NCBI RefSeq assembly: GCF_042453785.1
Contig: NC_091672.1
Coordinates: forward strand, 8,388,501 to 8,452,500
Length of the DNA stretch: 64,000 nt
DNA from: Malus domestica
Taxonomy: Eukaryota > Streptophyta > Magnoliopsida > Rosales > Rosaceae
Reading direction: 5' to 3'
Shown here in pieces: positions 1 through 64,000 of the stretch (the stretch's first letter is position 1; the number at the start of each line of letters is the position of its first letter). The translations under genes were made by a program, and so were the position numbers. The notes beneath the pieces are model-generated. The model searched no databases. It saw nothing but the letters and a program-made list of their open reading frames with translations, and was not told the origin of the DNA.

Positions 1-96
1 AAAAATTTGGACCATTTCTCGATTTATGCGTGTCATCCTTGCACAAGGGCCATACTAATCTTCTCTGTATCGTTCCAATTTTATCGGATGTCCGAC
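1..96 (-). pseudogene. U6 snRNA retropseudogene, copy in unit A
   Basis: The reverse complement reads as plant U6 snRNA over nearly its whole length, including the AACGATACAGAGAAGATTAG core and the terminal ATGGTCCAAATT. Seven bases are missing from the 5' stem-loop (91-96) compared with the copy at 17738-17837, and the core has further substitutions (GTATGG for GCATGG, TTGTGC for CTGCGC). The 3' tail runs off the window. It is followed by ATAAATTTGGAT, the same flank as the second copy, so the insertion predates the duplication. No plant U6 upstream element (TCCCACATCG-like) lies upstream, so it should not be transcribed as a spliceosomal RNA. Confidence 0.85.
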
Positions 97-2173
97 ATAA
101 ATTTGGATATCTTGTTATCATATTATTTGAGATAATGTGCATCAAAATGTTGTGTCGTTGTTAACAGAAATACCTTTGTAGAGTACCTGCAGACATATAT
201 AGGTTGAAGGTCTTTGTCTACATTGAATCATTGATCTTTAATAATTATCATGTTATGTATACTTAATACTTGCTAACCTAATCAAAGTAGCCAACATGAT
301 GAGGGGTTTAGAATATTCTTATCCCACCATGATGATCAACTACGAATAATATACCACAACGTTTAACGTACACGACTCTCTCTCTGACATAATTCTCTGT
401 AAAATTTGGATCCTTCATGTAAATTTTCTTTTTTAAATAGATGCTTATTATATCTCTAATGTTTTATATGGTTGGAATATGTCGTTTAATTTATGTGCTA
501 TTCGGTTAATTAATCATCACTACATGCTATTTTGCACGCAACAGATCTTGTATTGCAGAATCATGATATTATACATGAGATTTTCAGAAAGGGAAAACCC
601 CACGCCTACATATACGAAGAACTATCTTATATAATATACTCATAAACTTGTCCAAACTGCCCTCACATTCCCCTGGCACTACACGATTTTATTAAGTCAG
701 TAGCTTCCAACTGAAAGCACGTAATTTTCGAAAAGATTTATCGTAGTGTTTCAGTAGTACCGAAATTGTTTTAAAACGTCAGTACATCCCAAACGAAATA
801 TTTTCATGTTTGTGCGAAATGTCTATACTTTTAGGTAGACGTCCAATGAAATATCTTCATAGGTTTGGTAGTTATTATATACTGAAAATTTATCTTCTGG
901 TTTAGAGTTTCACTAGTCGTATTGCATCATTAAAATTGATACAACCTGAAAAGAAAAAAAAAAGTTATACTTCATGTGGAGCCTCCAAACAGCCGATTTT
1001 ATGTTTCATTCATCAAAATAAGCTTTTTTTTCTTTCTCTTTTCTTTATCAGTGTGAGTATTTGTGTCTTTAGGCTTGCTTTGTTGTACCATGTAGAGTGA
1101 GAGTATGAAGAAAAAGATTCTTGCAATCTCAGGTTGAACTTGAGAATAAATTCATAAAACTGAATTTTATCTAAAACATTTTATGTGCCTAAGTAGTCTT
1201 TTAATATTAAAGTGTATAAACTATTTAATATTAAAACTAGGTTTTATTGTTTGGCGGACAGTTTAGTTGCTCTGGAAATCGTATAATCTAAAAGCAAATG
1301 GAACATATTGATTTCAATTTTTCTTAGTGAAGTGCGACGTTTTTAAAATTGATTGTCACCGTTTATTCAAGTGTTATCTAGTCACTACGCACATCCTACT
1401 GCCGTAGTATAAAAATTACTCTAGCCATTGCATGCAGGTAATATAGCCTTAAGGCTGTTTTATGACAAAAAAATAAAGAGAATTGTTGTTGGCACTCTAA
1501 AAAATTTATTTTATATTCCAAACTTTTTATAATTAGAAAGAAAAATATATTTATAAGGAGTATAGAATAAGATTTATGAAGTGCTAATAACAGTTCCTAA
1601 AATAAAAATAAATATAAAGTTTAGAAGGGTACACGGGTCTGAGTCAGTAGTTGCAAGGTCGATGTACATAGGACTTGAGAGTAATATGTGTTAGCGTAAT
1701 GTACATCTTTTGGGTTACCTTAATTTGAAAATGTTTGGGGTGCCATGATGACTACATCTTCTTTTTCTAAGATGTTTGAGGGTCCTAAATGACAGATAAG
1801 CTCCCTGTTGTGCTGAGTCTGCAAGACATCTATATATCTAAATACTTAATTAGGCAGATGAATTCTAACTAACACCATATATGAGAAATGTCAACCATGC
1901 ATGCCCTTTCAAAGTTCAATGAATGTAATTTCGTACTACAGTTTAGTAATATTTTTCTTGATTTGCAAGTGAGAGATCTTTAAGTTTGAATCGTGTCATT
2001 TATTTAAGAATGTGCATACTAGTTTTCTGGGACATTTTTGTCATATGTACGTTCATGGTCGTTTCTTGATAATTTTTTATTACCTAAAAAAAAATATCCT
2101 CTAACTTACATCGCATATCAAGTGTCATGTTTGTTGTACAGAAAGAAAGATTTGATTATACAAAAATGCTACT

Positions 2174-3964
2174 CTTATATCATTTTTTGGTAGTTATAAA
2201 AGCACACCACAAAGTAGCACACAAATATCTTATTAATTTTCCTTATTAACACTAAGATTTGTCAATTGTAGCATATGAAATAAGGGTCTTTCCCGCAGAA
2301 GACTGTTTTATCTAACTACTTAAAATGTCACAAAAACTGGTTGTTGTCCCTACTGACCAGCCACCGAAAAATAATTATTAGACTGACTTACACTGATCTA
2401 AAGTCTATGAAATTTTATATACAAACACTAGACACACAGTACGACACCCATACAAATATTTGGAATTTTTGGAGTTGATTTGCTATTTAAATTAAATCGT
2501 ACAAAAACAGTACAAAAACAGATTTTGAGTAGATCACAAGTTTAAGAAAAACGAGTTAGGAGAATTGCTATCCACCACCAAATAATCATGCAAACATGTT
2601 ATGTTTCATTCAAATTCCTTTTATTTCCGGATGAAGATGCTCAAGTTGGCTCAATGTTAGAACACAACCTATTACTCTTTCTTACGTAGAATGTTAAGAG
2701 AATGGCGTTTTCAACTTAACTTAGTTCCTAGCATGCAATCTAGAATGGCGTGTTCATAGATTTAACAAGTAGAAATCATTAAGAATGAAAAGAGTTTGAG
2801 TCATCACAAGGCATGGTAAGTACTGGCGTTGTCTTACTTATCCTATAAATTGGTTCACATGTTAATCGCAATTAACAAGTACTACTCTAGAACATATGTA
2901 GGTCCTCATTCAACAAGGGCAGACATACACATATTCATAGCATTTGAATCCTAGATATACTTACTAAGTATGCATCCATAGAAAACATATAAAGAATTCA
3001 TCACTGACATAAGTAGTAAACCAATTTTCATCCATTCATAAAAGCAATTCACGAAATGTCATAACAAACTTCAATCATATTCGGGGCTTCAAAACAGCCC
3101 CTAACTACTAAAAATTTAGTTATACATAATTCTCAAATTAAACCAAAAGTAAAACATGGGTTTGAGAAGATAAAACCAAGATAAATTGAGTGAAGCCTCT
3201 TCTTCTTTCCTTCCTTCTTTCCTTCCTTATTTTCTTTCTTCTTTCCTCCCTTCTTTTCTTTCTTTTGCTGTGTGTTCTTGTTCTCCTTTCTACCTTGCCT
3301 CTTGTTGATGTCATATATGATTCTTTTTCTTTGCCGCAAAGCCACAAAAACCAAGTGGAATACCAGCTAATTCCATATTCTCCACCCATTTGTGTTCATG
3401 ATTGCCGTTGGCATTTTTTTTAAAGGAAAAGTTCCACTTTTTCCTTTGTTTTCTGTTGCATTCGTTGGCTGCCAACTAATTCCACTTAATCCTCTTTTCT
3501 AGATGTGCATTTCCACTTGCTCCAAAAGCAAATGAGTGCAATCATAACCCCATTTGCTGCTGAGTGTTGATGACAAAGCAAAACACAAAACAAGTGCATT
3601 TTATTAGCCAAATCTGCTTAGCCTTTTCTGAACCTTTCAGTGTTACAATGCCCATAACTTCATCTAGAAAAATGATATTAACAATCCGTGAATTGCTCCA
3701 GAAAATAGACATCTGTAGCTTTCCAAGCATGTAAGGCTCATTCTTTCATTCATTCTGAGTTGTTCGCAACTTGCTTCCAAAGTCAGCTAATCTGCATAGG
3801 CAGTTTTGACGAATTTGTTACTTAATATCCCACTTGTGCTACTTTTCTTTTCTTTGCTTGACAAATCACACAAAACAAAAAAACAAAGTAAATAGCTCAA
3901 AACTATAAGGAACTAACTAAGAAAAGACAAGTGAATTTGATGTAAAATATATATAAATATGAGC
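2174..3964. other. 1.8-kb segment present in unit A, absent from unit B
   Basis: Unit B goes directly from the equivalent of 2173 to that of 3965. In A the two edges share a short direct repeat of the form CTTAT(AT)CATTTTT, and in B one such motif remains at about 19913. This fits a deletion in B through microhomology, though an insertion in A is possible. I recognise no coding region. A pyrimidine tract lies inside at 3197-3268. Confidence 0.6.
3197..3268 (+). repeat. Pyrimidine tract (CTTT/CCTT-rich)
   Basis: A run of C and T made of TTCTTTCC, CCTTCC and TTTCTTTC units, nearly free of purines. The lysine/arginine- and leucine/phenylalanine-rich open frames crossing it are products of the simple sequence, not genes. 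Confidence 0.8.
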
Positions 3965-4442
3965 TTATCATTTTTCATATCACATTTATATCATATCTCT
4001 AATAGAGATAGGTCTCGCATGTGTTAGTAAGCTCTACTTCTTTTTTTTAGTTGATAATGGACCCTACTTCTATTAAAAGGTAGTACAAATACAATATGAA
4101 AAATATAATAAGGGTAACAATACTCATAAACATATCATACATGGATTTACATGCATCTAGTAGCTATGTTTCCCGTTTCCTAGTACTGCCAAAGACAAAA
4201 TTAGTATCAATAACTTGAGGGGCTTCCAAAAAGTGATGCATGCAACGCATCACCAATGAGATTTTTCAGTATAACCGTCACACGAGGTGATACACCATGT
4301 GTCCCTATATAAATGGTGGGTTATGTGTGTTAAAAGGTTAATAACTTAAAAATTAAAAATTTCCACCACTTGCATAAAAACATGTGGTGTACCATTTGTG
4401 TTCCTATCACAACTAAAAATTTCTCCAGCTTGTGTCTGTCTC

Positions 4443-4450
4443 TATAAATA
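4443..4450 (+). promoter_or_regulatory. TATA box of polygalacturonase A
   Basis: TATAAATA lies 74 bases before the ATG. The same motif lies at the same distance in copy B, which supports a functional core promoter. A second TATATAAA further up (about 4305) is also shared. Confidence 0.6.
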
Positions 4451-4516
4451 TTGGATTCTCATAATGGACATCTAATATATTGCATGCTCATATTATAAAA
4501 TAGAATAAAACGTAGG

Positions 4517-7500
4517 ATGGCTCTTCAGAAAAATGAACTCATCCTATTCTTTATCATCACCCTCCCCTCCTTTGTTTTATGTTATAGCAGTTTACATGAG
4601 AACCAACTCATCGACAAGTATGTTGACGAAGCATCTGAATTTGATTCCAAAGCGTATCCATCTTACTTCAACACGATCGACGATGGCAGTAACTTGTTCA
4701 AGGGCTTGATAAAGGAAAGTGCAGATGTCCTATGCTTAAAGAGCTTCGATAAAGTGGATAGCAGCACTTCATCTTCGGCTGAGACGGTCAGTGTTAATGA
4801 TTTTGGAGCCGAGGGTGATGGAGAAACTGATGACACAAAGGTAAGTAATTACATAAAATAAATATTATGGTAGTAATAATAACAAGAAGGTAGCAAATAA
4901 TAGAGTTAGTCTATAGTATCCTTTGGTTCATTGGTTTAACGATATTTTGTAATGCAATCACGTTTGCACATAACAACCTGCCTTGCAATGCAATAGGACG
5001 TTCACAACCTAAACATCAACCTTCTTACAGTGATAACAATTCCATTACGTGCTATTAACTATAAAATTATCATTACTATGTAACATTAGACTGCAAATAT
5101 AACTTTCACGAACCTTACCTTTCTTGTAAGGGATGTGTTATCCACATACCTCTTTTTACTTCTCACACGTCATTTGCTAATTTCTGTTCATTGATCTTCT
5201 TCAATTTATCTGATCCGACAGCCAAAAATTAAAAAGGTGTGTAAGAAGTAAAAGGGGTGTGTGGATATCACACCCCTTCTTGTAATTCTTTGTTCCAAAA
5301 AAAAAAAAAATTATATTTAAGACTCCAATTAACATCATGTTATAACAATGTTAAACGTGAGTAAGGAGCCAAAAGTGAATAACCATGATAGGTAATACGA
5401 TGTCTCTTATTAATCTACTAGCGTGTGAAATTTTTTTATTTTTGTTTTTAAATTGGATGAAGAGAAGAAGAGAGAATGTGGGAGTGGGGAGAGAACTTTA
5501 ATTTTTATTTTTTAATTAGAGATATGTTAGAATCACATGTAGGTGAGATTCTTAAAAAAAGTAAAATTTTGGTTGTGTGAAATTACATTCTGCCTATATT
5601 TCATTTTTATGTTCAGTTTTAATTAGAGGGTTAAAATGGTAATTTCATAAGGTTTTGGTTGACAATGAGATTTTTTTTTTAACAAACGATATCTACATGA
5701 AGGGGAGGGAGGAGTTTAGCCTCACAATGAGCTAACAATAATGTGGTTCAAACTCGCCTTTGACGAGAATTGAACCTAAGACTTCTCACTCTCACTCACA
5801 AGTGAAAAAGAATACTACTAAACCGCAATATTAAATAGCGACAATGAGAGTTCTATTAATATGTAATTTATATTATAACTTTTCTTTATACCGTAGAATA
5901 TCTCTAATAATTGGTCAATCTTTACATATGAGCTCTTCCAGGCTTTTGAGATGGCTTGGAAGGTAGCTTGTTCATCTAAGGAAGCTGTTATGGTGGCGCC
6001 TAAGAAGACGTATCGTATTAAACCAATCAGATTTTCAGGTCCTTGCAAATCTCAACTTACAGTGCAGGTGAGTTATATAAATTATGTACTGTACGTTGTA
6101 GACTGGCGTTCGAAGCTTAAGATTTATGTTTAGGTTTATTTGAACAAATTAAAATTTGGAGATTTCAGATTCTGGGAACGTTAATAGCTTCTGATGATCG
6201 ATCTGACTTCAGCAAAGACGGTAGACACTGGCTTATCTTTGACAGTGTTTCCAATTTGGTGGTTGAAGGTGGTGGGGCCATCAATGGCAATGGGAAAAAT
6301 TGGTGGCAAAATTCATGCAAAACCGATAAATCGAAGGTACTTTATTAATTACCAACACAACAAAATCATATATATCCTAATTCTGTTTATAATTAGATAC
6401 TTGTACTTGGAAAGGGATCATCTCCGGATCATTTCCACCAAGTCCATCAAATCAAACAATCCGAACTTTTGAAATTTGATCCAACGGCTACAAACAGGAG
6501 CCCACTTTAAAAGTTATAATAACTTTAATCGTTAGATCAAATTTCAAGAGTCCGAATTATTTGATTTGGTTGACTTGGTAGAAGGGATCGGAGAGGATCC
6601 CTTGGTTAATTAATTGCTGACTATAAGTTTTTCAGTATTGATTTGCAGCCCTGCAAGGACGCACCAACGGTATATAACTTCATGTCCTTGATAAACACAT
6701 ACAACAAATGTCGCTTTACCGCAGTGGTGGAAAGCGATCATGCTTATACACTCTGGTGCGGGTTCAATCCCCACCCACCTCCCTCCCCCTTAACAACTAA
6801 CAATTTAACTTTTACTGTTATTGTTTATTTAAAAAAAAAACACTTATATATATGCTTATAAAACAGAAAATTAATTTGTTACATGCGGTCTTCAGTCTTG
6901 ATCAACAATATTGCGTAATTAAAGCAAAAATGCAAATTTTAAATATCATGTATTATTGTTAATTTGGGCCAGTTAACCTAGATGTTCTCTTTTGAAGACA
7001 CGTTTGGGAGTATTTTTGCAAGAAATTTTTATGCTAATTGGTGCTAAACAGTATTTTGTAATGGTTAACTTGAGTTCGGATTCCCTTCAATAAACAAGGA
7101 AAAGGACACACATATGATGAAATTCTTTTCAATTATCAGATGTTAACTAAAAAAACATTCATAGTATTGCAAGCATGGAAGAGTCACGAATGGACTAAAA
7201 TGATCTATGGCCCATCCTGCTTTTTTTTTCTTACTATTCTAATAGATGTTGCTGCATATCAGTCTAATACCCTTAAAATTCAAGTGTGTTCTTAATATAA
7301 ACTCTTTTCTGGAGTCCTCACTTTTCTCTCCATCTCTCTTATTGCGGTGCATTAATCTTCACTTCCCCTCCTTATTCTATCAACTTTTCTTTAGCTTTAA
7401 CTTATATTTCAAAAAATTCTTGCTTACTCTTTACCTCATATTCGGGTTTCTAGGCTTATACAATGTTTTTAGTTCTCTTTCTTGAATTTAGGGTCTTTAA

Positions 7501-9405
7501 ATTTTTATGCAAATACTCCAATCTCTCATGTTTTGGGTTCAAATTACATATGTATGTAAGAGGCCCTCACATGAAATCCTAACTCCCTCACTAACTACGA
7601 GAATTATATATAAGTGATTCTGAATGGAAATTTATATGCATGTGTAGTAAACACAAAAATTAGCGGGAAGAAAATTGCAGCCATTTTTTGTTTGTTTTTG
7701 CAGTTTCTTTTAAAAGGGATTTCTGTTGTTGGAAAGAAAGGACATATTCAAGGTTTCAATTATCATACCACATTCATTCAGCACATTATTAATCACCTCT
7801 CTACATGGACCTATCTGTATTAGAACTGAGCATCAAAGTGGTCCAATAGCAGTATTGTATAGAACGTTAACACTTTGTAGTATATATAATACAAATTGTA
7901 CAGAAAAAATATAGTTCAAATTAAAGTAATCATAATTATTTTTCCTAAAATAAGATAGAGGGAGTAATTTATGCCCACTCTTTTTCGTTTTTTACACGTC
8001 TCTTCGTAATTCTGATACTTGATTCTCTTTTGATTTGCTCAATTTAAAAGTCACAAAAAGCAAAAAGTTAAAAAAGCATGTAAAAATTACTTCCTAAGAT
8101 AGAATTGGAGCCGCTTTTAGACTAAAAAATGGGGTATTTGCATGGGTACGTTTTCTACATATATATGATAGCAATTTTTCTTTTCTATGTTTCTGAATGA
8201 GTTTTACTCGTGTATTTTGGAGTTTCTGAATGAGTTTTACTCGTGTATTTTGGCTGCAGACACTCACCTTCTATAAGAGCAAGAATTTGATGGTGAGGAA
8301 CCTCACAATTCAAGATGGACAACAAATTCATGTGTCTTTCCAGAAATGCATGAATGTTGAAGTTTCCAATCTCTCAATAACTGCACCACCAAAAAGCCCC
8401 AACACCGACGGAATTCATGTTACAGATACTCAAAACATATTGATCACAAGCTGTGTTATAGCCACAGGTACTTAATAGAAACATCCAAGTGTCCTATAAT
8501 ATTAACTCATGATGTATAATTTAGCTGTGTTTAATTAATTAGGTGATGATTGTCTTTCTATTGTAAATGGATCCAAAACGGTGCAAGCTTCGAACATAAC
8601 CTGCGGATCAGGCCATGGTATCAGGTTTAATTTTGTAATATTTATTATTGGGATTTGTTTTAATCGATTCTCGATTGATAGTTTGATAACATAATATGCC
8701 GGTCTGACTGACAAAAGGGTTTTCACAATGACCTCAGTATTGGAAGCTTGGGATCTGGAAACTCAAAAGCGTATGTTTCGCATATTGCAGTGAATGGAGC
8801 AAAACTTTATGGAACTACAAATGGAATTCGGATCAAAACGTGGCAGGTAGAGTTTCAAAGTACTTCAATTAATTAGATGTGCTTACTGAGCTTTGAGTAC
8901 AAAGTACATACAAAAACCAGCAAGGTGATATATATGCAGGGAGGATCAGGAAGTGCAAGCAACATCAGATTTCAGAACATTGAAATGCATAATGTTACCA
9001 ACCCCATACTTATAGACCAATATTACTGTGACAGAAAGATACCGTGCAAAGAACAGGTAATTTATAGAAATACCACGAGACCAAACCAACTTCTATCGCT
9101 TAATTTCTTGATCGAAAATGACGTATCTATTGGTTCAATATTAATCACAGAGATCAGCAGTTGAAGTCAAAAATGTGGTGTACAAAAACATCAAAGGAAC
9201 AAGTGCTTCAGATGTTGCTATAAAATTCGATTGCAGCAAGAGCTTCCCTTGTCTGGGGATTATATTGCAAGATATTAACCTCCAACACGAAGGAAGGAAA
9301 ACAGCTAAAGCTCTGTGCAACAATGTTAATGTGACTAGCATAGGGGTTGTTTGCCCGCTTTGTCCTAAATTAGAAGGGCAATATGAGATTTGCCAATGTC
9401 TATGA
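4517..9405 (+). CDS. Polygalacturonase (glycoside hydrolase family 28), copy A
   Basis: Predicted secreted endo-polygalacturonase hydrolysing de-esterified pectin in the cell wall. Nine exons join in frame: 4517-4840, 5942-6067, 6169-6336, 6649-6669, 8260-8467, 8543-8624, 8738-8846, 8940-9056, 9151-9405, giving 469 residues. Residues 1-22 form a signal peptide, followed by a propeptide-like stretch before the VNDFGAEGDG strand near 95. All four family motifs are present: SPNTDG (catalytic Asp263), GDD (Asp284/Asp285), GHG (His307) and RIK (341-343). Size and architecture match fruit-type polygalacturonases such as apple PG1, and this is a paralogue, not that gene. Exon 4 is a 21-base microexon followed by a 1.6-kb intron. 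A 34-base tandem duplication abuts the exon 5 acceptor. Introns carry MITE and SINE insertions. No frameshift or stop was found. Tissue of expression cannot be read from the sequence. Confidence 0.92.
5029..5722. other. 0.69-kb intron 1 block missing from gene B
   Basis: Within intron 1 of gene A. Gene B jumps from the equivalent of 5028 to that of 5723. The block includes an inverted-repeat element (5127-5278) and the poly(T)-bearing end of a SINE (5671-5839). B keeps only the other end of that SINE plus its right target-site duplication, so the state in A is ancestral and B has a deletion. Confidence 0.75.
5127..5278. mobile_element. Inverted-repeat MITE in intron 1 of gene A
   Basis: Two roughly 42-base arms (about 5127-5169 and 5236-5278) are imperfect reverse complements. 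They share GTGT(T/G)ATCCACA and TTTTACTTCT(C/T)ACAC and enclose an AT-rich centre. No coding capacity, consistent with a short non-autonomous DNA transposon. Superfamily not assigned. Confidence 0.55.
5671..5839 (-). mobile_element. tRNA-derived SINE in intron 1 of gene A
   Basis: On the minus strand the element starts near 5839 and ends in a poly(A) tract (poly(T) at 5671-5680 on plus). It contains a B-box-like GGTTCAATTCTC. Identical GACAATGAGA repeats flank it (5661-5670 and 5840-5849), a 10-base target-site duplication. Relatives occur at 20986-21092, 27653-27785 and 53665-53824. Confidence 0.7.
6414..6601. mobile_element. Long-inverted-repeat MITE in intron 3 of gene A
   Basis: The ends are GGGATCATCTCCGGATC and its near reverse complement GATCGGAGAGGATCCC. 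Inner arms pair over about 80 bases, with ATCAAATCAAACAATCCGAAC on one side and its counterpart on the other. Gene B has the same insertion at 21668-21854. No coding capacity. Confidence 0.75.
6715..6840 (+). mobile_element. SINE in intron 4 of gene A
   Basis: A tRNA-like head has an A-box-like GCAGTGGTGGAAAGC and a B-box GGGTTCAATCCC (6759-6770). A T-rich body and an A-run (6830-6840) follow. It begins about 50 bases after the microexon. Also present in gene B. Confidence 0.55.
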
Positions 9406-9854
9406 ACACAGCTGTGTTGAGCTGGCTTAATATGTGTTGTTATTGTCCTGCATTTCATTATATGTATCAAAAGTTGGACCGTATTAGTATAATAATTAAC
9501 ATGCATTATCATAATGCATGGATCCATTTATTTGATACATACGTCGACTAAACCTGTTGGAGGAGTATCACGCAAGGATTAATTTAGATCTTCTTAGATT
9601 ATGCTTTGATTAATTAGTTTCTTATTGTAACTATGTTATGACCTCCAAGGCATACACTTGTGAAAATAGTGGAAACTTATCATTCTTATAAGGTTCAACA
9701 TGGCCAAAGAAATTCAAAATTCAAAATTCAAACCATGAGAAAACGCCACATGGAAAGTCTTCAAACTTCCACACAAACTAGGGAGTTTTCAAATTTCAAA
9801 CTTGCAGCACCCCCTCTCCCCCTAAAAAAAAAATTATTTATGGAGTTCAACCAT
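9406..9854. other. 3' flank of polygalacturonase A and end of the duplicated unit
   Basis: Sequence to about 9662 (AAGGCATACACTTGTG) matches 24659-24914 after gene B. Homology then stops: A continues with ATTCAAAATTCAAA-type simple DNA, B with a TG microsatellite. This marks the right edge of the duplicated unit. Confidence 0.75.
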
Positions 9855-10403
9855 AATTCTCAAAAGCTTCACACACTCTTGATCAAGACAGTGTGAAGCA
9901 AAACTAATTTATGGTGCCAACAAGAGGTTCATCAATGGAGGGCAACCATAATTCTCAAAAGCTTCACACACTCTTGATCAAGACAGTATGAAGCAAAACC
10001 AATTTATGGTGCCAACAAAAGCTTCATCAATAGAGGGCAACTACAATTCTCAAAAGCTTCACACACTCTTGATCAAGACAGTGTGAAGCAAAACCAATTT
10101 ATGGTGCCTACAAGAGCTTCATCAATGGAGGGCAACCACAATTCTCAAAAGCTTCACACATTCTTGATCAAGACAGTGTGAAGCAAAACCAATTTATGGT
10201 TCCAACAAAAACTTCATCAATGGAAGGCAACTATAATTCTCAAAAGCTTCACACACTCTTGATCAAGATAGTGTGAAGCAAAACCAATTTATGGTGCCAA
10301 CAAAAACTTCATCAATGGGGGGCAACTACAATTCTCAAAAACTTCACACACTCTTGATCAAGACAGTGTGAAGCAAAACCAATTTATGGTGCCAACAAAA
10401 GCT
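9855..10403 (+). repeat. 95-bp minisatellite, about six units
   Basis: AATTCTCAAAAGCTTCACAC recurs at 9855, 9950, 10045, 10140, 10235 and 10330, exactly 95 bases apart. Each unit contains TTGATCAAGACAGTGTGAAG and ATGGTGCCAACAAAAGCTTC. Units differ at only a few positions. Confidence 0.92.
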
Positions 10404-10890
10404 TCACCTACAAAAGCTTCAACTCCAAAGCTTTACCTACAAAAGCTTCAAGTCCAAAGCTTCACCTACAAATCTTCAACACAAAAACTTCACTTACAAA
10501 GTTTCAACATCAAAGCTTCACCTACAAAGCTTCAACTCCAAAGCTTCAACACAAAAGTTTCACCTACAAAGCTTCAACTCCAAAGCTTCACCTACAAAAG
10601 CTTTAACTCCAAAGCTTCACCTACAAAAGCTCCAAGTCCAAAGCTTCACCTACAAAGCTTCAATACAAAAGCTTCACCTATAAAGCTTCAACTCCAAAGC
10701 TTCAACTCCAAGGCTTCACCTACAAAAGCTTCACCTACAAAAGCTTCAACTCCAAAGCTTCACCTACAAAGCTTCAACCCAAAAGCTTCACCTACAAAAG
10801 CTTCACACACTCTTGATCAAGATAGTGTGAAGCAAAATCAATTCATGGTACCCAACAAAGCTTCAACACCAAAGCTTCACCAAAAAGCTT
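10404..10890 (+). repeat. AAGCTTCA-rich short tandem array
   Basis: Degenerate units of the form CAAAGCTTCACCTA and CAAAGCTTCAACTC run on from the 95-bp array. One more partial long unit lies near 10800-10870. The open frame across it encodes only repeated KASPTK/KLHLQSF peptides and reflects the period, not a gene. Confidence 0.85.
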
Positions 10891-11439
10891 AAATATATAT
10901 ATATATTCGAAAATTTGAAAATTAAAAAAAAAAAGATCGAAAAAAAAATTTGCCTAGGTCTCTTCTTCTTTAGGCCTAACAACTTTCATAACAAATATAT
11001 ATGAAGTAGGAGTTTTGGGCTACCACTTAGAAAGGAAAATGGTGAAGTTTTGTTACTTTGGAAACTTGGCTACTAGCAAGACACCTCCTTCGTCAACTCC
11101 CACGACCGGAGACTTGGGGGACTCTTACCATATGCTATTGCACCTTGATACTCGGAAGTCTCACGACCAGTCAATGACTTGGATTTTTCAAGTCTCCAAC
11201 CGAGAAGTTTTCCTCACTCGGGAAATTAAGGGAGCACTACCTCAACCTACATGCTTCACTCACAAAGCTTCAACATACAAGCTTCAACAAAAGAAAAAAT
11301 TCAAAGAACTTAGTGAAGAAGGCTTTGGTGTATTTAACACAATACGTTGAAATGAAGCAAAGCTTATTTATTGACATATCTGATAAGTTACAAATATGTA
11401 CATATACATGAATCAAAATAAACAAATAAGAGGGAGCCT

Positions 11440-12114
11440 TCACAAAGGTTGCTCAGGAGAAGTCTCAACAGTCGGTAGAGCCCCATAAAGAGAAGGCACC
11501 GGAAGATGATCATTCAGAGCCTCAGTACTGAACAGAACCCCAGAAAAATGAGGCATCAGAGGTTGATCATTTAGAGCTTCATTACGCGGTACAGCCCCAG
11601 AAGACGAAGGCAATAAATGCCTTTGGAACAAACCCACAAACCTCTAAGGATCAAGTAAAATCTGACCATCAGATTCCTGCATCTGGTCAAGCTTCCTCTT
11701 CATATTTGTAGCATAGTCATGTGCAAGCATGTGCAACTGTTTATTCTCATGCTTGAGCTCTCTAATCTCTTGTTTGAGACTTATCACTTCAGCTGCCAAT
11801 GATTCAACTTGGCGGGTTCGAGCAAATAGGCGTTGGGCCATATTAGACACAGAACCTGCACACTGAACACTAAGAGCCAAAGAATCCTTAACAGCCAACT
11901 CATCAGACCGTTTGGAAAGTAGTCTATTATCTTTGGGAGTAAGAAGGTTCTTGGCCACCACTGCAGCGGTCATATCATTCTTCATCACAGAGTCTTCAAC
12001 GGTAAGAGGACCAGTAGGGAATAAGAATGATGGGCGTCATATGTTGTCTTGAGGAGGTATGGCTGCCTCTTCACCAAAGTTCAAGTCAAAACGACGGTCG
12101 GATGGGCCAGACAT
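11440..12114 (-). pseudogene. Coiled-coil ORF of the LTR-type element, copy 1 (two stops)
   Basis: Corresponds codon for codon to the 224-codon ORFs at 35299-35973 and 42476-43150, with exactly the same length (675 bases) and no net indel. Two in-frame stops interrupt it: one just after the QDNI motif, where the other copies have Trp, and one after the LLDP segment. The N-terminal [12 protein letters not shown] and C-terminal ETSPEQPL ends are preserved. It lies antisense to the LTR-like repeats. Function unknown. Confidence 0.85.
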
Positions 12115-12586
12115 TTTCAGAAATGATGAAGGAGAAATGAGGTCCAATAAATCTCTGAAGTACGAAAATAAAGGGAAATTTCCTACAAGCAATAACTCTT
12201 TGAATGTACTTCTTACACACAATTGGTGCCCCTATAAAAGAAAAGGCAGCAAGGCCGTTTGTTCAAAAATCGAAAATGCACCACTCTTCGGATTTCGAAA
12301 AGCAGATTTTCCAAAGTAAAATATGTCGACAATCCCCACACGTAACATCAGCTCATCAGGTACCACATATAACTTTGCCAAAAATCTTTGACAAAGTTTA
12401 GACACATAAATTTTGAAGGTCCAGCTACCTTACCATTACCCACAAGGGTAAAGGAATAGCACCACTGCTTGATAACTGGAAAGTCCCTATGTGTGTCAAC
12501 CTCCGTGCTCCGTGGCAAGGCAGACTGGCAAAAATGCCCAACATTTACTCACATTGAGAAAATACTCCTAACAGGATTACTTTCTC

Positions 12587-13034
12587 AAAAATCGAAGAGG
12601 CACCACTCCTCGAATCTCGAGAGCCAGACTCCCACTAGGATTGTTTTCTCAAAAATCGAAGAGGCACCGCGATCTGAATCTCGAAAGCTAGACTCCCACC
12701 AGGATTGCTTTCTCAAAAATCAAAGAGGCACCACTATCCGAATCTCGAGAGCCAGACTCCACCCAGGATTACTTTCTCAAAAATCGAAGAGGCACCGCTA
12801 TCCGAATCTCGAGAGCCAGACTCCTACCAAGATCACTTTCTCAAAAATCGAAGAGGCACCGCTCTCTAAATCTCAAGAGCCAGATCCCTAATATGATTGC
12901 TTGTTAAAAAATCAAAGAGGCAACGCTCTTCGAATCTCGAGAGCCAGATCCCCAACAGAATTACTTTTTCGAAAATCGAAGAGGCACCGCTCTCCAAACT
13001 TCGAGAGCCAGATTTCCTTGGATAAAATTTGTCT
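12587..13034 (+). repeat. 64-bp tandem repeat, seven units
   Basis: AAAAATCGAAGAGGCACC starts at 12587, 12651, 12715, 12779, 12843, 12907 and 12971, a constant 64-base step. Each unit contains the near-palindrome AATCTCGAGAGCCAGA. Relatives of the unit occur in the cargo of both chimeric LINEs. Confidence 0.92.
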
Positions 13035-14666
13035 GCAATCTTCACACGCAACATCAGTTTTCCAGATACCACAAACCATTTTTTTCAAAGTGCTCTGACA
13101 AAGTTAAAACACATGAAGCTTGCAGCTCTCACTAAATTGCTATGACCAAGATGGGTAAAGGAATAGCATTGCTACTTGTTGGGGAAACTCCTATATATGT
13201 CTACCTCCACCCTCCACGGACAGGCAAACCTACAAAAATGCTCAACCATTCCTTATATCTGATAGGGCATTCCCAACGAAGCCTCTCGAAATACTCATCT
13301 TCCTTTCCCCCGATAATACCTCTGCAAACAAGCCACACCAGAGCAAGAGTATCTCAGGGTTAAAAGCAAGAGTATCTCATATCATGCTTTTCCCTGTCTT
13401 TTCCTTTGCCCTTGCTTTTACCTGCAAGAAAATGAGAAAGAAAGCAATTAGTTGGAACCTGAAATCAAATTTTCGATCTGGAACTAATTGCCCAGAACAT
13501 TTGCCTGGTTGCTTACCTAGCATTGCTCTCGAGTACTCATCCTCAACTGTTGTCAAGGTCACGAATCATTTCGGTAAATACTTCATAACAGTTTATACGA
13601 TATTGGCTCTTTACACTGAAATTGCCAAGCATGGATGAGTCGTTGAGAAGTAGTGCTCTGAAGGACCATTCAAATGCAAAGGTTGCGCACCACTTCTGTG
13701 ATGCAAAAGATTGAAGCAGAAGGTTCAACGATGAGCTAGAACAGATCACTATAACACAACGCCCTCCCTGCAAAACCGCATAATCCAGACGGATGAGTCT
13801 AAGTCAAATCCAAGCTCATCATCCCTGCCCTATCCGAAGAGCTCAAGAAACTTCAACAACCTTTCACTAGCAACGTCGCCAAAGAGCAAAGCCTCGCCAT
13901 ACCACATCCACTACTTTGTCAACAACAAAAGTATCCCATATCATCAAGGTCGAACGAACTCTTAATTTGATGGACTTGTTTTGACCCTCAAATTCTTGAG
14001 TCAGCCTTATACTCTGGAAGAAACTAGAAAACCCTTCAGCCCAGTTCAAGAATAAGGTTGTGGAAAGTTACTTCTTCAAAAGAAAAAGTATCTCATATCA
14101 TATCTTCTCCTTTTTCTTCTCTTTATCCTTCATGCTGCCTGTAAGATAGGGAGAATAAGAATAATCAGCCGAAACTCGAAATCAAACTTCTAATCTGAGA
14201 CTGATTGCTTGGAGCTCTGATTTCTTACCTTGTCTGTCACCTCTTTCGGCAGATCTCCTAGCTCGGTGACTTGGGGGACTCCTACTACATGGTTTGTATC
14301 ACGCTTGACCAAGCCTGAAACTACAAGTAAGCTTCAAGTGAAATTGATACATTACCTTGTGCATCTCCACCAATTAAAAATACCACTCTTAGATGGAGGA
14401 AGAGTACTTCCAGAGAAGATGCCACATCTACCTATGAGACAGATAAGGCAAGTGAAGACGATACCACACTTCGGTACTTAGAAGTTTCGTGATTACTCAG
14501 CGGCTTGGATCTTGCAAGTCCCCAACCGATGAGCTTCCCTCACTCGGGAACTTGGGGAGCATTGTTTGTACCATACTTGACCAATCCCGAAACTACCAAG
14601 CACCGGTCAATGTTATACCGTCAATAGCCCATAAGAGTTTCCCTCAAACCAGGAGGCCAATTACAG

Positions 14667-14785
14667 CACGACACGTGTCGACATCAAAAGCCAATCATAG
14701 CGCGACACATGTCAACATCGGAAGCCAATCACAACACAACACGTGTCAATGTCAGAACAAAACTAGAAACTCTCTTCTATAAAAG
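14667..14785 (+). promoter_or_regulatory. LTR promoter: three CCAAT/ACGT-core units and a TATA box
   Basis: A GCCAAT motif followed by ACACGTGTC, ACACATGTC and ACACGTGTC recurs three times about 37-39 bases apart (14667-14755). TATAAAAG follows at 14778-14785. CACGTG and CCAAT are classic plant enhancer motifs, so this reads as the U3 promoter of the LTR. The two chimeric LINEs lack this block. Confidence 0.6.
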
Positions 14786-15059
14786 GAGAACATTCTCCCA
14801 CAATATTTCCTAATGTCATTTATACTAAATCATTCACTAGTACTCACAAAAGGTGAGCTTGAACCTATGTGCTTGTGTAAACCCTTCACAATTAATGAGA
14901 ACTCCTCTACTCCGTGGATGTAGCCAATCTGGGTGAACCACGTACATCTTGTGTTTGCTTCCTTGTCTCTATCCATTTACATACTTATCCACACTAGTGA
15001 CCGGAGCAATCTAGCGAATGTCACAAACTTAACACTTTTTGTTGTACCAAAGTCCTCAC

Positions 15060-15200
15060 TGATTTGTGCATCAACAGTCATCAAACATTTTTGGAGAATC
15101 GGTACAACTCATCCTTAACCATTTTTGCAAAATCGATTCAACTCGTCCTCAACCATTTTTGCATAATCAGTTCAACTAGTCATCAACTTAAACTTCTGCA
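15060..15200 (+). repeat. 34-bp tandem repeat, short array
   Basis: Three or four units of the ACCATTTTTGCA(A/T)AATC / TTCAACTCGTCCTCA type, the same family as 15725-16060. It sits just beyond the right end of the LTR-type element. Confidence 0.8.
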
Positions 15201-15724
15201 GTTTGATTGGCTAAGAAGAGAAGGAAGATGGTCTAATAATCTTATCAAAATTTATATATGTTGAGTAATTGTTGGTACTTGTCTCTCTATATATAACTAT
15301 TTCCACCAAATATGATGAGTTGTGGACATTAGTTGTTTCCCCATAGTTTTCTTTACAACATGAGGAAGACATTAGTTGACTATAATAAATACGAAAATAA
15401 ATCAAAGAAACCAACCAGGGTTTGGAAGAATAAATTAAAACTAAAATCAAAGAAATAAATAAGGGAGCTTTATATATAGAGACAAAAACTTTCACTATAT
15501 TTCAAGGAACTCGACTAGTTTTTAAACATGTCAAGGAGAGAAGAAAACATAAAAATAACTAAAGCACAACCCAAAACATGGAAACAATGTTTTAAAATAC
15601 CAGTCATAACCCTAAGGCTATAGGGCTGTTAATATAACCCATCCTTCACAACTTCAACAAAATTAACGTGTTTTGAAACTATATGTAGATACAATTTGTA
15701 TCTTTTATCACTAGAATAAGTTAA
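15201..15724. other. Spacer between two 34-bp arrays
   Basis: AT-rich DNA without recognisable genes. It separates two arrays of the same 34-bp family, so it may be an insertion into one original array. Confidence 0.5.
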
Positions 15725-16060
15725 ATCAATCCTCGACTATTTTCGTTGAATCATTTCAACCCGTCCTTGATCATTTTTGCAAAATCGATTCAACCCGTCC
15801 TCGACTGTTTTTGCAGAATCAATTCAATCCATCATCAACCATGTTTGTAGAATCAGTTAACCCGTCCTCGACTATTTTTTCAGAATTAGTTCAACCTGTC
15901 CTCGACCATTATTGGAGAATCAGCTCAATCCGTCCTCAACTATTTTTGCACAATCAGTTAACCTGTCCTTGACTATTTTTTCATAATCAATTCACCTATC
16001 TTCGACCATTTTTGCAAAATCAGTTCAACCCGTATTTCACCATTTTTGCATAATCAGTTT
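15725..16060 (+). repeat. 34-bp tandem repeat, main array of about nine units
   Basis: Consensus roughly CGACCATTTTTGCAAAATCA plus GTTCAACCCGTCCT. Anchor CCGTCC falls at about 15761, 15795, 15829, 15862 and 15896, a 33-34-base period. Units are diverged and no coding frame persists. Confidence 0.88.
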
Positions 16061-17706
16061 AATTGCGCCAACGTCTGGTACTTCAAGATGGACTCGGTCG
16101 AGAAGTTCGCTGTGCTTCAGTTTGGTGTTTGCCACTTTCGCTGGGAATCCTTTAAGGGCTTCTTGATTGCTCATTCATATGTGCCTCTTGATGTTCCTTT
16201 CTGGCTTTTTGTTTGTGATCTGTTTGGCTGCAAGAAAGTGAAGAAGAAATTAAAGTACAAAAATTTAAGAATTTACACTTACAACACGACCAAGACGTCA
16301 AATCAATGAAAAAAAGAAAGAAATTGAAACGAAATTGAACTGGATTTGAGAAGCTTCTCGTTGATTGCCAATCTTTCAAGCTCATCTCCAACTTCATCTT
16401 CGGCCTAATATTTCTTGAAGAGAGAAAGAAGTAACAGATGAAGAGAAAGAATTGTGAAAAGACTTTTAACACTATAAAGGGTATATCTGTAACTTACAAT
16501 CTAGAGAAAAAAAAGCTAATGATGTCATCTTTTACATGTATTAACTTTTCTCTCACCTTGAAATGTTTAAAAAGTGTTGTCTCAATATAAAATTAAGTAT
16601 TAAAAGTATATCTTATGTGTAATTTTTCCTTTAATTTAAATCGAAGAAATTAATTGATTTAAATTTAAAACAAATGAAGATACCAAATCGGGAAAGATTG
16701 GCCAAATCAAGGATGACCAAATTATGGATAAAAAGTGATTGATTGATTTATTTAAATAAAAGATTATTTAATTAAATCTAGAATTATTTGATGAAGTCAA
16801 ATCAGGAACCAAGCTCAAATCAAGTCTTGGTTCTTTCATTAATAATCAAGTCCAAAATTAAGACCAAGTCAAGACTAAATTAATACTTGGAGAGCCCAAA
16901 TACGAAGCTCACAAAGAAAGACCCTCAAAAACACATCCTCGGACCCCAGACGCTCAAACCCCCAAACTCTCAAACAATCAATAAGCTCTCTACATTCTTC
17001 ACCACACCCGTGAAGAACCATCAAGCACAACTACATGTGCCGGAGATTAAGTCACTTCGACCCTCGGATCAGCAACCCTAAATAAACACTTTGCAACCCC
17101 AGGGATCGCATAAGAATATTCAAACTTTGCAACAGAGATTGTAACCCTAAATCTTTACATTAATCTAGGCGAATCATACGGGAACTTTGGGAATTTGTTG
17201 CGTGTGTTAGTATGCGCTGGGATCTCTCATATACATAGGGGCATGGGCTCTATGGTCCCGTCCATAAAGAAACCCTAAAGCCCACTTATAAAGCCTTGAT
17301 CCTCCCATCGACATTAGGGTTTATCCCTTTGAAATCCTTTAGCCTCTAGTAATCTAATCCAACACTAACTATTAAATCACCCTGCTTTAACCCAATGCAA
17401 TCCCTAAACCTTAGCTTATTACTCATAATCCCACCATGACTACGAGGCCGTATCATTAAAAAAGAATGTCGGAGTAACACTTCAACAGAGGCTACACATA
17501 CCAAAGAATAAAACATCCTTCTCAATTACAATCCCATGAGAAATACAACATAATTCCTCAACTACAAATGACTCACATCCAACCACCAACGGAAATAGCA
17601 CTCGTGAAGATTTAACTTCACAAGAAAAAAAAACTACTCTATAAACACCACGAAAAAAAAGACTTCACTATCTTCGTATGATAACACGTTAAGATTTGGC
17701 ATTTTC
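16061..17706. other. Intergenic DNA before unit B, no supported gene
   Basis: Holds short open frames on both strands (for example around 16090-16310), but none has a recognisable domain or a convincing splice structure. The stretch 16880-17660 is AC-rich and looks like retroelement or LTR debris; I could not place it in a family. Confidence 0.4.
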
Positions 17707-17719
17707 CATAAATTTGGAT
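17707..17719. repeat. Left target-site duplication of the U6 retropseudogene
   Basis: CATAAATTTGGAT, repeated directly at 17837-17849 on the other side of the U6 insert and its T-run. The first C of the right copy may belong to U6, giving 12 or 13 bases. Confidence 0.85.
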
Positions 17720-17737
17720 TTTTTTTTTTTTTTTTTG

Positions 17738-17785
17738 AATTTGGACCATTTTTCGATTTATGCGTGTTATCCTTGCGCAGGGGCC

Positions 17786-17817
<32 letters not shown>

Positions 17818-17837
17818 TCGGATGTCCCCGAAGGGAC
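17738..17837 (-). pseudogene. U6 snRNA retropseudogene with poly(A) tail, unit B
   Basis: Full-length U6 in reverse orientation. The 5' stem-loop GTCCCTTCGGGGAC is complete at 17824-17837, and the 3' end ATGGTCCAAATT is followed on the minus strand by a C and 17 A residues (T-run 17720-17736). Matching 12-13-base repeats flank the whole. Poly(A) tail plus target-site duplication is the signature of LINE-driven retrotransposition of a small RNA. A few changes from the plant consensus occur in the 3' half (GATAAC for GATGAC, CGAAAAATGG for CGAGAAATGG). No upstream sequence element or U6 TATA box is seen, so transcription is unlikely. Confidence 0.9.
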
Positions 17838-17849
17838 ATAAATTTGGAT

Positions 17850-20392
17850 ATCTTGTTATCATATTATTTGAGATAATGTGCATCAAAATGTTGTGTCGTT
17901 GTTAACAGAAATACCTTTTAGCGTACCTGCAGACATATATAGGTTGAAGGTCTTTGTCTACATTGAATCATTGATCTTTAATAATTATCATGTTATGTAT
18001 ACTTAATACTTGCTAACCTAATCAAAGTAGCCAACATGATGAGGGGTTTAGAATATTCTTATCCCACCATGATGATCAACTACGAATAATATACCACAAC
18101 GTTTAATGTACACGACTCTCTCTCTGACATAATTCTCTGTAAAATTTGGATCCTTCATGTAAATTTTCTTTTTTAAATAGATGTTTATTATATCTCTAAT
18201 GTTTATATGGTTGGAATATGTCGTTTAATATATGTGCTATTCGATTAATTAATCATCACTACATGCTATTTTGCACGCAACAGATCTTGTATTGCAGAAT
18301 CATGATATTATACATGAGATTTTCAGAAAGGGAAAACCCCACGCCTACATATACGAAGAACTATCTTATATAATATACTCATAAACTTGTCCAAACTGCC
18401 CTCACATTCCCCTGGCAGTACACGATTTTATTAAGTCAGTAGCTTCCAACTGAAAGCACGTAATTTTCGACAAGATTTATCTTAGTATTTCAGTAGTACC
18501 GAAATTGTTTTAAAACGTCAGTAGATCCCAAACGAAATATTTTCATGTTTGTGCGAAATGTCTATACTTTTAGGTAGACGTCCAATGAAATATCTTCATA
18601 GGTTTGGTAGTTATTATATACTGAAAATTTATCTTCTGGTTTAGATCAGTTTCACTAGTCGTATTGCATCATTAAAATTGATACAACATGAAAAGAAAAA
18701 AAGAAGTTATACTTCATGTGGAGCCTCCAAACAGCCGATTTTATGTTTCATTCATCAAAATAAGCTTTTTTTCTTTCTCTTTTCTTTATCAGTGTGAGTA
18801 TTTGTGTCTTTAGGCTTGCTTTGTTGTACCATGTAGAGTAAGAGTATGAAGAAAAAGATTCTTGAAATCTCAGGTTGAACTTGAGAATAAATTCATAAAA
18901 CTGAATTTTATCTAAAACATTTTATGTGCCTAAGTAGTCTTTTAATATTAAAGTGTATAAACTATTTAATATTAAAACTAGGTTTTATTGTTTGGCGGAC
19001 AGTTTAGTTGCTCTGGAAATCGTATAATCTAAAAGCAAATGGAACATATTGATTTCAATTTTTCTTAGTGAAGTGCGACGTTTTTTAAATTGATTGTCAC
19101 CGTTTATTCAAGTGTTATCTAGTCACTACGCACATCCTACTGCAGTAGTATAAAAATTACTCTAGCCATTGCATGCAGGTAATATAGCCTTAAGGTTGTT
19201 TTATGACAAAAAAATAAAGAAAATTGTTGTTGGTACTCTAAAAATTTTATTTTATATTCCAAACTTTCTATAATTAGAAAGAAAAATATATTTATAAGAA
19301 GTATAGAATAAGATTTATGAAATGCTAATAACAGTTCTCAAAATAAAAATAAATATAAAGTTTAGAAGGGTACACGGGTCTGAGTCAGTAGTTGCAAGGT
19401 CGATGTACATAGGACTTGAGAGTAATATGTGTTAGCGTAATGTACATCTTTTGGGGTATACCTTAATTTGAAAATGTTTGGGGTGCCATGATGACTACAT
19501 CTTCTTTTTCTAAGATGTTTGAGGGTACTAAATGACAGATAAGCACCCTGTTGTGCTGAGTCTGCAAGACATCTATATATCTAAATACTTAATTAGGCAG
19601 ATGAATTCTAACTAACACCATATATGAGAAATGTCAACCATGCATGCCCTTTCAAAGTTCAATAAATGTAATTTCGTACTGCAGTTTAGTGATATTTTTC
19701 TTGATTTGCAAGTGAGAGATCTTTAAGTTTGAATCGTGTCATTTCTAGTTTTCTGGGACATTTTTGTCCTATGTACATTCATGGTCGTTTCTTGATAATT
19801 TTTTATTACCTAAAAAAAAATCTCCTCTAACGTACATCGCATAGCAAGTGTCATGTTTGTTGTACAGAAAGAAAGAAAGAAAGATTTGATTAAATATACA
19901 AAAATGCTACTCTTATCACATTTGTCATATCACATTTATATCATATCTCTAATAGAGATAGGTCTCGCATGTGTTAGTAAGCTCTACTTCTTTTTTTTAG
20001 TTGATAATGGACCCTACTTCTATTAAAAGGTAGTACAAATACAATATGAAAAATATAATGAGGGTAACAATACTCATAAACATATCATACATGGATTTAC
20101 ATGCATCTAGTAGCTATGTTTCCCGTTTCCTAGTACTGCCAAAGACAAAAGTAGCATCAATAACTTGACGGGCTACCAAAAAGTGATGCATGCAACGCAT
20201 CACCAGTGAGATTTTTCAGTATGACCGTCACACGAGGTGATACACCATGTGTCCCTATATAAATGGTGGGTTATGTGTGTTAAAAAGTTAATAACTTAAA
20301 AATTAAAATTTTCCACCACTTGCATAAAAACACGTGGTGTACCATTCGTGTTCCAGTCACAACTAAAAATTTCTCCAGCTTGTGTATGTCTC
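17850..20392. other. Upstream region of polygalacturonase B
   Basis: Matches 109-4442 upstream of gene A with scattered substitutions and small indels, minus the A-only 1.8-kb block. No gene recognised. The proximal 480 bases are nearly the same as in A. Confidence 0.75.
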
Positions 20393-20400
20393 TATAAATA
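20393..20400 (+). promoter_or_regulatory. TATA box of polygalacturonase B
   Basis: TATAAATA 74 bases before the ATG, the same position as in gene A. Confidence 0.6.
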
Positions 20401-20466
20401 TTGGATTCTCATAATGGACATCTAATATATTGCATGCTCATATTATAAAATAGAATAAAACGTAGG

Positions 20467-23400
20467 ATGGCTCTTCAGAAAAATGAACTCATCCTATTCT
20501 TTATCATCACCCTCCCCTCCTTTGTTTTATGTTATAGCAGTTTACATGAGAACCAACTCATCGACAAGTATGTTGACGAAGCATCTGAATTTGATTCCAA
20601 AGCGTATCCATCTTACTTCAACACGATCGACGATGGCAGTAACTTGTTCAAGGGCTTGATAAAGGAAAGTGCAGATGTCCTATGCTTAAAGAGCTTCGAT
20701 AAAGTGGATAGCAGCACTTCATCTTCGGCTGAGACGGTCAGTGTTAATGATTTTGGAGCTGAGGGTGATGGAGAAACTGATGACACAAAGGTAAGTAATT
20801 ACATAAAATAAATATTATAGTAGTAATAATAACAAGAAGGTAGCAAATAATAGAGTTAGTCTATAGTATCCTTTGGTTCATTGGTTTAACGATATTTTGT
20901 AATGCAATCACGTTTGCACATAATAACCTGCCTTGCAATGCAATAGGACGTTCACAACCTAAACATTAACCTTCTCACAATGGACTAACAATAATGTGGT
21001 TCAAACTCGCATTTGACGAGAATCGAACCTAAGACTTCTCACCCTCACTCACAAGTGAAGAAGAATACTACTAGACCGCAGTATTAAGTAGTGACAATGA
21101 GAGTTCTATTAATATGTAATTTATATTATAACTTTTCTTTATACCGTAGAATTTCTCTAATAATTGGTCAATCTTTACATATGAGCTCTTCCAGGCTTTT
21201 GAGATGGCTTGGAAGGTAGCTTGTTCATCTAAGGAAGCTGTTATGGTGGCGCCTAAGAAGACGTATCGTATTAAACCAATCAGATTTTCAGGTCCTTGCA
21301 AATCTCAACTTACAGTGCAGGTGAGTTATATAAATTATGTACTGTACGTTGTAGACTGGCGTTCGAAGCTTAAGATTTATGTTTAGGTTTATTTGAACAA
21401 ATTAAAATTTGGAGATTTCAGATTCTGGGAACGTTAATAGCTTCTGATGATCGATCTGACTTCAGCAAAGACGGTAGACACTGGCTTATCTTTGACAGTG
21501 TTTCCAATTTGGTGGTTGAAGGTGGTGGGGCCATCAATGGCAATGGGAAAAATTGGTGGCAAAATTCATGCAAAACCGATAAATCTAAGGTACTTTATTA
21601 ATTACCAACACAACAAAATCATATATATCCTAATTCTGTTTATAATCAGATACTTGTACTTGGAAAGGGATCATCTCCAGATCCTTTCCACCAAGTCCAC
21701 CAAATCAAACAATCCGAACTTTAAATATTTGATCCAACGGCTACAAACAGGGACCCACTTTAAAAGTTATAATAACTTTAGTCGTTAGATCAAATTTCAA
21801 GGGTCCGAATTATTTGATTTGGTTGACTTGGTAGAAGTGATCGGAGAGGATCCCTTGGTTAATTAATTGCTGACTATAAGTGTTTCAGTATTGATTTGCA
21901 GCCCTGCAAGGACGCACCAACGGTATATAACTTCATGTCCTTGATAAACACATACAGCAAATGGCGATTTACCGTAGTGGTGGAAAGCGATCATGCTTAT
22001 ACACTCTGGTGCGAGTTCAATCCCCACCGACCTCCCTCCCCCTTAACAACTAACAATTTAACTTTTACTATTATTGTTTATAAAAAATAAATAAAAATAA
22101 CAAAAAAACAAAAAAAACACTTATATATATATATGCTTATAAAATAGAAAATTAATTTGTTACATGCGGTCTTCGGTCTTGATCAACAATATTGCGTAAT
22201 TAAAGCAAAAATGCAAATTTTAAATATCATGTATTATTGTTTATTTGGGCCAGTTGCTTAGACTTAAACCTAGATGTTCTCTTTTGAAGACACGTTTGGG
22301 AGTATTTTTGCAAGAAATTTTTATGCTAATTGGTGCTAAACAGTATTTTGTAATGGTTAACTTGAGTTCGGATTCCCATCAATAAACAAGGAAAAGGACA
22401 CACATATGATGAAATTCTTTTCAATTATCAGATGTTAACTAAAAAAACATTCATAGTATTGCAAGCATGGAAGAGTCACGAATGGACTAAAATGATCTCT
22501 GGCCCATCCTGCCTTTTTTTTCTTGCTATTCTAATAGATGTTGCTGCATATCAGTCTAATACCCTTAAAATTCAAGTGTGTTCTCAATATAAACTATTTT
22601 CCGGAGTCCTCACTTTTCTCTCCATCTCTCTTCTTGTGGTGCATTAATTTTCACTTCCCCTCCTTATTCTATCAACTTTTCTTTAGCTTTAACTTATATT
22701 TCAAAAAATTCTTGCTTACTCTTTACCTCATATTCGGGTTTTTAGGCTTATACAATGTTTTTAGTTCTGTTTCTTGAATTTAGGGTCTTTAAATTTTTAT
22801 GCAAATACTCCAATCTCTCATGTTTTGAGTTCAAATTACATATGTATGTAAGAGGCCCTCACATGAAATCCTAACTCCCTCACTAACTACAAGAATTATA
22901 TATAAGTGATTCTGAATGGAAATTTATATGCAAGTGTAGTAAACACAAAAATTAGCGGGGAAGAAAGTTGCAGCCATTTTTTGTCTGAAAGAAGGGACAT
23001 ATTCAAGGTTTCAATTATCATACCACATTCATTCAGCACATTATTAATCACTCTACATGGACCTATCTGTATTAGAACTGAGCATCATGGTGGTCCAATA
23101 GCAGTATTGTATAGAACGTTAACACTTTGTAGTATATATAATACAAATTGTACAGAAAAAATATAGTTCAAATTAAAGTAATCATAATTATTTTTCCTAA
23201 AATAAGATAGAGGGAGTAATTTATGCCCATTTTTTTTCGTTTTTTACACGTCTCTTCCTAATTCTGATACGTGATTCTCTTTTGATTTACTCAATTTAAA
23301 AGTCACAAAAAGCAAAAAGTTAAAAAAGCATGTAAAAATTACTTCCTAAGATAGAATTGGAGCCGCTTTTAGACTAAAAAATGGGGTATTTGCATGGGTA

Positions 23401-24658
23401 CGTTTTCTACATGTATATGATAGCAATTTTTCTTTTCTACGTTTCTGAATGAATTTTACTCGTGTATTTTGGGAGTTTCTGAATGAGTTTTACTCGTGTA
23501 TTTTGGCTGCAGGCACTCACCTTCTGTAAGAGCAAGAATTTGATGGTGAGGAACCTGACAATTCAAGATGGACAACAAATTCATGTGTCTTTCCAGAAAT
23601 GCATGAATGTTGAAGTTTCCAATCTCTCAATAACTGCACCACCAAAAAGCCCCAACACCGACGGAATTCATGTTACAGATACTCAAAACATATTGATCAC
23701 AAGCTGTGTTATAGCCACAGGTACTTAATAGAAACATCCAAGTGTCCTATAATATTAACTCATGATGTATAATTTAGCTGTGTTTAATTAATTAGGTGAT
23801 GATTGTCTTTCTATTGTAAATGGATCCAAAACGGTGCAAGCTTCGAACATAACCTGCGGATCAGGCCATGGTATCAGGTTTAATTTTGTAATATTTATTA
23901 TTGGGATTTATTTTAATCGAATCTCGATTGATAGTTTGAAAACATAATATGCCGGTCTGACTGACAAAAGGGTTTTCACAATGACCTCAGTATTGGAAGC
24001 CTGGGATCTGGAAACTCAAAAGCGTATGTTTCGGATATTACAGTGAATGGAGCAAAACTTTATGGAACTACAAATGGAATTCGAATCAAAACGTGGCAGG
24101 TAGAGTTTCAAAGTACTTCAATTAATTAGATGTGCTTACTGAGCTTTGAGTACAAAGTACATACAAAAACCAGCAAGGTGATATATATGCAGGGAGGGTC
24201 AGGAAGTGCAAGCAACATCAGATTTCAGAACATTGAAATGCATAATGTTACCAACCCCATACTTATAGACCAATATTACTGTGACAGAAAGATACCGTGC
24301 AAAGAACAGGTAATTTATAGAAATACCACGAGACCAAACCAACTTCTATCGCTTAATTTCTTGATCGAAAATGACGTATCTATTGGTTCAATATTAATCA
24401 CAGAGATCAGCAGTTGAAGTCAAAAATGTGGTGTACAAAAACATCAAAGGAACAAGTGCTTCAGATGTTGCTATAAAATTCGATTGCAGCAAGAGCTTCC
24501 CTTGTCTGGGGATTATGTTGCAAGATATTAACCTCCAACACGAAGGAAGGAAAACAGCTAAAGCTCTGTGCAACAATGTTAATGTGACTAGCATAGGGGT
24601 TGTTTGCCCGCTTTGTCCTAAATTAGAAGGGCAATATGAGACTTGCCAATGTCTATGA
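20467..24658 (+). CDS. Polygalacturonase (glycoside hydrolase family 28), copy B
   Basis: Tandem paralogue of the gene at 4517 with the same nine-exon structure: 20467-20790, 21195-21320, 21422-21589, 21902-21922, 23513-23720, 23796-23877, 23991-24099, 24193-24309, 24404-24658; 469 residues. Signal peptide and all four catalytic motifs (Asp263, Asp284/285, His307, Arg341-Lys343) are intact. By eye six residues differ from copy A: T214A, Y218C, H325D, A327T, I423M and I465T. None is in a catalytic motif, though H325D and A327T lie in the loop between GHG and RIK. Intron 1 is 0.69 kb shorter than in A because of a deletion. Expected role is pectin depolymerisation in the wall, as for A. Both genes appear functional. 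Confidence 0.92.
20986..21092 (-). mobile_element. Truncated SINE in intron 1 of gene B
   Basis: Matches 5733-5839 of the intact SINE in gene A and keeps the right-hand GACAATGAGA (21093-21102). The poly(T) end and left repeat are gone, removed by the intron 1 deletion. Confidence 0.65.
21668..21854. mobile_element. Long-inverted-repeat MITE in intron 3 of gene B
   Basis: Same element and position as 6414-6601 in gene A, so it was inserted before the duplication. One arm has lost a few bases near 21722. Confidence 0.72.
21968..22115 (+). mobile_element. SINE in intron 4 of gene B
   Basis: Same insertion as 6715-6840, with the GAGTTCAATCCC box and a longer A-rich tail (AAAATAAATAAAAATAAC and more) at 22081-22115. 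Confidence 0.5.
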
Positions 24659-25591
24659 ACACAGCTGTGTTGAGCTGGCTTAATATGTGTTGTTATTGTC
24701 CTGCATTTCATTATATGTATCAAAAGTTGGACCGTATTAGTATAATAATTAACATGCATTATCATAATGCATGGATCCATTTATTTGATACATACGTCGA
24801 CTAAACCTGTTGGAGGAGTATCGCGCAAGGATTAATTTAGATCTTCTTAGATTATGCTTTGATTAATTAGTTTCCTTATTGTAACTATGTTATGACCTCC
24901 AAGGCATACACTTGTGTGTGTGTGTATGTGTATATATAGCTATCAATAAAATTAATAATTCTATATTTTAGAGCTAACTGTTGCACATACGGTACTTTTC
25001 AGAATATGTAACTCATATTTTATTCAAATCGATTTTGCATTGAGACTTTTTTATGTATTACCCAGTACATCATATGTAATAATACAAGTAAAAATATATT
25101 TTTAGTATCTCTTTTCTTTATTATATACCATGTATACAAAATCATGGGCTAAGTACAGTGAAAATATCTCATTTACATCGATAAAGAGAGTACGCATATT
25201 TAGTTTTACTAAAAGCCCATGGGCCCAAACACACTGGCTTTCTCATTTATTCCAGCCCAAATCTCCAATTCCTTCTTTTGTTTTTTTTTTTTTTTTTGTC
25301 ATTTTTCCGTTTTTGTTCGTCCATTTGGTTTGCCAGTAAATTTCCCAGGGGGTAATTTGGACGACCGTCTTTTTTCTCTTCGGAGAAAACTCGGGCGTGG
25401 ACTTGGGATTTCCGCGGATTCGGTGTTTCTCTCTGTATCCGCGGAACCCAAAATCCAATCCAAACCTTCGGACAATCCGATTCCGGCGTCTCTCAACAAA
25501 TCCCGGGACTACATAATCCCGCCGATTCTACATTTCCAGCACGTTTCGTTTATTGGTGGGGAGCTTCTAGTGTTGTACATACAAAATTTGA
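24659..25591. other. Intergenic: end of unit B and promoter of the zinc-finger gene
   Basis: Homology to unit A ends at 24914, followed by a (TG)n/(TA)n microsatellite (24914-24940). Further on, GCCCATGGGCCC near 25216-25227 contains two site-II type motifs (TGGGCC and its complement), common in promoters of broadly expressed plant genes. A T-run and GC-richer leader precede the ATG at 25592. Confidence 0.6.
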
Positions 25592-27462
25592 ATGGGAACT
25601 CCGGAATTCCCAGATCTGGGTAGGCATTGCTACGTCGCCGAGTGCCAGCAGATCGATTTCTTGCCCTTCACCTGCGATAGCTGCCATCAGGTCCTCTCTC
25701 TCTATATATATACACGCATTTGTGAAATTATATACGTCCATATTATATAAATATCGAATGTGCATTGTGTTTGGAAATAGGGATTCTAGTTATATGGATC
25801 GAGATTATCCTCTGTTTGGTTGCTGAGAAAAGTAGAATTACCCAGAAAAAAAAAAAGAAGGGAAATTTTCAAATTTTGGTGATTCGCGGGCCGGGGGGAT
25901 TGCTTGAGAAAACGCAAAATGGGTGTGAATGCACATTGGATTGGATTATGAATTTGTATTTCTTGGAAAAGAAAAGGATGAAATTCCGGATTAAATTTAT
26001 CTTATCGAAATTTGAATGATTGACAATTTTCTGTCAACATTGTCTGGAAGCTTACAATAAATTTCTGATGTTGGCGTTTGCTTGAGTTGAAACTGTCTAG
26101 CTTTATAGGGTGATATTTCATTCCTGCTCTGTATTTTCTTTTGCTATAAATGTTTGTTTCGGATTCATGTTAGATTGACGTGCATGGTGCAATGTTTGGA
26201 TTTAACTGAATTCCAAGTACATTACTGAATATTTACTTATTTGATGTTAAATATCGAGGTGCTAAAGTTGTTTGCTGGGAATAAATTGAATGTTGTAGCT
26301 TCATGTTCTTAGATTACTCTAAGAAGTGGATGTTTTTGAGAAAATAATGACGGTGGAAAGTGTTTGAAATTTACAAACTGATGGTAAAAGGGAAGTGAAA
26401 TGTTTTGCACCCTCGTTCTTCCGGAATGGTGGTGTGATGCATCACGTAGATCATGCAGTTTTTGACCAAATTTAACCAAAGATAGTTAGGGGTTGGAATG
26501 TTTTCCATTTACTTCAATATTTTTAGGTCAGAAAAGCCTTATTTACTTAGGTTAATACAATAGCATAGTCTTCAATCTTTTTACCATCTTCCTAATTGTG
26601 GATTATCATTCACCTGCCTTATTTCTGCTTCTCAAGAATATTCAATGCTTCATACTCACACAAACCTGACATTATGCAGGTATTTTGTTTGGAGCATAGA
26701 AGCTACATTAAGCATAATTGTCCGAAAGGTGACCGAAAAAATGTCACTGTTGTCATCTGTCCCCTCTGTGCCAAAGGAGTTCATCTGATTCCCGATGAAG
26801 ATCCAAACATTACTTGGGAGAGACATGTTAACACTGATTGCGACCCTTCTAATTATGAGAAAGCCACAAAGAAGAAAAAATGCCCTGTCCCTGGCTGCAA
26901 GGAGGTCTTAACATTCTCCAACACAATCAAGTGCAGGGATTGCACGGTAGATCACTGTTTGAAGCACCGATTTGGACTTGATCACAAGTGTCCTGGACCC
27001 AAGAAACCAGAAGCAGGATTTCCCTTTTTGGGTTATTTAAGTAGGAGTAGGAAAGAAGTGTCAAAACCGAATCATGCTCCTGCTGCATCCTCCCCGAATT
27101 GGAGTAGCTTTCTTACTGCAGCTTCATCTTTTCGAGCCTCAGCTGAAGCAAGTGTGGCAAAACTGAGTAGCGAACTTAGCCAAAAGTGGCAGATAGCAAA
27201 GGATGGAACTGGGCAGAGTAGCAGCAGCAGCGGGAGTAGAAACGGGCAGGGTGAGGTGTGTCCTCAGTGTGGTGCTAAGTTTTCCTCAGTCACCACTCTA
27301 GTAGACCACGTAGAAAAAGTTCATGAGAAGGGTGGCAACCGAGCTGCTGCGGTGAAGAAGGTGACAATTGATGCCTGCCCTAAATGTAGTAAGGGATTTC
27401 GTGATCCAGTGGCACTTGTAGAGCACGTTGAGAGAGATCACGGCGGTACTTCAAGAGCATAG
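25592..27462 (+). CDS. AN1/C2H2 zinc-finger stress-associated protein (SAP11/SAP13 type)
   Basis: Two exons, 25592-25690 and 26680-27462, encode 293 residues. Two AN1-type zinc fingers come first (about residues 10-49, split by the intron after CDSCHQ, and about 101-143), each with the spaced Cys/His ligands of the family. Near the C-terminus are two C2H2 fingers, CPQC-x-HVEKVH (about 227-248) and CPKC-x-HVERDH (about 266-287). AN1-AN1-C2H2-C2H2 is the layout of plant stress-associated proteins 11 and 13, proposed to act in abiotic-stress responses, perhaps through ubiquitin pathways. The linker (about 155-225) is Ser/Ala rich with SSSSSGS. The first exon is confirmed by the AN1 motif continuing across the splice. 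Confidence 0.93.
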
Positions 27463-29720
27463 GTATCGTTTTTGGAGAAAGTATTTGTTATTTATATTTT
27501 CTATTGGGTATACATTACACGGTTCACAATGACAAATGACAAATGCATATATCTCTTAAGCATTCAGTCGAACTACTTGTGTTTTAAGCTGTAAAATTGA
27601 ATACAAAATTGTTCAATTATGTTTTCGGGATAGTGATTTCTACACATCATTTTTTTCCTCTTTTTTTTAAGTCAGCACGTTGGACCAACTTTAATAATTT
27701 GGTAACAAACTCGTTATTCACAGAAGTTAAACTTAAGACTCTTCACTTTAAAATGAACATAAATACTACTAGACGGACCGGTTGAATAATTTCGTTTTAT
27801 CTTCAAGCCAAGTGAAGCGCCATGACCCGCTGATTATTGTTGAGTGCGTGTCGGGCGGTTAAGGACATGATAGGGAACGGGCGTTTGAGTGCTTCCATTC
27901 GGAAAGAAGCTGAATAATCAACCTCGTAATTGTCCTTTCTCTTCTCTAACTTCCTCATCCAACCTCATCTATTTGTTATCGTTGTAGTTGGCCTTTTCAT
28001 TTTTTTGTATACTTTGTGTTTTTAAGTCACCAAGTCAAATATTAAACGGCCAAATACCTAAAGAAAAATGTTATAAAATCTAAAATTTTAAAAGTGAAAG
28101 AAATGTTTGTCAATATTGTTGTCCTTTTATCCTATCCTATTTATTTATGCATGTGATTTTACTTTGTGTTTTCAAGTCTTGTGATTATCATGTTCGTAGA
28201 TTCGCTAAAATGATGACTTGTATATTAGCTAAGTTAGCCCGTACTTTGAATTTGATTCTTGTTGGTTTGAGGATTAGTTTAGGATGATCTCCTAGAGCAT
28301 TAATTGCAACCCTTCATAATCTTTTTGATAAAATCGCTATCGTTTCTTTCTTAAAAAAAAAGGTATCATTTTAATGATTATAATTGAATTAAGTAACAGC
28401 TAAGATTTAAAGTACGTTGAAGTAAGAAATAAATTTTACGGTTAGAGAATTAAAGGAATAAGTACAAGGTGTCCATATCCTACTATATTGTGTGAGTTGG
28501 ACAGATAAGTTTCTTTCATGAGTATCTTATACACCTTCAAGATACTTTGAATGAGGAATCCCCTTTTAATTAAGAATTTTTGAAATAAAAATTACTTTTA
28601 TGTGTAATTCAATGAAGAACCCCTTTTAACTCTAAAGTTAAACTTAAATCAAGTATGACTTCAGACTTGACTCTAAAGTCATATACAATATCAATTTTTT
28701 CAAGGACTAAAGAGCGATATAACAAATTTGGAGTCAAATATGATTTTTTATTCTAAATTTTCCGGCTCATAAGAGATAGCCTAAAACAAAATTCATGGAA
28801 CTAAACTCCATGATAGAGATCAAATAAAAAATACATGAATACATGACATCCTTTTGATTCGACCGATATTCTACCTAACTTGATTAAGCCGACTTTGGAA
28901 ATATATAACATTTAGTCGCATAATACCAAGAAATGCAAAATCATAGTACCCCAACCGTTTTTTCCTTTTTCTATCAAAGTAAGGTTTTTACCAAAAAAAA
29001 AAAAAGGAAGAAATTAGGTAAATGAACTGTCAAAATTTCGGTTGACAAAAAACGCAAAAATTTAACTGTCGAGAGAGCAGAGAGCACGTCTATGATCACA
29101 GAACCTTAATATAATGCATCCACGTCAGCATGGACCCCAAAAATCTACCAAATCCCTGGGACCCACAAATTGAGCCGTTAAAACGTTATTGTCCCAGAAC
29201 TGCAGGTGCAGGCTGGACGGATATTATTTGGAGTATAAATTCAAAAATTCAAAAACAGAAAAAGGGAAGGACACGTAAGAAATCGCGGTGGAATATGCTG
29301 GAATTCCGGTACATTTTCTGCATGGCATAAGGTGGATTTTCCAGCCTCAGGTCTCCTCCTGCTCTTTGAAGGCGTTCATCGCCACGATTCCATACAAAGC
29401 GATCGAATTTCGATGTGTATTTGCGATTTTGGAATATCCTTTTGCTTGAATTTGAAAACCCACATTGGAAAATTGTATTGGAGATTGAATTGTTCTTGAA
29501 TTTTGAGGCTTTGATTGGATTTTTGAGATTTTGTTAATTGTTCACAGGCTGGTTTGTTCGATTTTAGAGGTACCCATCTCAGGTTCGAGCCTTTCTTTCC
29601 CTTCTCTGCACCCAAATTGTGAGGTTTTCCTCTCGTAGATTTGGAAGGGAAAGAAAGGCCAAGTTCTGAGGTGCCCATTTTTCCTGTTTGTGTCAAGTTG
29701 TATGTATCTTGTATTCAACA
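27463..29720. other. Intergenic region and promoter/leader of the EFR3-like gene
   Basis: AT-rich, with a SINE relative at 27653-27785 and otherwise no supported gene. The last 400 bases are less AT-rich and probably include the 5' leader of the gene at 29721. An upstream leader intron is possible but cannot be fixed. Confidence 0.55.
27653..27785 (-). mobile_element. SINE fragment
   Basis: Minus-strand relative of the SINE at 5671-5839: a T-run (27663-27668) at the 3' end and GAATA/AATACTACTAGAC-type sequence at the head. More diverged than the other copies. Confidence 0.45.
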
Positions 29721-32700
29721 ATGAGCGCTGTTTCGGGGGTGATTTCGCGCCAAGTTTTGCCTGCCTGTGGCAGCCTTTGCTTCTTCTGCCCAGCATTGCG
29801 AGCCAGGTCTAGACAGCCGGTTAAGAGATACAAGAAGCTCATTGCTGACATTTTCCCTCGTAACCAGGTTCGTTCTGCTCTCGTATTTTATCTACATGGG
29901 TTTTTGTTGCTTGCATTCGATTCGTTACTTGTTTCCTAAGATAGTTTTACCGTTTGTAAAGAGACTTGTGTGGATGATAATATATGACATCTCTATGTGC
30001 ATTTTTGTGGGTTTGGAAAAGTGTTGATGTTATGGTAGATATGTAGTCCATTGCTGGATGATGGCATTCTGCTGTGAAAACGCAACCATTTGACATGACT
30101 ATCAAAGTAATGATTCTTCCTAAGTGAACTAAAATTGAGAGGACAATTTTTTAACTTGCTACCATCCATTACATAGTCTAATCGAGTAGATTGAGTATTG
30201 AAGAATCGTCTGAATTGTCTGAGTTTTGACAATCCAAGTTCTTGAATCTTCTTGTCAAATAGAATCACTCCTCCAAACCATAAATTTTAACATGGTAACA
30301 TCTAACCAGTACTTGAATTAATTGACAGTTACTTGCCCATCCATTTTGTATTTATAAGCCTACATATATATTTAATATGTTTTGTATGTCGACAAATATT
30401 GAGTTTATTATGGCTTTGAAAACTAAATGAAAAACTAGGTATCTGCTAGTGTTGGATGCCTTGTGAGGCTAATCTAGAGTTATGTAATATGCATCTTTGT
30501 CTAGTAAAATGAGTATTTCGTAACTTTAGAGCACTCATGTAAACAAACGTTGAAACTGATTATGACTATGGTAGCCAATTGAAAGCCCAGTTTCTCATAT
30601 TGTTGTCTGCCATTCGAGGATGAAATGAGGCCTAGAAAGAACTGCTTATCGGTGTAGTAAGTTGTTTATGGCTCTAATTGAAAACAGAGCATTGTAATCG
30701 TTGTGTGCCATGTCGTTATTAACTGTAGGCCTTATGTATGATGTGTTGGCGGTGTTATGTTTTTATCTTCTTATGTACATCATGGTTTTTATTTTTCTTG
30801 AGAATTCAATTCTTATACAATGAGGTTCAGTTGGGTATACAAGAAAGAAATTGTAGGTTGCCTTTTCTTGATGCAACCAATGCCTTGTAGATGAATTTGT
30901 ATGATTTATTTTCTGACAATAAAAGAATTTACTTGTTTCTCTGGTTAATAAATACTAGTTGATTAAACCTTTTTTTCCCATTCTTGTAGTTTTTATTCTA
31001 CTCACCCAAGGGAGAATCCTGTCAGAACAGTCTGTAATAATGTATGTTTGTGTTACTCCCTTTTGGGTTTTTTTCCTGGTCAGAACACATGTTCTTTGAT
31101 GGAAAATCCTGGTTAGACACCATCAAATTTAGTTTCTTTGCATCCCTTAAAAGTATGAAGTTTCCCTATTCTGGCTTTTCTGTGAAATATTGTTCTATTA
31201 ATTTCTTAACATCAATGCAATCACTTTCTTAACGAATGTTGCATTATCAAGTTTCAGGACTTATTCTTTTCACTTTGACAGGAAGAAGGACCAAATGATC
31301 GGAAGATTGGAAAGTTGTGCGAATATGTTGCCAAGAATCCTTTGCGAATCCCAAAGGTATCAATTATATTCTGTAAATCCTAAAAATTTATTTTAACCTT
31401 ATTTGAGGGATCCCAAACATAACCTTATCTGAGGGGCACCTTGTGCGGCGCACTCTGGAATTTATTTCGATGAACTGAACCATCTTATGTTTTAGTTCTT
31501 CATTCAAAGGTCATCCTTGCAAAACATTGGACAAAACCGCTACCACTAAGACATCTAGTTGTAGCCAAGAAAATAGACCAATATGATATTTCAAGAAAAC
31601 ACTAAATTGACACCACTTAATTGAGTGGTTAAGGGTTTCAGATTTAAGTGATTTTTGCAAGTACAATCTTGAGTGAAGACATAAAACAAGGTGAGCTGGA
31701 TCATCAAAATACAAGGGGAGTGGATGTCCCTGAAATAACCTTATTTGAGGGATCCCTCAAGAAGCTCCCTCCATATATGTCCGTCATATATAACTTAACT
31801 CATGATACAACAACAACAACAACAACAAAGCCTTTTCCCACTAAGTGGGGTCGGCTATATGAATCCTAGAACGCCATTGCGCTCATTTGTGTCATGTCCT
31901 CCGTTAGATCCAAGTACTCAAGTCTTTTCTTAGGGTCTCTTCCAAAGTTTTCCTAGGTCTTCCTCTACTCCTTCGGCCCCGAACCTCTGTCCCGTAGTCA
32001 CATTTTCGAACCGGAGCGTCAGTAGACCTTCTTTGCACATGTCCAAACCACCGGAACCGATTTTCTCTCATATTTCCTTCAATTTTGGCTACTCCTACTT
32101 TACCTCGGATAACCTAATTCCCAATCTTATCCTTTCTCGTGTGCCCATACATCCCACGAAGCATCCTCATCTCCGCTACACCCATTTTGTGTACGTTGAT
32201 GCTTCACCGCCCAACATTCTGTGCCATACAACATCGTTGGCCTTATTGCCGTCCTATAAAATTTTCCCTTGAGCTTTAGTGGCCTACGACGGTCACACAA
32301 CACGCCGGATGCACTCTTACACTTCATCCATCCAACTTGTATTCTATGGTTGAGATCTCCATCTAATTCTCCGTTCTCTTGCAAGATAGATCCTAGGTAG
32401 CGAAAACGGTCACTTTTTGTGATCTTCGCTAGATTGCTCCGGTCATTAGTGTGGATAAGTATATAAATGGATATAGATAGGAAAGCAAACACAAGATGTA
32501 TGTGGTTCACCCAGATTGGCTACGTCCACGGAATAGAGGAGTTCTCATTAATTGTGAAGGGTTTACACAAGTACATAGGTTCAAGCTCTCCTTTAGTGAG
32601 TACAAGTGAATGATTTAGTACAAATGACATTAGGAAATATTGTGGGAGAATGATCTCGTAGCCACGAAACTTCTAAGTATCGGAGTGTGGTATCGTCTTG

Positions 32701-35700
32701 ACTTGCCTTTATTTGTCTCATAGGTAGATGTGGCATCTTCTTTGGAAGTATTCTTCCTCCATCCAGGGGTGGTATCTGTAACTGGTGGAGATGCACATGG
32801 TAATGTATCAATTTCACTTGAAGCTTACTTGTAGTTTCATGCTTGGTCAAGCGAGATACAAACCATGTAGTAGGAGTCCCCCAAGTCGCCGAGCTGGGGG
32901 ATCTGCTGAAAGAGGTGACAGACAAGGTAAGCAATCAGAGCTCCGGCTGATTGTTCACATTCTCCCTATCTTGCAGGCAGCATGAAGGATAAAGAGAAGA
33001 AAAATGAGGAGAGATGATATGGGATACTTTTGCTTTTGAAGAAGTAACTTTCCACAGGCTTATTCTTGAACTGGGCTGGAGGGTTTTCTGGTTTCCTCCA
33101 GAGTATAAGGCCGACTGAAGAATTTGAGGGTCAAAACAAGTCCATCAAATCTAGAGTACGTTCGACCCTGCTGATATGGGATACTTTTGCTTTTGATAGA
33201 GTAGTGGATGTATCGGCACGTGTGCTGTTACGCTTGTCTCCACATGCTTCCTTGTATCCTTCTCACTTGCCCTATCTGTTCCTCAGGCAGATGCAGTATC
33301 TTCCCTGGAAGCATAAGATGTTGAAGATGAGTACTCGAGAGCAATGCCAGGTAAGTAATCAGGTAAGGGGTTCCAGGCAGTCAGTTCCTGGCTGGAAGCT
33401 TGATTCCAAGTGCTGACTGATTGCTCTCTTTCTCCTTGTCTTGCAGGTAAGAACAAGGCCAAAGGAAAAGACAGGGAAAAAGCATGATATGGGATACTCT
33501 TGCTTTTAACCCTGATGATATGAGATATTCTTGCTCTAGTATAGCTTGTTTACAGAGGTATTATCGGGGGGGAAGAAAGCTGAATATTTCGAAAGGCTTT
33601 GTTGGGAGTGCCCTCTCAGATAAGAGAAAGGGTTGAGCATTTTTGCAGGTCTGCCTGTCCGTTAGGGATGGAAGTCGACATATATAGGAGTCTCCCTAAC
33701 ATCAAGTAATAATGCTATTCCTTTACCCTGCTTGGTTATAGCACGGTAGTGGGAGCTGCCAGCTTCACATGTTTTAACTCTGTCAGAGCACTTTGAAAAA
33801 GTGGTTTGTGGTATCTGGAAAGCTGATGTTGCGTGTGAAGATTACAGACCTGTCGGGGGTCTGGCTCTCGAGATTCGGAGAACGATGCCTCTTCGATTTT
33901 TGAGAAAGCAATCCTGCTGGGGGTCTGGCTCTCGAGATTCGGAGAGCGGTGTCTCTTCGATTTTTGAGAAAGTAATCATGTTGGGAGTCTGGCTCTCGAG
34001 ATTCGGAGGGCCGTGCCTCTTCGATTTTGGAGCAAGCAATCTTGTTGGGAGTGTTTTCTCGAATGTGAGTAAAGGTTGGGCATGTTTGCTAGTCTACCTT
34101 GCCACGAAGCACAGAGGTTGACACACAGGGACTTTCCAATTATCCAGCAGTGGTACTGTTCCTTTACCCTCTCTTCGATTTTGAGAAAGTAATCATGTTG
34201 GGAGTCTGGCTCTCGAGATTCGGAGGGCGGTGCCTCTTCGATTTTGGAGCAAGCAATCTTGTTGGGAGTGTTTTCTCGAATGTGAGTAAAGGTTGGGCAT
34301 GTTTGCTAGTCTACCTTGCCACGAAGCACAAAGGTTGACACACCGGGACTTTCCAATTATCCAGCAGTAGTACTGTTCCTTTACCCTCTCTTCGATTTTT
34401 GAGAAAGTAATCATGTTGGGAGTCTGGCTCTCGAGATTCGGAGGGCGGTGCCTCTTCGATTTTGGAGCAAGCAATCTTGTTAGGAGTGTTTTCTCGAATG
34501 TGAGTAAAGGTTGGGCATGTTTGCTAGTCTACCTTGCCACGAAGCACAGAGGTTGACACACCGGGACTTTCCAATTATCCAGCAGTGGTACTGTTCCTTT
34601 ACCCTTGTGGGTAATAATATGGTAGCTAGACCTTCAAAATTTATGTGTCTAAACTTTGTTAGTGTTGTTTCTTTGCAATTCTTTTACCCTTCTTGGTCAG
34701 AGCGATGTAGTAGGAGCTGCAAGCTTCACGTGTCTCAACTTTGTCAGAGAACTTTGGCAAAGTTATCTGTGGTACCCATGAGCTACTGTTGCGTGTGGGA
34801 AGTGGGTGATTGAACAGTACGATTCATGTGCTTTCTACTTCGCCAGAAATCTTCGACAGAATGCCCATAATTTCCGCAAAGCTGAGTGTGCGTGTGACAG
34901 GTGCTGACAAGGCTGGAAAAGTAGGTGCCTCTTCGATTTCTGAAATCGGCCCTCGTGGTCTCTGATCAGCCCAGCTTTTGAGAAAGCAAGCCTCTTCGAT
35001 TTCTGAGATCGGCCTTTGTGGTCTTTGAGCAGCCCAGCTTTTGAGAAAGCAAACACCTCTTCGATTTCTGAGATCGACCCTCGTGGTCTCTGAGCAGCCC
35101 AGCTTTTGAGAAAGCAAACGCCTCTTCGATTTCTGAGCAGGCGCCTCTTCGATTTCTGAAGCTTCGTCGAGTGCAGATTTTTATAGGGGCTGACATTAAG
35201 TTCCAAAGCACACTTGAATATCCACCAGTAGAAGCTCCATTCTTGCACTTCTAAGATCTTGATTTGTCCGACCTCTTCTCTCTTCAACACCTTTGAAAAT
35301 GTCTGGCCCCTCCGACTGTCGTTTTGACTTGAACCTTGTTGAAGAGGCAGCCCCGCCTTCTCCAGACAACATATGGCGACCATCCTTCGTCTCCCCTACT
35401 GGTCCTCTTACCGTTGGGGATTCCGTGATGAAGAATGATATGACCGCTGCGGTAGTGGCCAGGAACCTTCTGACTCCCAAAGATAACAGACTACTTTCCA
35501 AACGGTCTGATGAGTTGTCTGTTAAGGATTCTCTGGCTCTCAGTGTTCAGTGTGCAGGTTCTGTGTCTAATATGGCCCAACGCCTATTTGCTCGAACCCG
35601 CCAAGTTGAATCATTGGCGGCTGAAGTGATGAGTCTCAAACAGGAGATTAGAGGGCTCAAGCATGAGAATAAACAGTTGCACCGGCTCGCACATGACTAT

Positions 35701-38700
35701 GCTACAAACATGAAGAGGAAGCTTGACCAGATGAAGGAATCTGATGGTCAGGTTTTACTTGATCATCAGAGATTTGTGGGTTTGTTCCAAAGGCATTTAT
35801 TGCCTTCGTCTTCTGGGGCTGTACCGCGTAATGAAACTCCAAATGATCAATCTCTGATGCCTCATCCTTCTAGGGTTTTGTCCAGTACTGAGGCTCCGAA
35901 TGATCCCCCTCCGGTGCCTTCTCTTTCTGGGGCTCTACCGCCTGCTGAGACTTCTCCTAAGCAACCTTTGTGAAGGCTCCCTCTTGTTTGTTTATTTTGA
36001 CTCAAGTATATGTACATATTTGTAACTTATAGGGGATATCAATAAATAAGCTTTCCTTCATTTCAACGTATTGTGTTAAATACACCAAAGCCTTCTTCGC
36101 TAAGTTCTTTGAATTTTCTTTTGTTGAAGCTTGTATGTCCAAGCTCTGTGAGTGGAGCATATAGGTTGAGGTAGTGTTCCCTTAATTTCCCGAGTGAGGA
36201 AAACTTCTCGGTTGGAGACTTGGAAAATCCAAGTCACTGAGTGGGATCGGCTATATGAATCTTAGAACGCCATTGTGTTCTGTCCTGTGTCATGTCCTCC
36301 GTTAGATCCAAGTACTCTAAGTCTTTTCTTAGGGTCTCTTCCAAAGTTTTCCTAGGTCTTCCTCTGCCCCTTCGGCCCTGAACCTCTGTCCCATAGTCGC
36401 ATCTTCTAATCGGAGCATCAGTAGGCCTTCTTTGCACATGTCCAAACCACCGTAACCGATTTTCTCTCATCTTTCCTTCAATTTCGGCTACTCCTACTTT
36501 ACCCCGGATATCCTCATTCCTAATCTTATCCTTTCTCGTGTGCCCACACATCCAACGAAGCATCCTCATCTCCGCTACACCCATTTTGTGTACGTGTTGA
36601 TGCTTCACAGCCCAACATTCTGTGCCATACAGCATCGCCGGCCTTATTGCCGTTCTATAAAATTTTCCCTTGAGCTTCAGTGGCATACGACGGTCACACA
36701 ACACGCCGGATGCACTCTTCCACTTCATCCATCCAGCTTGTATTCTATGGTTGAGATCTCCATCTAATTCTCCGTTCTTTTGCAAGATAGATCCTAGGTA
36801 ACGAAAACGGTCGCTCTTTGGTATTTCTTGATCTCCGATCCTCACCCCTAACTCGTTTTGGCCTCCATTTGCACTGAACTTGCACTCCATATATTCTGTC
36901 TTTGATCGGCTTAGGCGAAGACCTTTAGATTCCAACACTTCTCTCCAAAGGTTAAGCTTTGCATTTACCCCTTCCTGAGTTTCATCTATCAACACTATAT
37001 CGTCTGCGAAAAGCATACACCAAGGAATATCACCTTGAATATGTCCTGTTAACTCATCCATTACCAACGCAAAAAGGTAAGGACTTAAGGATGAGCCTTG
37101 ATGTAATCCTACAGTTATGGGAAAGCTTTCGGTTTGTCCTTCATGAGTTCTTACGGCAGTCTTTGCTCCTTCATACATATCCTGTATAGCTTGGATATAT
37201 GCTACTCATACTCCTTTCTTCTCTAAAATCCTCCAAAGAATGTCTCTTGGGACCCTATCATACGCTTTTTCCAAATCTATAAAGACCATGTGTAAATCCT
37301 TTTTCCCATCTCTATATCTTTCCATCAATCTTCGTAAGAGATAGATTGCCTCCATGGTTGAGCGCCCTGGCATGAACCCGAATTGGTTGTCCGAAACCCG
37401 TGTCTCTTGCCTCAATCTATGCTCAATGACTTTCTCCCAGAGCTTCATTGTATGACTCATTAGCTTAATTCCCCTATAGTTCATGCAATTTTGTACATCG
37501 CCCTTATTCTTGTAGATAGGCACCAAAGTGCTCATTCGCCACTCATTCGGCATCTTCTTCGTTTTCAAAATCCTATTGAAAAGGTCAGTGAGCCATGTTA
37601 TACCTGTCTCTCCCAAAACTTTCCACACTTCGATTGGTATATCGTCTGGGCCTACTGCTTTTCTATGCTTCATCTTCTTCAAAGCTACACCCACTTCTTC
37701 CTTCCGGATTCTACGATAAAAAGAGTAGTTTCTACACTCTTCTGAGTTACTCAACTCCCCTAAAGAAGCACTCCTTTCATGTCCTTCATTGAAAAGATTA
37801 TGAAAATAACCTTTCCATCTGTCTTTAACCGCGTTCTCTGTAGCAAGAACCTTTCCATCCTCATCCTTGATGCACCTCACTTGGTTTAGGTCCTTTGTCT
37901 TCTTTTCCCTTGCTCTAGCTAGTTTATAGATATCCAACTCTCCTTCTTTGGTATCTAGTCGCTTATACATATCGTCATAAGCCGCTAACTTAGCTTCTCT
38001 CACAGCTTTCTTCGCCTCTTGCTTCGCTTTTCTATACCTTTCACCATTTTCATCGGTCCTATCCTTGTATAAGGCTTTACAACATTCCTTCTTAGCCTTC
38101 ACCTTTGCTTGTACCTCCTCATTCCACCACCAAGATTCCTTTTGGTGTGGGGCAAAGCCCTTGGACTCTCCTAATACCTCTTTTGCTACTTTTCGGATAC
38201 AACTAGCCATGGAATCCCACATTTGGTTAGCTTCCCCCTCTCTATCCCACACACACTGGGTGATTACTTTCTCTTTGAAAATGGTTTGTTTTTCTTCTTT
38301 TAGATTCCACCATCTAGTCCTTGGGCACTTCCAAGTCTTGTTCTTTTTTCTCACTCTTTTGATATGTACATCCATCACCAACAAGCGATGTTGATTAGTC
38401 ACGCTCTCTCCTGGTATAACTTTGCAATCCTTACAAGTTATACGATCCCCTTTCCTCATTAGAAGAAAATCTATTTGTGTTTTTGACGACCCACTCTTGT
38501 AGGTGATCACATGTTCTTCTCTCTTCTTAAAGAAGGTGTTGGCTAAGAAGAGATCATATGCCATTGCAAAATCCAAGATAGCTTCCCCATCCTCGTTTCT
38601 CTCCCCAAAACCATGGCCACCAAGAAAACCTCCATAGTTGCCTGTCTCCCTGCCCACGTGTCCATTTAAATCTCCTCCTATAAATAACTTCTCCGTCTGA

Positions 38701-41700
38701 GCAATTCCTTGCACCAAGTCTCCAAGGTCTTCCCAAAATTTCTCCTTCGAACTCGTATCCAACCCTACTTGAGGTGCGTACGCACTAATCACATTGATAA
38801 GTTCTTGTCCTATTACAATCTTGATTGCCATGATTCTATCTCCTACCCTCTTGACATCTACAACATCTTGTGTCAAGGTCTTGTCCACGATGATGCCAAC
38901 ACCGTTTCTCGTTCTATTTGTGCCCGAATACCATAGTTTAAACCCTGAGTTTTCTAGATCCTTTGCCTTACGACCAACCCACTTAGTTTCTTGTAGGCAC
39001 ATAATATTTATCCTTCTCCTCACCATAACTTCTACTACTTCCATAGATTTTCCCGTCAAGGTTCCTATATTCCACGTTCCTAAACGCATTTTGCTCTCTT
39101 GAACTCTACCCTTCTGTCCTAGCTTCTTCGCCCTTCCCAGTCTAATAGGATCAAAGTACTTCTTTTGTATGTCCCGTGTAAAGTTGATAGGAGCATATGC
39201 TCCCAAACAACTTTGAGTGGAGTCGTTCGAAAAGAAGTTTCTATAGCCCCCTTGCTCATTTAACACTGTATCCGGGTGCCGATGGAGATACAGCGACCCT
39301 TGCTCACTTATCACTGTGCTCAGGCCACACAGCGCGCCACTTACGGGTGACGCCCTAGCTTTAGCGCGATTTCGTTCTGGATTCATTTTCATAAGGATTC
39401 GACGTGATCATGGAGTGCCGGCTGTCGACTACCTGACGCCCTCCCCCTCCTCCTTTATCCGGGCTTGGGACCGGCAATGTAAGATAAACTTACACGGCGG
39501 AGTTATATAACTTAACTCATGATAAAAATAAAAAACAATTATCATCGTAACTCAATAGATAATTTGTTTAAAGAAGAGAGAAGGGAGAAAACACTGGGAA
39601 GTAAGTTGACCGAAAGAGTTGAGAGAAAATAATGGATGTAGTTATTAATAAGTCACAAACTACAAAATCTCAAACGTACATGTTTTTGTTCATTTGTCTA
39701 TTCGCATTTGTTGGGGGCTATGTCATCATGTCAAAAATGCCTTGTTCACAATGATGTGAATTTCTGACCCTTCTAATAGGTTTCTCAAATCATTTCTGAT
39801 ATTGAATTTCAGCAATGGTTCAATCTTCTTATAGTTTTCTTAATTTTTCTGAATGGTGTTACCAATGGAATCAAACCTTTGCCTTGCACCATAAATATGT
39901 GATATGGTTCACTATGCGATTGTTGTCAATAAAAATTCAGCCTTCCTTGCTTCCTTTTTTCTACGAAGTGAAATGTCCTTTGAATTAAAGTATTTTGAAG
40001 GAGTAGCATTTTAGAGATTTTTGTGAAAATCAGTTTAAGAAAAAGTACCACATATGGACAATGTTAAATATTCTTTCTTTTCTGACCAAATTTGAATATT
40101 TTGGGAGCAGATCACAACTTATCTAGAGCAAAGGTGCTACAAGGAATTGAGGAACGAGAACTTTCGATCTGCAAAAATTGTCATGTGCATTTATAACAAA
40201 TTGCTGATTTCTTGTAAGGAGCAAATGTGAGTTCATCCTTATCTAATTTTTTGTTCTATTATCTCTCTCTCTCCTCACACTTTTCAAATAGCAGTATTGA
40301 CTGTTCAAAGAGAGTGCAAATTTTCTTTTATGATGGTCTCATTTGGGGCTTAGAGTTGAGCTCTAAGGTCTAAAACTATAAGCAACACTTTAAACCCTAG
40401 TATTTGCTCTTTTTGACTGTTAATTTGGACTATTGAGTTGGAATGATCTGTTTGAACATGAGGTCCTGATCCACATTCTGGCAACGTATAACATGGCATA
40501 AATCTACCAACAATAGACTCTCTCTCTCTCTCAAGCTCTCTGTTTATTTGTGCTTGTGGGTGTGTATATATAAAAAATATATAAATGCATATTTTTGTGT
40601 GGTTACATGGTTAATTTATATGTTCAGTGACATTTTCCTAGGCCTCTTTTTGCGAGTAGCTTACTCAGCATTATGCATACACTGTTGGATCAAACACGGC
40701 AAGATGAAATGCAAATTATAGGATGTCAGACTCTTTTTAACTTTGTAAATAATCAGGTTTGTAAATTACAAGATACAAAGCTTCACTTTTAATTTATCAC
40801 CAGCCAGCTTGGCTAGAGAAAATTTCAAATTTAATCCGTCTCTCTGATTTTTGCAGACGGATGGAACTTATATGTTCAACTTAGAAGGCTTTATTCCAAA
40901 ATTGTGTCAGATAGCTCAAGAGCCGGGGGAAGATGAAAGGGCAAGTAATCTACGTTCAGCTGCACTCCAAGCCCTTGCTTCAATGGTACTTTTTCATATT
41001 GTTTCTGTTATAAATTTAACACTACACCTTAGCATTAACTTCATGTCATGTTAAATGCATGTGAAATTCAAAATTCAAAAATGAAACATGCTATGGGAGA
41101 TTCTTATTACACTTTGGTTCGATCTATCTTTCTTTTTTCCGTCTCCCCTTTTTCTTGAACTTAGCAAATTTGTCCCCTTTACCATGAATTGTGTCCTTTT
41201 CTGTATTCTTTGCCCGATGAAGCTCTTAAAAGTGAAATAAGATGATATCTCTGTTGGAAATATATGCTTGTCACAGCATGTTTTCTCAAAGTTCAGAATC
41301 TATATCCCTGATGCAAAACTGAGTTTCCTAAATTTTCTTTTGTAGGTTTGGTTTATGGGTGAGAACTCTCATATATCAGTCGAGTTCGATAACGTAAGTA
41401 CATTTGAAGTTTCTTAAATCTTGTTCCAAACTTTCAAGTAATCTTTTGATAGTTCTAGAAGATAAATGTGAATATAATTTTTTGGATCAACCTCAACTAT
41501 AAATTTATTATTTATGCTTTAAAATTTTGCACTTTTTGCATTAAATATAAAATATTAACACCTTCAAGACCTTTTGATAACCATTTCATTTTTTGTTGTT
41601 AGTTTTCACTTTTTGTGGTTGAGATATGAGGAAAGTTATGGGGAGAAAGAAGGGATGGAGAAGGGTGGTGGGAAGGTAGGGAAGAAATAAAGTACAACGA

Positions 41701-44700
41701 ACGAAAACAAAATCTTATAGGGAGAACAACTTCAAATAGTTGTTGGTTTTTAGTTTTCATTTTGTGTATCTCCTCTTATACATTGATTGTACATCTCTCC
41801 CACCATCCTTCCTCCACTCTTCTGGATCCCCTCCTCTCCCCCATATATTTTCCCTATATCTCAAGTACAAAAAATTGAAACCTAAAACTAAAAACGAAAT
41901 GGTTACGGAACGGGAAAGGATAAGATTAGGAATGAGGATATCCGGGGTAAAGTAGGAGTAGCCGAAATTGAAGGAAAGATGAGAGAAAATCGGTTACGGT
42001 GGTTTGGACATGTGCAAAGAAGGCCTACTGACGCTCCGATTAGAAGATGCGACTATGGGACAGAGGTTCATGGCCGAAGGGGTAGAGGAAGACCTAGGAA
42101 AACTTTGGAAGAGACTCTAAGAAAAGACTTAGAGTACTTGGATCTAACGAAGGATATGACACAGGATCGAGCACAATGGCGTTCTAAGATTCATATAGCC
42201 GATCCCACTCAGTGACTTGGATTTTCCAAGTCTCCAACCGAGAAGTTTTCCTCACTCGGGAAATTAAGGGAACACTACCCCAACCTACATGCTCCACTCA
42301 GAAAGCTTCAACATACAAGCTTCAACAAAAGAAAATTCAAAGAACTTAGCGAAGAAGGCTTTGGTGTATTTAACACAATACGTTGAAATGAAGGAAAGCT
42401 TATTTATTGATATCCCCGATAAGCTACAAATATGTACATATACATGAGTCAAAATAAACACACAAGAGGGAGCCTTCACAAAGGTTGCTTAGGAGAAGTC
42501 TCAGCAGTCGGTAGAGCCCCAGAAAGAGAAGGCACCCGAGGGGGATCATTTGGAGCCTCAGTACTGGACAGAACCCTAGAAGGAGGAGGCATCAGAGGTT
42601 GATCATTTGGAGCTTCATTACGCGGTACAGCCCCAGAAGACGAAGGCAATAAATGCCTTTGGAACAAACCCACAAATCTCTGATGATCAAGTAAAACCTG
42701 ACCATCAGTTTCCTTCATCTGGTCAAGCTTCCTCTTCATGTTTGTAGCATAGTCATGTGCGAGCCGGTGCAACTGTTTATTCTCATGCTTGAGCCCCCTA
42801 ATCTCCTGTTTGAGACTCATCACTTCAGCCGCCAATGATTCAACTTGGCGGGTTCGAGCAAATAGGCGTTGGGCCATATTAGACACAGAACCTGCACACT
42901 GAACACTGAGAGCCAGCGAATCCTTAACAGCTAACTCATCAGACCGTTTGGAAAGTAGTCTGTTATCTTTGGGAGTGAGAAGGTTCCTGGCCACCACCGC
43001 AGCGGTCATATCATTCTTCATCACGGAATCCCCAACGGTAAGAGGACCAATAGGGGAGACGAAGGATGGGCGCCATATGTTGTCTGGAGAAGGCGGGGCT
43101 GCCTCTTCAACAAGGTTCAAGTCAAAACGACGGTCGGAGGGGCCAGACATTTTCAAAGGTGTTGAAGAGAGAAGAGGTCGGACAAATCAAGATCTTAGAA
43201 GTGCAAGAATGAAGCTTCTACTGGTGGAGATTCAAGTGTGCTTTGGAACTTAATGCCAGCCCCTATAAAAATCTGCACTCGACGGAGCTTCAGAAATCGA
43301 AGAGGCGCCTGCTCAGAAATCGAAGAGGCGTTTGCTTTCTCAAAAGCTGGGCTGCTTAGAGATCACGAGGGTTGATCTCAGAAATCGAAGAGGCGTTTGC
43401 TTTCTCAAAAGTTGGGCTGCTCAAAGACCACGAAGGCCGATCTCAGAAATCGAAGAGGCGCTGGCTTTCTCAAAAGCTGGGCTCCCCAGAGACCACGAGG
43501 GCCGATCTCAGAAATCGAAGAGGCACCTACTTTTCCAGCCTTGTCAGCACCTGTCACACGCACACTCAGCTTTGCGGAAATTATGGGCATTCTGTCAAAG
43601 ACTTCTGGGGAAGTAGAAAACACATGAATCTTACTGTTCAATCACCCACTTCCCACACGCAACAATAGCTCATGGGTACCACATATAACTTTGCCAAAGT
43701 TCTCTGCCAAAGTTGAGCACGTGAAGCTTGCAGCTCCCACTACATCGCTCTGACCAAGAAGGGTAAAAGAATAGCCAAGAAACAGCACTAACAAAGTTTA
43801 GACCCATAAATTTTGAAGGTCTAGCTACCATATTATTACCCACAAGGGTAAAGGAACAGTACCACTGCTGGATAATTGGAAAGTCCCTGTGTGTCAACCT
43901 CTGTGCTTCGTGGCAAGGTAGACTAGCAAACATGCCCAACCTTTACTCACATTCGAGAAAACACTCCCAATAAGATTGCTTGCTCCAAAATCGAAGAGGC
44001 ACCGTCCTCCGAATCTCAAGAGCCAGACTCCCAACATGACTACTTTCTTAAAAATCGAAGAGAGGGTAAAGGAACAGTACCATTGCTGGATAATTGGAAA
44101 GTCCCTGTGTGTCAACCTCTGTGCTTCGTGGCAAGGTAGACTAGCAAACATGCCCAACCTTTACTCACATTCGAGAAAACACTCCCAACAAGATTGCTTG
44201 CTCCAAAATCGAAGAGGCACCGCCCTCCGAATCTCGAGAGCCAGACTCCCAACATGATTACTTTCTCAAAAATCGAAGAGACACTGCTCCCCGAATCTCG
44301 AGAGCCAGACCCCCAGCATGATTGCTTTCTCAAAAATCGATGAGGCATCGTTCTCCGAATCAATCGAAGAGGCGCTCGCTTTCTCAAAAGCTGGGCTGCT
44401 CAGAGACCACGAGGGCCGATCTCAGAATTCGAAGAGGCACCTACTTTTCTAGCCTTGTCAGCACCTGTCACACGCACACTCAGCTTTGCAGAAATTATGG
44501 GCATTCTGTCGAAGACTTCTGGTGAAGTAGAAAGCACATGAATCTTACTGTTCAATCACCCACTTCCCACACGCAACAATAGCTCATGGGTACCACAGAT
44601 AACTTTGCCAAAGTTCTCTGCCAAAGTTGAGCACGTGAAGCTTGCAGCTCCCACTACATCGCTCTGACCAAGAAAGGTAAAAGAATAGCAAAGAAACAGC

Positions 44701-47700
44701 ACTAACAAAGTTTAGACACATAAATTTTGAAGGTCTAGCTACCATATTATTACCCACAAGGGTAAAGGAACAGTACCACTGCTGGATAATTGGAAAGTCC
44801 CTGTGTGTCAACCTCTGTGCTTCGTGGCAAGGTAGACTAGCAAACATGCCCAACCTTTACTCACATTCGAGAAAACACTCCCAACAAGATTGCTTGCTCC
44901 AAAATCGAAAAGGCACCGTCCTCCGAATCTCGAGAGCCAGACTCCCAACATGACTACTTTCTCAAAATCGAAGAGAGGGTAAAGGAATAGTACCATTGCT
45001 GGATAATTGGAAAGTCCTGTGTGTCAACCTTTGTGCTTCGTGGCAAGGTAGACTAGCAAACATGCCCAACCTTTACTCACATTCGAGACAACACTCCCAA
45101 CAAGATTGCATGCTCGAAAATCGAAGAGGCACCGCCCTCCGAATCTCGAGAGCCAGACTCCCAACATGATTACTGCCTCAAAAATCGAAGAGACACTGCT
45201 CTCCGAATCTCGAGAGTCAGACCCCCAGCATGATTGCTTTCTCAAAAATCGAAGAGGCATCGTTCTCCGAATCTCGAGAGCCAGATACCACAGACCACTT
45301 TTTCAAAGTGCTCTGACAGAGTTAAAACATGTGAAACTGGCAGCTCCCACTACCGTGCTATGACCAAGCAGGGTAAAGGAATAGCATTACTACTTGTTGT
45401 TAGGGAGACTCCTATATATGTCGACCTCCATCCCCAACGGACAGGCAGACCTGCAAAAATGCTCAACCCTTCATCATATCTGAGAGGGCACTCCCAACGA
45501 AGCCTTTCGAAATATTCAGCTTTCTTTCCCCCCGATAATACCTCTGCAAACAAGCTATACTAGAGCAAGAATATCTCATATCATTAGGGTTAAAAGCAAG
45601 AGTATCCCATATCATGCTTTTTCCCTGTCTTTTCTTTTGGCCTTGTTTTTACCTGCAAGACAAGGAGAAAGAGAGCAATCAGTCAGCACTTGGAATCAAG
45701 CTTCCAGCCAGGAACTGACTGCCTGGAACCCCTTACCTGATTACTTACCTGGCATTGCTCTCGAGTACTCATCTTCAACATCTTATGTTTCCAGGGAAGA
45801 TTCCGCATCTGCTTGAGGAACAGATAGGGCAAGTGCGAAGGATACAAGGAAGCATGTGGAGACAAGCGTAACAGCACACGTGCCGATACATCCATTACTC
45901 TGTCAAAAGCAAAAGTATCCCATATCAGCAGGGTGGAACGTACTCTAGATTTGATGGACTTGTTTTGACCCTCAAATTCTTCAGTCGGTCTTATACTCTG
46001 GAGGAAACCAGAAAACCCTCCAGCTCAGTTCAAGAATAAGCCTGTGGAAAGTTACTTCTTCAAAAGCAAAAGTATCTCATATCATCTCTTCTCATTTTTC
46101 TTCTCTTTATCCTTCATGCTGCTGCAAGATGGGGAGAAGGTGAACAATCAGTCGGAGCTCTGATTGCTTACCTTGTCTGTCACCTCTTTCAGCAGACCCC
46201 CTAGCTCGGCGACTTGGGGGACTCCTACTACATGGTTTGTATCGCGCTTGACCAAGCCTGAAACTACAAGTAAGCTTCAAGTGAAATTGATACATTACCT
46301 TGTGCATCTCCACCAGTTAAAGATACCACCCCTGGATGGAGGAAGAGTACTTCCAGAGAAGATGCCACATCTACCTATGAGACAGATAAGGCAAGTCAAG
46401 ACGACACCACACTCCGATACTTAGAAGTTTCGTGATTACGAGATCATTCTCCCACAATATTTCCTAATGTCATTTGTACTAAATCATTCACTTGTACTCA
46501 CTAAAGGAGAGCTTGAACCTATGTACTTGTGTAAACCCTTCACAATTAATGAGAACTCTTCTATTCCGTGGACGTAGCCAATCTGGGTGAACCACGTACA
46601 TCTTGTGTTTGCTTTCCTATCTCTATCCATTTATATACTTATCCACACTAATGACCGGAGCAATCTAGCGAAGATCACAAAAAGCGACCGTTTTCGCTAC
46701 CTAGGATCTATCTTGCAAGAGAACGGAGAATTAGATGGAGATCTCAACCATAGAATACGAGCTGGATGGAAAGAGTGCATCCGGCGTGTTGTGTGACCGT
46801 CGTAGGCCACTGAAGCTCAAGGGAAAATTTTATAGGACGGCAATAAGGCCAGCGATGTTGTATGGCACAGAATGTTGGGTGGTGAAGCATCAACACGTAC
46901 ACAAAATGGGTGTAGCGGAGATGAGGATGCTTCGTGGGATGTGTGGGCACACGAGAAAGGATAAGATTGGGAATGAGGATATCCGAGGTAAAGTAGGAGT
47001 AGCCGAAATTGTAGGAAAGATGAGAGAAAATCGGCTCCGGTGATTTGGACATGTGCAAAGAAGCCCGACTGACGCTCCGGTTCGAAGATGTGACTACGGG
47101 ACAGAGGTTCAGGGCCGAAGGGGTAGAGGAAGACCTAGGAAAACTTTGGAAGAGACTCTAAGAAAAGACTTAGAGTACTTGGATCTAACGGAGGACATGA
47201 CACAAAACCGAGCGCAATGGCGTTCTAGGATTCATATAGCCGACCCCACTTAGTGGGAAAAGGCTTTGTTGTTGTTGTTGTTGTTTGTATCTTTCAGATG
47301 GTTAAAATTTTCTAGCTGCTAGAATTTTTTATTTTTTTTATAATTATTAACTTATGAGTTATGACTAGCCTAAGGCTCCATTTTGATTGCCAATATTAAA
47401 TCTGAGGGATTGTCAACTTTGACTACCCATTTCAGTTAATGTTACAGGTTGAATTGATTGAATATATGATAACATTGTGAAAAAAAAAAAAAATGGTTAC
47501 AGGTTGAATTGGTTCTTCAGTTTTATGATTGTGTTACTCGTCACTCATTTACTTCTCGAAGTCATTCTTATGAAGCAGCTAGAACGAATGCTACCTAAAC
47601 CTCTTGACATTGGTCTTTTTCCATATTAATATACAGATTGTTGTAGTTGTCTTGGAAAATTATGGTGGCTTAAATAAAACTTCAGAGAACCTTGAAGGTT

Positions 47701-50700
47701 CTAAGAATCGGTGGGTGCAGGAACTGCAAAGTAATGAGGGTCATGTTTCTTCTTCCCCAGATGTCGTCATCAGGCTTACATCTTGGAGCACCCTAGTGGA
47801 TGACAAAGGCAATCTAAATGTGACAGTGTACGTCTCTGTTGGCATGAGATTTTGTCAACAGCTTTACATTGTTTTGTCAATAGACCAATTCATTTCAATT
47901 ATTAATGTTTGTTTTATTATCCTATAGGGAAGATGCCAAGAACCCCTGCTTTTGGTCCAGGGTTTGCCTGCACAACATGGCCAAGCTAGCCAAGGAGGCC
48001 ACAACAATAAGGCGTGTCCTGGAATCTTTGTTCCGTTACTTCGACACTGGGAACTTATGGTCTCCCAAATATGGTCTTGCTATCCCAGTCCTCAAGGATA
48101 TACAAGTTTTAATGGATGATTGTGGTATTTAAATTTATCTTTTGTATACTTCATCTTTAGGTCCTATTAGATGTTTCAACCACAAATGCTCTTCTATTGA
48201 TAGACTTATTCAGCCTTTCGGTCTTTGGTTGCAGGGCAAAGTACACATGTTTTGCTTTCCATCTTAATCAAGCATCTGGATCACAAAAATGTCCTCAAAC
48301 AACCCAACATGCAGGTCGACATAGTGGAGGTCACCGCCTCTCTTTCTCAACTTGCCAAGGTTGAGCCCTCTGTGGCAATAATTGGTGCAGTAAGTGATGC
48401 CATGAGGCATTTGAGGAAGAGCATTCACTGCTCGCTTGATGATGCTAATCTAGGAACAGATGTAATAAAATGGAACAGAAGCTTTAGAGAAGCGGTGGAT
48501 AAGTGCCTTGTACAGTTATCATATAAGGTGGTACTCTTCTATAACAGTCACTGAATTAACTTTGTGCCTAAAATTCCACCATCACGAAATTTTCTGAGCT
48601 ATAATTGCTTCTTGTAATGTTAATTCTTATCATAGCAAATAGTTTAGTAAGTCATAAGTTTCCATAGGTTCAGATACCAATTTTTATTGTTAGTGACTCC
48701 GTCACCAGTACAACAACTAAGCTGTCATTCTTTAACAGGTTGGAGAACCAGGACCAATCCTTGATGCAATGGCTGTTATGTTGGAGAATATCTCAACCAT
48801 AACAGTTATAGCCAGAACTACAATTTCTGCTGTTTATCGTACTGCTCAAATTGTAGCTTCTTTGCCAAATTTGTCCTATCAAAACAAGGTGAGTAATTTA
48901 CTTATGGTCGTGTACTTATTTGAAATTTTGAGATTCTTTCGGTCTTATTTGTCCTATCAAAACAAGGCAAGCAATTTACTTATGGTATCGTACTTGTTTC
49001 AAAATTTTGAGATTCTTAGAGTCATGTACAGAATTTTTAATTATTTGCCTTGTGCACTTTCGTTAGGCTTTTCCTGAGGCATTGATTCATCAACTACTCC
49101 CAGCTATGGTCCATCCTGACCATGAAACACGTGTTGGAGCCCATCGCATCTTTTCCGTTGTTCTTGTTCCATCTTCAGTTTGCCCTAGTCGCTCCTTACC
49201 TAATGCTGAGTCAAAAAAGGCATTGAATTTTCCCAGGACACTCTCAAGAACTGTATCTGTCTTTTCTTCTTCAGCTGCCCTATTTGAGAAGCTAAAGAGA
49301 GAGAAAATTTCTTCACGAGATAGTATCTGTGAAGAGGACAATGAAAATTCTGTTGCTGATGGGGAACAAGGAGACACCAATAGTGGGATTCTGAGCAGAT
49401 TGAGGTCTTCTTATAGTCGGACGTATAGCATGAAAAGTTCTCCTGCACCTTCAGCAATAAATGAAAATTCCGTCAACAATTCGATTAAGGAACCTGTGAG
49501 TTTTAACAGTTTGAAACCTCTTCTCCTCATTGCTCCCTTTTATTTTTTATTTGCAAGATGCAGCGTGGGGGTGCAGCCATATGGATCTTTCTGCCTCAAT
49601 GTGTTTGTCTCCATCATGTGCAGGAGGGGGCTGTACATGAGGGAGAGGATGTTAGCTTGATATACATTGTTGGCACATTCCATAAAAAATTAGACTTTTG
49701 GAGTTCAATAGTTGTCTAACAACGTTGATTTGATTGTGAATAGCTGTTTTTATTTGTTAAACCTCAGGAAGCTGATTCCCTCAGATTGAGCAACCACCAG
49801 ATAACTCTCTTGCTTTTATCAATTTGGGTGCAATCCATCTCTCCTGGGAACATGCCTGAAAACTATGAAGCAATTGCTCACACACATAGCCTCGTGGTAC
49901 TTTTTTCTTGGGCCAAGGTAATTGCTTGAGTGATGTTGCTTGATGAGTCTTTTCTATTATATATGCTGGTGATGTTTTTTTAATAGTTTCTATTCTTTAT
50001 GATGGCATTTTCATTTTAATGGCATCCGAATGATGATAGCATGTTTGCATGATAAATTGCATCACTTCGTGTTATTGCTTAATATTTAGCTAGAGCGATA
50101 GTTAACATGTTACATGAATTTAGTTCATTTCCAGTTTTCTTCTTCTTCAGAGTGTATTTAGTGGATTGTTTAACATCGTAGTCATCACTTTTTTTTTAAT
50201 CCTGGAAGGAATTGAGGCACAAGTAAAGGTTGATCAATCTTCCCTATGAATTCCAACTGTATGCCCGGGAACCTCAGACAATTAGTTATTATGTAATTGC
50301 ACTAGAATGAAAATGAAAACTGATAACATAATTTCTAAGATTCGCTCAAAATCCATCCTAGATCATTGCTCATTTGAAGCTCAAGACTTTGTCTTAATCT
50401 TCCGTAACTGGTACTAACTGCTTTATAAGCTTCTTAGCTCACTTCCCACCTCCTATGTCATTGTAATTTTGAGGGTACTGTCAGCATGGGAAAACTCTGA
50501 CTCTAAAGTATATGGAGAATTCAGAATTTTAAAGAGACGACTTGGAGAATTTTTTCCCGTTCTATTCTCAGATAATGGCACTATTATTTTGTCATTCCTT
50601 CATCTTTGTTGCTTCTATATTCATGTTTTCTCTCTTCTTATTGTTGTTTATCTTTTGTTGTAGAATTCCAGAATTGAGGTTCTTGTTCGAAGTTTTCAGC

Positions 50701-52748
50701 TAGCATTTTCCTTGCGGAACATATCTCTTAATGAAGGAGGTGAGCCCCGCAGTAAGTCCAAACCAATGAGCATGCATAATGCATATGCTCTATGCTTGCG
50801 TTTTCATTTATGATGATAAGATATAATTGTTCGTTAATTCATTTGCTAATGTTAAATATTAGTTAGAGAAGAAAACATGAGAAAGTAAAACATTGGTTAA
50901 GTAATAGACTGGATAGTCAATAATTTATTTGTTAGGATGTCATAACAAGCTCTTTCCCTCTATCTTTTCAGGTGTGCTGCCACCATCGCGTCGCAGGTCC
51001 CTCTTTACCCTGGCAACTTCAATGATTCTCTTTCTATCAAAAGCATACAATATTGTTTCTCTTGTTCGTAGAGCCAATGCAGTACTTGTGGATAAAATAG
51101 TAAGTTGCTTTTTCAGGTGAAGTTTCACATAGGTTGCCTCGTTAATTTCCTGTGGTCTCATAAGCTCCAAATTATCTTTAATAACTACTTGCTTATGTAT
51201 GCGACATTTTGCTTAAACTTATCAATTCTAAGGACATGAAAGACGCGAAGAAAGTGAACCATATACCGGCATCTTTTTATGTGAGATTTCCATAATCAAA
51301 CTTCTCTATCAAACATAAAATAGCTTTGACACCTTTATACGCTTAATCAGGTTGATCCATTCCTGCGTTTGGTTGAAGATCGCAAGTTACAGGCTGTTAA
51401 GACTGGACCGGACCATCCCAGACATCTTTATGGATCTGAAGAAGATGATCGTCTGGCATTAAAATCTCTGTCAGAGATAAATATTACTGAAGAGCAAACT
51501 AAGGAATTCTTTGCTTCTGAAGTTGTGAAGAGCTTGGAAAGATTGTTAGATGTACGCTTTTATACCGATTGTTTAAGTGTTTTGGACTTTTCATAGTGCA
51601 GGAAAAGAAATCATTTGTGTTATACCATGGATTATGAGTAGCGAGCTATTTATGCAGGCCGAATTGTCTACTATAAGGGAGGAGCTACTCAGTGAATTCT
51701 TACCTGATGATGTATGTCCACTGGGAGCCCAGTTGTGTATGGATGCGCCGCAAAAGTTATATCAGGTTGATTCCCGAGACAGTAAATCTATGAAGGAGGT
51801 AAGTACCCTTCATAGCTTTCACTTTTGTTTTTGTTTTTTGGTTGTGTGGGGGTGTAGCAACTAAAACATAAGCGTTGAGAGGGAAGAAACGGGGGTATTT
51901 ATCACCATGCCACAGTTAGAGGTGGTCAGCATCAAGTTTTCTCTTAATGCTCAGGACTCAAGGTTTTATTCTTGTAACGCAGGATGCTCCAATATTTTCA
52001 TTGGATGATGATTCCTTTCCAGGTTCATTTGATAGCCAAAAGAACAACTTAGATTTTTCTGCAGATTCTCCCAATCTTCTGAGCGTCAATCAATTTATTG
52101 AATCTGTACGTTAGCCATTGCATGTTCTGTATTTAGTTTTATTGCTTTTAAAAAAATAGTCTTCTGTTGTTTGTTCACATGCAAGATTCAGAGAGAGAAG
52201 TGTTCACCATTACAATGTTTTTATGTGCTCAGGTTCTGGAGACAGCACATCAAGTTGGAAGACTGTCGGTCTCTAATGCACCTGATGTGCCATACAAGGA
52301 AATGGCCGGGCACTGTGAGGCACTCCTGATAGGAAAGCAGCAGAAGATGTCGAATTTGATGAGCTCCCAACAGAAGCAGGAGTATTTGATGAACCAGTCT
52401 TTACAAAATCATAACGATGATGCGAAATGGATAACATCTGGTTTCCATGCTGACTTCGGCTCATATAGGGTACTGCTTTCTGGCTTTAACCAAAATTAGG
52501 CATACTTAGTACTGTACAAGTACCATGCACACACTCTGGCTGGCATTTTAAATCTAAAGTTGTGAACTTGAATGACAATACAGAGCGGAAATCCATTTGC
52601 TGATGACACTGCCACTTCATACAATCCTCCCCCAACCGCAGGCCATGCCTCAGTGATGTGTGTAAACGAATACCAGCATCATCCCCACTCTTTCAGACTA
52701 CCGGCGTCGAGTCCATATGATAACTTCCTAAAAGCTGCAGGTTGCTGA
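29721..52748 (+). CDS. EFR3 / SEMI-ROLLED LEAF 2-like plasma-membrane scaffold
   Basis: Nineteen exons join in frame to 1036 residues: 29721-29867, 31282-31356, 40111-40226, 40642-40756, 40857-40985, 41346-41393, 47637-47827, 47928-48124, 48235-48527, 48739-48888, 49067-49495, 49768-49917, 50664-50739, 50972-51099, 51351-51551, 51658-51798, 51983-52105, 52233-52469, 52584-52748. The N-terminus has Cys16, Cys20 and Cys23 in [10 protein letters not shown], a likely S-acylation site, then [16 protein letters not shown], typical of the family. The rest is predicted ARM/HEAT-type helical repeat, ending FLKAAGC. Family members tether the PI4-kinase alpha complex at the plasma membrane; rice SRL2 affects leaf rolling. 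Introns 2 (8.75 kb) and 6 (6.24 kb) are swollen by chimeric retroelements, yet splice sites and reading frame are intact. Confidence 0.93.
31394..31756. repeat. 321-bp insert between perfect 21-bp direct repeats in intron 2
   Basis: The same 21 bases (starting TAACCTTATT, ending GGATCCC) occur at 31394-31414 and 31736-31756. The 321 bases between could be a retroposed insert with a target-site duplication. The minus strand has CTTAGTGGTAGCGG, a tRNA A-box-like motif, but I see no poly(A). Family not recognised. Confidence 0.5.
31787..31807. repeat. Left target-site duplication of the chimeric LINE
   Basis: 21 bases (TATATAAC...CATGATA) repeated perfectly at 39505-39525, directly next to the (CAA)n end of the element. 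Confidence 0.93.
33975..34627 (+). repeat. About 217-bp tandem repeat, three units, in cargo copy 2
   Basis: ATCATGTTGGGAGTCTGGCT starts at 33975, 34192 and 34410. Each unit carries the TTGGGCATGTTTGCTAGTC and GACTTTCCAATTATCCAGCA segments. Apparent short ORFs with repeated [16 protein letters not shown] peptides are by-products. Confidence 0.88.
34925..35160 (+). repeat. CCTCTTCGATTTCTGA tandem repeats in cargo copy 2
   Basis: Roughly 60-63-base units (CCTCTTCGATTTCTGAGATC, then GGTCTCTGAGCAGCCCAGCT and TTTGAGAAAGCAAAC), about four, just upstream of the coiled-coil ORF. The mirror array is at 43300-43540 in copy 3. Confidence 0.85.
35299..35973 (+). CDS. Cargo coiled-coil protein, copy 2 (intact, 224 codons)
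   Basis: Uninterrupted ORF from ATG 35299 to TGA 35973. N-terminal [12 protein letters not shown] motif and a Pro-rich stretch, then a charged helical region. From about residue 95 the heptad-like [20 protein letters not shown] and following segments with [12 protein letters not shown] predict a coiled coil, and the tail is Pro/Ser rich, ending ETSPKQPL. About ten residues differ from the ORF at 42476-43150, and copy 1 is the same length but has two stops. It lies antisense to the LINE, in the host-gene sense inside intron 2. I do not recognise a function: it has no gag zinc knuckle, protease, RT, integrase or transposase motif. It may be a captured gene fragment or an accessory element protein. 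Confidence 0.6.
   Translation: MSGPSDCRFDLNLVEEAAPPSPDNIWRPSFVSPTGPLTVGDSVMKNDMTAAVVARNLLTPKDNRLLSKRSDELSVKDSLALSVQCAGSVSNMAQRLFARTRQVESLAAEVMSLKQEIRGLKHENKQLHRLAHDYATNMKRKLDQMKESDGQVLLDHQRFVGLFQRHLLPSSSGAVPRNETPNDQSLMPHPSRVLSSTEAPNDPPPVPSLSGALPPAETSPKQPL
36234..39392 (-). pseudogene. RTE-clade LINE endonuclease/reverse transcriptase, one stop
   Basis: One frame of 1053 codons broken by a single TGA at 37206-37208, where a CGA arginine codon is expected; a CpG transition explains it. Apurinic endonuclease motifs come first: [41 protein letters not shown] (about residues 105-330). Reverse transcriptase follows: [70 protein letters not shown] and the catalytic FADD. The C-terminal [16 protein letters not shown]-type region is typical of plant RTE elements. 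The ORF ends at a TGA created by the junction with the cargo. Nearly intact and probably recent. Confidence 0.9.
39505..39525. repeat. Right target-site duplication of the chimeric LINE
   Basis: Perfect copy of 31787-31807, adjacent to the 5' end of the LINE (plus-strand ACACGGCGGAGT). Confidence 0.93.
42476..43150 (-). CDS. Cargo coiled-coil protein, copy 3 (intact, 224 codons)
   Basis: Uninterrupted ORF from ATG at 43150 to TGA at 42476. Same structure as 35299-35973: [12 protein letters not shown] start, central [18 protein letters not shown] coiled coil, Pro/Ser-rich tail. Substitutions are scattered with no indels. It is antisense both to the LINE and to the host gene. Two open copies at different sites may reflect recent insertion as much as selection. 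Function not recognised. Confidence 0.6.
   Translation of the reverse strand: MSGPSDRRFDLNLVEEAAPPSPDNIWRPSFVSPIGPLTVGDSVMKNDMTAAVVARNLLTPKDNRLLSKRSDELAVKDSLALSVQCAGSVSNMAQRLFARTRQVESLAAEVMSLKQEIRGLKHENKQLHRLAHDYATNMKRKLDQMKETDGQVLLDHQRFVGLFQRHLLPSSSGAVPRNEAPNDQPLMPPPSRVLSSTEAPNDPPRVPSLSGALPTAETSPKQPL
43300..43540 (+). repeat. AAATCGAAGAGGCG tandem repeats in cargo copy 3
   Basis: About four units of TCAGAAATCGAAGAGGCG with TTGCTTTCTCAAAAGCTGGG, the mirror of 34925-35160. Confidence 0.85.
43671..45290 (+). repeat. About 914-bp internal duplication plus shorter repeats, cargo copy 3
   Basis: CATGGGTACCACA starts at 43671 and again at 44585, with the following several hundred bases matching closely. 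Inside lie further copies of the roughly 217-bp unit (GGAAAGTCCCTGTGTGTCAA, TAGACTAGCAAACATGCCCA) and CGAATCTCGAGAGCC blocks. This internal expansion explains why copy 3 cargo is longer than copies 1 and 2. Confidence 0.8.
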
Positions 52749-53664
52749 TTCTATACAAGTGATGAAAGAAAATTATTGGTTAGTGAATTTAAGAAGCTCA
52801 AGGGATACCAGCTTTAACTATTTATTTTTACTTTTAGCTTCTAACTTTTTCATTTTAGGCCCTGTAATTTCATTTCCAATTCTTTGTAATTTCATTTCCA
52901 ATTCTTTCATTCTTTTCCTTTTTCCAATTACACTAATTCAATGTATTTGATGTATAAAAGTTAAAAATTATTTGTCACTTTTAATTGTTACTGTGGAGCT
53001 TCATGTGAATTGCAGGTTTCACTAGGGTGTTTGATTTGGAACATCTGCCATTTTCTTACCAGAAGCTGTGAGGCAAACATAACAAGCTATTGAAAGGATG
53101 TTTGTTATGCAAGATTGGCTCGAATTGGACTAATTTTACAGATTGAGCTGGATATGCTTATCTTGGACTTAATCATATCCTATATTTGGTGTGCATCAAG
53201 ACTAAGGGGGTAGGATAATATTTTATAGTGCTATTTTATGTTTGGGGTAGAGATGAATTGGTGTGGATGGAAATGTAAATTACTTTCGAAGTCGTGTCTT
53301 TATATAGTGTCAAGTTTGAGCTTGAAGGTGATTCATTAGTCGTTTGACTTGTTATCTCACTCATTAAAACATATAGTCGTTTGACTTTGGAAGACATGAA
53401 GGGCATCTTAACCTTATTAAGAGTCTCCTTTAAGGTATCTTGGCCACATCGGATTTCATGGCATGTGACGGAGCCACGATTGTAGGAATTTTCATCCTGT
53501 CGTTGATGCTGCAGGTTAAGTCCTTATTTATCCTTGCTAGGCTAATCCCTCTTTGAGGCCTTGTTAGGTCAGGTGGGGTTTGGGCTTTGTAAGCCATCTG
53601 ATGATTTAAATGGCTGGGTAGGATCATGAGTGTCTAAATGTTTCCATGGAAAATGCTAGGTGTA

Positions 53665-53824
53665 ATTTTTTTTTTTTTAATACAACGATATATTTTACAT
53701 TAAGGGGAGATGAGAGTTAAGCCACATAATGGTTGGTATCGAATTCGCCATCTAGGAGATTCGAACTTAAAACATCTCACTTATAAATGAAAATGAATAC
53801 TACAAGACCGTAATAGTAAATGGC
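53665..53824 (-). mobile_element. tRNA-derived SINE
   Basis: Minus-strand element with a poly(T) run at 53666-53678 on plus, a B-box-like AGTTCGAATCTCC on minus and the TAGTATTCATTTTCA head shared with the SINE at 5671-5839. Flanks GAAAATGCTAG and GAAAAATGGTAG are an imperfect candidate target-site duplication. Confidence 0.6.
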
Positions 53825-54065
53825 TGAAAAATGGTAGTTTCATAGACTTCTTAAAAAAATGTCTTATCCTTAAGCATCCAGATTTACAAGTGTATGAATC
53901 TGTGAAGCTTATGGCCCTGTAGCCATATATTGTCGCTAGAACGAGTATAAAGACTTATTATATATATACATGCGCCGACACATACACGACGCTAAGTATT
54001 TCTGTTAGTACAAAACAACCATTCACAACATTTAGAGGGAGTATTTTAATCTAGGTCCAAAAAAT

Positions 54066-54286
54066 GGACCCGGCTTCTCTGCCTTCCCACTTCCCGTACA
54101 CTCTCATCCCCTCCTATTTTGTGCAGTCACGGTTAAGCCACATCAACATTTTATATTGATTTTTTTATAGAGATAATAAGACAAAAAGCAATAGTAATTT
54201 AAAATGTTAACGTGGCTTAACCGTGACCGCACAAATAGAAAGGGATGAGAGTGTACGGGAAGTGGGAGGGCAGAGAAGCCAGGTCC
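54066..54286. mobile_element. MITE with about 85-bp terminal inverted repeats
   Basis: Left arm 54066-54153 and right arm 54200-54286 are near-perfect reverse complements, with GGCTTCTCTGCC, CCCACTTCCCGTACACTCTC and CACGGTTAAGCCAC on one side and their complements on the other. The loop is about 46 bases. No coding capacity. Superfamily and target-site duplication not resolved. Confidence 0.85.
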
Positions 54287-54439
54287 CAAAAAAATTGAAC
54301 TATTATTTGTAGATGTGATAGGCTACTTATAAATAGTTTACTTACAAGAAGGGTAATTGCAGCACCTAAAATTGAAGGAATTTTTTTTTGTTTTTTTGTT
54401 TAGTTAATTTATTTTAAATTTTATGCGCAATGTTGATAG

Positions 54440-54610
54440 AATTCAAACAAAGACTTTACAGTGCACGTCTTGAGTTCGATTCCTGGCGCTGGTGAATCCC
54501 ACGATGGTGGCTAAGGGGAGGCTAAAATGTCTCTGTGCTTCCCGACTTTCAAAATGGTGAGTTGCCGTAACAAAACTTCTAGTTTGTCCCTTTTTTATTT
54601 AAAAAAAAAT
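54440..54610 (+). mobile_element. SINE-like repeat upstream of RPB12
   Basis: Contains a B-box-like GAGTTCGATTCC (54472-54483) and ends in TTTTATTTAAAAAAAAA. The tRNA-like 5' part is weak, so it may be 5'-truncated. Confidence 0.45.
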
Positions 54611-54721
54611 ATATTGAATGTCCAACTTCAACTATCTTTACAAATTCTAAGAGGGTGTCGAAAAATGCTTTTTGGGTGTACACAAAAGTATGCCGACCTC
54701 AACTAGTCAGTCCAATTATTT

Positions 54722-54847
54722 TGGGCTTAAAACTCAAATCCATTTCAGCCCATCATACATATGATAACAGTTCAGGAGAAGTCCCAATAAATGGAAGAAA
54801 CCCCGTGATTATTTGTTTACCTGAAGATAGAAGCAGCAAAACCCTAG
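54722..54847 (+). promoter_or_regulatory. Site-II motifs and telo-box of the RPB12 promoter
   Basis: TGGGCT (54722-54727) and AGCCCA (54747-54752) are site-II type motifs. AAACCCTAG (54839-54847) is a telo-box about 30 bases before the ATG. This combination is common in plant genes for the transcription and translation machinery, which fits the gene downstream. Confidence 0.6.
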
Positions 54848-54876
54848 ACATCTAACAGCCTTTTCGAGCTCTTCTC

Positions 54877-56515
54877 ATGGATCCTCCGCCGCCAGAGGCC
54901 GTCTACTACATCTGTGGAGGTATTGATCTTCCCTTTCTTCTTCTTCTTCTTCTTCTTCTTCTTCGAGATGAATTACATACAGAAGAATTTGAATTTGTGA
55001 TATTAAATTAAGGATTTAATGTTGTTGTAATGTATTGTAGATTGTGGGATGGAGGTGCAGCTGAAATCCAACGACGTGATTCAGTGCCGCGAGTGCGGTT
55101 ACCGTATCTTATACAAGAAGCGTACTCGCCGCAGTAAGTCTCGATATCCTTATATGCTTGTATAATTTTATTGTTGCAATATTGGTTGATTTCTCCAAAA
55201 GTTGATTATTTGAATATATTCGGGGATTGGGTAAATACCCAATTATCAGTAATCGATTTCGGATTGACGAATGTGGATTCTCTTGATTATTCGAACGGTA
55301 GAGGGAGTCGAATTTTTTAGCTTATTGTTTTATGTTTTTAGGGTTTATGTCACTTACTGAATTTCGTAGTATGACCTTAGTTTTAGTTTGTTGCAAAAGG
55401 AGGACATGGTTTTGGGTAAGGAATTCGTGTTTTTTCACTGTCAGCATTTAGTGTTTTGTAATCGAAATGTTTGGCAGCGAGCAAATCTACAAATTAAGAT
55501 GGTTATGGATACCTTAAAACTTGAGTGGCTTTCTGTACACCCAATTATGCACTTGAAAACTACTCTGGTCCAGTAGGCCCAATTTAGGTTCAATTAGGCA
55601 TCACTGTATTTTTGTTATTTTCTCAGTTCATACTTCATAGTATCTCACTAGGGTTTTATTAAAACTTTAAAAGCCTGGTCGAATTCATTCTTTGTTTGGT
55701 CGGTTGCCACCCTTTTTGTACAAGATGGTGAAATTCGTTATGTTTCATGTGTTCTTCATCTTTAGTAATTAGTATCTGTTATCTTAGCATTTCTAATCAA
55801 AAGACCTATCATACCTTAGCAACAGAAATTATTTGTAAAGTTATAGGCACTGTAGGAAATCGTTATATTGATGCCAAATAGCGATACTGACCAGAGTGAT
55901 AAGTTTTCCGTTAGTTTTTAGGGCTCTGGCTTAGAGGCTATGGTTTTACGTGCAATTAGCCTACACCAAGATGCACCAATACTAATATTTGATCACCGAA
56001 TTTAGTCGGCAAGATTCTGAATCAAAGTTAGGTAAAGCCTTGCACCCAATTATTTGAATTTTGTTGAAATATCTGTCATTCCTGCTGATTTAAGGTCATT
56101 GATCGAGCTAGCAGCATTGGTGCCACAAAGTGTAAATCACAACGTGGTAACTGCACACGAAACAATAACGGCTGTTGTGTCACTTTGTTCATATTAGGCT
56201 TTAACTTATGCTAGTCCTACAGTAATCTGCTATATATACTCTCTTTTCTTTCTTTTATGACTTAATGACATCGCCATGTTATACTATCTACCAGCACAGG
56301 TATCGTACATTTGATACATAAAGAATTGTATTGATATGGTCCACTTTTGAAAGAGAACTTCATCCTTACATCAATTTGAATTTGAAAGCCAAAAAAAAAA
56401 AAACAATGATAAACACGAACGCACAAAGAAGTTGTAGCGCTGTTGTGTCCTCTTTCTTTCCTATTCTGCTGTAGTGTCCCATATGAAGCACTGTTGAATG
56501 CATTCTTGCTAGCCT

Positions 56516-56553
<38 letters not shown>

Positions 56554-56645
56554 TTCATCTATTGCTCTCTCAGTGACAATATTCATTGATTTATAATGAC
56601 TTAGTTATGGTTGTTTTTGCAGTTGTTCAGTATGAGGCACGCTGA
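54877..56645 (+). CDS. NRPB12: RNA polymerase subunit RPB12 (RPABC4)
   Basis: Three exons, 54877-54919, 55041-55133 and 56623-56645, give 52 residues. Cys13, Cys16, Cys30 and Cys33 (CGDC and CREC) form the single zinc ribbon. The tail [17 protein letters not shown] is the conserved C-terminus of the family. The protein is a small subunit shared by the nuclear RNA polymerases and contacts the second-largest subunits. The last exon encodes only seven residues plus the stop, but the frame and conserved end make it secure. Intron 1 contains a (CTT)n run, intron 2 a (TA)n run. Confidence 0.95.
54935..54964 (+). repeat. (CTT)n microsatellite in RPB12 intron 1
   Basis: About ten CTT units just after the exon 1 donor. 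Confidence 0.95.
56520..56551 (+). repeat. (TA)n microsatellite in RPB12 intron 2
   Basis: About 16 uninterrupted TA units, 70 bases before the final exon. Confidence 0.95.
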
Positions 56646-58130
56646 GAAACCCGCGCAGAGCTCCTCAGTAGATGACATGAAAGGTAGAGTATCGCATGTT
56701 AAATACCTCCATGGTTGATACAACTTGGGGAGCCAACTCAAAATAGCGCAATTGGGCAAGGTAATTCAGTGTAACAAACGCAGCTGTAGTGACATTAAAA
56801 TTGAACATATTGTTGTGAAATATAATGTTTGGCGATGAATGGAACATCAATATGTCTGTTTGGAGCCGTATAATTGAGATAATGGTTGACAAATATTCAG
56901 TTTCTTTCAAGGTTTCTCAATTTTCGTCTCTTATTATTCATCGTTCTCCTGATATACCAGAACCCAAAACGACAGTATTATATTCATCGAGTATGCATCG
57001 AGTACCATATCCATTTTCTTTACTTATATATCTCTTTCCAGTTTTGGCATTTGCATTGAATAAATCAAAGAGGAATCGAGAACAAAAATTAACGGATGTG
57101 GATAAGGGGAAAATGGACTTTGTGGATTCCATTTCCCTATTTCAATTCTGTTGGCCCTCACCACCAAGCAATTGAATTCGTGGTTTCACCCGAAATCCGA
57201 GTTCCTTTGTTGTAGATGGTGAGCAAAAAATTTCCAAATACTGTAGTGTCGCAATGTAAACTCTGATGTACTTTCCACCGTGCTGCGTCGCCGACAATTA
57301 GGGAGTGAGGAGGTGAGGAGTGAAAAGTTAGAGGTTTCCTCTCCCCGCACCACAGATGGCCGGGGACATGTCCGTCGGAAAAAGCCAACATGCTCTGTTA
57401 AACCATCAAAACAACAAACTTAAAAACTACAAGCTCCAAACTGCTCTAACTTATTTTGACGCTCAGCTCATGAAAGCTTAAATAAAATAAACTCTCTCAA
57501 ACCCCAACAAATACTACTCTCTCAGGCCTTATTTGGTATAGAAGATTGGATTGAAATTGGTGAACCCATGTTTTTAAGGTGTGTTGAAGGAAGAAATGAA
57601 AAAAATCTTGACCAACCTAAAGGTATGAAAATGAAATGAAAATTAAAGATGAGTGGTATTTTTATTATTTAGAAATGTTGTCCTGGACATCAGGTGGCCA
57701 AAGAATGCGTGGCCACCCAATGCAGGTCTAGAACCACATTAGTTGGCATCATAATTTGTCCCTCATGTCAAACAGTACGTCAATGCAAAGTTGATGACTT
57801 CCAAAGAAACCAACATGGGAGTTCGAACTCGAGTTAGAACTTTCAAACCCTTGCTCGTTTTTTATAAGACCTACCTTTTGAGATTACCATCTAGCCCAAA
57901 TTTAAAAGTGAGTAAACAACAGAAAAGAGCAGATTATTTAACTATTACTTTAAAGATGAATGTTAAGAAGATTCTCTCAAAAGTGAGCATCTTCATAAAC
58001 TCTCTCACACCTCTTTTGGCACAGTATTTTCTAATGTTAATGAGGTAATAGAGAATTCATAAAGAGTCTAACTTTGAAATATTCTATTTAACATTTCTCC
58101 TCTTGGAAATAGAAAATTGATGATCCAACA
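56646..58130. other. Intergenic, 3' of RPB12
   Basis: 3' UTR of RPB12, then low-complexity AT-rich DNA and scattered short open frames with no domain support. I see no gene or clear transposon. Confidence 0.5.
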
Positions 58131-58319
58131 ATGAATACGACCCCCATTGCATTGTCGTCGATCATCAACAAGTGGCGAGACGAAAAAGGTTCAAGAATTC
58201 CTGTCGTGGGAAAGTTTATCTCTCATTATCTTGTCAGAAGTGGAGATAAGAAGAAGGTTCAAGAATTCCTGTTGACAGACACCATCGTGCGGTCTCACCG
58301 ACTCGGAACTCCTCCTGCG
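58131..58319 (+). other. Probable 5' leader exon carrying an upstream ORF
   Basis: Open from ATG 58131 to a good donor (CTGCG/GTAAGT, intron from 58320). An acceptor (TCATCGGCAG) at 59724 would splice it to the leader of the gene at 59739. In that join the frame ends after three more codons, at TGA 59734-59736, two bases before the main ATG. AGGTTCAAGAATTCCTGT occurs twice in the exon (58190 and 58255). The 66-residue product matches nothing I know. It could instead be a separate small gene. Confidence 0.35.
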
Positions 58320-59724
58320 GTAAGTTTTCCGTTTCATCTACAGATATAGAAACAAAGAATAACCTCCAAGGTTGTCGTTCGTTCTTTCAGAAAGATTATT
58401 CCTTATCTGTTTGTCCTCAGTTGCAGTTTTGTTCGATTGTTACTATGTTTTTGTGTGCGTATGTTTGAGTAAGATTCTTATTAATTAGTCAAGAAACAGA
58501 AACATGAAGTGGGTCGAATGAAAATGCAAGAAAAAATGAAGAAAATTGAATGCTTATGTTTCAGTAAATAGGAAATTGTAATGGGGTTTTCACTTGTAGG
58601 TCCTTGATAGATTTATAATTTAGAGAAAAACCACTTTAAACCTAATACTTTACGAAAATACCCAATTGACTCACTTGGTAACGGGGGAAGTATTTCACAA
58701 CTAAGAATAGTTAAGAGTATGTGTATAGATGAGGGTTTTTTTTTTTTTTTTTTCCTCCAATTGGGCTCATGAGGTGTTTTTGTATGAAACTTATAGTTGT
58801 CGGGGTGTTTTTTTGATTTACTTAATGGACAGGGCGGTTTATGCTATGAAGGTTATGAGAGTTATAAGTAAATAAATTGACTTGGTTATTCTCCAGTATT
58901 GTGAACTAACTCAGATCTCTTGAAGAAGAGTCATTTATTTAGGTTCTCTGCTTTGCAGTTGGTTTGGAGAATGCATTTTAGACATGCAACAGATTTGGAC
59001 TTGAATTTCAGTCTTATGTTGGGATACCCGTCTGGCGGCTGGGACTGGACTGGAATCCTGTCGCAGGATTAGGACTGAGTCCAGTACTGTACCATAGAGT
59101 CCCGGCTTGGGAGGGGATTATTTGGTAAACGGGGGTGTGTACCCCCTCTTGTTTCTCTCTCATTGTGTGAGCTATTAGTCTCTCTCATCACGTAAATCCA
59201 CATGATGAGAAAGATACTAATAGCTCACACGATGATATAGATACTGATAGTAGGGGGATATACCTCCGGTTGCATGTTAGATTCTCCCGACCCTTGGGGA
59301 GGAGACATGTTGTCTTTGATAAGTGGGAAAGTTATCTAATTTAACCGAGTCTTAGTCCCACTATTGTTAAGCTCATCGAGCATAGGCCACAACAGTTATT
59401 CCATTTTAATTGGTCTTGCCCTCTCTAGTCCCAGCCACCAAATAAAAACTAGGCTAGTTGTTCTTAATTGGCAATTCAAACAGATAGGGAACTATCTAGA
59501 TTCAAAGTATCTTGAAGTAGGATATGAAGGCTGACTTTCAAATTCTGCCCAAGTTGAAGGAACGGTCTTCATCTCTTACTTCAACATACCTTGAATCTAG
59601 CAAGTTATCCCATCTACCAATCCAAAGGGACCAAACGTGACCTTAGGGGATATTTTGAATGCCTTCCTTTTTGGTTGTCATTGCATATTCTCTCATGAAA
59701 CTGGGTTATGTTTCTCATCGGCAG
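58320..59724. other. Putative leader intron or intergenic stretch, with a MITE
   Basis: AT-rich with a T-run at 58738-58754 and an inverted-repeat element at 59131-59266. No coding sequence seen. It is an intron only if the leader-exon model at 58131 is right. Confidence 0.4.
59131..59266. mobile_element. Small inverted-repeat MITE
   Basis: Arms 59131-59197 and 59202-59266 pair imperfectly: CATTGTGTGAGCTATTAGT and CTCTCATCA on the left, with TACTAATAGCTCACACGATG on the right. The outer ends have G/C-runs (GGGGGTGTGTACCCCC and GTAGGGGGATATACC). No coding capacity. Confidence 0.6.
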
Positions 59725-59738
59725 TTTGAAATTTGAAG

Positions 59739-60084
59739 ATGCCTGCAAAATACATCATTCCTGCTGTTTTGGGATCATTTGCAGTGGCATGGACAGCTGA
59801 CCATTATTTCGCTGACAAGAAAATATTTGGAGGCAAGTTTGTTCTATTTACATTGCTATGGGTTTTTTTTAGGAAATTTATTGCGTAATAGTTGTTGCAA
59901 TAGCCTGATGGCATTATGTTTGTTGCTAAACTCAGGAAGTACTCCGTCAACTGTTGCAAACAAAGAATGGTGGGAAGAAACTGACAAGAAGTTTCAGGCA
60001 TGGCCTCGGACTGCCGGTCCACCGGTGGTCATGAATCCCATTAGCCGTCAGAATTTCATTGTCAAGTCCCGCACCGACTCTTGA
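59739..60084 (+). CDS. Small single-span protein of a conserved plant family
   Basis: Two exons, 59739-59832 and 59936-60084, give 80 residues. The intron has a GC donor (GGAG/GCAAGT) and an AG acceptor; only this splice keeps the frame. Residues about 5-24 (YIIPAVLGSFAVAWTADHYF) form one membrane span. The rest is charged and ends with EWWEETDKKFQAWPRTAGPP and VVMNPISRQNFIVKSR, which I recall as highly conserved among plant proteins of this size. Size and layout resemble accessory subunits of mitochondrial inner-membrane complexes, but I cannot assign it to one. Confidence 0.8.
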
Positions 60085-61231
60085 AGATTTTCCGGATCTT
60101 CACTCCGTTTATGTGTGTTGTGAGCTGAAAGCATGATTGAAGGATTGGCAGAATAAATGTTAGGCTGGTTTGAGAATGTTGTGATGTGAACTTTTTTGTA
60201 CCAAAAGAAAAATGTCAGGGAATCCTAAATCTGAGGTACAATAACCCAACAATGAATCACCGTGTATAAATTATCACTCTTCGGGATTTTATCGATATGT
60301 CTCTATTTGAATGAAACAGTCAATATTTGGTCAGTATGTCGTCTCTTAATCATTTCAACAAGGGGATTGGGATTTGTAAAATCCTCATTTCAGTCAATTT
60401 CCGGTTATTTAAGCTTTAACTAGAAACAGATGGCCTCAAGGCTCCCCAACAAGCTTAAGTGGATGGAGAATTCTCACGTACCAAAGCTTGGATCTGATGC
60501 GTTCACAATTGAGAAATGATGGTTAGGCGAAGCTGTCTCCAACCGAAAGGGTTAAACATAGCCCAATTACAATTATATCCTTACAAAAAATTATTCTTAA
60601 ATGAACGGTGTCAAGTCATTCATGCCATTTTCAACTGAATCGATTAAATATAGCTCCAATAATTTATTAGTTTTAAGCTTATAACATAAATTTATTAGTT
60701 GGTATAATTAAACTACCATTGGATGTTTTTAAATCTAGCCATCGAATTTGAATCAGTTATTGCAATTGAGGAGCTGAGCCTCCAAAAAAAGGGCTAAGAG
60801 GGAGACCACATTTGGCCTAGTCATCGGTTGAAGATGAGTTTTTGCGCAAATCAGGTCATTTTTCGGCTTTTGAACCTTTAGCCTTCTCCATTGGAAATCA
60901 CCTAAGTGATTTGAATCAGATATGGACTAGTTTTTCATTGCAAAAGGGTGTGAACTTGATTGAATGAGAAGCCATAACATGCACCTTCACATATAAATCT
61001 CAAAAACCAGGAACTACAACATATGATATGGACCTAATATGTAAACAGAAACTTAGACTAATCCTTTCCAGTGGGAGGACTTTCCCTGCATTCATCCACC
61101 CCCTCTTCCTGCTTCAACGCGAACCGATTACAACCGCCTTTTCACTTCATTCCTTGAACACCGCGAACAACCAGATGGATGATACGATTGATGCGTTCAG
61201 GGCATAGAAGACTCAAATGACTTACCATCCA
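60085..61231. other. Intergenic between convergent genes
   Basis: 3' flanks of the small membrane-protein gene and of the PXC3-like receptor kinase, which converge here. AT-rich, no supported gene or element. Confidence 0.6.
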
Positions 61232-63997
61232 TCAGTTTTTCTTGATTTCTTCCAGCATTTCCACAACCTTCTTCATTTTCGGACGTTTGGCAGGTATGCT
61301 GTCAGTGCAGAGCAAAGCAATCTTCAGTGCTGCAAGCATTTCTTTCCTCCAACCGAAGGACACAGTGCTGAGCCTTGCATCAAGAATCTGCTCCGGGGTT
61401 TCGCCTCTTGCCGGAGCATTATGCACCCACGTCACCAAATCTACCCCCTCGTCAAAGGCTTCATCTACTGGTAATTTGGTTGTAAGGATCTCAAGCAAAA
61501 CAACACCATAGCTATAGACATTTCCAGGCGCTGTAACTTGCATTGTATATGCATATTCTGATGACAGAAGAGAGGAAGAACACAAAACTAGATTAGCACA
61601 CTAACAAAGCTACCAAGTGAAAGGAATGAAGAATAAACTGTATAAAAAAAACATACCTGGAGGAATGTAGCCAAAGGAGCCTGCAACCGCGCTGATACTG
61701 GCTGTACCTCTGGATGGATCCAAGAGCTTCGATATCTCAATCTCTCCAACCAAAGGATTGGAGTTAGCATCCAGAAGAACATTACCAGAAGAAATATCGA
61801 GATGGATAATCGCTACATGGTGAAGGAAAGCCAACCCTTCTGCTACTCCTATGGCAATAGAGAGTCTTTTTGGCCAGTCAGGTTCATATTCGGGCAGCTT
61901 TGTGGATTCATGAAGAAGCTGACATAATGTCCCATAGGGCAAGTAATGATGCAGCAAGAGAGCAACGTCCTCGTAAATAACAAATCCGATAGGACGCACT
62001 AGGTTATCATGACAGAGTTTGCTCAGCCTTTCGAGCTCTCGGATCATCTTATTCTGGTGATGAATGATTGTCCTGTCCATAGATTTCAGTCTCTTCACAG
62101 ATATGATTAGCCCAGACGGCATAACAGCCTTGTAAACCGTGCTAAAGGTCCCGGTACTGATCTTGTTTGAAGCCTTCATGGTTGCTTTAACAGCACTATC
62201 AAGATCTATTGCTTGTTTGAGATTCTCAACAAAGACAGTGCCTGCTGCTATCACCGGTAGGTTGTTGGCTGCCTCGTCTTCAGTCCCTGCAGCATTTTCT
62301 GCCTTCTCCTGTCTCTCTCTTATCATAAACAGCAAAACAACAATGGTTACCGATATAAAAACTGCTAAACCAGAGCCGATAACTGCCAGTATGAACCTGT
62401 AAGAACCCCTATGATGGTAATTTGCACGGTCACCACCGTTAGAATTTTCACATAAGGAGCTCAGTGGTTCTCCACAAAGCCCTTTATTCCCAAGAAAACT
62501 TGAATTCAAACTCTTCTGGAATGGCACGAATGTTGGTACCGGGCCAGTGAACAGATTGTTGGAGAAATTAACCTCTATCAAGCTTAACATGCCCTTAAGT
62601 GCAGTTGGAATAGCATCAGAGAGCTGATTGTTGGAGACATCAAGAGAAACCAGCTTGTCAAGTTTCCCTAAATCCGCGGGAATAGGTCCGCGGAGATGGT
62701 TGAAGCTTAAGTTTAAGGCGATCTGCAAGTTTTTGATATGACCAATTTCAGGAGGGATACTGCCAGTCAAATAGTTTCTTCCCATCTGCAACTCAAGCAG
62801 TTTAACACAGTTTCCAATCTCATGAGGTATCTCCCCCCGAATCGAATTCTGACCCAATAGCAAGTATTGCAATCTCGACATGTTGCAGATATCACTTGGT
62901 ATGGAACCATTGATTCTGTTATTGCTCAGATCAAGCTTGTTAAGATTCTTGCAATCAAGAATTGATTTCGGAATATCTCCAAACAGACTGTTGCCGGAGA
63001 GAATCAATTCCTGCAGATTCATGAGCTGGCCAAGCTCCAGAGGAATTTTCCCGGTAAATCCATTTGAGGCTAAATTTAGGAGGGTGATATTGGAGCACTT
63101 GGAAAACTCGGGAGTAATCTCACCAGAAAGATTGTTATTGTCTGCCTCAAAGTATGTAAGGCTACTAACATTTCCAATTGCATGAGGAATGCTACCTATA
63201 AGATTATTGTTACCAATTCGAATACTCGAAAGGCTACTGCAGCTTCCAATTTCTTCAGGAATATCTCCACCTAGTCTGTTCTGGGTCAGAACCAAAAACT
63301 CCAGATTCCCTGAAGCAAAAATGCTTTTGGGAATTGGGCCTTCTAGCTGGTTAGAATGCAGATTCAACAATTCGAGCTTAGAAACTGAGCCTAGAGTATC
63401 TGGAATTTTACCCTCAAATGCATTCTCATAGGCAGTAAAAACTCTCAAGTTGGTGAAATTCCCCACCCAAAGTGGGATAACACCACTCAACTTATTACTA
63501 GAAATTTGAAAATCCTCTAACTTCTCCAGCCCCTGAATTTCATCAGGTATTTCTTCTACTAGAAAGTTATTGGAAAGGTTCAATGATCTAAGGTTTCTGA
63601 GATTACCGAGTTCAGGCGGAATTGAACCTCCAAACTTATTCAAAGCCAAATCAAGAAACTCAAGCTGTGACAAATTCCCAAAAGCTGAAGGAATTGGTCC
63701 ATGGAAATCATTGTACGACAAGTCAAGCCTCTTCAAAGCCTTGAGCTCAGAAACAAGAGTCACATTACCTCGGAGGTTCTGGTGCGAAAGATCAAGCTTT
63801 TCCACCATGGAATGATTCAAACCGCAGCCAATGCCGGGCCAAGAGCAGTAATCTGAGCCGTTGCCACCCCATCCGAGTACTCCGAGCTCTTCGGTAATGG
63901 CGAGCAATGTAGCTTGATCATGAAGCTGAGCAGCCACAAGATGAGACTTGGATAGAAACCCAACAAGAAGAACATAAAACAAACACAAAACCTCCAT
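61232..63997 (-). CDS. LRR receptor-like (pseudo)kinase, PXC3 type
   Basis: Two exons on minus, 63997-61657 and 61557-61232, give 888 residues. In order: signal peptide (about 1-23), an N-terminal LRR cap with CSWPGIGC, about 17 leucine-rich repeats (about 65-500), a membrane span near 531-556 and a kinase-like domain (about 600-885). Sequence and length match the PXC3 group, PXY/TDR-correlated receptors linked to vascular development. The ATP-binding lysine is present (SVKRLK, Lys635), but the catalytic HRD is HLD (Asp734) and the DFG position is GEI (751-753). Loss of the metal-binding aspartate suggests a pseudokinase or very weak enzyme, as in the family. The single intron splits Glu at PP/EYAYT, a common position in such kinases. 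The promoter lies beyond the window. Confidence 0.93.
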
Positions 63998-64000
63998 TTT

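Follow-up and report, generated by a model that had tools for sequence, protein, structure and literature searches.

The apple (Malus domestica) genome very probably harbors an RTE-type LINE family whose normally short 3′ end has given way to ~4.4 kb of DNA, made up of a Ty3/gypsy-type piece and a 612-nt LINE 3′ end with a (TTG)n tail. One copy occupies positions 31787–39524 on the minus strand of the window, the 64,000-nucleotide stretch of contig NC_091672.1 (positions 8,388,501 to 8,452,500) analyzed here, and reads, in LINE order, as a LINE, LTR-retrotransposon DNA (hereafter the cargo) and a second LINE 3′ end. This composite is a propagating LINE family that has been copied many times in the genome, since its junctions recur with different flanks, with target-site duplications (TSDs) of their own and with a fixed 3′ end.

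Within the window copy, the inner LINE (36235–39504, minus strand) has a complete 5′ end, placed at 39503/39504, and its exact 3′ end is uncertain within ~36235–36240; it lacks its own last nucleotides and the terminal (TTG)n tail. The absence of this tail had gone unmentioned in the preliminary description of the locus. The cargo (32420–36234, minus strand) lies in LTR-sense orientation. It is followed by the outer LINE 3′ end (31808–32419, minus strand), in which LINE similarity reaches up to 32419 and the tail, read as (CAA)n on the forward strand, starts at ~31808; this end is 92.5% identical to the inner LINE (36235–36820) across 586 bp. The sequence TATATAACTTAACTCATGATA adjoins the outer ends of the unit at 31787–31807 and 39504–39524 as a perfect TSD (21/21 bp), of which base 39504 may be the LINE's own. 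Its score of 21 compares with at most 12 for the best of 420 mismatched flank pairs used as a control. Two statements of the preliminary description were thus confirmed, namely that a perfect 21-bp TSD abuts the outer ends rather than the cargo, and, given the matches to free LTR elements and the 92.5% identity, that LTR-element DNA lies between the LINE and a second copy of its 3′ end. A second composite copy, more diverged and 5′-truncated, is present at 41910–47285 on the plus strand with both junctions.

Searches of the genome with the two junctions showed that the composite has many copies. The inner junction was found at full length with 99–100% identity in 40 of 40 scored rows (the best 40 of 729 first-look candidates), and the outer junction at 99–100% in 40 of 40 (the best 40 of 2099 candidates), 38 of which span the whole query. 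In all 20 other copies fetched, the two junctions are present together with the (CAA)n end, and the flanks differ from copy to copy. When the window copy is included, 13 of 21 copies are 5′-truncated at varied points; one copy carries a 5′ inversion, and one composite is nested inside another. Clear TSDs of 16–22 bp flank 10 of the 21 copies, among them all eight that reach the LINE 5′ end (window copy included), and the remaining 11, every one of them 5′-truncated, have no TSD (eight), one of 10 bp only (two) or one in an AT repeat only (one). The copies were picked by similarity to the window copy, so young copies are over-represented in these counts. A subfamily with altered cargo repeats forms one branch (support 95/96, rough bootstrap).

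Own TSDs, a fixed 3′ end and variable 5′ truncation are hallmarks of target-primed reverse transcription. The earlier proposal that reverse transcription and insertion took the LINE, its cargo and the duplicated 3′ end together as one unit is therefore supported by the recurring junctions and the TSDs of individual copies, and the recurrence with distinct TSDs that it had suggested as a check was indeed observed. The high identity of the copies would also fit segmental duplication or LTR-driven copying, but the different flanks, together with the hallmarks above, make this explanation extremely improbable, and segmental duplication was ruled out by the flanks and TSDs of the copies read.

The cargo-bearing form is present at every LINE 5′ end of the subfamily that could be linked to an inner junction, either by reading the junction or by its position. 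Among the best 40 LINE 5′ ends, the cargo is present in 32 by sequence and in three more by position, and a targeted check found it at 20 of the 20 ends tested. The cargo had been described as a passenger; it is indeed carried along, but not as an occasional load, being a standing part of the element at the LINE 5′ ends tested.

In sequence comparison the cargo matches part of a free Ty3/gypsy-type family, namely the stretch that begins downstream of pol and extends into the 3′ LTR. The cargo matches free LTR elements across the genome and, in the same window, DNA that is not joined to a LINE (11165–15027), part of a free relative (11165–15076, plus strand) that ends at the LTR terminus. In the free element L044, RNase H, integrase, repeats, an antisense ORF and the LTR end follow one another in this order. 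The cargo holds tandem-repeat arrays (33825–35160, minus strand; periods ~64–65 bp and 217 bp) and an ORF of 224 aa (35299–35973, plus strand) that is antisense to both the LINE and the LTR element, and for which a Pfam search gave no family over the cut-off (best E 0.015). In Retand Ty3/gypsy elements, the region separating pol from the 3′ LTR is described as containing tandem repeats and an antisense ORF, with a TRP28 domain in such an ORF in 97% of clusters (PMC11963269). The cargo shares this arrangement, as seen in L044; a search for TRP28 (PF04195) gave no match in the ORF of the window cargo or of L044, so the source is not classed as Retand here. HODOR, described as a high-copy apple repeat (PMC13334179; PMC6901071), is another candidate that was considered for the identity of the cargo.

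Positions 32420–32657 of the cargo correspond to the last part of the LTR minus its final ~50 bp, and ~285 bp with a TATA box, found in free copies, are missing from its LTR side. No GT–AG ends were seen by eye around the absent 285 bp in the alignment of cargo and free copies, and splicing was rejected as the cause of this loss. The position of LTR DNA between two LINE parts could suggest that a whole LTR element inserted into a resident LINE. This is highly improbable, since 586 bp of LINE are duplicated on either side, the cargo ends carry no LTR pair, and the outer junction falls ~50 bp inside the LTR terminus, whose position is clear in all 12 free copies read; the idea was discarded once this terminus had been mapped.

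Of the possible routes to the fusion, two template jumps appear to fit best and read-through less well. The preliminary description had favored a read-through transcript, which explains the missing inner (TTG)n tail less well, and had named template switching as the alternative, which fits better. In one insertion, the reverse transcriptase may have copied a LINE 3′ end, switched to the RNA of an LTR element (perhaps at the poly(A) end of that RNA), and then moved on to a different LINE RNA, copying the 3′ portion of this last template, which lacked its final nucleotides, a course of events whose chances we regard as evenly balanced. It is consistent with the CAAA common to LTR and LINE at the outer junction (with one mismatch adjoining, or an added A run), with the inner LINE stopping within a short CCCAC/GUGGG hairpin, and with the tripartite LINE chimeras with terminal repeats described in Magnaporthe (PMC2104539). 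However, the ~285-bp loss calls for a further event, either a third switch or a deletion; the LINE 3′ end shows no notable fold (z −1.44), and no founder copy was found.

A less probable route is 3′ transduction, in which a LINE was read through LTR DNA to the (TTG)n of an older, 5′-truncated LINE and the tail of the first LINE was deleted later. Two separate LINE insertions predict the observed order and a similarity such as the 92.5% seen between the LINE ends, and nested composites do exist. This route needs an extra deletion that ended at or next to the last codon of the frame and took the tail with it, and nothing in it predicts that the outer LINE starts ~50 bp within the LTR end, although a chance 5′-truncated insertion could do so.

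The LINE frame (36234–39407, minus strand) encodes an endonuclease and a reverse transcriptase (Pfam Exo_endo_phos, 2.1e-9; RVT_1, 7.6e-15 and 1.3e-15), with one in-frame stop in the window copy. It runs to the inner junction, where its final stop TGA (36234–36236) is created at the join with the cargo. The ratio of synonymous to other changes is 16:17 in the inner LINE 3′ end versus 13:43 in its non-coding outer twin (Fisher p 0.019), and 41:100 across the whole frame, which does not differ from the 13:43 of the non-coding outer end (p 0.48); both counts exclude copy L017, in which the inner end is truncated and the outer one was matched in its place. Selection on the LINE frame thus has support from one of two tests. 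Because many copies have broken frames, the composites could have spread in trans, moved mostly by the enzymes of other LINEs with their own frame not needed. We consider this rather unlikely: most copies are interrupted or truncated in the frame and the whole-frame ratio does not differ from that of the non-coding outer end, but 1057 codons are open in three of eight full or near-full copies, and amino-acid changes are rarer in the inner coding 3′ end than in the non-coding twin.

A match to the Twister-P1 ribozyme (39441–39509, minus strand) lies across the LINE 5′ end, with 53.9 bits (E 7.3e-12) against an Rfam gathering score of 67.2; all eight copies tested have it, at 46–62 bits and under that score. 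We propose that transcription of the composite starts upstream of the LINE, and that the putative twister may trim the transcript at base 39504, creating its 5′ end. The LINE frame, closed by the stop formed at the junction, would yield the endonuclease and reverse transcriptase, and the enzyme would begin copying at the terminal LINE end with (TTG)n, so that the cargo would act as a long 3′ UTR copied at every round. More speculatively, the fusion might have created a new autonomous LINE that, once LTR-derived DNA supplied its stop codon and 3′ UTR, displaced its parent as the main or only mobile form of this subfamily; the cargo, with its antisense ORF, repeats and LTR fragment, might now benefit the element, for example through transcript stability or escape from silencing.

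In L1 3′ transduction, downstream DNA is carried along and re-inserted, and the LINE's own tail stays between the LINE and the transduced DNA. Downstream DNA likewise travels with the composite LINE, but the inner LINE is tail-less (as seen at the inner junctions of 20 of 20 copies and at 20 of 20 further junctions), and it is another LINE 3′ end that terminates the unit. A short 3′ UTR is a usual, not a defining, trait of RTE-clade LINEs. By contrast, the composite has ~4.4 kb, mostly LTR-derived, from its stop (36234–36236) to the (TTG)n at the element end (~31808). Its likeness to plant RTE LINEs lies in a single endonuclease and reverse transcriptase frame and in the (TTG)n end (window and 20 of 20 copies), listed for plant RTE LINEs (PMC3747384); TSDs and 5′ truncation occur as in any LINE. 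A twister motif at the 5′ end is stated for the RTE superfamily (PMC7761336), and the composite, with its sub-cut-off matches, may have one too. The label "RTE-type" is provisional and is suggested by these features and the frame domains.

L1 chimeras and the tripartite chimeras of Magnaporthe, the latter flanked by 14-bp repeats, have been ascribed to template switching (PMC2104539; PMC13174262). They likewise join pieces of different RNAs; the apple composite differs in retaining a LINE frame and having grown into a family with a subfamily. SVA and LAVA are fused elements that also multiply via LINE machinery and are described as non-autonomous (PMC4432496; PMC7353768), whereas the composite carries an endonuclease and reverse transcriptase frame of its own, as recognized by Pfam. 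In a literature search of limited coverage (titles and the starts of abstracts), no LINE family like the apple composite was found.

The LINE chimeras in the literature surveyed, as far as their summaries describe them, are single insertions or helper-dependent composites. The apple chimera kept its LINE frame, acquired 4 kb of LTR-derived DNA as a 3′ UTR and became abundant in the genome by copying. Repeat annotation would probably break its copies into LINE and LTR parts. Each copy contains one coding and one non-coding LINE 3′ end, and the pair offers an internal control when selection is measured on a LINE that was active recently. Should the proposed model hold, a very long insert ahead of the 3′ recognition end is no obstacle to RTE copying, only this end must be retained, and one entire LINE 3′ end can be exchanged for another. 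As the multiplied composite shows, fusions of LINEs and LTR elements can become successful new elements.

In the window copy, an inner LINE on the minus strand was read from 39504/39503 to ~36235, followed on the same strand by non-LINE DNA (the cargo) down to 32420 and by a second LINE 3′ end, whose (TTG)n tail reaches ~31808. This composite is flanked on each side by TATATAACTTAACTCATGATA, 21/21 identical. The outer LINE 3′ end is 92.5% identical to the inner one over 586 bp, which implies that other LINE subfamilies exist. Elsewhere the window holds a leucine-rich-repeat receptor kinase frame (61613–64000, minus strand, cut at the window end) and an AN1/C2H2 zinc-finger frame of ZFAND2 type (26596–27459, plus strand).

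Both junctions were used to search the 651-Mb assembly of 19 contigs, in which the window lies on contig C12; only the best 40 rows were scored in each search, and copy totals are lower bounds. The inner-junction query (301 bases) gave full-length matches at 99–100% in 40/40 scored rows, the best 40 of 729 first-look candidates, and the outer-junction query (351 bases) matched at 99–100% in 40/40, the best 40 of 2099 candidates, 38 of them over the whole length. Twenty of the 39 non-window inner-junction rows were then sampled as 9.8-kb stretches. All 20 copies carry both junctions and terminate in (CAA)n; seven reach the LINE 5′ end, and the other 13 are 5′-truncated at varied points. L028, among the seven, is without an inner stretch of ~1.2 kb, L011 shows a 5′ inversion, and L013 sits within another composite. 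In the 19 remaining inner-junction rows, a 311-bp stretch was read at the site expected for the LINE 5′ end, which is present in 10. Two loci showed further features. At L030 (C8:11474100–11478100), past a nested composite, the cargo-to-tail stretch of the host copy is doubled in tandem, perhaps by unequal crossing-over, and both stretches end in the same 32709–31808 block. At L020 (C4:26787957–26797756), a further 5′ end belonging to this LINE subfamily lies at 9247–9800, ~0.65 kb from the composite.

Target-site duplications (TSDs) were scored in the window copy and the 20 sampled copies against 420 mismatched flank pairs, whose top score was 12. A TSD of 16–22 bp with at most one mismatch was found in 10 of the 21 (window, L010, L013, L014, L016, L018, L019, L023, L025 and L028), and all eight copies with the LINE 5′ end, the window included, belong to these ten. 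L020 and L026 have a TSD of 10 bp only, a score equalled in 1.2% of mismatched pairs, and the 17-bp TSD of L009 is located in an AT repeat; no TSD was found in the other 8/21 (L011, L012, L015, L017, L021, L022, L024 and L027). Within 2.4 kb of the first composite lies a second (41910–47285, plus strand), a 5′-truncated, more diverged copy that is 94–97% identical to the first in main blocks and therefore probably older; no adjoining TSD was seen by eye.

The cargo resembles free DNA at window 11165–15027 (77–93% in main blocks). Upstream of this free LTR relative (11165–15076, plus strand) are 14-bp and 95-bp tandem repeats (9745–10900). An LTR query of the free family matched at 93–100% in 40/40 scored rows, the best 40 of 5521 first-look candidates. 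In 12/12 loci read, the free elements have the common terminus TGCATCAACA, or one close to it, and then differing flanks, and both of the two free loci read further matched the cargo. At L044, one of these two Ty3/gypsy-type loci, RNase H and integrase domains are followed by repeats, an antisense ORF and the LTR end. This layout is the one outlined for Retand elements in PMC11963269, but the TRP28 domain expected in Retand was found in neither the window ORF nor the L044 ORF. About 285 bp including the TATA box, present in 12/12 free copies, are missing from the composite; we found this gap pattern in the window, 19/20 other copies and the second composite, and did not find it in L021. The 224-aa antisense ORF is intact in 17/20 other copies and the second composite; it is interrupted by a single stop in L009 and in L024, by a one-base shift in L014, and by two stops in the free relative.

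The outer junction falls inside the LTR, ~50 bp short of its end. Two template jumps would explain this position, the absent inner tail, and the CAAA common to both sides of the outer join, with one mismatch beside it. Read-through from a LINE across LTR DNA into an older LINE fragment requires an extra deletion, and both routes also need further loss within the cargo. The composite may have originated by two jumps or by read-through.

The LINE frame contains endonuclease and RT domains (Pfam). At the homologous site, ACT TAG in the tailed outer copy corresponds to ACT CAG TGA in the composite, so that the stop codon of the composite arises at the cargo join. In the window copy the frame is interrupted by one stop upstream of the final one, and 1057 open codons were found in 3 of 8 copies that are full-length or short by no more than 70 bp (window, L010, L013, L014, L018, L019, L022 and L025; the internally deleted L028 left out). 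Changes at the two LINE 3′ ends were counted in 20 copies, including the window and without L017. The inner LINE 3′ end, which is coding, has 16 synonymous, 17 amino-acid and no stop changes, versus 13, 39 and 4 in its non-coding outer homolog (one multi-change codon uncounted), a difference in synonymous share with p 0.019. The whole frame, likewise counted without L017, has 41 synonymous versus 93 amino-acid and 7 stop changes and did not differ from the outer end in synonymous share (p 0.48). Thus one of these two tests suggests selection on the frame of the composite itself, and only at its 3′ end.

At the LINE 5′ end (39441–39509, minus strand) we found a match to twister-P1 (Rfam) of 53.9 bits, below the gathering score of 67.2, and 7/7 other copies with the 5′ end match at 46–62 bits. 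Twister ribozymes usually cut between U and A, and by analogy the cut would fall between 39505 and 39504. On the plus strand, base 39504 is a T in each of the 8 copies with the LINE 5′ end and in the 10 5′ ends from the remaining inner-junction rows, as required if the LINE begins at 39504; in L010 and L028 this base lies outside the TSD. Truncated, catalytically competent twister motifs are described as conserved at RTE retrotransposon 5′ ends in a review citing work in preparation (PMC7761336).

Mean pairwise differences among copies are 0.55–1.46% by segment, low values that come partly from choosing similar copies. Five copies with altered cargo repeats (L021, L024, L025, L026 and L028) form one branch with support 95/96, seen in 93% of 200 bootstrap trees (bootstrap not settled), and more than one source copy has therefore probably been active. 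A LINE 5′ end query, which was taken from the window copy and so favours its own subfamily, matched over its whole length at 99–100% in 40/40 scored rows, the best 40 of 1623 candidates. Twelve of these are known composites: the window, five sampled copies and six inner-junction rows with the 5′ end read. Of the other 28, cargo was found at the inner junction in 20/20 rows read, and three more are tied to outer-junction rows by position. The composite is the usual form among the LINE 5′ ends tested.
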